Below are positions 1 to 42,795 of a stretch of DNA of 42,795 bases, one piece after another. Where the stretch lies: NCBI GenBank assembly GCA_029547225.1, contig JAKPPS010000040.1, forward strand, positions 1 through 42,795, written 5' to 3'. Below the pieces are notes generated by a model, which ran no database searches, was not told where the DNA came from, and saw only the letters and a list, made by a program, of their open reading frames with translations. Each line of letters starts with the position of its first letter. Within the stretch, counting starts at the first letter, position 1. Both the position numbers and the translations under genes were made by a program. The DNA comes from a bacterium. Lineage in GTDB: Bacteria; Patescibacteriota; Dojkabacteria; SC72; WJKH01.

Positions 1-162
1 TCTGATATTTTGAGTATGTTTTTCATATACCTCTGATTATACAGAGGTGTTCCATACCATATTGATTTTAGTCTTGTTTGGACTCCTGTATGCATATATT
101 TTTACATACCTCTGAGTCCCATATGTATCGTAACTTATTCAGTATCAAGAGATTAAAAAACA
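1..162. other. Left-edge noncoding DNA with a small hairpin and an imperfect repeat
   Basis: I see no convincing reading frame here. Positions 29-35 (ACCTCTG) pair with 42-48 (CAGAGGT). A related stretch with CATACCTCTGA recurs near 104-116, so the segment holds an imperfect direct repeat. The function is unknown. It lies beyond the terminator of the neighbouring minus-strand gene. Confidence 0.4.
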
Positions 163-185
163 ACCCCTCCACTTTGTGGAGGGGT
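163..185 (-). terminator. Intrinsic terminator of the DUF1566 gene
   Basis: ACCCCTCCAC (163-172) pairs perfectly with GTGGAGGGGT (176-185) around a three-base loop. On the minus strand the stem is followed by TGTTTTTTAA. It lies 36 bases past the stop codon of the 221-1504 gene. This is a textbook rho-independent terminator. Confidence 0.9.
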
Positions 186-220
186 AAATTAAAAATTACT
201 AAATTACTAAATTCTGGTTT

Positions 221-1504
221 TTAGTCCCGGGATACACAACGAACTCCGGAGTTTGTATTTGTCTTAAGGTTGTAGTAGGGCTCTCCATTGAAAAGGTAAA
301 CGTACCATGCGATTGTTGAACCGTAGGAGACCTCCGAGCTAGACCAATAGAGTTGATCTGTAACAAATGCTGCTGCAGATTCCTCATCTATACCCGCCTG
401 GTTATGTATCCCATCTATATATGCTTGCATCAATTCTTTTTGAGAAGGTAAATACCAATCTGTTCTTCCTGCAAAATCTAATGTCGCACAGTAGTTTATT
501 GCTAAACCGCAATCAGAATCTAAACCATCATATGAACTTCTAGGTATTGAAGTAAAGTAATCACATGAAGCCATAGTAAAAATATTTGACATAGTACCTT
601 GGTCTGCAGACCAATATACTCCAGTTCTCTCATCTCTCCATGCTATATCCTCTCCTACTGACATATTACTCCACTCTGACTCTTCTCCTTGATAGTCATC
701 AGTTAATGTCCCTCCCCATCTAAGATAGTCACCTCCAGCATAATCATCATATGTACTGTATTGCATATTTGTAAAATCTATAGGTGTTGGAGGTGTATAT
801 GTACCTGTTAGAAGAGTACCTGAGTCAGAGTAAAACTTCTTTCCACTAATTACCTCATCTACTCCTGCATCTCCCAAAAATGACCAAGTACCTGTTAGTA
901 ATGTTCCAGAATCAGAATAGAACTTCTTACCACTCATTACATCTGTAACTTGTGCATCACCTAAATATGATACTACTGGAGGAGTATATGTCCCTGTCTT
1001 TAATGTACCTGAATTAGAGTAAAATGTCTTACCTGCTAGTACATCACTAGTACTTGCATTTCCTCTGTATGTTACTGTAGGTACAGTAGGTAGTTTAAGA
1101 GTACCTGCTAAAAGTTCATCATCCTCTGAGTAAAACAGTTTCCCCTCTAATACATCCTCTGCAGATGCATCACCTAAAAATTCAAACTCTTCAGGAACAT
1201 ATGTCCCAGTTTGTAAATCTCTAGAATTGTTGTAAAAAGTTTTACCCTCTAATACATCACTCGTAGTAACAGTACCACTAGGAATCCAATTAGAAGCCTC
1301 TTGTACCTTTTCAACCATCGAATCTAAATCAACATCAGAAAGTTCTTGTGTATATCCTAATTCTACTAACTTACCATATATACCCCTAACATCTTCCTCT
1401 AATTGAGATACATCAACTTCTTTACTTGGTTTGAAAAAGAGAAACATTATTACTGCTGTAATAACGACACCTAGTAGAAATGAAAAAATATGTTTTTTAT
1501 TCAT
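221..1504 (-). CDS. Membrane-anchored repeat protein with C-terminal DUF1566 (Lcl-like) domain
   Basis: The 427-residue protein begins with one hydrophobic segment (about residues 7-24) that should anchor it in the membrane with the rest outside. Residues about 75-245 hold five degenerate copies of a roughly 30-residue unit. Its pattern is GDA, then DVL-GK-FYS, then GTL-TGTY. The C-terminal part (about 250-427) carries the DUF1566 / Lcl C-terminal signature: a WxxW-like start, DWYLPSQKEL, YWSSSE and a final VRCVS. DUF1566 domains are known from bacterial surface and phage-associated proteins, but their activity is not established. Transcription ends at the strong hairpin 163-185. The start is preceded by an alternating AT tract and no ribosome binding site is visible. 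The gene is on the far side of the IS from the conjugative element and may belong to another region. Confidence 0.8.
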   Translation of the reverse strand: MNKKHIFSFLLGVVITAVIMFLFFKPSKEVDVSQLEEDVRGIYGKLVELGYTQELSDVDLDSMVEKVQEASNWIPSGTVTTSDVLEGKTFYNNSRDLQTGTYVPEEFEFLGDASAEDVLEGKLFYSEDDELLAGTLKLPTVPTVTYRGNASTSDVLAGKTFYSNSGTLKTGTYTPPVVSYLGDAQVTDVMSGKKFYSDSGTLLTGTWSFLGDAGVDEVISGKKFYSDSGTLLTGTYTPPTPIDFTNMQYSTYDDYAGGDYLRWGGTLTDDYQGEESEWSNMSVGEDIAWRDERTGVYWSADQGTMSNIFTMASCDYFTSIPRSSYDGLDSDCGLAINYCATLDFAGRTDWYLPSQKELMQAYIDGIHNQAGIDEESAAAFVTDQLYWSSSEVSYGSTIAWYVYLFNGEPYYNLKTNTNSGVRCVSRD

Positions 1505-1507
1505 TTA

Positions 1508-1524
1508 ATATATATATATATATA
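1508..1524. repeat. Alternating AT tract
   Basis: Seventeen bases of strictly alternating A and T lie just upstream of the DUF1566 start codon. Such tracts melt easily and vary in length, so it could affect expression by slippage. That role is inference only. Confidence 0.6.
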
Positions 1525-1610
1525 ACAAATTAATACTTCTTTAATGTTTTAATGGTATCAGAATGTAAAAAATAAAACAATACAAGGGGTGGGTCATAGG
1601 ACAATACTAT

Positions 1611-2345
1611 GGGTCTAGACTAGTTTAGAGAGGATTTTTTCTAAAGTCTGAAAGAAGTATATCATAAATATTTTCATTTCTCAAATTCCATCTGAACTCT
1701 GACTCCATCAAATGCAAATGAAACACCTTATCACTTAATCCGTTAAATTTTGAAAGCCTTCTTTTAGTGTAACTCCAGAAGCTCTCTATTCCATTTATAT
1801 GCGTTTTTCCTCGGGAAAATTCATTTTTACTATGATATACTCGATAATGATCATAGCCATTAAGTATTAATCCATCATAACTCTTCCAGCCATCTGAGTA
1901 TATAGTAGAACCTTCAAGTACCTTACCCTCTATTATCGGCAGTAATTGCTCCTTTTTGCAGTTCTTAACTATATTCACATAGATCTTACCATCCCTCTTT
2001 AATATACCAAAAACAGGGGTTTTACCTGCTGCTCCCCGTCCTCTTTTTCCTCTCACTCTCCTTGCTCCAAAATACGATTCATCTACTTCAAATTCTCCCA
2101 GCACTGGTACTTGAGCTACACTCATCTGAGCTATGCGTAACCTAAAAAGATAGTATAGTCTGTTTACAGTATTTCTATTAATTCTTGAGTATTTGGATAC
2201 TTTTGTAGCTGTTTCATCCTCAGAAAAAAACATCAGAATTTCTCTAAATTTGCTCTCCGAAATTCGGGCTTTGCATAAATATCTATTTTTCATTATCTTA
2301 GAACTTATTTTAGCATATTAAAATGCTCTAATCTAGTCTAGACCC
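1611..2345 (-). mobile_element. Insertion sequence, IS1595 family (IS1016-like group)
   Basis: The 735-bp element is bounded by 20-base terminal inverted repeats (1611-1630 and 2326-2345) that match at 19 positions and begin GGGTCTAGACTAG. One transposase gene fills it. The size, the single short DDE transposase and the inverted repeats fit the IS1016 group. IS1595-family elements normally make 8-bp target duplications. The flanks here (AATACTAT on the left, ATCGCTAT on the right) do not match, so the left side has probably been rearranged after insertion. On the right the IS abuts the interior of a recombinase gene whose 5' part is missing. Confidence 0.9.
1625..2293 (-). CDS. IS1595-family (ISXO2-like) transposase
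   Basis: A 222-residue DDE-type transposase that would cut and paste the surrounding insertion sequence. Visible catalytic landmarks are VDESYFG (D71), IYSDGWKSY (D134) and HINGIESFW (N167, E170). This is the DDN/E arrangement of the ISXO2-like domain. The basic RGKRGRG stretch (residues 81-87) and the KTPVFG motif are typical of the IS1016 group. The N-terminal 60 residues form a helical DNA-binding region without the CxxC zinc ribbon of longer IS1595 relatives. The frame is intact and the length is normal for the group, so it may be active. The nearest inverted repeat is 14 bases beyond the stop codon, which is the compact layout expected of an IS. Confidence 0.92.
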   Translation of the reverse strand: MKNRYLCKARISESKFREILMFFSEDETATKVSKYSRINRNTVNRLYYLFRLRIAQMSVAQVPVLGEFEVDESYFGARRVRGKRGRGAAGKTPVFGILKRDGKIYVNIVKNCKKEQLLPIIEGKVLEGSTIYSDGWKSYDGLILNGYDHYRVYHSKNEFSRGKTHINGIESFWSYTKRRLSKFNGLSDKVFHLHLMESEFRWNLRNENIYDILLSDFRKNPL

Positions 2346-3626
2346 ATCGCTATTATTGAGAAAATTGACCGTGTAGCACGAAACTTTGCCGACATTGTAA
2401 AAGTTTATGACCTTATAAAAGCAGGTAAAGAATTCCACTTTGTAAAAGAAGGAATTGTGCTTAATAACGAGTCAAAATCAAATGAATTGATGAACTTTGA
2501 CCTACAAGCAGTCATGGCAAAAGGATATATAAATAACTTGCGTGATGACGTTAAAAAAGGACTTGAGGAGAAAGTAGCACAAGGTGGCTGGCCTGCTTCT
2601 GCACCACTTGGCTACAGAAACAACAGAGATACCCACACTTGTGATATAGACCAATATAAAGCTCCATTTGTAAGTAAAATGTTTGAATTGTATGCTACAG
2701 GTGAATATAGCTTTCAAACAGTTGGCGAACTTTTATTGGAACAAGGACTTCATGCAAAAGGAAAACCTGATGTTCCGCTTTGCAAAGAAAAAATTCGAGT
2801 AACCTTACAAAATCCGTTTTATATTGGCATAATGAGATGGAAAGGCAAAGAATACAAAGGTATTCACGAGCCAATAATATCAGAAGAACTTTACTACAAG
2901 GTGCAAGACATATTACGAAGTAGGAAAAAACCGAATAAACGAAAGAATAGCTTCCTATTTAGCGGACTTATTAAGTGTGGTGTTTGTGGCTCATCATATA
3001 CAACTGAAATACAAAAAGGTAGATAAGTGTATTACCGCTGTACTGAGCATAAAATGAAGCATAAGCACCAATACTGGAGGGAAGAAAAGCTAAACGACAA
3101 AATTTGCGAAGTGATTGAAACAATGAAAATTCCTAAAGAAACCTTTGAGGTATTAAAACAAACCCTATAAGATGCACATAAAAGTGAAGAAGATTTTCAT
3201 AATCAAGCAATGTCTATATTACAAGCAAAGCTCATCAAAACACAATCTAGAAAAGACCAATTATATCATGACAGACTTGATGGATTAATAACAAAAGAAA
3301 CATATCTTGAAAAGTATAACAAAGAAGTAAAGGCAGAAAAGCAAACTATCCGTGATATGGAGAAGCATAAACAAGCAAATCAGATATATTTTGAAACAGG
3401 TTTGAGGATTCTCGAACTGACACAAAATGCGTCACAGCTTTACAAACGAGCAGATGATGAAGGGAAAAGAGAAATTATAAATTTTGTATTCTCGAACTTA
3501 ACTATAACCCACGAAAAACTAAGTTATACAGGCAAAAGTCCGTTTGATAACTTCCTGAATTTCAACGATCGACCTAAATGGTCGGGGCAACCGTACTATG
3601 TACGAACAGCTCCTTCCTTACATTGA
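2346..3626 (+). pseudogene. Broken large serine recombinase (5' end lost at the IS, two in-frame stops)
   Basis: The open frame runs straight out of the IS edge at 2346. The first residues (IIEKIDRVARNF) match the middle of a resolvase catalytic domain, so about the first 65 residues, including the catalytic serine, are gone. The recombinase DNA-binding domain (GGWPASAPLGYRNN) and the zinc ribbon (IKCGVCGSSY with a later YYRC) follow, then a coiled coil. Two in-frame TAA codons at 3024-3026 and 3168-3170 split it, both in places where relatives carry Tyr or Lys. A GTG at 2457 and an ATG at 3210 open the surviving pieces, but neither piece would be a working enzyme. The last codons read KWSG over the sequence TGGTCGGGG. 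The intact recombinase at 34345 also runs into that sequence, where it is the tRNA 3' end. It is best read as the relic of an older related element. Confidence 0.9.
3579..3587 (+). other. Candidate left attachment core (direct repeat of the tRNA-Pro 3' end)
   Basis: TGGTCGGGG here is repeated at 35811-35819, where it is the complement of the tRNA-Pro CCA end and acceptor stem. The match continues weakly (AAC, G, ACT). In both places the sequence ends a serine recombinase frame. No other tRNA-like sequence follows here. Confidence 0.4.
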
Positions 3627-3708
3627 TAAAATTATCTCATATTTTAACGAATTTGAGTACAAATGGAAATTCTTATCAGAGCTTCCCAAATTAGATCTAA
3701 ACTATTAG
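3598..3708 (+). CDS. Short frame or gene remnant after the recombinase relic
   Basis: A 36-residue frame opens with ATG at 3598 in the +1 frame relative to the recombinase relic. The frame is open upstream as far as 3559, where it reads GRGNRT just like the last residues of the intact recombinase. The peptide (rich in Tyr, Phe, Lys) ends SELPKLDLNY. It could be the displaced tail of the broken recombinase or of a gene interrupted by integration. I do not recognise it. The remaining bases 3709-3832 show no gene. Confidence 0.3.
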   Translation: MYEQLLPYIDKIISYFNEFEYKWKFLSELPKLDLNY

Positions 3709-3832
3709 TATTGTTGTATTATGATTTAGTTAGCTTATATTCTTGTTTCTAAAAATTATTACACACTATTGAGGTCAGCTTTATATTTTCTTTTTTACAA
3801 ATGCAAGTAATGAGATATAATTATCGTATCTA

Positions 3833-3838
3833 TATAAT
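3833..3838 (+). promoter_or_regulatory. Likely -10 box of the DUF91/DUF5655 gene
   Basis: A perfect TATAAT lies 16 bases before the ATG at 3855. No good -35 box is seen at 16-18 bases spacing, so only the -10 is proposed. A transcript from here would have a leader of about ten bases. Confidence 0.4.
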
Positions 3839-3854
3839 TTGTGAAATAACATAA

Positions 3855-4748
3855 ATGTCTGAAATTAAACTATTTAATGTATCTCCAACTAATAAAACGA
3901 AACAAATTAAAGTTAAAAGTTTGAAGTTAGAGAAGTATATCCAAGATATTGTAGAAAAAAACTTAGAGGAACTCTTTGGGGTAAGATTCTTAGATTCTGA
4001 ATATATTATTGATAATGGAAGAGTGGATACATTAGGCTTAGATGAAAATAATTGTCCTGTAATCATAGAATATAAACTTGATTCAAATTCAAATGTTATT
4101 AATCAAGGTCTTTTTTACTTAGATTGGTTTATGGAACACAAGGCAGAATTTGATGTGTTATGTAGAAAGAAACTTGGCAAAGAAATTGATATTGATTGGA
4201 ATAATCCCAGATTGTTATGTATAGCAAAGGATTTTAGCGAGTATGATGACAATGCTATAAAACAAATAAATAGAAATATAGAGTTAATTAGATATACATT
4301 GTTTGAAAATGATTTTTTGATGATACAGTTAGCTTCTGCTGTTAGTGAGAAACCAAGAAATTCAACTGCAACTAATGATAGATACTCTCATGACAGAATT
4401 GGTCATAGATTAAAGACTGCGAATAAAAATATTGTTAAGTATATTGAAGAGTTGGATGAATATATACTAAATCTAGGTAATGATGTTCAGAAAAAGGAGC
4501 TGAAAAACTATTGGGCATACAGAACAATTAAAAATTTTGCTTGTATTGTAATTAACAGAAAAAAACTTGGTGTTTATTTATCCATAGACTATGAGAATAT
4601 AAAGAATCCAAACTCAAATGTAGAAAATGTTAAGGATAAGGGACATTGGGGGACAGGAAATACAGTTGCTTTTGTTAGTAATGATGATGAATTAGAATAT
4701 ACAAAAGATTTGATTAGGAGAGTTTATAACGGAGAGGTAGGTGCTTAA
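3855..4748 (+). CDS. DUF91/NucS-like nuclease domain with C-terminal DUF5655
   Basis: A 297-residue predicted DNA-binding or DNA-cutting protein. The N-terminal half has the PD-(D/E)XK pattern of the DUF91/NucS fold: GRVDTLGL (D58), then VIIEYK (E72, K74), then INQGLFYLDWF. The C-terminal part (about 190-297) matches DUF5655, ending with the family's GHWGTGN motif and the LIRRVYNG tail. Proteins of this architecture are known but have no settled function; repair or defence roles are plausible. It is the only plus-strand gene at the left end of the element and is followed 31 bases later by a tiny membrane-protein frame. It converges with the defence operon that ends at 4934. No ribosome binding site is visible. 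Confidence 0.82.
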   Translation: MSEIKLFNVSPTNKTKQIKVKSLKLEKYIQDIVEKNLEELFGVRFLDSEYIIDNGRVDTLGLDENNCPVIIEYKLDSNSNVINQGLFYLDWFMEHKAEFDVLCRKKLGKEIDIDWNNPRLLCIAKDFSEYDDNAIKQINRNIELIRYTLFENDFLMIQLASAVSEKPRNSTATNDRYSHDRIGHRLKTANKNIVKYIEELDEYILNLGNDVQKKELKNYWAYRTIKNFACIVINRKKLGVYLSIDYENIKNPNSNVENVKDKGHWGTGNTVAFVSNDDELEYTKDLIRRVYNGEVGA

Positions 4749-4779
4749 ATTAGATTAAAAATATTAGAATGATTACATT

Positions 4780-4932
4780 ATGATTTATAAGAGAGGCAAA
4801 GGAGCAGGAGTATACCATCGTTCAGGTTTTAGGAATTACGGTTGTTTAATGAATCTATTACTATTTCCTTTTCAAGTCATTATTATTGCAATAATAACGG
4901 TTATTAAAAGGATTCGTGGAGAGAAGAAGTAA
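4780..4932 (+). CDS. Small single-pass membrane protein
   Basis: A 50-residue frame starts with ATG at 4780. It has a basic N-terminus (MIYKRGKGAG), one hydrophobic stretch near residues 24-42 and a basic tail ending RGEKK. This is the usual shape of a small membrane protein with both ends positively charged. It follows the DUF5655 gene by 31 bases on the same strand and stops one base before the stop codon of the converging DUF2130 gene, so it fills the gap exactly. I do not recognise a family. The assignment rests on composition and position only. Confidence 0.5.
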   Translation: MIYKRGKGAGVYHRSGFRNYGCLMNLLLFPFQVIIIAIITVIKRIRGEKK

Positions 4933-4933
4933 T

Positions 4934-6145
4934 CTAATTATCTTCTTCATCTGTTTCTGGTAACTCTAAATACTGAACTTTTGGTAGAGAATTACCTATT
5001 AAGCCTTGTAAATCGCCATACATTCCTGCTGTATTTTGAAATACTTTTGTAATATTTTTATCTTCTTTTGCCCATTTCTTCATGTAATATCGCTTCTCTG
5101 CCTCCATTTCTTCCTTCCTCTCTTTGAAGTATTCGATCCAAACTTCAATCCTCTGCTTAAACTCATTACTAATTAAGTAGTTGTATACCACTTCTGCTTT
5201 AGTTGCTTTCCCTTTGTTTGCCTCTTGAACATTCCTTACAGCTATAATCTTCTCTCTCAATGCAAAAGCTAGAGGAATAGCACTCTTCATATCACAAACC
5301 CATACACCATCGACAAGACCAAATGATTCTACTCCTTCTGGTAAGACAGCTGATACTAATACTGAAATATCTGCTTTTAATGTTCTCGTGTCTTCCTTCA
5401 ACTTTGTAATCCATTGTTGAGACCATGCTTTGGTGTTCTTAGATTCCCAAACAATCATTCCACAAGCTACCCCAAAGTTTGTTTTAACTGTTTGTAACAC
5501 ATCTGCTCCATTAATACCTTTAGGTACTTCAGATACCTCGTCATATACAAATGTTTGTTGTAGTTGTTCTTGGAGAGCTAGTTCCTGCACTTCGCCCTGA
5601 AGTTGTTGTGAGCCTTGTTGAGCTTTTCTTTGTGCTTCCTGTAGTTGCTTTCTAAGGTCTGCAAGTGTCTTGTCCTTTTCTGCCATTTCTAGATTTAGTT
5701 CTTCCTGTGCTTCTTTCTTAGCACTCTGCTTTATCTTCTCCTGTTCTTCAAGGAGTGCTTTCTCATACTTAATCTTCATTTCTCCTTCTGCATTTTTCGA
5801 TTCTCTTAGTTGCTTAATTAAATCAGATACTTGTTTTTGTAACTCTTGATTTTGTTTCTCTTGTGCTTCAGATTCTTCTTTTGTCGAATTGATTTTCGCA
5901 TCGTATTCTTTTCTAACTTTTTCAATTGCTTCTTTCTTTGATGATTCTAGTATTTCTTGTCTAACTTGTTCTATTTCTTTTTGCTTTTGTTCTTCAAGTT
6001 GTTTTTGTTTTTCCTTTAAATCATTTATTTCAGCTTCATGTTTGGCTTTGGTGTCTTGGAGTACTTGTGCCTCTAATTCTTTACGAATAGCGTCCGTTAT
6101 TTCAATGATATTTCCACATTTATCACATTTTATTGTTGTTGCCAT
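4934..6145 (-). CDS. Coiled-coil DUF2130 protein, nuclease-like
   Basis: A 403-residue DUF2130 protein. Residues 7-10 (CDKC) look like half of a zinc ribbon. Residues about 20-195 are a long Glu/Lys/Gln-rich coiled coil. The conserved C-terminal domain has GADVLQTV (D215) followed by IVWESK (E234, K236), which resembles a PD-(D/E)XK nuclease centre. I infer that activity from the motif; it has not been shown here. The C-terminal region continues with a second helical part and a hydrophilic acidic tail. It is the last gene of the restriction operon, 11 bases after the Rad50-like ATPase gene, so the two probably act together with the type I enzyme in defence against foreign DNA. DUF2130 proteins also occur alone, so the link is contextual. 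Confidence 0.85.
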   Translation of the reverse strand: MATTIKCDKCGNIIEITDAIRKELEAQVLQDTKAKHEAEINDLKEKQKQLEEQKQKEIEQVRQEILESSKKEAIEKVRKEYDAKINSTKEESEAQEKQNQELQKQVSDLIKQLRESKNAEGEMKIKYEKALLEEQEKIKQSAKKEAQEELNLEMAEKDKTLADLRKQLQEAQRKAQQGSQQLQGEVQELALQEQLQQTFVYDEVSEVPKGINGADVLQTVKTNFGVACGMIVWESKNTKAWSQQWITKLKEDTRTLKADISVLVSAVLPEGVESFGLVDGVWVCDMKSAIPLAFALREKIIAVRNVQEANKGKATKAEVVYNYLISNEFKQRIEVWIEYFKERKEEMEAEKRYYMKKWAKEDKNITKVFQNTAGMYGDLQGLIGNSLPKVQYLELPETDEEDN

Positions 6146-6156
6146 TGGCTTTTAGA

Positions 6157-8481
6157 TTACAATTTATAAATGAAGTCCAACATCTTAGCCGTATACTTAA
6201 TAATATCTTCAGGACTACCATCAAGTTGGAATTCATGGTGTTCAGGATTTGTACCTTTTCTATAATCCTCTAATTTGTTGTATGTTTGTTCATTAATAAC
6301 GGAGTTCTCTTTCAACTCAGTTATTAACTCTCTAAGATTGGAATATAGAATTCCTTTTTCTTTGATATCTTTCTTAAAGCGTGATGTCAAATAGTTTTCG
6401 AGGAAGACACGACAGTCCTGAGTTATATCGTCTGTATGTTCTCTCTTTATATACCCCCAGATTTTTTCAAAAGCTCGTTCCATTTTTGACATTGTTAACT
6501 TTTTTACGTCGTATGGTTCAAAAGAACAAGTTTTTGAGTCTTTCGTGATATTAAAATATGTAGCATCTGAGATTTTTACACCTGCTAACCTTGAAATAAA
6601 AGAACCGTAATGAGATAACATAATTATCTGTCCAAACTCCCTTGAAAGTTCTAAGACTATATCTGCAGTAATTTTAATCCGATTATCATCGAAACTGACC
6701 ACAGGGTCATCTAATACAAGTATAATCTTATCTTTCTCGTCAATCTGTTTAGTCTTAGCTAGAAATATCGCCAAAGCTAAACTTCTCTTGTCAGAATCGC
6801 TAAATACTATGTTGAGATGTTCTGTACTGATAGGTTCACCCTTGAAGCTAACATCTAAGTAATAAACCTTTTGATAACCTCTGCCTGATTCTGCTCGTGT
6901 TAATGTAAAATCACGGCTACCCAATTGATTAAAATAGTCATTTAGGTCAGTGAAATACTTGTCCAAATATTCCGATTGCTGATTTTCTAATTCTTTAGTT
7001 AATTTAACTATTTCCGTTTCTTCGTTGATTAATCTATTCTGCTCTTTTTTATAAGTAACACATTCTTTATCTTGTTCTAACCTTGCTAGTTTGCAATTAC
7101 TATCATCTATTGAATTCTGTGCCCTCTCTTTTTGGATTTCTATCTGCTTACTATTAAGAGATTCATAGCTGGTCTTTAATGTGATTGCTAAAGTTATACC
7201 TCTCGAAAGTGATTCATTCAATTTCTTACTTTCTTCTGTTATTGAAGCTAGTGTCTTCTTTAATTCACTTCCAAGTTGTATCTCGTCAACTGCTTTATGA
7301 GGAGCAATCTTTTTTTCATTAATTTTCTCTATAAAACGTTTTTTATATTCTGCTAATTGTGGTTTTACTCCTTCAATCAAACCTGAAAGTTTTGAATAAT
7401 CAATATCGTCTTCAACCTCTTCTGAATAATTTTTATATTTTGATAAGTTTATTACCTGTTCTTGAAAGTCCGTAAGTATACTGTCAAAGTTCAATAGACC
7501 AATACGATTCTTCAAAGCCTCAAGAGGTGTATTAATTTCGTTTGTTATATATTTTCCATATTCGTCATTGAAATAATCTGAATATACATCAAGTATATTC
7601 AAATTTGATTCAATTTTTTGACTACAAAAAGGACAAACATCATGAGTTGTTTTCATATGCTTCTGAAAACCCTCCCTTAACCAATCTTCCGTTGTAGAGT
7701 TATTTGTCGTATTAAGATTTAGATGTTCTAAGAATTTTGTCTTAATTTCTTCTGTAAAACCTTTAAAATCAAGTCCTAAGATTTTATTAAGTTCTTCATT
7801 AATTTTTTCTAATTCAAATAAACATTCTGTATTTACAGGACTGACAGTAGGTAGCTGTTTTATCTGATTAACCCTCCCTATATTTTCTAAAATCTTCTTT
7901 TCTTTTGAAATGAGATTCTCCAATTCCTCTTTCTTTTCAACAACATTTAAGTTAACAAAAGTGTCTACATCACTATCTGAAAAGTTTTTTGTATATGTAG
8001 GTCTAATGTCTTTGAGATTTGCTTTATCATTTGCAAGTTGTTTCTTCCTTTCTGAGATAGTCTTAGATAAGGTAACACCTTCTTCGCCAAGAATGAAATC
8101 TGTAAAAGACACCCTGTTTTCTCTTGTAACCACTATACCTGAAATTAAGTTCTTATGAACAAAATTACTGTCAAAGACAAAAAGCCTACCTTGGAGGTCG
8201 GTATTTGACCAATTACCATTGAAATTTAAGCTCTCTTCTTTTTCATCTTTTAAATATGTTAGTTCGATTTCCTGTTTCTCAGAGCTTATAGGAATAGATT
8301 TCCTGTTTGTAATATATGAAGGTTGATTTTCTGCGATAGAATTAAAAATATCGGTAAGAGTAGACTTTCCATATGTATTCCAACCATGAAATATGGTTAC
8401 CTTTGTAAAATCAAATTTCCCTGTATCTATGCAATTATAAAATGAGCCAATTTGATTTATCTTTTTTATTCTTTTAATCAT
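6157..8481 (-). CDS. AAA_13-type ABC/Rad50-like ATPase with a CxxC hook (RloC/PrrC-like)
   Basis: A 774-residue split ABC ATPase. The Walker A is GWNTYGKST (residues 33-41). The signature-like SDSDKRSLAL starts at 561, the Walker B LVLDD is at 588-592, and the switch histidine is at MLSH (624). Between the ATPase halves lies a long coiled coil. Residues 283-286 read CPFC, a zinc-hook motif like that of Rad50 and RloC, although it sits early in the coiled coil. RloC and PrrC are tRNA anticodon nucleases linked to type I restriction systems, which this gene directly follows. I cannot identify a convincing anticodon-nuclease Arg-Glu-His triad in the C-terminal 150 residues, which instead show an NPEHHEF motif seen in other AAA_13 proteins. 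A defence role coupled to the neighbouring restriction enzyme is therefore likely, but the effector activity is open. Confidence 0.82.
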   Translation of the reverse strand: MIKRIKKINQIGSFYNCIDTGKFDFTKVTIFHGWNTYGKSTLTDIFNSIAENQPSYITNRKSIPISSEKQEIELTYLKDEKEESLNFNGNWSNTDLQGRLFVFDSNFVHKNLISGIVVTRENRVSFTDFILGEEGVTLSKTISERKKQLANDKANLKDIRPTYTKNFSDSDVDTFVNLNVVEKKEELENLISKEKKILENIGRVNQIKQLPTVSPVNTECLFELEKINEELNKILGLDFKGFTEEIKTKFLEHLNLNTTNNSTTEDWLREGFQKHMKTTHDVCPFCSQKIESNLNILDVYSDYFNDEYGKYITNEINTPLEALKNRIGLLNFDSILTDFQEQVINLSKYKNYSEEVEDDIDYSKLSGLIEGVKPQLAEYKKRFIEKINEKKIAPHKAVDEIQLGSELKKTLASITEESKKLNESLSRGITLAITLKTSYESLNSKQIEIQKERAQNSIDDSNCKLARLEQDKECVTYKKEQNRLINEETEIVKLTKELENQQSEYLDKYFTDLNDYFNQLGSRDFTLTRAESGRGYQKVYYLDVSFKGEPISTEHLNIVFSDSDKRSLALAIFLAKTKQIDEKDKIILVLDDPVVSFDDNRIKITADIVLELSREFGQIIMLSHYGSFISRLAGVKISDATYFNITKDSKTCSFEPYDVKKLTMSKMERAFEKIWGYIKREHTDDITQDCRVFLENYLTSRFKKDIKEKGILYSNLRELITELKENSVINEQTYNKLEDYRKGTNPEHHEFQLDGSPEDIIKYTAKMLDFIYKL

Positions 8482-8492
8482 AAATATATGAA

Positions 8493-11474
8493 TTAACTAT
8501 TTCTTGTTTTTTCTTGTAATCCTGATTGCTCCCAAACCACATCAAAAAGCCTATCAGCCATAAACTTCTTAAACTCAGGGTCGTCAGAATACTTCTTGTA
8601 TAAGTTAAAGTTTATATTAATCATGTTTTGGAATTTTTCATTAAGTAGCTTTTCAAATGTAATCCAAGAATTCTGCCTGTCTGAATTTTGTGTTGCTTTT
8701 ATAAAAACAGGATCATTTCTAACATCATCAGCAATATCGCCGAATGTCTTTCGAACTTTATCTTCATCTCCAAAATCAATTCCTCCAAATCTTTCATTCA
8801 TCTCTTCTAAAATCCTAGAAAGCCTGTCTTTTTCCTCAGGAGCTTTGCCACCACGCATTTTAGTAGGTATTGGTTCAATAGTTGTGTCACCTTTCAAACT
8901 GATAGAGCCATCGTTTTCTTTTTGAACACGGATAGAATCAAGGTCTATTGAATTGACTAAATCATCAATAGGGTCTTTCTTACAATTAATCACAAGTTTT
9001 TTATTAAGGTCGGTAAGGTAAATATAAAGTTTCTCTAGCTCTATGCTTTCAAAAGGAGCAATCTGAGATATATAAGCATATAATCGAATAAACGATTTAA
9101 TTTTTGCTTTTATGTCATACTTATGTTCTTCTTCCAGACTATTAAATCTCTCTACTGCTATATCAAGAATAGGGTGTAGTTCGACTATAGACCTCTTTTC
9201 TAAGCACTTAGTGACATATAAGGTAACTTCCTCGTCTGTAAATATCTGAAATGCTTTAATTGCATCTTTGAGGTCAAAGAGCTTATTAGGGTCTGTACCT
9301 TCCGACAATATAGTTGTTTTATAATAAGGTTCAAATGCCTTTTGTATATCTTCGTGCGTATTAACAAAATCAAGTACGAATGTATCTGTTTTTTGAGGTG
9401 GCATAACACGATTCAACCTTGACAATGTTTGAACAGCCGCTACACCTGCAAGGGGTTTATCTACATACATAGTATGAAGTAATGGCTCATCGAATCCTGT
9501 CTGGAACTTTTCTGCAACAATCAAAAACTTATAATCATCTTCGTTTTCTAATTTCTTCTTCACAGATAATAAAGATACACTGAAGCCATTAAGTTTGTCT
9601 TCTGTTAAGCCATCAATCTCTCCTGTAAAAGCAACAATAGACTTAAATGGAAGATTTAATTCCTTACATACCTTGTTAAAAGCATAATAGTACTCAACTG
9701 CATTTTTACGACTATTTGTTACTACCATAGCTTTGGCTCTTTCCCGAATTTTGTATACAGTGTTGTTTCTAAAATGGTCTAACATTATTTTGGCTTTCTT
9801 TTCGATAGTATCTGGATTGGAAAGTAAGAACTTATAAATAATCTTTTTTGCTTCCTGTTTATCGTATTCAGGGTCATCTTCGACTTTCTTAATTAGATTG
9901 TAATATATGTGATATGTCGTGTAATTAAGTAAAACATCAAGAATAAACTTTTCCTGAATAGCCTGTTGCATTGAATAAACATGATAGGCTTTGTAAGTGC
10001 CATCTGGCTGTTTAACTCCAAATAGTTCCAAAGTCTTGTTTTTAGGTGTTGCTGTAAATGCAAAATAACTAGCATTTGGAAGTAATTTTTTATTAATTAC
10101 CATTTCATTCAAAATATCTTCGAAATCTTTAGTTGGGTTTTCCTCGTTGTATCCAAAAGATGATTTGTCGGCTAAAGTCATACTGATATTCCTTGATGTT
10201 TCTCCTGACTGTGAAGAGTGGGCTTCATCAATAACTAATGCAAACCTCTTGGAGGGAAGCTGTCCTATATCATTTACAATATAAGGGAATTTCTGGACAG
10301 TCGTAATTATTATCTTTTTTCCTGCCTCTAAAGCAGTTCTAAGATGTTGACTACCTTCTGTTACAGCTTCAACAACACCTTCAACTTGTGCGAATTGTCT
10401 GATGTTGTTTCTTATCTGTTGGTCAAGAATCTTTCTATCAGTTACAACAACAACACTATCAAAGATAACATCTTCGTTTGTTGAATCATGAAGTTCAACT
10501 AGCTGATGAGCTAACCATGCAATAGAGTTACTTTTTCCAGAACCTGCTGAGTGTTGGATTAAATATCTATGTCCAACACCTTTTTGTTTTGCGTCTATCA
10601 ACAGTTTCCTTACACAATCTAATTGATGGTATCTTGGGAAGATTTGTTTAACTGTTTCTTTTCCTGTGTTTTCATTTTTCTCAACGATTTTACTTGCAAA
10701 ACTCTCAATTATGTTTATTAAAGAATCTTTTTGAAAAATTTCCTCCCACATGTACGAAGTCCTATACCCATTTGGATTATCAGGATTTCCGGCTTGTCCA
10801 TTATTTCCTTTGTTAAATGGTAAGAACACAGACTTCGCTCCATCTAATTTTGTACACATAAATACTTGTTCACTATCCATTGCGAAATGTACCATACATC
10901 TCGTAAATGAAAAGAGTGTTTCTTTGGGTGAACGGTCATTTCTGTATTGCCATATAGCGTCTTGGTAAGTCTGTCCTGATAAAGGGTTCTTTAACTCAAT
11001 TGTTAAGACAGGTATTCCATTTACAAAAACAACTAAATCTACGGATTCGTTTGATTGTTGACTAAAATGTACTTGTCTAATTACAGACAATATGTTTTGG
11101 TCGTATTGTTCTTGTGCATTTGGATTTTTTGATGAGGAAGGGTGGGGGTACATAAGAGTAAATTGTACTCCCATGTCTTCAATTCCCTTTCTTAAGACTT
11201 CAATTACACCTTTTGACTTAATCTGCTGATTTAATCGATACGAGAAGTTTCTCTCAAATAGTTCTTTATGAATATTTTTCAGGTTCTCTAATTTTTCGAG
11301 TTGGGTCTTTTGCAGAAATTCCATCAGCACACCAAAATCAATACAATTAGCTTTGTCGTAATCAGAATCAACTCTTGCACGATAGTTAGGTGTTTGCTGT
11401 TGTGTAAGGTATTCAAAGATAACATCCTCGAATCCTGATTCTTTTTTGTTTAGTGTATTGTTTTGGTTTTCCAT
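8493..11474 (-). CDS. hsdR: Type I restriction enzyme, endonuclease/translocase subunit
   Basis: The 993-residue motor and nuclease subunit of a type I restriction-modification complex. The N-terminal nuclease domain shows D146 and LTIELKNP (E160, K162), the PD-(D/E)XK centre. The helicase region has Walker A HSAGSGKS (308-315), VVVTDRK, DEAH (416-419) and FTATPKN. Motif VI-like sequences (FQTGFDEPLL, then QTLSRLNR) follow. The C-terminal 300 residues form the helical part that binds the methyltransferase. The length is normal for HsdR and all motifs are intact, so the enzyme should work. It lies 21 bases after hsdS and 11 bases before the ATPase gene, in one operon. Confidence 0.97.
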   Translation of the reverse strand: MENQNNTLNKKESGFEDVIFEYLTQQQTPNYRARVDSDYDKANCIDFGVLMEFLQKTQLEKLENLKNIHKELFERNFSYRLNQQIKSKGVIEVLRKGIEDMGVQFTLMYPHPSSSKNPNAQEQYDQNILSVIRQVHFSQQSNESVDLVVFVNGIPVLTIELKNPLSGQTYQDAIWQYRNDRSPKETLFSFTRCMVHFAMDSEQVFMCTKLDGAKSVFLPFNKGNNGQAGNPDNPNGYRTSYMWEEIFQKDSLINIIESFASKIVEKNENTGKETVKQIFPRYHQLDCVRKLLIDAKQKGVGHRYLIQHSAGSGKSNSIAWLAHQLVELHDSTNEDVIFDSVVVVTDRKILDQQIRNNIRQFAQVEGVVEAVTEGSQHLRTALEAGKKIIITTVQKFPYIVNDIGQLPSKRFALVIDEAHSSQSGETSRNISMTLADKSSFGYNEENPTKDFEDILNEMVINKKLLPNASYFAFTATPKNKTLELFGVKQPDGTYKAYHVYSMQQAIQEKFILDVLLNYTTYHIYYNLIKKVEDDPEYDKQEAKKIIYKFLLSNPDTIEKKAKIMLDHFRNNTVYKIRERAKAMVVTNSRKNAVEYYYAFNKVCKELNLPFKSIVAFTGEIDGLTEDKLNGFSVSLLSVKKKLENEDDYKFLIVAEKFQTGFDEPLLHTMYVDKPLAGVAAVQTLSRLNRVMPPQKTDTFVLDFVNTHEDIQKAFEPYYKTTILSEGTDPNKLFDLKDAIKAFQIFTDEEVTLYVTKCLEKRSIVELHPILDIAVERFNSLEEEHKYDIKAKIKSFIRLYAYISQIAPFESIELEKLYIYLTDLNKKLVINCKKDPIDDLVNSIDLDSIRVQKENDGSISLKGDTTIEPIPTKMRGGKAPEEKDRLSRILEEMNERFGGIDFGDEDKVRKTFGDIADDVRNDPVFIKATQNSDRQNSWITFEKLLNEKFQNMININFNLYKKYSDDPEFKKFMADRLFDVVWEQSGLQEKTRNS

Positions 11475-11495
11475 ATTAATTACTTCATAAATAAA

Positions 11496-12776
11496 TTAAG
11501 GTTTTCGTTTACCTGTAACCAATTCATAAATTAATGATTGGCGATATTGCTGAACCAATTCAATTTGACTGCGAGTATGTTTTATCACTTCTTCAATATA
11601 GTCCTCAAATTTTTCGACTTCTTTAACAATGTCCTCCATTTCATTAGTTTCTGGATATGCTAGAGGCATATCCCTTAACCACTCTCTTTGAAGTTCAATC
11701 TGATTTGTAGAACCTTCTGAAAGGATTCCGTTAATTAAATCATAATTGGTTAGAAAGAAATAGTAAAAGAATCGACTTACCAATGGACCACTTCCTCTCA
11801 TAATAGTAACATGGCTGTCTGCCATATATCCTTCCCCTTGGTTAAATATATGCACTTTACCAAGAACACCTCCCCCTGTTGAAGCCATAATTAAATCCCC
11901 ATCTTGTAACTTTCCTTTAGAACATAATCCTTTATGATAACGGATATCTTTTTCATCAAAGAAACCTTTACTAAAAGTCGCCTGATTTACAACTTTTATA
12001 TCTGACGATTCTACATAATTTGGTGTTTCTCCTCTATTACAATAACGAAAGATATTTTTCAATCTTTGAACTTTCCAATGTTGAGGAATTTCTCCGAGCC
12101 ATTCAATTCCGCTGTCCTTCATTTCAATATTGGGATTTAGACCTTTAGTTACCAATTCATTTATTTTTGATTGTTTGTACGTCTTAAGTAACTCTATATA
12201 CTTTTCTTTCTGTTGTATAAAGTCTTGAGTTAGTTTGTCTATATGGTTGACATACTCAACTATTGCTTTCTGATTGTCTTTAGAGGGTAAAGGTAAAGAC
12301 ATATTTTTAAGCTCTACCCACTCCACAGACTCTCTTATCTCCATAATTCCTTTTGCCATAGTTCTAAGAAATTTCTGTACAGGTCTTGTTTTGAAAATTA
12401 ACTCAAAGTATCTACTAACAAATTTGTTTTCATCTCTATTTCTCAACACATAATATACAGGGCTAACCAATCCATTGTATCCTGAAATACCTAAAGAACC
12501 TATAACTGCGTTCATTTTATTTATAACAAAATCACCTTTTTTAACTATTTTGTATTTCTCTAATTTCTCAGAAGACTTGTTTCCCTGATTTCCTCTTTCT
12601 TCATACGGTATGATTCCGACATCTTTTACAAGTGATAACATCTGTAAATCGTCACCATTCTTGTTTATATCTTTAACATCTTCAAAAACTTTTCTTAAAG
12701 GGATTTCGTTCCAATCAGCAGGAATACCATCCATCCATTCAATATTTGTTGTTTTATAAGATTCATACTTCTGCAT
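11496..12776 (-). CDS. hsdS: Type I restriction enzyme, specificity subunit
   Basis: The 426-residue subunit chooses the DNA target for both methylation and cutting. It has the usual two-part build. The first target recognition domain (about 1-170) ends in the conserved helical region VEYVNHIDKLTQ. The second (about 215-390) starts at the repeated IEWLGEIPQHWK, matching IEWMDGIPADWN near the N-terminus, and ends in a second helix. The near-duplicate starts of the two halves are characteristic. The start codon is one base after the hsdM stop, so translation is probably coupled. The recognised sequence cannot be read from the protein. Confidence 0.95.
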   Translation of the reverse strand: MQKYESYKTTNIEWMDGIPADWNEIPLRKVFEDVKDINKNGDDLQMLSLVKDVGIIPYEERGNQGNKSSEKLEKYKIVKKGDFVINKMNAVIGSLGISGYNGLVSPVYYVLRNRDENKFVSRYFELIFKTRPVQKFLRTMAKGIMEIRESVEWVELKNMSLPLPSKDNQKAIVEYVNHIDKLTQDFIQQKEKYIELLKTYKQSKINELVTKGLNPNIEMKDSGIEWLGEIPQHWKVQRLKNIFRYCNRGETPNYVESSDIKVVNQATFSKGFFDEKDIRYHKGLCSKGKLQDGDLIMASTGGGVLGKVHIFNQGEGYMADSHVTIMRGSGPLVSRFFYYFFLTNYDLINGILSEGSTNQIELQREWLRDMPLAYPETNEMEDIVKEVEKFEDYIEEVIKHTRSQIELVQQYRQSLIYELVTGKRKP

Positions 12777-12777
12777 A

Positions 12778-14526
12778 CTATCTCTCGGTTATTGTTTCAA
12801 GTAAAGTATCTGAATCGCTGTCTAACTGCTTTAACTCTGCTAAAATTTCTTCCGATGGTCTAGGAGATACAAACTTATAGAAGTATTTATTAAAGTTGAC
12901 CTCATATCCTATTTTTGATTCATCTGGTTCATACCATGCGTCAGGACGATATTGCTTAACTTCCTCGTTAAAGAATGTATCTATATCTGTTTTTAATGGG
13001 ATATTTTCAACATCATCCAAATCCTTATCAATTTCTATTCCTCCTGCTTTCTTTCTTATTATATTTCCATCTTCATCTTTCTTAGGTTGATGAACCTTTA
13101 TTTGTGTGTATCCAAATTCTGCATTATCAAATATTTTAGAATGTTCAGATTCTTCAAAATTAGTATATATTTCAAATATCTTATCTATCTGTGAATCTGA
13201 GATTTTAACTCTTTTTTGTCCCAATGTTTTTCTTAGATTTGTATAAAATTCTTTTGAGGTTGCATTGATAAGTTGTGTCTTACCAATTCTTTTCTCTTCC
13301 TTTCTATTAGTTAAAACAAGAATATATGTCGGAATACCTGTGTTGTAAAACATGTTAGTAGGAAGTGCAACAATCGCTTCTACCAAATCGTTTTCAAACA
13401 AATATCTTCTTATCTCACTTTCACCTTGTCCTGCATCACCAGTAAAAAGAGCAGAACCATTATGCACAGAAGCTATCCTTGACCCAAGTTCCGTATCTGT
13501 TTTCATTTTTGAAAGCATGTGTGATACAAAGAGTAACTGACCATCAGAGACTCTTGGAATACCTATCTGGAATCTACTGTCAATAATCTGTTTCTTTCTA
13601 TCATCTCCAACCAGTAGTTTTTTTCTATCATCTTTCCAACTTTTCCCATAAGGTGGATTTGTAAGCATAAAGTCAAACTTCTTATCAGGAAAGCCATCGT
13701 TAGAAAGTGTTGAACCAAAAGCAACACCATCTGGATCTTCGCCTTTGATAAGAAGGTCTGCCTTACAAGTTGCATATGTTTTATCGTTTACTTCTTGACC
13801 GAACAAATGCACAAAGCCATCATATTTAAGGTTATTCTTTAGATACTCCTTTGATTCTGAAAGCATACCTCCTGTTCCACAAGCAGGGTCGTAAAGCAAA
13901 ATTGTTCCAATATTCTTTATCTTGTCTTCAACAGGGTCAAATACAATCCTATTCATCAATCTAATGACTTCTCTTGGAGTGAAGTGTTCTCCAGCCTCCT
14001 CATTGTTTTCTTCGTTAAACCTTCTAATTAAGTCTTCAAAGACATATCCCATTTCATGGTTTGATAGTTTATCTGGTGAAATAGCTACTTCTGGGTCAAC
14101 AAATTTTTCAATCAACGAGAAAAGAATACCGTTTCTATTACATTTTTCTACAATGTTCTTTAGGTCAAATTTGTCTATAATATCCTTTATATTGTCAGAA
14201 TAGCTATTTAAATAGGACAGTGTGTTTTCTTTTAGATTCTTAGGTTCGTCTAGTAGTGTTTTAAGTGAATATTTCGAGTAGTTGTAATACTTCTTCCCTG
14301 AAGTAGATTCTAATAGTCCCTCCAAATTGGTAATCTTGTCCTTAAACTCATCATAAGTAGCAACAACATCAGCTTTTGTATCTTCAAGAGATAAATCAAT
14401 TCTTCTTAATACAGTCATTGGCAATATAACATTGGGATATTCTCCCTTTCTATAATGGTCTCTTAAGACATCGTCTGCGACTGACCAAATAAAACTAATA
14501 ATTGAATGTAGATTTGATGTCGACAT
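12778..14526 (-). CDS. hsdM: Type I restriction enzyme, methyltransferase subunit
   Basis: The 582-residue N6-adenine methyltransferase protects host DNA and forms the core of the type I complex. The N-terminal HsdM_N helical domain covers about residues 8-150. The S-adenosylmethionine motif DPACGTGG is at 213-220 and the catalytic NPPY at 290-293. EHFTPREVIRLM upstream is the usual N6-methylase family signature. The protein is somewhat long, with a C-terminal extension holding the IIRKKAGGIEID insertion that is common in this subfamily. It starts one base after the XRE controller gene stops and ends one base before hsdS, in one operon. Confidence 0.97.
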   Translation of the reverse strand: MSTSNLHSIISFIWSVADDVLRDHYRKGEYPNVILPMTVLRRIDLSLEDTKADVVATYDEFKDKITNLEGLLESTSGKKYYNYSKYSLKTLLDEPKNLKENTLSYLNSYSDNIKDIIDKFDLKNIVEKCNRNGILFSLIEKFVDPEVAISPDKLSNHEMGYVFEDLIRRFNEENNEEAGEHFTPREVIRLMNRIVFDPVEDKIKNIGTILLYDPACGTGGMLSESKEYLKNNLKYDGFVHLFGQEVNDKTYATCKADLLIKGEDPDGVAFGSTLSNDGFPDKKFDFMLTNPPYGKSWKDDRKKLLVGDDRKKQIIDSRFQIGIPRVSDGQLLFVSHMLSKMKTDTELGSRIASVHNGSALFTGDAGQGESEIRRYLFENDLVEAIVALPTNMFYNTGIPTYILVLTNRKEEKRIGKTQLINATSKEFYTNLRKTLGQKRVKISDSQIDKIFEIYTNFEESEHSKIFDNAEFGYTQIKVHQPKKDEDGNIIRKKAGGIEIDKDLDDVENIPLKTDIDTFFNEEVKQYRPDAWYEPDESKIGYEVNFNKYFYKFVSPRPSEEILAELKQLDSDSDTLLETITER

Positions 14527-14527
14527 A

Positions 14528-14746
14528 TTATTTTTCTTCTAATTTAATTAAGTCATCGGTTGTCACACTTAGTGCGTCAGCAATCTTCTTTATGGTCTTG
14601 ATAGTAGGATTCTTTACTTGTGACCCCTCGATTTTGATAAGTGTTGTATATGGTACACCACTTTTAATTGCTAATTCCTCCTGAGTAAGACCTGTGTCTT
14701 TTCTCAGTTTCTGAATAATATTACCGATATTTTGAGTTTTACTCAT
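14528..14746 (-). CDS. XRE-family regulator leading the restriction operon (controller-like)
   Basis: A 72-residue Cro/C1-type helix-turn-helix protein. Residues about 8-62 form the HTH, including LRKDTGLTQEELAIKSGVPYTTL. I choose the start MSKTQN at 14746. It is preceded by AGGAAGAG at a good ribosome-binding distance, one of very few such sites in the window, and the upstream alternative adds an unsupported 14 residues. It is the first gene of the restriction operon, and hsdM begins one base after its stop. Small XRE proteins in this place often work as controller proteins that delay restriction until methylation is complete. Repeats of AAAGTAAG upstream are candidate binding sites. Confidence 0.88.
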   Translation of the reverse strand: MSKTQNIGNIIQKLRKDTGLTQEELAIKSGVPYTTLIKIEGSQVKNPTIKTIKKIADALSVTTDDLIKLEEK

Positions 14747-14762
14747 ACAATCTCTTCCTAGT

Positions 14763-14857
14763 AAAGTAAGGATAATGTATTTTATCACAAATGGAGAATA
14801 ACTGAAGCCAATTTTCTTTGCTTACTTTCTATTTCGGCTCAAGATAAAGAAAGTAAG
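14763..14857 (-). promoter_or_regulatory. Candidate operator region of the restriction operon
   Basis: The octamer AAAGTAAG occurs at 14763-14770 and 14850-14857, and its complement CTTACTTT at 14821-14828. The last two are part of a perfect 10-base inverted repeat (14821-14830 with 14848-14857). The sites surround the leader of the XRE gene, so they may be its operators. A TAAAAT -10-like box lies between them, but no strong -35 is visible. Confidence 0.5.
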
Positions 14858-14876
14858 TTAGCCTTGCTCAAATTGT

Positions 14877-14907
14877 GAGGGTTTAACCTTACAACCCTCA
14901 TAAGGTT
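14877..14907 (-). promoter_or_regulatory. Pseudoknot-type RNA element, copy 1
   Basis: Two interleaved complementary pairs are seen: GAGGGTT (14877-14883) with AACCCTC (14893-14899), and AACCTT (14885-14890) with AAGGTT (14902-14907). This order would form an H-type pseudoknot. The same arrangement recurs at 15768-15797. It starts six bases past the stop of the 66-residue gene. Confidence 0.55.
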
Positions 14908-14913
14908 TAGATT

Positions 14914-15114
14914 TTAATCCACTAAATGAATTTTCCAATCTTCAACATCTTCTTGATTATCGACCAAATCAATTAATTCTTTAGTATTTTCAATTTGAGC
15001 AAGTTCGCCATCTTGTGGAGTAGTGCTTAATTCTTGCCATAGTTCACCACCTTTCTCTAAGTGTTTAGTACACTCTGTTAATGTTCTTGCTGTTGGGTAT
15101 TCGATGTAATCCAT
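14914..15114 (-). CDS. Small acidic hypothetical protein
   Basis: A 66-residue protein rich in Glu, Asp and Thr (MDYIEYPTAR at the start, EDVEDWKIHLVD at the end). There is no membrane segment or signal peptide and I do not recognise a family. It is the fourth of four small cargo genes on the minus strand between the transfer operon and the restriction operon. Each is separated from the next by a hairpin or only a base. The acidic, compact character would suit an anti-restriction or DNA-mimic protein, but that is only a guess from composition and location. Confidence 0.6.
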   Translation of the reverse strand: MDYIEYPTARTLTECTKHLEKGGELWQELSTTPQDGELAQIENTKELIDLVDNQEDVEDWKIHLVD

Positions 15115-15144
15115 TTATATTTGTTTAACAATTTAATTTACAAG

Positions 15145-15167
15145 GGCAGAGGCTGTTAACCTCTGCC
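15145..15167 (-). promoter_or_regulatory. Perfect hairpin between small cargo genes
   Basis: GGCAGAGG (15145-15152) pairs with CCTCTGCC (15160-15167) around a loop that reads TTAACAG on the minus strand. No T-run follows, so it is not a classic terminator. It lies nine bases after one small gene and about 31 bases before the next start, the same placement as the pseudoknot elements. Confidence 0.55.
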
Positions 15168-15176
15168 ATATACCTG

Positions 15177-15359
15177 TTATACTTGTATGAAGCACTCTTC
15201 AGCTGTAAGCATACTTTCTTTTCCCAAATTGAATTTTGCTCTTGCTCTGTTGAGTGCTTGTTTTTCATCTTTTACTCCTTCAATCAAACCAATGAAGGTT
15301 TTTTCATTGATTTCCTTACAGATGTTATACAAGCTATTAAGTATTAAGTAGTTTTTCAT
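15177..15359 (-). CDS. Small hypothetical protein
   Basis: A 60-residue protein (MKNYLILNSL at the start, AEECFIQV at the end). I place the start at 15359, one base after the preceding gene stops, rather than four codons upstream, which would overlap that gene. The middle (EKTFIGLIEGVKDEKQAL) resembles the FFGLVEGIEKELG segment of the DUF2958 protein encoded two genes upstream, so a distant link to that protein is possible. It has no signal or membrane segment and no recognised family. Confidence 0.6.
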   Translation of the reverse strand: MKNYLILNSLYNICKEINEKTFIGLIEGVKDEKQALNRARAKFNLGKESMLTAEECFIQV

Positions 15360-15360
15360 G

Positions 15361-15741
15361 TTATATATCAAAATGTTTGTTTATATAATTTAATAATTCC
15401 TCTCTGTGCTTTTTTCCGATTACAGCTTCAACATAATTTCTTGATTTATTCTTTATATACATCGCCTCATCGTATTCAATTGCTCCTGTTAGTTTTAATT
15501 GTGTGTAAATGACTATTGGCATTAAATCCATGCCACAACCTGATAAAGCACAGAAAATCAATCCGTCAACTTCAACAGGTATCATTCCACAATTTCTAAC
15601 TGTTTTGGCGTTCTCTTCTGACCATTCGCACTCATCAAAATTCCATAATGTATCCCACATTATTTCTTCATCATCTTTCAATGTTTCTCTGTAATTAGGA
15701 TTGATTTTCTTAATCCAATCTAGTTGTAAAGTAGTTATCAT
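15361..15741 (-). CDS. Hypothetical cargo protein
   Basis: A 126-residue protein I do not recognise. It is soluble by composition and starts MITTLQLDWIKK. It has a Trp-rich acidic segment (MWDTLWNFDECEWSEE, about residues 28-43), two cysteines in LIFCALSGCGMDLM (about 61-74) and a basic C-terminal region. The next small gene begins one base after its stop, so the two are probably translated together. The pseudoknot-type element 15768-15797 lies about 27 bases upstream of its start. Its position among mobile-element cargo, next to DUF2958, suggests an accessory role in the new host. Confidence 0.65.
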   Translation of the reverse strand: MITTLQLDWIKKINPNYRETLKDDEEIMWDTLWNFDECEWSEENAKTVRNCGMIPVEVDGLIFCALSGCGMDLMPIVIYTQLKLTGAIEYDEAMYIKNKSRNYVEAVIGKKHREELLNYINKHFDI

Positions 15742-15767
15742 TTCTAAAAATGTAATAATTTATATCT

Positions 15768-15797
15768 GAGGGTTTAACCTTTCCACCCTCTAAGGTT
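15768..15797 (-). promoter_or_regulatory. Pseudoknot-type RNA element, copy 2
   Basis: GAGGGT (15768-15773) pairs with ACCCTC (15785-15790), and AACCTT (15776-15781) pairs with AAGGTT (15792-15797). The pairs are interleaved exactly as in copy 1, while the linker bases differ. It begins five bases past the DUF2958 stop and ends 27 bases before the next start. Confidence 0.55.
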
Positions 15798-15802
15798 TTG
15801 AT

Positions 15803-16096
15803 TCAGTTCATTAACTCTTTTAATGTTTTAGGTTTGAAATATAAATCTCTTTCTATTGGTAAGCCTAAAGTCCCTCGAATACTTTTAAGCTCTGAAAGTC
15901 TAAAATACCCAAGTTCTTTTTCTATACCTTCTACAAGTCCGAAAAATGTATCTTCTCCGTCAAATTCTGTTGCGTACCATGTCCAGCCACTATCAGGAGT
16001 AAAAAACTTGACTATTGCTATTGCGTCAAGTCCTTTTTCTTCTTGTGAGTAAAGAGGAGGTAATTTTTTCAATATCTCCTTAGTAAGTAAGACCAT
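15803..16096 (-). CDS. DUF2958 domain protein
   Basis: A 97-residue protein that is almost entirely one DUF2958 domain. The family hallmarks are easy to see: LPPLYSQEEKG, then VKFFTPDSGWTWYATEFDGEDTFFG in the middle, then ELGYFRLSEL and GLPIERDLYFKPK near the end. DUF2958 genes are common on plasmids and integrative elements, but their function is unknown. It is the first of the four small cargo genes. Its 370-base upstream region carries a boxA-like signal and strong RNA structure, so it is probably under special transcriptional control. Confidence 0.92.
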   Translation of the reverse strand: MVLLTKEILKKLPPLYSQEEKGLDAIAIVKFFTPDSGWTWYATEFDGEDTFFGLVEGIEKELGYFRLSELKSIRGTLGLPIERDLYFKPKTLKELMN

Positions 16097-16128
16097 GATT
16101 AAATAAATAAAAAGTTAAATATTGGCTT

Positions 16129-16155
16129 GCCTTAACTTTCCACCTCGTAAGCTTT
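16129..16155 (-). promoter_or_regulatory. Diverged third copy of the leader element
   Basis: On the minus strand the segment reads AAAGCTTACGAGGTGG and then AAAGTTAAGGC. It lines up with copies 1 and 2 and keeps a weak first stem (AGCTT with AAGTT), but the second stem is lost. It sits 33 bases before the DUF2958 start, matching the spacing of copy 2 to its downstream gene. Confidence 0.35.
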
Positions 16156-16191
16156 GCAATACGGTTTGTAGTTTTGAGTTAAGGTTATTCA

Positions 16192-16204
16192 ATTGTTAAA
16201 GAGC
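16192..16204 (-). promoter_or_regulatory. boxA-like antitermination signal
   Basis: The minus strand reads GCTCTTTAACAAT. This matches the rRNA-leader boxA consensus TGCTCTTTAACA at 11 of 12 positions, with the first base A instead of T. boxA binds the NusB/S10 antitermination complex. It lies in the leader of the cargo genes. One short motif can occur by chance. Confidence 0.4.
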
Positions 16205-16224
16205 TTTCTTTTAAGTCAGGTTGT

Positions 16225-16416
16225 TTTCCCTTTCTTGAAATAGAAAAAGCGAGCCGAACGACCGCAGGGAGAGAAGGCAGTATAAAAATCCATATTTGAC
16301 AAGGAGGAATTCACAGAAGCAAATCCTTGCAAACCCAGAGGGTAGCAAACGAATGCGACAGCAGTAGTGAAGCTATAGGAGGATTTTTATGCTAGTATTT
16401 TCGAAAGAAAGGGAAA
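16225..16416. ncRNA. Structured noncoding island, possible ncRNA or transfer origin
   Basis: This part of the 373-base gap 16097-16469 is richer in G and C than its surroundings and strongly self-complementary. TTTCCCTTTCTT (16225-16236) pairs with AAGAAAGGGAAA (16405-16416). Inside it, ATAAAAATCC (16282-16291) pairs with GGATTTTTAT (16381-16390). Further in are CAAGGA with TCCTTG (16300-16305, 16324-16329) and a TTGC/GCAA plus ACCC/GGGT hairpin near 16327-16348. The nested stems would make one long arm. Which strand is transcribed is unclear. It could be a noncoding RNA, a leader, or the oriT of the element, because it adjoins the transfer operon. Confidence 0.5.
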
Positions 16417-16481
16417 TAATCATAAGACAGGTCTGCACAAGCAGACCGTCAAACAAGAGAGAGAAGCGTTTAATCGCTTAA
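16389..16481 (+). CDS. Possible 30-residue leader-type peptide
   Basis: A plus-strand ATG at 16389 follows a perfect AGGAGG with six bases spacing, which is rare in this window. The peptide begins MLVFSKEREI, is basic, and ends in the antisense of the sortase 3' end. The ribosome binding site sits at the edge of the stem 16282-16291/16381-16390, so it could be masked by it. The good site and spacing argue for translation. The short length and antisense overlap argue against. Low confidence. Confidence 0.25.
   Translation: MLVFSKEREIIIRQVCTSRPSNKREKRLIA
16427..16450 (-). terminator. Hairpin ending the transfer operon
   Basis: GAC-A-GGTCTGC and GCAGACCGTC pair around the loop ACAA, giving ten base pairs with one bulged A. 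It lies 20 bases past the sortase stop. The minus strand continues TTATGATTATTT, a weak T-rich tail, so it is a plausible but not perfect terminator. Confidence 0.55.
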
Positions 16482-17000
16482 CCTAATAAATATTCTCTGA
16501 TTTGATGAATAAAATTTACATGTGTAAATTGTCAAAAATTCATCACTTGGATTGTTCGTTCCATCAATAATTTCTTTAACAAGGTATTCGTACCTCTTAC
16601 CATTCCAAATAACAAAAACTTTATCTCCTTTATTTAGTTTATTTACATGATAAAGTGTTTGTTTCATTCTTTGTTCAGGACTAAGAGTTGACCACCCAAA
16701 ACGATGTACTGCAATCAGGTTGGGGAGATTGTTTGAATCAAGTCTTTGAATCCAACCTCCATAGTCCAGATATTCTTTATCTTGTCCTATCTTCATATCA
16801 ACACCAATCGATGGAATCATAAGTCTGTTGATTGAATAATCTTCTTCTGATTCGATAGCTTCAATAATCTCAACTTCCTTTGGAGGATTAATTTTGTATT
16901 CAATCTCAGGTGAGCAAACTTCATAGATAATAAAGAAACCAATTCCAACAAGAATAACTAAAAGAGAAATCAATATTGCTTTAACAAATCTGTTACCCAT
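16470..17000 (-). CDS. Sortase-family transpeptidase
   Basis: A 176-residue sortase that joins surface proteins carrying an LPxTG-like signal to the cell envelope. An N-terminal membrane anchor covers about residues 7-26. The sortase fold follows, with the substrate-side motif IPSIGVD. The catalytic triad can be read as H99 (AVHRFG), C161 (IYTC) and R169 (NQRIFIR). The likely substrate is the 1134-residue protein encoded at the other end of the same operon, which ends in LAQTG, a hydrophobic stretch and a KRKKK tail. The gene overlaps the Replic_Relax gene by 31 bases, so it clearly belongs to the transfer operon. It is somewhat short for the family but all three catalytic residues are present. 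Confidence 0.88.
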   Translation of the reverse strand: MGNRFVKAILISLLVILVGIGFFIIYEVCSPEIEYKINPPKEVEIIEAIESEEDYSINRLMIPSIGVDMKIGQDKEYLDYGGWIQRLDSNNLPNLIAVHRFGWSTLSPEQRMKQTLYHVNKLNKGDKVFVIWNGKRYEYLVKEIIDGTNNPSDEFLTIYTCKFYSSNQRIFIRLSD

Positions 17001-17860
17001 GATTCATTCAGTTGCTTAAATAAAATAGGCATGGTGAGGAATGTTTCTATTTCTGTTGATGTTATGCTTCTAATGTTCTCACATATTCCAACACTCCTCC
17101 AAAGTAAACTCTTTGATTTTTCAAGTAAACCTCGTGCATTAATTGCTGATTGAATATCTGTTTCTGGTTCTACTTGTAAGTTGTTTAATCTCTCCGAACT
17201 TCTTTCTGAAAGAAAAAGAATATGGGGATATTGATTAAATCTTTTCTGCCAATCACCATAAACAAAGTATTCAAAATAACGCATAAACTTTCTTGATAGC
17301 TGTTCAATATCCATGCTTCCAGTATCGTATTCGAGAAAATAGCCATAGGCTTTGTTATCTACTGTAAATTCGAAGTATGAATCAGGTGATAAAACTCGTT
17401 TTATTGTTCGACCTGATTTATCAGATCTAAATTCATATTGAAGTACCAATCTTTGGTCGCCAATCCAGTCATTCAATTGAATGTGAGGAAATGATTTCAA
17501 ACCAATGAGAAATTGCTCGTAAAGTTCACCAATTTTGACAGAATGTTCCAACATCGCAAATTGGACTTTCTTGCCTTGATTTGGGATTGAAATATCTTCA
17601 AGTTCAACACCTCTAATATCTGCAAGTAGTTCACCACATTTTCGAGTAAGATAAACAACTTTCCAGTTATTTCCATAGTAAAAAGATTTCAACAATCCTT
17701 TCTTTTCTAAACTAATAATAGATTTCTCCAATGACTGTCTATGAGAATATAATCCTTGTTGTTTTGCTATCGTTCTTAATACCTTGATTGGTAAGTACCT
17801 GAATGATTCGATAATATCTAAAATCCCTATTTGATTGTATGTAATTCTAATTTTATTCAT
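16970..17860 (-). CDS. Replication-relaxation (Replic_Relax) family protein, probable mobilisation/initiator
   Basis: A 296-residue protein (start MNKIRI at 17860). The N-terminal winged helix (about 1-75, with a SLEKKGLLKSFYYG wing) is followed by the conserved core. The core includes FAMLEHSVKIGELY, then a nuclease-like stretch around SPDSYFEF, GYFLEYDTGSM and FMRYFEYF. This fits the Replic_Relax family, whose members are linked to plasmid replication and DNA relaxation in Gram-positive and candidate-phyla elements. I reject the longer upstream start at 17974 because it would read through the cloverleaf-like element. No other relaxase is visible, so this is the best candidate for the DNA-processing protein that works with the coupling protein. 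Confidence 0.85.
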   Translation of the reverse strand: MNKIRITYNQIGILDIIESFRYLPIKVLRTIAKQQGLYSHRQSLEKSIISLEKKGLLKSFYYGNNWKVVYLTRKCGELLADIRGVELEDISIPNQGKKVQFAMLEHSVKIGELYEQFLIGLKSFPHIQLNDWIGDQRLVLQYEFRSDKSGRTIKRVLSPDSYFEFTVDNKAYGYFLEYDTGSMDIEQLSRKFMRYFEYFVYGDWQKRFNQYPHILFLSERSSERLNNLQVEPETDIQSAINARGLLEKSKSLLWRSVGICENIRSITSTEIETFLTMPILFKQLNESWVTDLLKQY

Positions 17861-17873
17861 AAATGTATCAATA

Positions 17874-18004
17874 TCCGACCGTTGTATTTCACACTTCGTG
17901 TAGGTCAAACATACACATGTTGACCGTAGTCGAGGGAGTGATTGGGTGGAGTCCGTAGGAGTCCACCCAAGCACTCAACACCGAGGCTGAAATAGACGGT
18001 CGGA
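17874..18004 (-). ncRNA. Cloverleaf-like structured element between coupling protein and Replic_Relax genes
   Basis: The 131-base element is closed by TCCGACCG (17874-17881) with CGGTCGGA (17997-18004) and, after a small internal loop, TATTTCA (17885-17891) with TGAAATA (17988-17994). Inside are two hairpins. One is GGTCAA/TTGACC plus CAT/ATG (17903-17925). The other is 17936-17976: five, nine and three base pairs separated by single mismatches around a GTA loop. A short CAC-TTC-GTG hairpin precedes them. The element ends 13 bases before the Replic_Relax start. It may be an oriT or a cis-acting leader RNA. The bases 18005-18078 show nothing further. Confidence 0.6.
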
Positions 18005-18078
18005 ACACACTATTTGTTAATTTATGTAAATCAAAAATAACTGTTGCTTCTGGCTTCCAGAGTGAAATAGGGAGGCAA

Positions 18079-20673
18079 CTATTCAAACTTGCAACCATCA
18101 ATAATCCAAGTTCGTCTGTTTTTGATTTCCTGCTCAATTTCGGACTTGTTTTTTCCATATCGTAGATATGAATTACAAATAAAATTATTTACATACTCCT
18201 TGCTAAAAGAAACTTCTCTTTCTTCTGGAATATAGATAGAAAAAATGTCTTCCCCTGCTTTTACATTCGCATTAAATTCAGGTACTTCCATTACCTCTTG
18301 TTCAAGCACCTTTCCTTGTAACTCCTTTGAAATTATCTCGGAATCTTCTAAACCACATCTGTAATAAATCTTGTTCTTTACATTTCCCATAACGGAATGA
18401 AATACATCGTCTGGAAGTTGTTTGAAGAATTGGTGTGCAAGGACTAACTCAAGTTTGAATTTTCTAGCCTCTGATAAAGCCTGAGAGAAATCAGAACTAG
18501 CAAAGTTTTGAAACTCATCAGCATAAACAACAAAGGGTCGTCTTTCATCTCTGTTGACCTTTTTTGTTTCAAACCACACTTTAGACATAAGGAGTGAACC
18601 AAGTAAACTCATTCCTTCCTCACCAATATTCTTAGATGATAGGTTTACAAGTAGCACCTTTGATTGTCTAATAATGTTTGAGATATTGATTGCATTCCTC
18701 GACTGTCCAAAGGTGTACATTAAGATACCTGTAAGTATTTGAGAAAGTTTATTATCAAAGCCTTGCCTGATTTCTTGCCAGTTCTGTGAGGTCTTGTAAT
18801 TAGGTAATGTGTCCTGCCAAAAGGCTCTTAGTCCCTCATATTTGTTTAAGTCTATGACTTTAAGTACATTAGATTCCATTTTGTCGCTAAAGAACAAATT
18901 ACGAACATCAATTAAAGTAGGAGCATGAGAGCTCATAAATTGAATTGCTTCTGGTGTAGAGCCAAAGGAGGCAATCCAATCATTCTGAAAAATCATTAAT
19001 GTTTTTATTGCATTTATTAACATGGGTTTTCCAGTCATACCCATACCACTATCAGGATTACTTCGTTTGACGACCTTTTCAATCAGTTTGAAATTTGAAT
19101 CAACTATTAAGTCAATTTCTCTTTCGGAAAGTCCTATCGCATACAAAGGATTAAATCCAAAGTAATAATCTTCACTTCTTGTATCCCAAGTTATAATCTT
19201 GTTTGATTGTTCAAAGCTGTTAGGAAGTCTTTGTAAAATATCGAAAAAGAAATCTTCATGAGGATCCATAAGCATTAGACCTCTTTTATTTCCTTTATTT
19301 ATCAAATTGTCGATATCTTGTAATATAAATCTTTTCAAAATTGTTGATTTCCCTGTACCTGTTTGTCCTGTAACCACTATGTGTCGTTTTCTATTCTCAC
19401 AAGGCAAGTAGACCTTAAAACTTTTCTCTCTTGAGTAGTTTATGCCGAGTTCTAAATCGTCCATATTTTGTTTACTTCTGTATATCTTTTTAGAGGCAAT
19501 ATCAGGTGCAATAAAGTGTTCAACTTGTGGGTCGCTAATTCTATTTGGTAAATGATAAAGCATTGAGATTTCTCTGGAAGACAAACTTCCCTGTGAAGTA
19601 AACATTTCTCTGTAAAAGGGGAAGAACTTATCTTCTGGATAAATGAACCTTGTAATAACATCGTTAAGTTTGTGTACTTGTTTACGAACAAGCCGATTTT
19701 GAGTTTCGCTTTTCATTGATTCGAGAGCCTGTTCTATTGAATCAAGCTTCTGTTTTGCACCATCACCTTGAGCCACAACTCTGATGTAAGATGTAAAAGA
19801 AGTTTTGTATTTTTCGTCCATTCTACTGTAAAAACTTTGTAATTCATCTTTATCTACAAAGATTTTTCTGGGGTCGCTATCAGGTAATGCTGTTAATGGG
19901 TCGATTGTATTTTGTTCATTAGAGAACGACTTAAAGAGAGCTGATACAGTCTTTAATATAGCCAAAGGTAGCAACGGTACTGCGTAAATCAGATAACTTT
20001 CAAAACGATTTAGGAATAAACTTACCCAAGTGATTTCATTCTTCACAAGACGGTAGTTCTGCTTTGCCATATTTAGAGCCTCTTTATCAATTTCAGAAGG
20101 CTTTAGAACAATTTGGAATAATGTTGTAGAGTTTTTCTTTTGTCCAGAAAGAGCTATGAGTAAATCGTTTATCGGATCCATACTTTCAAAATCCCTTACA
20201 TCCATGAGCATATAAACATCATGCTTTAGACTTTTATACTCATTGATTTCGACAAACTCTTTACGAAACGATTTAATAGGGTCATGGTCAAGAGTTTTAA
20301 TCTTTACTCTGTCCTTGTATGTACTGTACAGATTTAATTTCACTAAGTCCTGCATAGGCTTTGTTGGTGTCCATACAAGGAATTTTATTCCGTCATGATT
20401 AGAGAATATTTCAAAAGATATTCTTGAATTCTTAACAGAAGCTGTAAGATTATCGATAAATCTCTGTAATGCAAATCTTTCACCTTGCTTGTTCTGTAAT
20501 TCTTCAAGTTGATACTTCGGTGGTATTATCTGCATAACAAATCCTTCTTTTTTTCGAGCTTTCCATCTCTCAATAAACAAGCGGACAAAATACTTAACAA
20601 TCCAAGCTACTGAAATAGACAAAGAGATTGTGATTACAAGTTGTACTATTTGATTGCTCAATAATTCAGTCAT
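18079..20673 (-). CDS. VirD4/TraG-like coupling ATPase (T4CP)
   Basis: An 864-residue membrane ATPase that should bring DNA to the secretion channel. A hydrophobic anchor covers about residues 8-30, with a possible second near 226-242. Residues 40-400 form the family-specific N-terminal domain. The motor domain follows, with Walker A GQTGTGKST (436-444), LMDPHEDFF, and Walker B VVYADEFQNF near residue 715. ELVLAHQF follows in the TraM-recognition-like region. The length and layout fit the HerA/VirD4-type coupling proteins of Gram-positive-like and candidate-phyla elements. The start overlaps the stop of the HTH gene by four bases (ATGA), and the cloverleaf-like element lies downstream. Confidence 0.92.
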   Translation of the reverse strand: MTELLSNQIVQLVITISLSISVAWIVKYFVRLFIERWKARKKEGFVMQIIPPKYQLEELQNKQGERFALQRFIDNLTASVKNSRISFEIFSNHDGIKFLVWTPTKPMQDLVKLNLYSTYKDRVKIKTLDHDPIKSFRKEFVEINEYKSLKHDVYMLMDVRDFESMDPINDLLIALSGQKKNSTTLFQIVLKPSEIDKEALNMAKQNYRLVKNEITWVSLFLNRFESYLIYAVPLLPLAILKTVSALFKSFSNEQNTIDPLTALPDSDPRKIFVDKDELQSFYSRMDEKYKTSFTSYIRVVAQGDGAKQKLDSIEQALESMKSETQNRLVRKQVHKLNDVITRFIYPEDKFFPFYREMFTSQGSLSSREISMLYHLPNRISDPQVEHFIAPDIASKKIYRSKQNMDDLELGINYSREKSFKVYLPCENRKRHIVVTGQTGTGKSTILKRFILQDIDNLINKGNKRGLMLMDPHEDFFFDILQRLPNSFEQSNKIITWDTRSEDYYFGFNPLYAIGLSEREIDLIVDSNFKLIEKVVKRSNPDSGMGMTGKPMLINAIKTLMIFQNDWIASFGSTPEAIQFMSSHAPTLIDVRNLFFSDKMESNVLKVIDLNKYEGLRAFWQDTLPNYKTSQNWQEIRQGFDNKLSQILTGILMYTFGQSRNAINISNIIRQSKVLLVNLSSKNIGEEGMSLLGSLLMSKVWFETKKVNRDERRPFVVYADEFQNFASSDFSQALSEARKFKLELVLAHQFFKQLPDDVFHSVMGNVKNKIYYRCGLEDSEIISKELQGKVLEQEVMEVPEFNANVKAGEDIFSIYIPEEREVSFSKEYVNNFICNSYLRYGKNKSEIEQEIKNRRTWIIDGCKFE

Positions 20674-21473
20674 ATTTTTGTTTTATTCATAAATGAATTT
20701 TCAAATTTAGCTAACATTTCATTCACTTTTTCTTTCTGTTCATTCTCTTTTCTTTTCTTAATCAATTTGTTTAGTACTGAAACAAACCAACCTGCAGGAT
20801 TCTTGAGAAAATTAGTACCATCAGCCTTATCAGTTTTAATAACATTTCTAGTGTTTGTAAGAGCAGATTGAATATCAGTATTTGAAACTTCACCTCGATT
20901 GCGTTTGTTGATGATTCCCTGATAAAACTTAATGCTTTTCAAATCATTGAATTCTTTAGCTAATTCAATAGCTTCTGAATCGAAAGAACTAAGATTGATA
21001 TCTCCGTTGTCGTTGCCCAACATTAACGGCTTCTTATATTCTTTCTTTTTATATTCAACTTCTTCTACTTTATGCACACAACCTTGTGCATCTGTTTGCA
21101 CAGATGATTGGGCATCTTGATGAACAGTAGTTTGTGTATCACTCGTTTGTTCTTTAAGCGAATCTAATGACAAAATGTAGTAAACATTTGTCTGTTTGAA
21201 TCCCCTACGATTCCAACTAATGAGCTTGAATTCTCTGAGTTCTATCAAGTATTTCTGAATTGTATTTCTATGAACTCCTAAGTCATTTGCAAGTCTATCT
21301 TGCCCTGGGAAGCATTGGTTTTTCTGCCAAGCATAATCAAGGAGTAGGGCATACAAAGTTTTTGCCTGCATACTCAAATTTTTTGCTTTTAATACAGTTC
21401 TAGGAATCTGAGTAAATCCCTGTTTTAGAGTTGTATCAAGTATTTCTATTGTATCTTTATTGTTTTTTGCCAT
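20670..21473 (-). CDS. HTH_36-type DNA-binding protein, possible replication or transfer regulator
   Basis: A 267-residue protein whose N-terminal winged helix covers about residues 30-100. It includes PRTVLKAKNLSMQAKTLY, FPGQDRLANDLGVHRNTIQKYL and a Tyr-rich wing. This is the HTH_36 pattern common in plasmid initiator-like and phage proteins. The middle is polar with Thr/Gln-rich linkers. A second helical part (about 180-265) has the NPAGWFVSVL motif found at the ends of some RepA-like proteins. I start at MAKNNKD (21473); the longer frame would overlap the M23 gene by 170 bases. Its place between the wall hydrolase and the coupling protein suggests a role in replication or control of the element. 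Confidence 0.75.
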   Translation of the reverse strand: MAKNNKDTIEILDTTLKQGFTQIPRTVLKAKNLSMQAKTLYALLLDYAWQKNQCFPGQDRLANDLGVHRNTIQKYLIELREFKLISWNRRGFKQTNVYYILSLDSLKEQTSDTQTTVHQDAQSSVQTDAQGCVHKVEEVEYKKKEYKKPLMLGNDNGDINLSSFDSEAIELAKEFNDLKSIKFYQGIINKRNRGEVSNTDIQSALTNTRNVIKTDKADGTNFLKNPAGWFVSVLNKLIKKRKENEQKEKVNEMLAKFENSFMNKTKI

Positions 21474-22521
21474 AAAAATTTGTTGAAAACAAAAACGGAG
21501 TTGGGTCAATAAGATTCCAACCTCCCTGACTATTCTTTTCGTATATTCCAATGTGGGTATGTACACCAGTAGAGAAGCCTGTATTGCCCATAAAACAAAT
21601 TGGATCTCCATACTTAACACTTGAGCCATCTTTAGCTATAAAAGCACTACAATGGCAGTACAAGACCTTAAAGTAATCATTTGTTATGTATGAACATAAT
21701 GCACCGTTTCTATCTTTGAAATTCGAAACTTTCCCAGTAAGAATTGCTCTATTGATTGCGTCGGTAGAACCTTTGCCAATATTTTCTTGATACCATTTTG
21801 TAGACAAGACTATATCAACACCTTTGTGAACATCTTTTTTGCCACCAATTACTCTAACAACATTAAAACCAGAACTAACCGTTACTAAATCAGACCTGTT
21901 TAACCCAATAGGATTTCCATAAGGTATATACATTAACCCTACATACATTTGATATTGTTCATAAACCTCATTTTTTTTTGAATATGAGTACTGATTTATC
22001 TTCTTCTTGGCGTCCCCATCAAAATCTGAAAGAATGTTTGATAGTGTAAAGTAGTTATCACATAGGTCATCATAGTCAATTTCATTATTGTTGTTTCCAT
22101 CTGCTTCGTATTTATCCCAATCAGATTGAGAGATTTCTAAGAAGCCAACTCCGTTTCCTGAATGATTTGTATCAAAGTCTGCAATAACTTTTCCGTACGA
22201 GGCAAGTAATTCAAACTCTTGAGAGTATTTACGACTAGCTTTATCTATGCATTCGTAATGTTCTTTAGGAATCTCATCAATCAAACCTCTTGTCCCTGCA
22301 AGTACCTGATATGCGATTGCCTCTAGTGCAAATATCACAAAGAATGAAGTAACTGCATTTAGCAGAAGTATCTTCCATTTGTTTTTCCAGATGATATTTA
22401 CAAGTATAGGACCGATTACAGGAGCAACTTTACTTGAAGCTATTCCAATAACATCTCCGATAAGGTTATCTGTCTTCTCTATTGCATTTTTTGTTGCTTG
22501 AAGTGGTCTGTTTTCGTCCAT
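21457..22521 (-). CDS. Membrane-anchored M23 peptidase with a degenerate transglycosylase-like domain
   Basis: A 354-residue wall hydrolase that should open the peptidoglycan for the conjugation channel. One membrane segment lies at about residues 51-75. Residues about 95-168 resemble an SLT/MltB-type transglycosylase domain: LLASYGKV, then GVGFLEISQSDW, then an Asp/Asn loop. The catalytic Glu expected after GKV is Ile113, so this half is probably inactive. The M23 domain (about 212-350) has its zinc and catalytic residues: H232 and D236 in HKGVD, and H321 and H323 in VHTHIG. Two-domain hydrolases of this sort are standard in Gram-positive transfer systems. The start shares one base with the stop of the preceding gene (TAATG). 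Confidence 0.88.
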   Translation of the reverse strand: MDENRPLQATKNAIEKTDNLIGDVIGIASSKVAPVIGPILVNIIWKNKWKILLLNAVTSFFVIFALEAIAYQVLAGTRGLIDEIPKEHYECIDKASRKYSQEFELLASYGKVIADFDTNHSGNGVGFLEISQSDWDKYEADGNNNNEIDYDDLCDNYFTLSNILSDFDGDAKKKINQYSYSKKNEVYEQYQMYVGLMYIPYGNPIGLNRSDLVTVSSGFNVVRVIGGKKDVHKGVDIVLSTKWYQENIGKGSTDAINRAILTGKVSNFKDRNGALCSYITNDYFKVLYCHCSAFIAKDGSSVKYGDPICFMGNTGFSTGVHTHIGIYEKNSQGGWNLIDPTPFLFSTNFYGKKQ

Positions 22522-23363
22522 TATTTAACAACTATTGAGAAATTAGATGTTACTGTAAGTCCGTCTTTTGAAATACGAACAGCTCCTACAATTAGTCCTA
22601 TATTTCCTTCTGGCACTGTAAAGTCGATTCTGGTAGAGCCATTAGATGAAGATGGGAAATTGTATGTGGTCTGTCCACTTTGCCAATTAACAACTGCACT
22701 ACCTGTTGCTCCACTTACTGGATTGTTGTTTTGATTTTTAACTAGACAATCCAAGCTAACGCTTTGTCCAACAAAGGGTTGAGTGTTAGTTATCGAGCAA
22801 GTAAGTTTCAATCCTGTTAGTTGGTATTGTTCAGGTTGTTTTGATTCTATTGGCTTCATTATTTCAGGCTTCTGTTCACTCTTAGATGTTTCCGTTTCTG
22901 GTTGTTCTTGTTTTACTTCAGGTAAAGGCTCTTCTTTTTGCTCTTCCTCACGAATAATAGAAATTACTTCTGATTTACTGGTACCATTTGGATTTTGTAC
23001 CTCTATAAAAACCTCATTAGTTCCAATAACAAGTTCTATTTGCAATTCAAAGATTCCTTCTTCATTTACCAACACCTCTTTCCCATTGATAAAGCCTTTA
23101 TTTTGAGCCTCTGTTTGAGCAACAACCGTAACAGAAGAATTTTTGGTTCTGTAATAATTTTGTAATGAAATTATGCTAAGGGTTGGCTCGGCGACATCAG
23201 AAACACTGTTATCTTCGGAGTTTTGTGTTTCTACAGAATGTATTACAGAATTGAAACCTCCTTTAAGATAAATTTCTATGGACAAGGCAATAGAAAACAA
23301 GACAAGGAAAATACTTGTCAGGAAGATGTATCCATGTTTTAGGTTTATATCTTTATTTTTCAT
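22521..23363 (-). CDS. Membrane-anchored Ig-like domain protein of the transfer operon
   Basis: A 280-residue protein with one N-terminal membrane segment (about 12-30). It has two beta-rich domains: one at about 60-135, resembling the Ig-like domain in which NGKEV, IGTNEVFIEVQNPNG and similar motifs occur, and a second at about 180-280 with LTCSITNTQPFVGQSVSLDCLV. A Glu/Pro/Lys-rich linker (about 138-178) joins them. It probably stands outside the cell and forms part of the channel or contacts the partner cell; a VirB8-like role is possible, but no VirB8 fold is evident. It overlaps the VirB4 gene by 11 bases. Confidence 0.7.
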   Translation of the reverse strand: MKNKDINLKHGYIFLTSIFLVLFSIALSIEIYLKGGFNSVIHSVETQNSEDNSVSDVAEPTLSIISLQNYYRTKNSSVTVVAQTEAQNKGFINGKEVLVNEEGIFELQIELVIGTNEVFIEVQNPNGTSKSEVISIIREEEQKEEPLPEVKQEQPETETSKSEQKPEIMKPIESKQPEQYQLTGLKLTCSITNTQPFVGQSVSLDCLVKNQNNNPVSGATGSAVVNWQSGQTTYNFPSSSNGSTRIDFTVPEGNIGLIVGAVRISKDGLTVTSNFSIVVK

Positions 23364-25197
23364 TTTTTCGTTGTTCGTCTAATTTTGCTAAATCTTCTGC
23401 ATTTGAAGAAAAAAGTTTTCTCTCATGTGGAGTTGCATATACAAACATATGGGAATGAGTATTTCCTTTGATAAAGAGAGCCTGTCCTTTGGTTAACCTT
23501 GTAATGTAGTCTTGTTCTATATCCGACAAATCAAAAGCCTTTGCTAAAGAGGGTATAGACTGTTTTTTCTGAGCAAGTATCAATGCAGTATCTGCATTTT
23601 TTGCAATTACACTCCCTTGAAGACTTTTTAGAAAATCATCAACATCTTGTGATATTGAAATAACTCCAAGATTATATTTCCTACCTCGTCTAACAAGATT
23701 CTCCATGAAGTTAGCACTAGATTCGTCTTTCAAAAGGAGATGTGCTTCATCAATGATTAGTATCTTTCGATTTCTATTAGATAGAACTTTTTGCCAAATA
23801 AAGTTGGACAAATAAAAGATTGAGGCATGTTTTTCCTGCTCAGGAACTTTTTGAATGTTAAAAACTACCATTGGAGAGTTAAAATCAACGTCATTGGTTG
23901 ATTGATTATCGTAAAGATCACCCATTTCTCCTTTACGAGAGTACTCTAACAGTTCAACAGCTATTCGTTTACCTTCTTCGCCTTGCTTTTTGAAGATTTT
24001 GATAAGGTCTGAAATAGTAGGAGGTTTCTTAGAATATGTATTTGGGTCGTCAAGTAATATTCCTTTACTCGCATAAGTTTCGTTTACTGCTTTGCTTACA
24101 ATACCTCTATTGTAAGCTTCTTCTGATAACCAAATTTTAAGAAGTCCTTTGACAACCCCAAGATGAGTTCTCATGACTTCTTTGGTATCAGTATCACTTG
24201 AGAAGAATTGGAGCGGATTGACTTTAGTTTTACTCTCAGGGTTTATATCTATGTTTGTACCTCCAACATAATCACAAAGGGTCTTAAACTCTCCTTCTGG
24301 GTCAATAACATAAACATTTATACCTCTGAACAGACTTCGATAAGCCTCTAATTTAGCAACGAAACTTTTTCCTGCACCAGAAGTAGCAAATATGATTCCG
24401 TTATAGTTCTTTGATGACTTTGAGAACCTATCAAAGCGAATTTTCTCACCACCCAAAGTTATTCCGTAAAATATTCCATCAGGGTCATTTAATGTTGCTG
24501 TGGTGAATGGTAAAGACGAAGAAACATTTGAGCTTGTTAAGTAGAATTCTTCTCCAACAGAATCATTTACATTTGGTAGAAATGTTTCAAGCCCTTGTTT
24601 CTGCTTGTATACAAGTTGGTGTAATTTAATCTGTTTGGCATATGTCAAATCCTTGAGAGCTTTATCGCTTTTTAATAGCTTAGCAAGGCTCTTCTGACTT
24701 AATTTAAGATACATCGACATAGAGTATAGTTTCTCTACACCTCTAACAATTGAATCCTCTATACTCCTTGCGTCTGCAATTGCTTGTTCAAGATCAACAG
24801 TGTGCATTTTCCCTTTGTCTGCCTTTTCGTAGAATTGAGAGGAGAGATTAGTGATTCTATTCCTAAGACCTGATAAGGCTTTTTGATAATCAAGAGGCTT
24901 AATGAACTGACTAATGACAATTGGCTCCCCATAATTCACAAGGTCGTATAGCCAATTTGGATATATGATTTGAGGAAACTCGGAAATCATATATGACTGA
25001 ATAAAGCTATCTTCCATCTCTACAAACTTTCCCTTGTTTTGAAACTCAAAAACAAGAGAATCATCAGGTGATAGTTTTGCTATTTCTGCTTTACGAAGGC
25101 TATCCTTAATGTATCTTCTACCTTTCAAATCAATTCTGTATTTGAAGTCATGAAGTGCATATTTAGATTGTTTGAAGAAATATTTAATAGGGTTCAT
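23353..25197 (-). CDS. VirB4-like conjugation ATPase
   Basis: A 614-residue cytoplasmic ATPase that powers assembly of the secretion channel. Residues about 45-245 form the VirB4/TraC-type N-terminal domain. The motor has Walker A ATSGAGKSFV (271-280), VIDPEGEF, and Walker B KILIIDEAHLLL near residue 490. MENLVRRGRKYNLGVISISQD is the highly conserved VirB4 block. Everything needed for activity is present. The start overlaps the PrgI-fusion stop by four bases. The length is at the short end for VirB4, in keeping with Gram-positive-type systems. Confidence 0.95.
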   Translation of the reverse strand: MNPIKYFFKQSKYALHDFKYRIDLKGRRYIKDSLRKAEIAKLSPDDSLVFEFQNKGKFVEMEDSFIQSYMISEFPQIIYPNWLYDLVNYGEPIVISQFIKPLDYQKALSGLRNRITNLSSQFYEKADKGKMHTVDLEQAIADARSIEDSIVRGVEKLYSMSMYLKLSQKSLAKLLKSDKALKDLTYAKQIKLHQLVYKQKQGLETFLPNVNDSVGEEFYLTSSNVSSSLPFTTATLNDPDGIFYGITLGGEKIRFDRFSKSSKNYNGIIFATSGAGKSFVAKLEAYRSLFRGINVYVIDPEGEFKTLCDYVGGTNIDINPESKTKVNPLQFFSSDTDTKEVMRTHLGVVKGLLKIWLSEEAYNRGIVSKAVNETYASKGILLDDPNTYSKKPPTISDLIKIFKKQGEEGKRIAVELLEYSRKGEMGDLYDNQSTNDVDFNSPMVVFNIQKVPEQEKHASIFYLSNFIWQKVLSNRNRKILIIDEAHLLLKDESSANFMENLVRRGRKYNLGVISISQDVDDFLKSLQGSVIAKNADTALILAQKKQSIPSLAKAFDLSDIEQDYITRLTKGQALFIKGNTHSHMFVYATPHERKLFSSNAEDLAKLDEQRKNEK

Positions 25198-25952
25198 GCT
25201 TCACTTACTGCTAATTTGGTTAAATCTAAAATCTCTTGTGTATTTAGAGGAATCAGCTTTATCTTTGTCTGTTCTAACAATCTCCCAAACGAATTTTCTT
25301 CTTCATCAAGCTTCTGTTTTGCGTCATCTAAACCTTTAGCATAGGTTGTGAGAACAATGAAAAAGCTTCGTTCCATTGTCTGAGTTAAGTCTTGGTATTC
25401 AAGTAAATACTCTCTACATCTCTTTTGAAGAACTCCGTTCAAATTGCGATATCTCTCGATTTCTTTATCAATACTCTTGTCCTTCGTTGAAAATCTTTGG
25501 ATTGTTAAAATTTGAACAGGATATTTCAAAGCAAATAAAGCTTGTTGAAGATACTTCTTGAAGGCAAATATCTCCTCCTCACTACTCATAGAAAGATTGA
25601 TTGGTTCTATTCTAAATACCTTTGAATATTGGACATCTGACACGATAACGATTCCCTCTGAAATATCTTTACCTATGACAATCCTCTGCTTTCTTGGGTT
25701 AAGAAGAAATTTGAAAGTATCAATAATATAGATGTGAAGAGGTCGTCCATGTACATCAAAAAGAAAAGGAATTAAGCATAACGCTATGAATAGTTCTCCA
25801 AGTATTTTCTGGTCTACTGTACGAAATATATCTGTTGTCCAAACAAGCAAAGACAAGCCTATTCCTATAAGTAATAGAAAATTCCTTCTGTTCAATACAA
25901 CAGAGAAGAAGCCTGTTTCTTTATTCAGTTTTGGAGGAACTATTTCCTGCAT
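25194..25952 (-). CDS. PrgI-family protein with extra VirB4-N-like C-terminal domain
   Basis: A 252-residue protein. The N-terminal ~90 residues have the PrgI/VirB3-like form: a short start (VPPKLNKETGFFSVVLNRRNFLL), two hydrophobic segments (about 28-42 and 50-66), then the family's RPLHIYIIDTFKFLLNPRK. PrgI proteins are normally about 110-140 residues. The extra C-terminal part (about 95-252) resembles the N-terminal domain of VirB4 ATPases: RIEPINLSM, then FKKYLQQALFALKYPVQILTIQRF and a coiled coil. The downstream VirB4 protein has its own N-domain, so this is an extra copy or a related domain. It overlaps the VirB6-like gene by 32 bases. Confidence 0.82.
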   Translation of the reverse strand: MQEIVPPKLNKETGFFSVVLNRRNFLLLIGIGLSLLVWTTDIFRTVDQKILGELFIALCLIPFLFDVHGRPLHIYIIDTFKFLLNPRKQRIVIGKDISEGIVIVSDVQYSKVFRIEPINLSMSSEEEIFAFKKYLQQALFALKYPVQILTIQRFSTKDKSIDKEIERYRNLNGVLQKRCREYLLEYQDLTQTMERSFFIVLTTYAKGLDDAKQKLDEEENSFGRLLEQTKIKLIPLNTQEILDLTKLAVSEA

Positions 25953-27972
25953 CTTTTTTTATTGGTTTAATCTGAAAATATTTAGTAACTGGCTTTTGCC
26001 CTGATACTTTATCTTGAATCTTTACAGTATTAATTCCTTGTATTTGGAAATACCCTTTATCAAAGGCTGTACTTAGAATATCCATTCTATTCTGAGGATT
26101 TTGAATATACTGTTGTATCTGTTTTTGATTCATTACTCCATCAAGAACCTGATTTTTTGAATACCATTCGGAGAGATGATTCCAATGCTTTTCGTTATCC
26201 GAATCAAATGTTCTTCCTCGTATGATTTCTGTTGGCTTATTTGTAACTACATCTGATAAGTACTGATTAGTATTAGGATTTGAAAAACTAACTTGAGATA
26301 AATCCATTAATTGATGAATTGAAGTTGGTTTGTCTGTAAGAGGTTCACCAAGTGAAGAAGTAAAATTACTTCGAGAATACCCATTACTTACAATATTCGA
26401 ATCTTTAACAGAAATATCTTTGATTTTTTCAATGTTAGGAGTGGTAGAGTATAGTGTTTTTGGTGTTCGAATATCTTTCAAAGTCCTTCCGTTCAAAGGC
26501 TTCATGCCAATCTCCAAGAAAGCCTTCTTAGCAGTTCCTCCAGAACTAATTACTGCATTAAAACTTCCTGTTTTGCTACTACCCCCTCCAGTTTTAGCAC
26601 TAACACTTGTATCAACAGCTTTCTTTGTTGTGCTACCAAGTGGGAGTTTAGAAACAATAGCTTCTCCAAGAGCATTACCTGCTAGATTTCGTACAGATGA
26701 GGACTTACCACCAGACATTCCAGAAACAACACCTTCCTTGAGCCTTCTAGCTTGTCCTATCGTAGCTCCTGCAACAATTCCCCCTGCAAGAGAGCCACCA
26801 ACACTCCAAAGTATTCCTGAGAACTTGTTAATTATTGAAGGAATAATATTCAGAAAAGCTAAAGAACCCAAGCCCAAAATCACTTTAGGTATAGGTTCAT
26901 TTACACTCTGAATAATCTCTAGTGAAATGCCAATACCCACAAGAAAGATTGGTTGCATAAATAGAATCTTCAGGAGTTCTTCAATGTATTGTTTGAAGAA
27001 TTGACTGCCACTGGGAAGTAACCCAATGATAAAAACGATTGGGAAAAGAATCATATACAAGAGGAGATGAAAGAAACGAATTATGAATTGAAAAAGTATA
27101 GTTACAAGTAAAAATAACAGACCAACCCAAAGTATTATTTCTGCAAAGATATTTAATGTACCTTGAATACTGAATTCAAGTTTAGAATTAACTATTTGTA
27201 AGCCAAGAGCATTAAGAAGTGATTCTGACAAGGTATTACCACTTCCAACAAGAGTATTCAAAACGAACCTGTTTAGAGCATTCACCAAATCTATTGCATT
27301 GGCAAACAAAAATCTCATAGCAACCATACAGAGAACGAAAAGAAGAACATTCTTAGCAACCTCTTTTAGTAATTGAATACCTCTTAAAGAATCTTCAAGG
27401 ACTAAATATGTTCCTGTAAGTACTATTATGAGTGGAAGTAGTAGCCAAGCTACACTTTGAGAGGCATTGTAAAATTTGTTTACATGGATAGTAATATTAT
27501 TTCCTCTTACATCAAGAATCTGTCCATCACTTTTTGCAATGTTGGGCGTAAATGCAACATAATCGTCAAACAATTCCAGACCTTGCATAAGAATTTCAGA
27601 AATAGCGTCTACTATTGATTCCTGAAAGCTAGAGAAAGGATTGAATATGTCAATCTGATTTGGTGTAGTTTGCCCTCTACCAAATTCCTCTTCTGGTAAA
27701 TCAAGAACTCCTGAATCATTGGGTAACTCATTTTCAATCTGTTGTTCAATTTCTGTTTGTTTTTGAAACACAGGCTCTTGTATCTTTGACCGATATACAA
27801 AGAAGAAAGCTATCTGGAGGACGCCAATAATAATTGTTAAGATAATCCCTACGATGAAGAGCTTGTTAATTAAACGCTTTTCTTCTTTTCCTGCCTTTTT
27901 AATTTTATCTTTCATGTCTAAGGCTTGTTTTTCAATTGTTTTGTATGAATTTAAGAAGTTAAACATTTGCAA
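25921..27972 (-). CDS. VirB6/TrbL-like polytopic channel protein
   Basis: A 683-residue inner-membrane channel component. The first membrane segment is near residues 38-60, followed by an acidic linker. Six or seven more segments fall between about 170 and 420, for example AWLLLPLIIVLTGTYLVL, LLFVLCMVAMRFLF, LWVGLLFLLVTILFQF and LLLYMILFPIVFIIGLL. The C-terminal 250 residues are hydrophilic, rich in Ser, Gly, Thr and Lys, and probably cytoplasmic. No sequence motif is diagnostic, so the call rests on topology and on its place between the pilin and PrgI/VirB4 genes, where VirB6 homologues are found. The start overlaps the end of the pilin gene by 14 bases. Confidence 0.82.
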   Translation of the reverse strand: MQMFNFLNSYKTIEKQALDMKDKIKKAGKEEKRLINKLFIVGIILTIIIGVLQIAFFFVYRSKIQEPVFQKQTEIEQQIENELPNDSGVLDLPEEEFGRGQTTPNQIDIFNPFSSFQESIVDAISEILMQGLELFDDYVAFTPNIAKSDGQILDVRGNNITIHVNKFYNASQSVAWLLLPLIIVLTGTYLVLEDSLRGIQLLKEVAKNVLLFVLCMVAMRFLFANAIDLVNALNRFVLNTLVGSGNTLSESLLNALGLQIVNSKLEFSIQGTLNIFAEIILWVGLLFLLVTILFQFIIRFFHLLLYMILFPIVFIIGLLPSGSQFFKQYIEELLKILFMQPIFLVGIGISLEIIQSVNEPIPKVILGLGSLAFLNIIPSIINKFSGILWSVGGSLAGGIVAGATIGQARRLKEGVVSGMSGGKSSSVRNLAGNALGEAIVSKLPLGSTTKKAVDTSVSAKTGGGSSKTGSFNAVISSGGTAKKAFLEIGMKPLNGRTLKDIRTPKTLYSTTPNIEKIKDISVKDSNIVSNGYSRSNFTSSLGEPLTDKPTSIHQLMDLSQVSFSNPNTNQYLSDVVTNKPTEIIRGRTFDSDNEKHWNHLSEWYSKNQVLDGVMNQKQIQQYIQNPQNRMDILSTAFDKGYFQIQGINTVKIQDKVSGQKPVTKYFQIKPIKKDAGNSSSKTE

Positions 27973-28297
27973 TGTACTTGATAGCTTCTAAAATAAAATC
28001 AGGTTTGAATAAGAAGATTGCTGCAATTATTAAGATGACAACATCACGAGCAAGTTTTCCTCTAACCATCGGATTATCACCACTATTAAGTAATTCGAAA
28101 GCGTCTTTAATAATGTAAAGAATTAACACTCCAGAACCAACTCTTGTAGCTATTGTGATAACCCTTTCAATAATTGCTGAAATCTCTGCACTCGGATCAC
28201 TTTGTGCGTAAACTGTTTGCACAAAAATCATCGGTGAGATAGCAAGTGTTGTTATAGATAGAGCAAGTTGCTTTAATTTTTCTATGTTTTTCATCAT
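27959..28297 (-). CDS. VirB2/TrbC-like pilin
   Basis: A 112-residue protein with a signal peptide (hydrophobic region about 10-30, likely cut after VYA near residue 31). The mature part has two hydrophobic helices (about 46-64 and 84-105) joined by a short positively charged loop (GDNPMVRGKLAR). This is the standard design of VirB2-type pilins, which polymerise into the transfer pilus. It lies between a 44-residue membrane protein and the VirB6-like gene, a typical place. Family sequences are weakly conserved, so size, topology and context carry the call. Confidence 0.85.
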   Translation of the reverse strand: MMKNIEKLKQLALSITTLAISPMIFVQTVYAQSDPSAEISAIIERVITIATRVGSGVLILYIIKDAFELLNSGDNPMVRGKLARDVVILIIAAIFLFKPDFILEAIKYIANV

Positions 28298-28315
28298 GTT
28301 GAGTTTGTTAATAAA

Positions 28316-28450
28316 TTAGATTTCTTCATCAGACAAAGCCTCTTCTTTTTCTTTGAGCTTTTTATCTCTTTTCTCTCTGTACATACCTCGAAAGAAAATG
28401 ATTGCTACGTACACAACAAAAAGGCTTATAAATATAATTAGTGTTATCAT
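28316..28450 (-). CDS. Small membrane protein coupled to the surface adhesin gene
   Basis: A 44-residue frame with one membrane segment (MITLIIFISLFVVYVAIIFF) and a strongly charged tail ending LSDEEI. Its ATG overlaps the TGA stop of the giant surface protein (ATGA), a strong sign of translational coupling, and the pilin gene starts 18 bases after it. Topology predicts a short outer end and a charged cytoplasmic tail. It could be a CcmD-like or holin-like assembly helper, but there is no family evidence for either. Confidence 0.7.
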   Translation of the reverse strand: MITLIIFISLFVVYVAIIFFRGMYREKRDKKLKEKEEALSDEEI

Positions 28451-31400
28451 TGTTGTTTCTTCTTGCGTTTCAAAAGTAAGATTGAGATAACAGTTCCACC
28501 AACAATTAACCCAATACCAAGTACTAAAGGTAGAACAATTGATTGACCTGTTTGAGCAAGGATTACATCTCGATAAACTCCTGCATTAAAGAAATTGAAA
28601 CATCCTGAAGCGGTTAAGTACCTGACACCGTCAATTTCATAATCTTCTATGACACCATCTTTGTTTGGTGGTAATACAACAAGTTTGAACTCATCAGGAG
28701 TAGTAATATTGTCAAAACCCTCTGGCTTAAATACCTTAACCGTGAGTAATGTATGATATGGAAGTCCTGTATATTCATAATGACCATTAGAATCGGTATA
28801 AATATCTACTGAATTTTCACTCAAAGATTCTGATTCTTTCCATTTAATATTGATGTGAACATCTGAGATTCCTTTCTCTTCCTCATCGTACTTACCGTTA
28901 TTATTTGAATCTTCCCAAATAAAACCTCCAACACAACCTAAACGCTGGTCTACTCTGATAATTGCATTGTCTGTGTCTTTATCAACAAGCTCGTTCTCAG
29001 AAGCAATTTCTGAGACATTATCAATCAGTCTTTCAACATCATCAGGTGATAAAACAATCTCCGAACTTCTATTTAATCTCACCCTGAACTCTTTGACCTT
29101 CCATTCTTCTCCAACTTCTAACTCACCAATATTCCATCTAATATCAAAACCAGAGCTAGTTTCAATTACCTCTATATCGTCTGATATATCAAAAATATCT
29201 TCTAAAAGAATGATTTGGTACTGATTACCATTTACATCAGTAATAAACTTTGGAATATGGTCTTCTATGTAGGTTCCTGGGCTATGAGCATTTCCTGTAT
29301 TTCTGTATACAAGGGTATACTTAAGTATATCTCCAGAGATAGCATAGACATCACTATTTGTTCCGTATACCTCGTCTGCATCAGCACCATATTCGTCATG
29401 ACTAATATAACTTCCATTATTAGGTCTGTTATGTTGTAGTGCTGTTTCGTTGATTACATATTTTTCAATATCGTTCTTAGGTAGAGCTTCTACTGGTAAT
29501 GTATGCTCTGTTTGATTTGATGGATAGAAAGAAGTTTCTGTGATTGCTATGTTTTCAAGATTGGTAGTTCCTACTGGAAATACTGAATCAAGAACAACAT
29601 CAAAACTAAGAGTTTTACTTTCTCCCCATATACTTCTTGAATCTGGGTCATATGAACCATTAAGAATATATTGAGGTTCAGTAGTACTCCATACAACACG
29701 CCTTAACTGATTATCCCAAGCACCATCATCTGAGATATTACTTACACTCATTCTTTCTGGTACAACATCGTAAACTTCTGTGTTGTAAGCATTACCTGTT
29801 CCAATATTTCTAACATTAATTACCCAATGAACAGTCTGAGAAGGCTCAGCACTTTCAATTCCGTCATCCTTAATTATCTCAAGAATAGGGGCGTGAATAG
29901 TTGTGATTGTTGAATCACTAATAGGTGGAACTTCTTGAGTTCTAACTTCAGCAATATTATTTATTTGCGTATTATCATCAATTCCTGCATTAAATTGGAC
30001 ATCAAATGTAACCGTTCTATCTTCTCCTTGTGGTAATTCGCCGATATCCCAGACAATTTCTCCAACCAATTGTCCGTCAACCATTTTTGTTGTCAAAACT
30101 CCATCATCACTAATATTTCTGATAGATCCATATCTAATAACTTCGGAAACATTATCATGGATAGCAACAAGATGGGCATCAGCATCTCCGTTGTTTTTTA
30201 TATTAATCGAATAGGTCGATAACCTTTCGGTATTGTCTGGATGCCCACCTTGTAAGTGGTTAGAGTTAGTATTTATTTCATCACTATCGGAAACTGTTTT
30301 ATCAATTTCCATCCTAACCTCAGCAGTAATATTGGTCTGTGTAGTGTCATTAATTGGTAATGTTTGGTCTGAATCAACTGTTACTGTATTTGGTGCTTGA
30401 TATGTCCCATGAGCTAGTGGAGCTTTTACTCTAGCACGAACAGTAAATGATTCGGTTTGTTGGTTTTGTAGATTACCAACATTCCAAGTTATGGTATTTC
30501 CATTATCATTTCCTCCATCAGTATCAAGTATTTCAAGCATGTTTTCTTCATAATCATCAACAACTACTACTCCTGTTGCATTTCCACCAGTATTTCTAAC
30601 TGTAATATCGTATGTGATTTCCTCTGCTGGTCTTGAATCATTCGATTCAACTCTTGTTTCGTCATTATCAGATACAACTTTATCAACAGAGATATTAGGA
30701 GGTACATTCAAAGTAGTACTATCTGAATAAACAGTGTAGGGTAGTAGCTCGATGAAATAGTAATCACCTTGAGGATACGCATTAAAATCAGGTTGTTTAC
30801 CAGTCCAACCAGAAGGTGTTCCTAAATCAGTCCTGTTAGAAATAATTGTTCTTGTTTCAGGGTTGTAATCAAGAACCCTTGAACCTGCAATCGCAGCCTC
30901 TTCTTTGTGTCTATTGGGGTCAGTTACTCTTGCAGGAGTATTAGTAATATTGGTAGGGTAACTAGCACCCATGTTCGCATAATAAGTAAATGTTTTAGTT
31001 TCTCCTGAGCCAAAGGTTACTGTTTGATTAAAAACTTCTCCACTTGGAAGTTCGTCTATAACATTAACATTTGAGAGATTGTAGGAAGATACATTCCTTA
31101 CAGTCAAATCATACCTTATTCGTAGGTTTCCACCTCCAACAAACTCTGGTGTAGCAGTCCTAGATTGAATCTGAATAGGCTGAATTGTTACAAACGAATA
31201 TATAGTCCTACCACTTGGTGGATTACTTGAGGTATGGGCAGGATATGTACCTAAATTACCTAAAGTTACATATCTTCCACTCCTTGTCTTCCAATTACCT
31301 AAATGAAGATAAGTAATCGCACCAACAGAACCACCAGAACCAAGTCGTCCCCAATCACCATTGTTAGTATCACCTCTCGAAACAAAGAGGTATGCTTGTT

Positions 31401-31851
31401 CTGCTGTTATAGAATGACCTGAATAATTGTAAGTATAGTAACCGATATCAATCATCGTATTTGGTGGTACTGCAACTCTATCAACAACACCTCTATATCT
31501 ATGAGCGTCTGGGTATGTAATATCAGCTACATCGTAAAAGTTATGATTTTCTGGATACACACCACTTTCACCATAAACTTGAGAAGCGTCAAAAGACACA
31601 CAGTTTGCTCCAGAGCAATTATTGGGTAAGTTTCTATACGAAACAGAAGTAGCCTGTGCAAAGTAGCAATCATCTGCATCGGCTAACGGATAGAATGAAT
31701 CAGAATAAACTGGTTGTAACAATAAAAGGTTGTACACACCAGAAAATAAGAGAACGAAATTAAGAACAAAGATTTTCTTCAATATCTTTGTCTTCTTTAC
31801 TCTCTTAATAATCTTCTTGAGCAGTTGATTTTTGAAGTATTTACTTCTCAT
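28447..31851 (-). CDS. Giant sortase-anchored DUF11/SdrD-B repeat surface protein
   Basis: A 1134-residue cell-surface protein and the first gene of the transfer operon. The N-terminal 50 residues are basic, then hydrophobic, then PVYS: a long signal peptide. Residues about 220-960 hold four to five DUF11-type repeats, each with an ITYDITVRNTGG-like core and an IxWNIGEL-like end. Residues about 970-1080 form an SdrD-B-like domain with the calcium-loop motif GGFIWEDSNNNGKYD. The C-terminus has the sorting signal LAQTG (1098-1102), a membrane stretch and KRKKKQQ. It should be linked to the envelope by the sortase of the same operon. It may act as an adhesin that holds a partner or host cell during transfer. 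Confidence 0.9.
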   Translation of the reverse strand: MRSKYFKNQLLKKIIKRVKKTKILKKIFVLNFVLLFSGVYNLLLLQPVYSDSFYPLADADDCYFAQATSVSYRNLPNNCSGANCVSFDASQVYGESGVYPENHNFYDVADITYPDAHRYRGVVDRVAVPPNTMIDIGYYTYNYSGHSITAEQAYLFVSRGDTNNGDWGRLGSGGSVGAITYLHLGNWKTRSGRYVTLGNLGTYPAHTSSNPPSGRTIYSFVTIQPIQIQSRTATPEFVGGGNLRIRYDLTVRNVSSYNLSNVNVIDELPSGEVFNQTVTFGSGETKTFTYYANMGASYPTNITNTPARVTDPNRHKEEAAIAGSRVLDYNPETRTIISNRTDLGTPSGWTGKQPDFNAYPQGDYYFIELLPYTVYSDSTTLNVPPNISVDKVVSDNDETRVESNDSRPAEEITYDITVRNTGGNATGVVVVDDYEENMLEILDTDGGNDNGNTITWNVGNLQNQQTESFTVRARVKAPLAHGTYQAPNTVTVDSDQTLPINDTTQTNITAEVRMEIDKTVSDSDEINTNSNHLQGGHPDNTERLSTYSINIKNNGDADAHLVAIHDNVSEVIRYGSIRNISDDGVLTTKMVDGQLVGEIVWDIGELPQGEDRTVTFDVQFNAGIDDNTQINNIAEVRTQEVPPISDSTITTIHAPILEIIKDDGIESAEPSQTVHWVINVRNIGTGNAYNTEVYDVVPERMSVSNISDDGAWDNQLRRVVWSTTEPQYILNGSYDPDSRSIWGESKTLSFDVVLDSVFPVGTTNLENIAITETSFYPSNQTEHTLPVEALPKNDIEKYVINETALQHNRPNNGSYISHDEYGADADEVYGTNSDVYAISGDILKYTLVYRNTGNAHSPGTYIEDHIPKFITDVNGNQYQIILLEDIFDISDDIEVIETSSGFDIRWNIGELEVGEEWKVKEFRVRLNRSSEIVLSPDDVERLIDNVSEIASENELVDKDTDNAIIRVDQRLGCVGGFIWEDSNNNGKYDEEEKGISDVHINIKWKESESLSENSVDIYTDSNGHYEYTGLPYHTLLTVKVFKPEGFDNITTPDEFKLVVLPPNKDGVIEDYEIDGVRYLTASGCFNFFNAGVYRDVILAQTGQSIVLPLVLGIGLIVGGTVISILLLKRKKKQQ

Positions 31852-31886
31852 AGAATGTAAATCAAAATATTAAATAAAGCTTTCGC

Positions 31887-31935
31887 TTAAGACAGAGCTA
31901 CTCAACTGCTCAAGGTAAAAGTAGCCCTGTCTTAA
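31887..31935 (-). terminator. Long hairpin between the early genes and the transfer operon
   Basis: TTAAGACAGAGCTACT (31887-31902) pairs with AGTAGCCCTGTCTTAA (31920-31935) with one mismatch. The minus strand continues with a small AAGC-GAAA-GCTT hairpin and TTTATTT. It lies six bases past the stop of the 105-residue gene and 35 bases before the surface-protein start. It could stop or attenuate read-through into the transfer operon. Confidence 0.65.
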
Positions 31936-31941
31936 AGACCC

Positions 31942-32259
31942 TCAGAAAACCCTAATTGTATTTTGATCTAATCTTTGAGCACCAATAATCTTTTTTCTAG
32001 TTAGTCGTTTTATAGACCTTACAACCTCATCTTCATCCAACCCAAAACCTTCTGATACAACAATTCGTTTACCATCAGCTGTAAACTTATCTATACCCCA
32101 AATCAAATCGTCAATTAAGAGGTCAAAATGTTGATTTGTTTTTTCATATTTAAGAAGTATCAAAATCACACATGCAATACGAAAATCTATATCCTTCAAA
32201 TATGGACTTTTCAGTAGTATCAATTTTTCTAATCTTTTATCCAATGATTTCTTTTTCAT
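31942..32259 (-). CDS. Small hypothetical protein of the early operon, possible winged helix
   Basis: A 105-residue basic protein. The second half (about 70-105: GLDEDEVVRSIKRLTRKKIIGAQRLDQNTIRVF) looks like the recognition helix and wing of a winged helix, with no other family match. The start overlaps the upstream gene by 23 bases. It is the last of three small genes that face the repressor, the position in which ICE and phage elements keep activators or excision factors. Just past its stop is the long hairpin that separates it from the transfer operon. That it activates the transfer operon is inference. Confidence 0.65.
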   Translation of the reverse strand: MKKKSLDKRLEKLILLKSPYLKDIDFRIACVILILLKYEKTNQHFDLLIDDLIWGIDKFTADGKRIVVSEGFGLDEDEVVRSIKRLTRKKIIGAQRLDQNTIRVF

Positions 32260-32662
32260 TATCTATAAAAACTACAGAATTATGTATGTTAACGACTATT
32301 TTTGAGCCATCTTTATATTTAGAGATATGTACCTCAGGAACATCAATACCTGCTTTCCTACACGCCTTTGCCAAATTCAAAGCTCTCTCTTTAATCTTTT
32401 GAGACCTTGGGTTCAAATTTGAAACTGCCTCTATAAAGTCATCAATGTCTTTAATTTTGAAAAACCCTGCTGGTGAACTCGATTTAGAACCAATAGGTTC
32501 AAACCTTTCGTTGATTAAGTACCTAACAACATTTCGAATCTCTCGACCTGTTAGTGGAACAATCTCCATCAGCTCAGAAACCTGAATAGGATTTTCTAAG
32601 CCCTCATGTAAGAAGATTTCCTCCAATATTCTTTGTATGTATTTGTCAGCTACAGTTTTCAT
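32237..32662 (-). CDS. Small DNA-binding-type protein of the early operon
   Basis: A 141-residue protein starting at MKTVADKYI (32662). The longer frame would run through the hairpin 32690-32753 and lacks a better start. Residues about 20-65 (IQVSELMEIVPLTGREIRNVVRYLINERFEPIGS) have the shape of a winged helix-turn-helix. The C-terminal part has the motif RKAGIDVPEVHISKYKDGSK. The family is unknown to me. It is the second gene behind the repressor-controlled promoter and overlaps the third gene by 23 bases. It could be a transfer activator or excision-related factor. Confidence 0.65.
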   Translation of the reverse strand: MKTVADKYIQRILEEIFLHEGLENPIQVSELMEIVPLTGREIRNVVRYLINERFEPIGSKSSSPAGFFKIKDIDDFIEAVSNLNPRSQKIKERALNLAKACRKAGIDVPEVHISKYKDGSKIVVNIHNSVVFIDNEKEIIG

Positions 32663-32689
32663 ATTTATCTTTGTATTTTTAAGACACAA

Positions 32690-32753
32690 AAGGCTATGCT
32701 TTACATTGAGATGAATCATCTGAGGGGGCGATTTCCTCAGAAAGCATAGCCTT
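32690..32753 (-). promoter_or_regulatory. Long hairpin overlapping a stop codon
   Basis: AAGGCTATGCTTT (32690-32702) pairs perfectly with AAAGCATAGCCTT (32741-32753). Inside, CTGAGG pairs with CCTCAG and GATGATTCATC is a further self-complement. The stop codon of the first early gene lies inside the 3' arm as transcribed, and the RNA continues TTTTGTGTC. It may be an attenuator between genes one and two. Confidence 0.6.
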
Positions 32754-32987
32754 GTCTACCTTAAATCTTTTCAATTTATTCTCTTCTAATTGTTGTTGTG
32801 CCAATCTGCCTGCAATCGTTAAATGAACCTCAATAAGAGGTTTAGCTGTCATCGCAACAGATAAAAGCTGTTTATCTGAGTAGTTCCTGAAAGCTGGAAA
32901 AGCACCTTGTGATATTCTTTCCTTGATAAAGCTAAATACTTCATCCAAGGTAACCTGTGTGAATTTGAATTGACTACTCAAGTCCAT
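32694..32987 (-). CDS. First early gene, small hypothetical protein
   Basis: A 97-residue soluble protein (MDLSSQFKFTQ at the start, PSDDSSQCKA at the end) that I do not recognise. It is helical by composition, with FSFIKERISQGAFPAFRNYSDKQLLSVAMTAKPLIE as the most conserved-looking part. Its promoter (33045-33073) is strong and overlaps a GTTATCA operator, so it should be the first gene released when the repressor is removed. In comparable elements that place belongs to an excisionase or activator. Its 3' end forms part of a 13-base-pair hairpin. Confidence 0.65.
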   Translation of the reverse strand: MDLSSQFKFTQVTLDEVFSFIKERISQGAFPAFRNYSDKQLLSVAMTAKPLIEVHLTIAGRLAQQQLEENKLKRFKVDKAMLSEEIAPSDDSSQCKA

Positions 32988-33044
32988 ATGTTTTTTCTTT
33001 ATGTATAATACCCTTGAGCAGTCTGATACATTTCAGTTATCAAT

Positions 33045-33073
33045 AATATACATATGAGTTATCAGAATGTCAA
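33045..33073 (-). promoter_or_regulatory. Promoter of the early operon
   Basis: TTGACA (33073-33068) and TATATT (33050-33045) are separated by 17 bases on the minus strand. One operator copy (33058-33064) lies in the spacer, so repressor binding should block it. The start codon at 32987 is about 50 bases downstream. Confidence 0.75.
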
Positions 33074-33138
33074 GTAAAATGTATCAGAATTTTTCAAAAT
33101 CTGTAATGTCGTCCGATGATGTACATATTTTGATAACA

Positions 33139-33168
33139 TTGACACAGATGTTCATCAAGTGATACAAT
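33139..33168 (+). promoter_or_regulatory. Promoter of the repressor gene
   Basis: TTGACA (33139-33144) and TACAAT (33163-33168) are 18 bases apart. The operator TGATAAC lies just upstream of the -35 box and a partial copy just after the start point, allowing self-control by the repressor. Confidence 0.75.
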
Positions 33169-33207
33169 GCTATACAGATAACTAACTATATATATAAAAA
33201 CATTGAG

Positions 33208-33666
33208 ATGGATAAGAAAATTGTTGGTAAACAAATCAAAAAGGCAAGAACAGAAAAGAATCTCTCACAAGAAGAACTAGCACAAAAAATCGGAGTATCA
33301 AGAATGATGATAAGTAGGTACGAAATATCTTCGAGTGATGTGCCTATTGAGAAATTACAAAAGATTTCAAAAGTATTAGAAAAGCCAATATCGTATTTCT
33401 TTGGAGAAGAACCAAAGCATGATTCTCAGCAAGTATGGAAAGAAGCTCAAAAATATCTTGAACTATTGAAGCAGAAAGTTGGAGGGGACATATTGCTTTC
33501 ACCTAAAGAAATGCTTGTGTTTTCACTTGGTCCAAATGCAAATACAGAACAAGCTGTAAACGAAGCAAAGACCATAATGAAAAATTGGTACATCGCAAAT
33601 AAATTAGAAGATTCTACACATAAAACATTCGAAGAATGGTGGGAAAATGTAAAAAAAGAAAACTAA
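33208..33666 (+). CDS. XRE-family repressor (ImmR-like)
   Basis: A 152-residue repressor. The N-terminal HTH (about 6-60: IKKARTEKNLSQEELAQKIGVSRMMISRYE) is a clear Cro/C1-type domain. The C-terminal half is helical and acidic and may serve for dimer formation or protease recognition. It is transcribed away from the early operon from its own promoter, with repeated GTTATCA operators in between, and an ImmA-like metalloprotease gene follows. This set matches the ImmR/ImmA switch of ICEBs1 and related phages, in which the protease cuts the repressor after DNA damage or another signal. The assignment to this system rests on context. The gene ends before a strong terminator. Confidence 0.85.
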   Translation: MDKKIVGKQIKKARTEKNLSQEELAQKIGVSRMMISRYEISSSDVPIEKLQKISKVLEKPISYFFGEEPKHDSQQVWKEAQKYLELLKQKVGGDILLSPKEMLVFSLGPNANTEQAVNEAKTIMKNWYIANKLEDSTHKTFEEWWENVKKEN

Positions 33667-33716
33667 TTTTATGTTTTTTCCAAATAAGGATTTTCCTTAT
33701 CTATCTTCTCACCACT

Positions 33717-33746
33717 AAAAGGAGGTTTAACAGCCTCCTTTTTTTT
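33717..33746 (+). terminator. Intrinsic terminator after the repressor gene
   Basis: AAAGGAGG (33718-33725) pairs with CCTCCTTT (33734-33741) and runs into eight T residues. The loop is TTTAACAG, close to the TTAACAG loop of the hairpin at 15145-15167. It separates the repressor from the protease gene. Confidence 0.9.
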
Positions 33747-33821
33747 GGTCAAAATAAATTAATTTAGTTTGGAAACTGCTCATGACTGCCCCAATATTAA
33801 TTATTGGGAATAAAATAAAAA

Positions 33822-34172
33822 ATGGTCTTACCTCTTGTCCAAGACATGCTCCACATGTCGGCTGAAAGCCTAAGGACAAGATACCCCCAAGATTACAAAT
33901 ATATAAAAGCAATAGCTCAAGAAAAATGGCCACATATACAAATAGAAGAGAAGTCATTTAAGGAAGATGTTAAAGGGTTTAGGAATCTTATTGGTGATAC
34001 AAGTGCATATTGGCTTATTGTAATTAATACTGACTTATCAGACAAAGAGAAATATTTGGCACTAATACATGAACTTCTGCATTGTACATTAGATGAGGTA
34101 AAATTACTTAGTAGGGAAGAAGAAGAAAAGCTAGTAACAACGATAGAGAAGAGGGTTGGAGAAAGTTTTTGA
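33822..34172 (+). CDS. ImmA/IrrE-type metallopeptidase
   Basis: A 116-residue zinc peptidase. The metal site is HELLH (H83, E84, H87) within YLALIHELLHCTLDE. It is followed by a Glu/Lys-rich helix typical of short ImmA/IrrE-like proteins. Residues before it (AYWLIVINTDLSDKEK) match the family's usual lead-in. Proteins of this type cleave a partner repressor, and the adjacent XRE gene is the obvious target. The start is uncertain: ATG codons at 33822 and 33849 are both possible, and no ribosome binding site is seen. A terminator separates it from the repressor, so the two are probably expressed separately. Confidence 0.82.
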   Translation: MVLPLVQDMLHMSAESLRTRYPQDYKYIKAIAQEKWPHIQIEEKSFKEDVKGFRNLIGDTSAYWLIVINTDLSDKEKYLALIHELLHCTLDEVKLLSREEEEKLVTTIEKRVGESF

Positions 34173-34202
34173 GATACTTAATGAAAAATGATAGTATATG
34201 AA

Positions 34203-34319
34203 TGACCACAACTTAAAACATAACAAGCCACCTTCGCTTTCTCAGGCAGAAGAGAAAGTAATAAGGGCGATTCGTACAATCTGGCTTGTTCAGGTTGTGG
34301 TCAACGAGTCGCCCTTTTT
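34203..34319 (+). promoter_or_regulatory. Mutually exclusive hairpin leader upstream of the recombinase (attenuator-like)
   Basis: Three stems nest: TGACCACAAC (34203-34212) with GTTGTGGTCA (34294-34303), AACAAGCCA (34222-34230) with TGGCTTGTT (34282-34290), and CTTTCTC (34237-34243) with GAGAAAG (34252-34258). A competing 13-base stem pairs AAGGGCGATTCGT (34263-34275) with ACGAGTCGCCCTT (34304-34316), with one T-G wobble, and is followed by TTT: an intrinsic terminator. Its loop holds the 3' arms of the first two stems. The folds either exclude each other or form a pseudoknot. The recombinase gene begins 25 bases later. Confidence 0.65.
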
Positions 34320-34344
34320 GTTAAATAAATAATTTACGAGAAAA

Positions 34345-35832
34345 ATGAAGACAGCAGTTATATACGCAAGAGTATCATCAAGAGAACAAGCTGAAGGATT
34401 TTCAATTGACGCACAAGTAAAGGCTTGTAAGGCTAAAGCATCACAAGAAAACTTCAAAGTTCTAAAGATCTTCAAAGATGAAGGTTTTACTGGTACAAAT
34501 CGTAATAGACCTGCATTGAAAGCATTGGTCGATTTCTGTAAGAACAATAGTGTACATTCTGTAATCATTCATAAAGTAGATAGATTCGCTCGTTCAATTG
34601 TTGACCACTCAGCAATCAGAGCAATGTTAATAAAGCATGGAACGAATCTTCTTTCTTGTTCTGAGCAATTAGGAACAGCCCCACATGAAGTATTCCTTGA
34701 GAACATAATGGCTTCTATGGCTCAGTATTATAGCGACAACCTCAAAACAGAAGTTAAGAAGGGAATAGTAGAAAGATTTGAGAGTGGTTACCATATGTCA
34801 AATCCTCCATTTGGTTATGAAGTAAGAGCAGGTTCAAAAGTTATGCAAATAATTCCAAGAGAAGAAAAAATTATTCAGAAAATATTCTCTCTATATGTAA
34901 CTGGTAGATACTCATTCCAAACCATTGCCGACAAAATATATGTTGAAAATAATTACAAAAATCGTCAAGGAAAGAAATTTTCAAAATCACGTATTCAAGA
35001 CATACTGAGTAATGTAGTTTATATGGGGCAAATTGAATACAAGAAATTAGGTAAGAAAACACAGGGATTGCATAAACCAATAGTAACACCTACAATATTC
35101 TTATTAGCACAAGAGATTATGGAAACAAGAGGTAATGTTAGAAAAGTAGAAAAAGGAAAGTTCGAGTTTCTCTACAAAGGTTTTGTTGCTTGTCCTGAAT
35201 GTGGTAAAACACTTTATGCAGCCTACTCAACAGGAGGAAGTGGAAAGAAACATTTATATTACTGTTGTAGAAATAGGAATCATAAAGCAGTAAATATAAA
35301 AGCTAAAGACATTAACAAGGCTTTCCTCAAAACTTTAGAATCTTTACGAATAAATGACAATGTTATGGATATTGTCGAGGAATTTGTTGGCAAACGACTA
35401 GAAGAGCAAAGAGCCGTATCAGGAGAAAGGCTTAAAGAGTGTGAAAAACGAGTGAAAGCTATTGAGAAAGAAAAACTTGATGTCTACAAGGATTACAAGA
35501 AAGGCTTCATCAATGAAGAAGGACTAAAAAATGTTCTATCTGATTTAGAAGACAAGCAGACACTCGCTAGAGTGGATTTGAATGAAGAGTCAATCGATTA
35601 CAATGATTTACTTACACATATTAGAATGTTGGCTCAATTCGGTGCAAGAATCGACAGATATTGGGAGATAGCAACATTTGATCAAAAAAGACAAATTTTG
35701 GGAAGTATATTTACGAACGTACCAGTGTTCAAAAATAACGAGTTTACGAACGGAGAGATTAGCCCTCTGTATAAGGCTTTACAAGGCGTTTCTGAGGAGA
35801 GCGTCCTGTGTGGTCGGGGAAACAGGACTTGA
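34345..35832 (+). CDS. Large serine recombinase (element integrase)
   Basis: A 495-residue site-specific recombinase that should insert and excise the element. The catalytic domain starts YARVSSREQ (catalytic Ser11) and includes HKVDRFARS (Arg residues near 80-83). The recombinase DNA-binding domain (about 150-265) has NPPFGYEV. A zinc ribbon has CPEC (283-286) and YYCC (307-308), followed by a coiled coil (about 340-430). The last residues (SVLCGRGNRT) are encoded inside the tRNA-Pro gene, and the stop codon lies in its T-arm. That overlap marks the right attachment site. All key residues are present, so it is likely active. The structured leader upstream suggests control at transcription termination. 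Confidence 0.93.
   Translation: MKTAVIYARVSSREQAEGFSIDAQVKACKAKASQENFKVLKIFKDEGFTGTNRNRPALKALVDFCKNNSVHSVIIHKVDRFARSIVDHSAIRAMLIKHGTNLLSCSEQLGTAPHEVFLENIMASMAQYYSDNLKTEVKKGIVERFESGYHMSNPPFGYEVRAGSKVMQIIPREEKIIQKIFSLYVTGRYSFQTIADKIYVENNYKNRQGKKFSKSRIQDILSNVVYMGQIEYKKLGKKTQGLHKPIVTPTIFLLAQEIMETRGNVRKVEKGKFEFLYKGFVACPECGKTLYAAYSTGGSGKKHLYYCCRNRNHKAVNIKAKDINKAFLKTLESLRINDNVMDIVEEFVGKRLEEQRAVSGERLKECEKRVKAIEKEKLDVYKDYKKGFINEEGLKNVLSDLEDKQTLARVDLNEESIDYNDLLTHIRMLAQFGARIDRYWEIATFDQKRQILGSIFTNVPVFKNNEFTNGEISPLYKALQGVSEESVLCGRGNRT
35811..35819 (+). other. Candidate right attachment core
   Basis: TGGTCGGGG is both the end of the recombinase gene and the complement of the tRNA-Pro CCA end. The same nine bases occur at 3579-3587. 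The exact crossover position cannot be told from the sequence. Confidence 0.5.
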
Positions 35833-35887
35833 ACCTGCGACCTCTTGCACCCCATGCAAGCATTCTAGCCATCTGAACTATTCCCCG
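35811..35887 (-). tRNA. tRNA-Pro (anticodon GGG)
   Basis: The 77 bases fold into a complete cloverleaf: acceptor CGGGGAA with TTCCCCG, D-stem GTTC with GAAT, anticodon stem CTTGC with GCAAG, and T-stem GCAGG with CCTGT around TTCAAGT. The anticodon loop ATGGGGT gives GGG, which reads the Pro codon CCC. C1 is typical of bacterial tRNA-Pro, and CCA is encoded. The 3' end faces the element, and the recombinase gene overlaps its last 22 bases, so integration has left the tRNA intact. Confidence 0.96.
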
Positions 35888-35971
35888 ATTTTCTCGCGAT
35901 GCAATTTCATACCCTTTATGACCTTACACGCTAAGATCAAATCAAAGATATGAATAATGATAAACTAGAAT

Positions 35972-35999
35972 ATTATACTATATTAGAATTATTCATCAA
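35972..35999 (-). promoter_or_regulatory. Candidate promoter of tRNA-Pro
   Basis: On the minus strand, TTGATG (35999-35994) and a perfect TATAAT (35977-35972) are 16 bases apart, about 85 bases before the tRNA. The rest of the gap 35888-36082 shows nothing else. Confidence 0.5.
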
Positions 36000-36082
36000 T
36001 AAAAAACTAATATTGAAGATGTATTCTAAAAAACATCATCCTAAATATGAAGTTCTACGTGTCTATTTTATCCTTCTACCAG

Positions 36083-37048
36083 CTATATCGCTGAGAATGA
36101 GTTCAAGATATCATCTAAGATCTCTAATTCTTCATCAGTTACAGTATTGCTAATAGACCAAGTATATGTGTGACCCTCATGTGTGTCTTGCATTAATGTC
36201 AAGCTTTCTATTTCCCACATATTTTCATATATTCCACAACCTGCATCAAAAGTTGCATTATTATCCTTTGTATCGATATATAACTTTTTATCAATCCTCC
36301 TCAGTTCTCTGTCCAAGAGATTAATCTCTGAATAGCTTTCTGCACTTAAATCAATTATTGGTAATTCTTCGCCATAAAATTCTTCACTTACACCATTAAA
36401 GTAATCATAATCAGCTTGGTCGAAATCTTCAAATTGATAATAATTTGAACAGTAATCAGTACCACCAATACCATAAACTCCTTTTAGTTTGAATATTACT
36501 TCATTATCAGGATTTATTACTTCAATAGCTGACAAACCATCATAACTTACATTTGATACTAGCATGTCAGTACCTTGACCATCAAAATATTCAACTATTT
36601 GCCATTCATTTGGTAAAACAGCGCTAATCGCATCTCCAGTAAACTGCTGATTATCAGATTCCTTCTCATTATCAGTATCTTCGTCCTCTGACTCCTCATT
36701 GTCATTATCATCGCTATCCTCTTCACCATCTTCTTTTTGATCCTTTTTTTGCTCACTATCGTCTGCATCATCACTTTTTTGCTCATCAGATTTTTTGTTA
36801 GTAAAAATAGACTGAAGATCAATTTTATCTTGTCCCCATAACAAATATCCACCGACTAATCCACCTATCAAAGCTACTATCAACAAAATAAACACGATAA
36901 TAAATGTTCCAATATTAGACTTTTTTACCGTCTTTTGTTCTGGAACACTTGGAGCAACACTTTCTACCTTTGTTTCCGCTGGTTTAGCTGTGTTTTCAAC
37001 TTTCACAGCTTCTGGCTGCTTTGTTTCTATATTATTTCCTTCCTGCAT
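36083..37048 (-). CDS. Single-pass membrane protein with acidic linker, unknown extracellular domain
   Basis: A 321-residue protein. The N-terminal 44 residues are cytoplasmic and rich in Pro, Ala, Lys and Val. Residues about 45-70 (IGTFIIVFILLIVALIGGLVGGYLLW) form the membrane segment. A very acidic Asp/Glu/Ser/Lys linker follows (about 83-137). The C-terminal ~185 residues are a folded domain with two widely spaced cysteines (GGTDYCSNYY and DAGCGIYE) that could form a disulphide outside the cell. I do not recognise the family. It lies between tRNA-Pro and a lipoprotein gene on the same strand, in chromosomal DNA. Confidence 0.75.
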   Translation of the reverse strand: MQEGNNIETKQPEAVKVENTAKPAETKVESVAPSVPEQKTVKKSNIGTFIIVFILLIVALIGGLVGGYLLWGQDKIDLQSIFTNKKSDEQKSDDADDSEQKKDQKEDGEEDSDDNDNEESEDEDTDNEKESDNQQFTGDAISAVLPNEWQIVEYFDGQGTDMLVSNVSYDGLSAIEVINPDNEVIFKLKGVYGIGGTDYCSNYYQFEDFDQADYDYFNGVSEEFYGEELPIIDLSAESYSEINLLDRELRRIDKKLYIDTKDNNATFDAGCGIYENMWEIESLTLMQDTHEGHTYTWSISNTVTDEELEILDDILNSFSAI

Positions 37049-37107
37049 TCATTTAAATATTAAATTTAAATAGAAAAATAATTCATACTAAATTTTTATT
37101 AATACTC

Positions 37108-38211
37108 TTACAGTTTTATTTCTAAAATCACTTGATTTGGATTCGTGGTTCCATAAAGCTTGAAATCTTTATTAGTTACTCCATTGAATACAAATGTTGA
37201 TTTATTACCAACCTTATTCATTGTGACATTTCCGACACTCGGTAAATCTCCACTAAAACCATTTCCAAAAACATTGGATGAGAGATCTTCAAAAACAAGA
37301 TTTAGTTTACCTGATGCATATTCTGCATAACATGTAGGTACAGGTTTTTCTGCACTTCCACTAACCTCAAATACTACAGTTAATACTCCATTTGCTGCAT
37401 AGTATGAATATCTACTTAATGTTGCTCCCTCAGCTGATTTTGCTCCCGTTATACTCTGCTTTGTTTGACCGAAGGTATTACTTGTTCCTAAATTCAAACC
37501 TGTTTGAGCAACTGCACCTGGATATTTTACATCCAAAGTGATCTTCCACTTATTCGTACCATTATCTGCAATTTGCAAATAATAAACTGGTGTCTTAGAT
37601 ACTCCTATATCGTATACTGAAACTACATCATTTCCAGAAATATTGTGATAAATCTTTACAACACCTTCTTTATTAATGTCCACCGAATCCTGAAATGCAA
37701 TACCACTACTATCTTTAACAATATTTTCTAATGAGATTTTTACGACATTTGAGCTGGAAACATATTCTGCAGTGACCTTTGGTTTTTGAGTCGTGTTTGC
37801 AGTATTTCCTTCAAGATCAAATACAAATCTATGGTATCCGGTAAAAGGGGAATTAGTTAACGAATTTATCTTGTACTGCTTTGAAGAACTCTCACCGACT
37901 GTTTGTTTATTACTATTATATTTGGAAAAGTCAGTCGTTGTACCAGTGTTTGTACTACCGTTGTTGTTGCCGGTATTAGTACTTGTTTTATCATCTTCTT
38001 CCTCTGTATCCTCTTCATCATCAGTATCATTTGTTTTTGTCGTGTTACTAGTCGTGTTACTATTTGTAGTATTCTTGTTATCATTTGTCACCACAACAGT
38101 ATTGTCATCTGTTGTATCTGTAGTGTCAGTCTTTTTTTCACATCCTGCGAGGAAAATACCTGATGATACTACTATCAGAAGAAGCATCATATACTTAATA
38201 TATTTACTCAT
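37108..38211 (-). CDS. Lipoprotein with AMIN-like domains
   Basis: A 367-residue lipoprotein. The signal sequence ends in the lipobox FLAGC (Cys24), where lipid would be attached. A Thr/Asn/Asp-rich linker (about 28-110) follows. Two beta-rich domains come next: residues about 118-230 (FTGYHRFVFDLEG, then KITLDVKYPG) resemble the AMIN-like family, and about 255-367 repeat the plan (LTVVFEVSGSAEKPVPTCYAEY, then VILEIKL). AMIN-type domains often bind cell-wall material. It probably sits on the outer face of the cytoplasmic membrane. A promoter is seen just upstream. Confidence 0.82.
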   Translation of the reverse strand: MSKYIKYMMLLLIVVSSGIFLAGCEKKTDTTDTTDDNTVVVTNDNKNTTNSNTTSNTTKTNDTDDEEDTEEEDDKTSTNTGNNNGSTNTGTTTDFSKYNSNKQTVGESSSKQYKINSLTNSPFTGYHRFVFDLEGNTANTTQKPKVTAEYVSSSNVVKISLENIVKDSSGIAFQDSVDINKEGVVKIYHNISGNDVVSVYDIGVSKTPVYYLQIADNGTNKWKITLDVKYPGAVAQTGLNLGTSNTFGQTKQSITGAKSAEGATLSRYSYYAANGVLTVVFEVSGSAEKPVPTCYAEYASGKLNLVFEDLSSNVFGNGFSGDLPSVGNVTMNKVGNKSTFVFNGVTNKDFKLYGTTNPNQVILEIKL

Positions 38212-38262
38212 AGATTGCCTAATAATAAATAATTTATTCAGGCATTACTGCCCTACTATTTT

Positions 38263-38290
38263 ATTATACGAATTACCCGCAATAAAGCAA
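38263..38290 (-). promoter_or_regulatory. Promoter of the AMIN-like lipoprotein gene
   Basis: TTGCTT (38290-38285) and TATAAT (38268-38263) are separated by 16 bases on the minus strand, about 52 bases before the start codon. The -10 box is perfect. Confidence 0.65.
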
Positions 38291-38348
38291 CAGAGGATAA
38301 TAATAAGCTTTGAAGATGCAGTATTTCCAAATATTTTATTGATGGGTA

Positions 38349-39674
38349 TTACTCTAATACTAATCCAGCTCTCGTTGCTTCTACAACTTTCTTTCTTACA
38401 ATTTGACCTATTTCTTTTTTACTAGCTGAATTATTAAGAACGACTTCATGATTGAAATAGCTTATTCCCCTACGCCCTCCTGTAATTAAAACATCAACTT
38501 CCTTACCTATATATTTTTTGTTGTGTTTGATCCTGATTTCATTTATTAGGTCATAAACTAGATTTTCTCGGTTCTTTTTTTCCTGTAATGATAGAGTTTC
38601 TTTATATCTGCTTGCTACAGTCCCTTTACGCGGAGAAAACTTTCCAAGATAAACCATATCAATATCGGCATCTTTAAGCAGCTTTAAAGTTGCATCAAAA
38701 TCAGATTTTTCTTCACCCGGAAAACCAACAATAATATCAGTAGTAATTCGGAAGTCTGGATATTTATTCTTTATCGTTCTGACAATATTAAGAAAATCTA
38801 TAGCCTCATACCTTCGATTCATCAATTTCAATATCCTATCTGATCCAGATTGAACCGCCAGATTGACACTTTTGATGAAATGAGGATCTGTTGCTATAAG
38901 GTGACATAGTCGATCAGTAAAATCCATTGGGTTTGAAGATATGAAGTTAATCCAAAAGTCTCCCTCGATTTTTATTAATTCATTCAAAAGATCAACAAAA
39001 TCCCTTTTACCATCTTTACTTTTCCAACTGTTAACATTTTGCCCAATTAGAGTAACAAGTTTTCCACCTTGATTGATAAATTCTCTGACTGCAGATATTA
39101 TCATTTCCTCGGGATAATTAGTTAATCTGCCTCGGGTATATGGCACTATACAGTAGGAACAAAAATTATCGCATCCTGTTGAAATAGGAAATAGACCTAT
39201 TACATTATTACTATTAAATGACCTTATATTTATATTTTCATTGGCTAGATCGTCTTTTTCAAATTGTTTAGTCCCTAACAATGACGGTAATTTATTGATT
39301 TCGGAAATTTCGATTATTTCATCAAGCCAAGGCATTTGGCGTTTTAACAATTTTCTTTGTTTTAACTGTGTATCAACATTATTACTTAAATTTCTATTAA
39401 ATCTAGTCGCCATACATCCTGTTAAAATTATTTTCTGTTTTTTATCCTTATATTTATTCCCCTTAATCCTCAAATTTTGTCCCCAACCGATTACTTTATC
39501 TTCAGCTTGCTGCCTAATCGAACAGCTATTTAGTATCACAACATCAGCATCTGTTGATTTTTTCATCTGTTTAAAACCGATTTTTTCCATCAAAAACTTT
39601 ATTCGCTCGCTATCAGAATAGTTCATCGCGCATCCGAATGTCTTGATATAGTAAGTCTTTTTACCGTTTTGCAT
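38349..39674 (-). CDS. miaB: tRNA-2-methylthio-N6-dimethylallyladenosine synthase
   Basis: The 441-residue radical-SAM enzyme adds a methylthio group to the modified A37 of tRNAs that read codons starting with U. The N-terminal methylthiotransferase domain has the three cluster cysteines C15 (FGCAMN), C51 (NSCSIR) and C87 (TGCMATR). The radical-SAM motif is CDNFCSYC (C168, C172, C175). GFPGE and the C-terminal TRAM region (about 380-441) complete the protein. Length and motifs are standard. It is a housekeeping gene transcribed away from the DUF3048 gene, with only 41 bases between the two starts. Confidence 0.93.
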   Translation of the reverse strand: MQNGKKTYYIKTFGCAMNYSDSERIKFLMEKIGFKQMKKSTDADVVILNSCSIRQQAEDKVIGWGQNLRIKGNKYKDKKQKIILTGCMATRFNRNLSNNVDTQLKQRKLLKRQMPWLDEIIEISEINKLPSLLGTKQFEKDDLANENINIRSFNSNNVIGLFPISTGCDNFCSYCIVPYTRGRLTNYPEEMIISAVREFINQGGKLVTLIGQNVNSWKSKDGKRDFVDLLNELIKIEGDFWINFISSNPMDFTDRLCHLIATDPHFIKSVNLAVQSGSDRILKLMNRRYEAIDFLNIVRTIKNKYPDFRITTDIIVGFPGEEKSDFDATLKLLKDADIDMVYLGKFSPRKGTVASRYKETLSLQEKKNRENLVYDLINEIRIKHNKKYIGKEVDVLITGGRRGISYFNHEVVLNNSASKKEIGQIVRKKVVEATRAGLVLE

Positions 39675-39705
39675 ATATTTTACTTAAGATATTACAATAT
39701 GCTAT

Positions 39706-39711
39706 TATACT
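39706..39711 (+). promoter_or_regulatory. Probable -10 box of the DUF3048 gene (leaderless start)
   Basis: TATACT ends five bases before the ATG at 39716, so transcription would begin at or just after the first base of the codon. No strong -35 is seen in the 41-base gap shared with miaB. Confidence 0.4.
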
Positions 39712-39715
39712 ATAA

Positions 39716-41404
39716 ATGAGCAATCAATTTATAAATCCAAGCACAAATAACAAAAATAAAGAGACTAAGGATACAACAAAAAGTAAAATACCTACACTAG
39801 ATAATAAACAATCTGACAAAACCCTTTCGAGTAAAATTGCACCAACAAAAACAAATTCCTCTGACAAAATTAAAGTAAATTTAACTTCAGATAAAGCTGT
39901 AACACCAGCAAATCCTTCAGAGGTTGTAAGTTCTATTGCGACACCTAAGGCCGCTACAACGACAAATACAAATACTCTACTAAATGAAGAAAAGGTTAAT
40001 ATCTCTCAACCACCACTTGCAAATACAGTTGAAGTCTCAGCTACAAGTAAAACTCCCTCAGCACAAGCAAAGAGTAAAAACATTATTGATTTATCACAAT
40101 CAGTATTAAACCAATCAAATAATGGAGATAAAACTTTAACTAATCTTAAAAATGCCCTTAGTAAAACAGATAGTATCTCAAATGTTCAAACAGATTCGAC
40201 AAGAAAATCTCTCAAAGATAGAATTTCTGGAAAAATAAAATTAAGTAATAAAACAAAAGCAATAATCGGAATTGTTGGAGGAATAATTATTATTGCATTG
40301 GCATTGCTATTTATATGGTTTGGACTTATTAAACAAACACCAAAACCATCATCAATCCTCACAATAAGTTCTAATTATTTGTCACCAATTTCGCAAGTGA
40401 TAACAAAGGATTCAATTTTTAATGTTAACACACTCCTTCCTATTGCTTCTGAACCACGCACCGAAGTAAGTCCTATCAATGGCATTTTACTTACCAAAAC
40501 AGAATATAATGAATTAAAAAATCGTCGTCCAATTGCAGTTATGATAGATAATCATATTTCTGCAAGGCCACAAAAGAATTTAAGCAAAGCAGACATAGTC
40601 TTTGAGACATCTGTTGAATCAGGAATAACAAGATATATGCCTATTTATTGGAGTAACGCAGTAAATGAAGTTGGTCCAATTAGAAGTGCTCGACAATACT
40701 ACTTAGAGTTCTTAAGCCCTTATGATGCAATTTATATTCATGATGGCTGTGCTTCTTCATCAGATGCTCGAGTTAACGCATGTGGTAATTTGTACAATTA
40801 CAATATTGAAGATATCGCCAATACTGTGGGCGCTTGGCGAAGAAGTGATCGATATGCTCCTCATAATGAATATTCATCTACTATCTCAGTTTGGGATTAT
40901 GCTTCACAGAACAGTATAAGCGGTTTATCTGACAATTTTGAAGCATGGCAATTTAAAAAAGACTTACCTATCAATATGCGGGGTACAAAAACTAAAGTTT
41001 CAATTTCATTCTGGGGAGATTTAAGTAATTACTATGGTGATTATGATGTCGAATGGGTATATGATTCTGCGGCGAACAACTATATTAGAAAAATAGGTGG
41101 GAATAATGATATTGATGAGGCTACAGGTCAAGTAATTAGAGCAAAAGTTGTGGTAGTACAAGAAGTAACTATGACTGAAACATACGATATTTCTGGCCAT
41201 GTAATAGTAGAAACCATCGGATCTGGAAAAACTAAAATCTTACAAGATGGAAAAATATATGATGCAACATGGGAAAAAACTAATAGAACCGATCGCACTT
41301 CATACAAAGGTACAGATGGTAAAGATTTTGTATTTAATCGTGGCCTGATCTGGATAGAAGCCTTACCTCGTGATTACGGTCAATTTGTTATTAACGAGCA
41401 ATAG
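39716..41404 (+). CDS. DUF3048 (YerB-like) membrane-anchored protein
   Basis: A 562-residue protein. A long Thr/Ser/Lys/Asn-rich cytoplasmic tail (1-180) leads to one membrane segment (about 182-205). The DUF3048 domain follows outside, with its signature NRRPIAVMIDNHISARPQ, then VFETSVESGITRYMPIY, GPIRSARQYYLEF and IYIHDGCASS. The C-terminal DUF3048_C part ends with DYGQFVINEQ. The family includes Bacillus YerB, a lipoprotein of unknown function. Here the lipoprotein anchor is replaced by a transmembrane segment. It faces miaB head to head. The 41-base gap suggests a very short or absent leader. Confidence 0.9.
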   Translation: MSNQFINPSTNNKNKETKDTTKSKIPTLDNKQSDKTLSSKIAPTKTNSSDKIKVNLTSDKAVTPANPSEVVSSIATPKAATTTNTNTLLNEEKVNISQPPLANTVEVSATSKTPSAQAKSKNIIDLSQSVLNQSNNGDKTLTNLKNALSKTDSISNVQTDSTRKSLKDRISGKIKLSNKTKAIIGIVGGIIIIALALLFIWFGLIKQTPKPSSILTISSNYLSPISQVITKDSIFNVNTLLPIASEPRTEVSPINGILLTKTEYNELKNRRPIAVMIDNHISARPQKNLSKADIVFETSVESGITRYMPIYWSNAVNEVGPIRSARQYYLEFLSPYDAIYIHDGCASSSDARVNACGNLYNYNIEDIANTVGAWRRSDRYAPHNEYSSTISVWDYASQNSISGLSDNFEAWQFKKDLPINMRGTKTKVSISFWGDLSNYYGDYDVEWVYDSAANNYIRKIGGNNDIDEATGQVIRAKVVVVQEVTMTETYDISGHVIVETIGSGKTKILQDGKIYDATWEKTNRTDRTSYKGTDGKDFVFNRGLIWIEALPRDYGQFVINEQ

Positions 41405-41443
41405 CCTGAAAATCGTAATTATAAAGTATATATGGTTTACATC

Positions 41444-41472
41444 TTACTGAATAGATAATTCTGTGATAGAAT
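41444..41472 (+). promoter_or_regulatory. Promoter of the winged-helix regulator gene (leaderless)
   Basis: TTACTG (41444-41449) and TAGAAT (41467-41472) are 17 bases apart. The ATG is at 41479, six bases after the -10 box, so the transcript would start at the codon itself. Confidence 0.5.
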
Positions 41473-41478
41473 AAAATT

Positions 41479-42048
41479 ATGATAGAGAAACTATTCATTT
41501 CAAAAGTAAGGTGCAAGATCCTCGACATATTCCTCACTCAAGACAATGCACAATACCATGTCAGAGCTCTTGTAAGGCTACTCAACGAGGAGATTAATGC
41601 AATACGCCGAGAATTAAAGAATCTCTCTGATGTGGAGATATTAACAAGCGAATCAAAAGGAAATCGTGTTGTTTACAGCGTTAACGAAGAATGCCCGATA
41701 ATAAATGAGCTTCGCTCACTAATGTATAAAAATAAAGATAAATCAAAATCATTACTGGAAATAGTAAATCGTAATGGTAAGACTGATCTACTTTTTGTTT
41801 CTAAACAATTTTTTGCTGATCAAGCTGGAGAAGATGTTGATATAGTCGTAGTCGGTGAAATGGATGTTAACTCGCTTTCTAAAGAACTTACAGCATATGA
41901 GAAAACCTCAGATAGACAATATAAAGTTGCAGTTTATACGAATCAAGACTTTCAATATAATAAAAAGAATCGAGAGCCATTCTTGCTAAATGCGCTATCT
42001 AGCGATAAAATACTCTTAATTGGTAATTATTTTGACTTATACAATTAA
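41479..42048 (+). CDS. Winged-helix regulator with nucleotidyltransferase-like C-terminus
   Basis: A 189-residue protein. The N-terminal winged helix (about 1-75: KVRCKILDIFLTQDNAQYHVRALVRLLNEEINAIRRELKNL, then VVYSVNEECP) has the ArsR/MarR-like layout. The C-terminal region (about 95-189) begins GKTDLLFVSKQFFADQAGEDVDIVVVGEMD, recalling the core strand of the nucleotidyltransferase fold with its paired acidic residues. Such wHTH-NTase proteins are seen in archaea and candidate phyla and may sense or modify a ligand. Its target is unknown. The gene lies 21 bases before the truncated membrane-protein gene and probably forms an operon with it. Confidence 0.78.
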   Translation: MIEKLFISKVRCKILDIFLTQDNAQYHVRALVRLLNEEINAIRRELKNLSDVEILTSESKGNRVVYSVNEECPIINELRSLMYKNKDKSKSLLEIVNRNGKTDLLFVSKQFFADQAGEDVDIVVVGEMDVNSLSKELTAYEKTSDRQYKVAVYTNQDFQYNKKNREPFLLNALSSDKILLIGNYFDLYN

Positions 42049-42069
42049 TAATTAGTTTACATTAAACCT

Positions 42070-42795
42070 ATGGCCATCACCCAAGAAGTAAAAAAGAATA
42101 AGAATTACGATAACAATGTTGTGGTATTGCCCGCTGAAAAGGTCAAAAAACTTTCTAAACCAAGTAAGAAGGAAAAATATACTCAAGATTTCGTTCAAGA
42201 TTACAATCCTAGGACAAATACAAATGCTGTATACAGTATAAAACTACCAAAACCTAGTGGGAAAAAATTCTTTGAGTTTCTTACCGCTATTATTTCAATA
42301 CTATTTGCTGGTATCGTGATTGGGTGTTTGCTTATCGCTTTACCCAAAACCGAGATGATAACCGATAAATTAAATTACGATTTACAGATTGCAGACTCTA
42401 CTCCAACTCAATCTTATTTAATTGAGATTGATTCTACAGATCCAAAAGTTGTCGAAGCATATCAAGATTTATTGTATAAGAGATTAAGGCATATTAATGT
42501 TGAGAATTTTAAGATTGAGCCATACTCATTTGTTACAAAAAGTGCTGAAGCTGATCCAGTAGATCAAACAACTGATGATACTCAAGATCTAGATAATGGA
42601 GATTTGCAAGTAAGCGAAACAGCAGCTGAAAATAATGTAACACAGCAAGTTGGACAATTTGTTGTAGAAATTCAATCTGATTCGCAATACATTAATCAGT
42701 TATTGACAGCCAAAAATGATATTAAGATTTTAATGCTCAAAGAAGGTGTTGATTATACAAGCGAAGAGAATCAATATGCATTATATTTCCCTGAC
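42070..42795 (+). CDS. Membrane protein cut by the window edge, possible SecD-like ectodomain
   Basis: A 242-residue open frame runs off the right edge. The N-terminal 70 residues are basic and cytoplasmic (MAITQEVKKNKN at the start), then one membrane segment (about 77-98: FEFLTAIISILFAGIVIGCLL). The part after it has a pattern that recalls the first periplasmic domain of SecD: a YLIEIDSTDPKVVEAYQDLLYKR-like helix, then FVVEI and a strand ILML. The similarity is faint and no SecD membrane domain is visible in the part given. Without the rest the call cannot be firmed up. It starts 21 bases after the regulator gene. Confidence 0.55.
   Translation, partial: MAITQEVKKNKNYDNNVVVLPAEKVKKLSKPSKKEKYTQDFVQDYNPRTNTNAVYSIKLPKPSGKKFFEFLTAIISILFAGIVIGCLLIALPKTEMITDKLNYDLQIADSTPTQSYLIEIDSTDPKVVEAYQDLLYKRLRHINVENFKIEPYSFVTKSAEADPVDQTTDDTQDLDNGDLQVSETAAENNVTQQVGQFVVEIQSDSQYINQLLTAKNDIKILMLKEGVDYTSEENQYALYFPD

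Follow-up and report, generated by a model that had tools for sequence, protein, structure and literature searches.

A branched inverted-repeat element between a coupling-protein gene and a Replic_Relax gene of a Dojkabacteria genome is probably the origin of transfer (oriT) of an integrative conjugative element (ICE) with a MOBC-type (Replic_Relax) relaxase, copied by hitch-hiking elements that lack a relaxase of their own. This reading rests on the comparison of sequences and predicted folds described below.

The element and its surroundings

The window, that is, the whole stretch of 42,795 nucleotides analyzed here, is contig C44 of a 1.01-Mb genome (G000). The element sits in a 218-nt non-coding gap (18079 to 17860) between the coupling ATPase and Replic_Relax genes, and the 13 bases originally counted between it and the Replic_Relax start codon (17860-17858, minus strand) were correct. 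The relevant features are as follows.

17874-18004, no strand assigned: whole branched inverted-repeat element, candidate oriT (stems, folding, homologues)
17874-17891, plus strand: 5' arm of outer stem P1, TCCGACCGT and TATTTCA; lineage-specific sequence with complementarity retained
17988-18004, plus strand: 3' arm of outer stem P1, TGAAATA and ACGGTCGGA
17894-17901 with 17978-17985, plus strand: imperfect inner stem, CTTCGTGT / ACACCGAG
17903-17925, plus strand: hairpin P2 of 9 pairs, GGTCAAACATACACATGTTGACC; variable stem, recurrent apical ACACA-like loop
17929-17935, plus strand: core motif GTCGAGG, immediately 5' of P3; present in 13/13 complete copies
17936-17976, plus strand: long hairpin P3 of 17 pairs with mismatches A.G and G.G; best-conserved part of the element
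18043-18079, plus strand: second hairpin, GTTGC...GCAAC, downstream of the element; like hairpins follow several other copies
16970-17860, minus strand: Replic_Relax (PF13814) protein of 296 aa, MOBC-type relaxase
18079-20673, minus strand: coupling-protein-like ATPase, HerA/TraD-type P-loop
20670-21629, minus strand: HTH_36 replication-initiator-like protein, conserved in relaxase-bearing elements
23353-25197, minus strand: VirB4/TraG-type ATPase of the type IV secretion cluster
25921-28297, minus strand: VirB6/TrbL-like protein (25921-27972) and weak VirB2/TrbC-like protein (27959-28297)
34345-35832, plus strand: large serine recombinase, probable integrase, whose 3' end overlaps tRNA-Pro (35811-35887)

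The conjugation cluster also includes an M23 peptidase. Because the serine recombinase overlaps tRNA-Pro and accompanies this cluster, the region looks like an ICE; a search for att repeats of the window, G033, and C42 elements found none. Probable cargo at 8493-14526, 16470-17000, and 28447-31851 comprises type I restriction-modification methylase and specificity genes, a sortase, and a DUF11 surface protein.

P1 consists of nine pairs between TCCGACCGT (17874-17882) and ACGGTCGGA (17996-18004) and seven pairs between TATTTCA (17885-17891) and TGAAATA (17988-17994). The original prediction had given a closing stem of eight plus seven pairs, so that its seven pairs stand and its eight become nine. 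Its nine-pair hairpin at 17903-17925 and its 17-pair hairpin at 17936-17976, with two single mismatches (A.G and G.G), were both recovered from the sequence, while the imperfect inner stem and the multicopy family had not been part of it.

Folded as DNA, the plus strand of the element reaches -39.0 kcal/mol (z -8.7); folded as RNA, the element reaches -66.7 on the plus strand (z -8.0) and -62.0 on the minus strand (z -7.7), and none of 200 shuffled sequences equaled it either as DNA or as RNA. Among 4267 tiles of 131 nt across the 42.8 kb, the element had the lowest energy (-59.4), the next independent place being at -44.2. The second most stable fold of the window (-44 kcal/mol) lies at 34200-34360, directly upstream of the serine recombinase gene. 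A covariance-model search of the element against Rfam returned nothing, relaxed threshold included, and a tRNA- or tmRNA-like identity was dropped, ARAGORN finding tRNA-Pro only. The second hairpin (GTTGC-TTCTGG...GGCAAC) stands approximately 40-80 nt past the cloverleaf and has a variable stem with partly conserved inner letters. It raised the idea of an IS110/IS605 bridge or omega RNA, which was rejected because the recombinases found nearby are of the serine type; none of the neighbouring genes examined was IS110 or TnpB.

Copies and distribution

A covariance model of the element core was run on all 86 genomes of the class Dojkabacteria. Matches in G416 were set aside as GC-rich hairpins lacking the core motif, and thus true copies occur in 9 rather than 10 of the 86 genomes (G000, G001, G009, G033, G049, G052, G054, G414, and G419). 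The window genome carries three further copies, on contigs C58 (at a Replic_Relax gene), C42, and C39. A stricter hairpin pattern, which would overlook divergent copies, matched only the window genome and G049 among 380 genomes across the phylum, and therefore the sequence family looks lineage-restricted. The element gave no blastn match among plasmid sequences, and in viral contigs neither the core pattern nor a relative of the Replic_Relax relaxase was found (0 each). One viral contig matching the hairpin pattern (L013) was taken as a chance hit, as it has no GTCGAGG core and no comparable surroundings.

In all relaxase-bearing elements in which it was found, 7/7 (window, C58, G049, G054, G052, G419, and G414), the element stands at the start of the Replic_Relax gene.

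Three copies form a sub-type, type B, with the loop GGTCGAAGACGTCC (L023, G001:C24; L024, G009:C92; L025, G001:C28). L023 and L024 share a leader, FRRSIL.SLLKIIWQ, ahead of a cargo gene, which in L023 is Shedu SduA; in L024, an HTH excisionase-like ORF overlaps the shared leader/cargo gene region. At 4600-4760 of L026 (G001:C15), the left half of a cloverleaf is fused at GTCCACC to the 3' end of tRNA-Ala(GGC), apparently through recombination across 7 bp that the hairpin arm and the tRNA end have in common.

A conserved core within covarying arms

The motif GTCGAGG[GA]AGTGA together with hairpin P3 is conserved in 13/13 complete copies. Double changes affect 4 of 16 pairs in P3, 97.9% of cells being paired compared with a shuffled mean of 92.2% (0/500), and this covariation signal vanishes when the partner is slid. 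The outer arms show no sequence relation between lineages (TCCGACCGT, GTTATCGTTA, CACAAATT, CTCCTGCC, GTAAACTG, GTGTTGGAC, TCTCATCCCC, and ACTAAACCTTACTAACTC), yet each has its own exact complement downstream in the same copy. Because such arms are not alignable, and RNAalifold on a plain alignment misses them, we compared self- with cross-complementarity instead. Complementary stretches averaged 9.5 nt between a copy's own arms and 5.8 nt between unrelated copies (n = 142); the type B copies L024 and L025 were unremarkable in this comparison.

The original prediction had named uncompensated arm changes, or a lack of conservation, as what would speak against it; the arms differ but stay complementary, and the core is kept. 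It had also proposed that covarying stems would indicate an RNA and one-strand conservation an oriT, which proves too simple, since here the core is conserved and the arms covary as well, the pattern expected of a DNA hairpin or cruciform.

Predicted pairs include G.U at only 14/648 on the plus strand and 21/648 on the minus strand (approximately 2-3%), with no clear strand bias, and this low count is not imposed by the method because the folds used permit G.U. Diverged RNA stems usually contain several-fold more G.U pairs, confined to one strand. Judged against what is usual for diverged RNA stems, the nearly pure Watson-Crick pairing without clear strand bias thus suggests that the structure is formed by DNA and not by RNA.

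Elements that carry the site without a relaxase

The elements of C42 (L008), C39 (L009), and G033 (L022) contain the cloverleaf and no Replic_Relax gene. They encode a serine recombinase and a Phage_rep_O protein, and their cargo includes DpnII restriction-modification, a peptidase S51, and a regulator. Except for distantly related recombinases, no proteins match between the relaxase-less and relaxase-bearing elements. Nevertheless, C42 and the G049 ICE have identical 46-nt cores (46/46), and the C42 core differs from the window at 2 positions. Because the core is near-identical while the proteins of the two element types are unmatched, a cis site recognized by a factor supplied in trans would explain these copies best. 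A relaxase is encoded in the same genome as the relaxase-less copy in 2 of 4 genomes (G000 and G009, not G033 and G001, the genomes being incomplete).

The C39 element could be delimited: a 14-bp repeat, CGTTAAAATTCAGG, bounds 4.24 kb (L009, 1198-5447) that hold a serine recombinase, a 77-aa ORF, a Phage_rep_O protein, peptidase S51 cargo, and, near one end, the cloverleaf. An 11-bp repeat in G419 (5307/11192) was not beyond chance. The serine recombinase of the C42 element (L008, 6643-8241) is broken into two frames, possibly because of a defect in the element or an assembly error. In G033 (L022, 8780-9290), the gene that directly follows the cloverleaf contains long tandem repeats in frame and, in the assembly, an N run.

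The Replic_Relax protein

The Replic_Relax protein of the window scores 47.6 bits against PF13814 (curated cut-off 25.3), a family listed as that of the MOBC relaxases (PMC5357655). Enzymes of this type combine an N-terminal winged helix-turn-helix (wHTH) domain with a PD-(D/E)XK-related active site akin to that of restriction endonucleases (PMC12857230). Among 12 proteins compared, D160, E177, and H106 were invariant and P159, D179, and K191 near-invariant; the window protein reads P159-D160...E177-x-D179...K191, plus H106. Its AlphaFold2 model, which is confident (pLDDT 90), gave MarR-like wHTH matches in Foldseek, with restriction or nicking endonucleases among the weak matches (best, PfoI, E 0.01). 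The proteins encoded beside the site belong to a group of longer Replic_Relax proteins, with identities to the window protein of 49% (G054), 26% (G052), and 25% (G419), and no such site was seen upstream of the class's shorter Replic_Relax proteins. In Patescibacteria, many Replic_Relax genes likewise have no comparable structure upstream, and therefore the element is not a general MOBC feature.

Most other Replic_Relax loci checked had nothing comparable upstream. Outside the class, G127 carries two Replic_Relax genes (L112, C7; L110, C4) with large multi-branched inverted repeats upstream, which are unrelated in sequence to the Dojkabacteria element. Between these two copies, the arms change in a matched manner at several places: GCGTCGTCTG/CAGACGACGC versus GCGCCGTCTG/CAGACGGCGC, GACTTCCCGC/GCGGGAAGTC versus GACTCCCCGC/GCGGGGAGTC, and CTTCATTT/AAATGAAG versus CTTCGTTT/AAACGAAG. 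Both repeats hold CCCCTCGAC, which includes the complement of GTCGAGG (extended), although this agreement with the Dojkabacteria core is suggestive only. At L088 (G295:C1), a strongly folding 13-bp inverted repeat, TACCCCATCATGC, lies 264-312 bases upstream of Replic_Relax and is possibly another MOBC-associated site.

Weighing the functions of the element

Two features by which an oriT is recognized are present: a non-coding cis site beside the relaxase and coupling genes, and inverted repeats flanking a conserved nic-like sequence, with GTCGAGG next to P3 in all complete copies. The relaxase-like features of the protein, the copies without a relaxase, and the branched repeats of G127 also speak for an oriT; against it count the many Replic_Relax genes that have no such structure, the relaxase-less copies in G033 and G001 for which no relaxase was seen in the same (incomplete) genome, the lack of common direct repeats, and the weakness of the Foldseek nuclease match (E 0.01). 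The original prediction had left the choice between an oriT and an RNA leader, and our results support the former and go against the latter. An RNA leader, or a structured small RNA, controlling the Replic_Relax gene would agree with the 13 bases to the start codon, the strong RNA folding on both strands, and the covarying stems. However, the copies in C39, C42, and G033 have no Replic_Relax gene and lead no neighbouring gene, which disfavours such a leader, and the scarcity of G.U (approximately 2%) without clear strand bias, the lack of an Rfam match, and promoter-like matches at chance level make it very improbable. Less improbable, but still unlikely, is that the element, instead of being a nick site, is where replication of the excised form starts (double- or single-strand initiation), or a single-strand promoter after transfer. 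Its hairpins would then recruit primase, polymerase, or RNA polymerase to single-stranded DNA, and structure-conserved arms with little G.U suit a single-stranded fold; moreover, an initiator-like gene (HTH_36 or Phage_rep_O) is near every type A copy with a complete neighbourhood. Yet these two families are unmatched while the core is near-identical in both element types, and thus neither initiator accounts for the core; the place at the relaxase gene (7/7 of the relaxase-bearing elements in which it was found) also speaks against such a role.

We give just as little credence as to an RNA leader to the view that the hairpin is a recombination (att) site of the integrase, although the half-element of G001:C15, joined to the tRNA-Ala 3' end at the common GTCCACC, speaks for it. 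The att-like repeat of C39 lies at the recombinase 3' end and at 5434, outside the cloverleaf, and identity among the serine recombinases that accompany different copies is only approximately 25-29% while the core is nearly invariant. For the 2-bp crossover of serine recombinases, an even dyad centre is expected, whereas that of P3 is 3 nt.

A model of transfer

Taking the element as an oriT, we infer nicking, the position of nic, the cruciform, and transfer in trans, and propose the following pathway, in which GTCGAGG would be the candidate nic or recognition sequence. The serine recombinase would first excise the ICE. Replic_Relax, with its predicted winged helix and restriction-endonuclease-like domain, would recognize the core, namely GTCGAGG and hairpin P3, and the inverted repeats, extruded as a cruciform when the DNA is supercoiled or folded as a branched single strand, would expose the nick site and hold it in position. 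After nicking, the strand would be handed to the adjacent coupling ATPase and then to the type IV secretion system (T4SS), and the fold may aid re-closure in the recipient. What would matter in the outer stem P1 is the shape that it gives, whatever its sequence. Within this genome and related ones, small integrative elements with the same core, their own arms, and no relaxase would be moved in trans. A wider and more doubtful proposal, to which we hold only tentatively, is that the MOBC relaxase reads a branched DNA shape (a three-way junction in which the core is conserved and the outer arms are free in sequence), that conjugative and hitch-hiking elements form a network sharing this system in trans, and that epibiont-like Dojkabacteria engage in active conjugation and piracy.

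A conserved candidate transfer site at a MOBC-type relaxase, present also in relaxase-less elements, argues that conjugation and hitch-hiking occur in Patescibacteria, and, if it is an oriT, would suggest real conjugation in the little-known Dojkabacteria. A 2025 survey of Patescibacteria reported few relaxases, 109 in 103 genomes and 58 of them MOBC, makes no mention of oriT, and proposed mainly other roles for the T4SSs (PMC12102498), which counts against the oriT reading. In nicking by MOBC relaxases, no covalent intermediate has been observed so far (PMC12857230), and the element offers an exact DNA substrate for testing these enzymes. The site could also be used to locate mobilizable elements in uncultured genomes.

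Comparison with known systems

Cruciform-type rolling-circle origins and integron attC are likewise DNA hairpins in which structure counts, but no Rep_trans/HUH protein or integron integrase was found near the element. Conservation in attC is confined to the ends, with a variable middle. The Dojkabacteria element is the reverse, with variable ends and a conserved middle; on this ground, and because the nearby integrases are serine recombinases, an integron attC/CALIN identity was rejected.

The MOBC oriTs of pAD1 (oriT2/TraX) and CloDF13 (mob region/MobC) share the PF13814/MOBC relaxase family, to which the window protein belongs with a predicted wHTH and PD-(D/E)XK-like residues, and the location of the site beside the relaxase gene within a conjugation module. 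The oriT2 of pAD1 contains a large inverted repeat. For TraX of pAD1, binding to five direct repeats at a distance from nic has been reported (PMC12857230), whereas direct repeats of this kind are not a common feature of the Dojkabacteria copies. In the literature on MOBC oriTs, we found no description of arms conserved only as structure. Streptococcal integrative and mobilizable elements (Rel_PF13814/MobC, VirD4 coupling protein, and serine integrase) resemble ours in the relaxase domain and the serine integrase, and their compact layout resembles the G419 and G052 elements, while we saw no branched site described for them (PMC5357655). As in the oriT mimicry of SGI1-type islands (reviewed in PMC11389934), small integrative elements without a relaxase copy the site core of a conjugative element. 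Unlike SGI1-type islands, the Dojkabacteria mimic takes over the core alone (46/46 nt in C42 against the G049 ICE), its arms being its own, and the host is a CPR bacterium. A MOBC oriT is thus a kind of site already known; new here are arms conserved as structure, mimicry restricted to the core, and the group of hosts.
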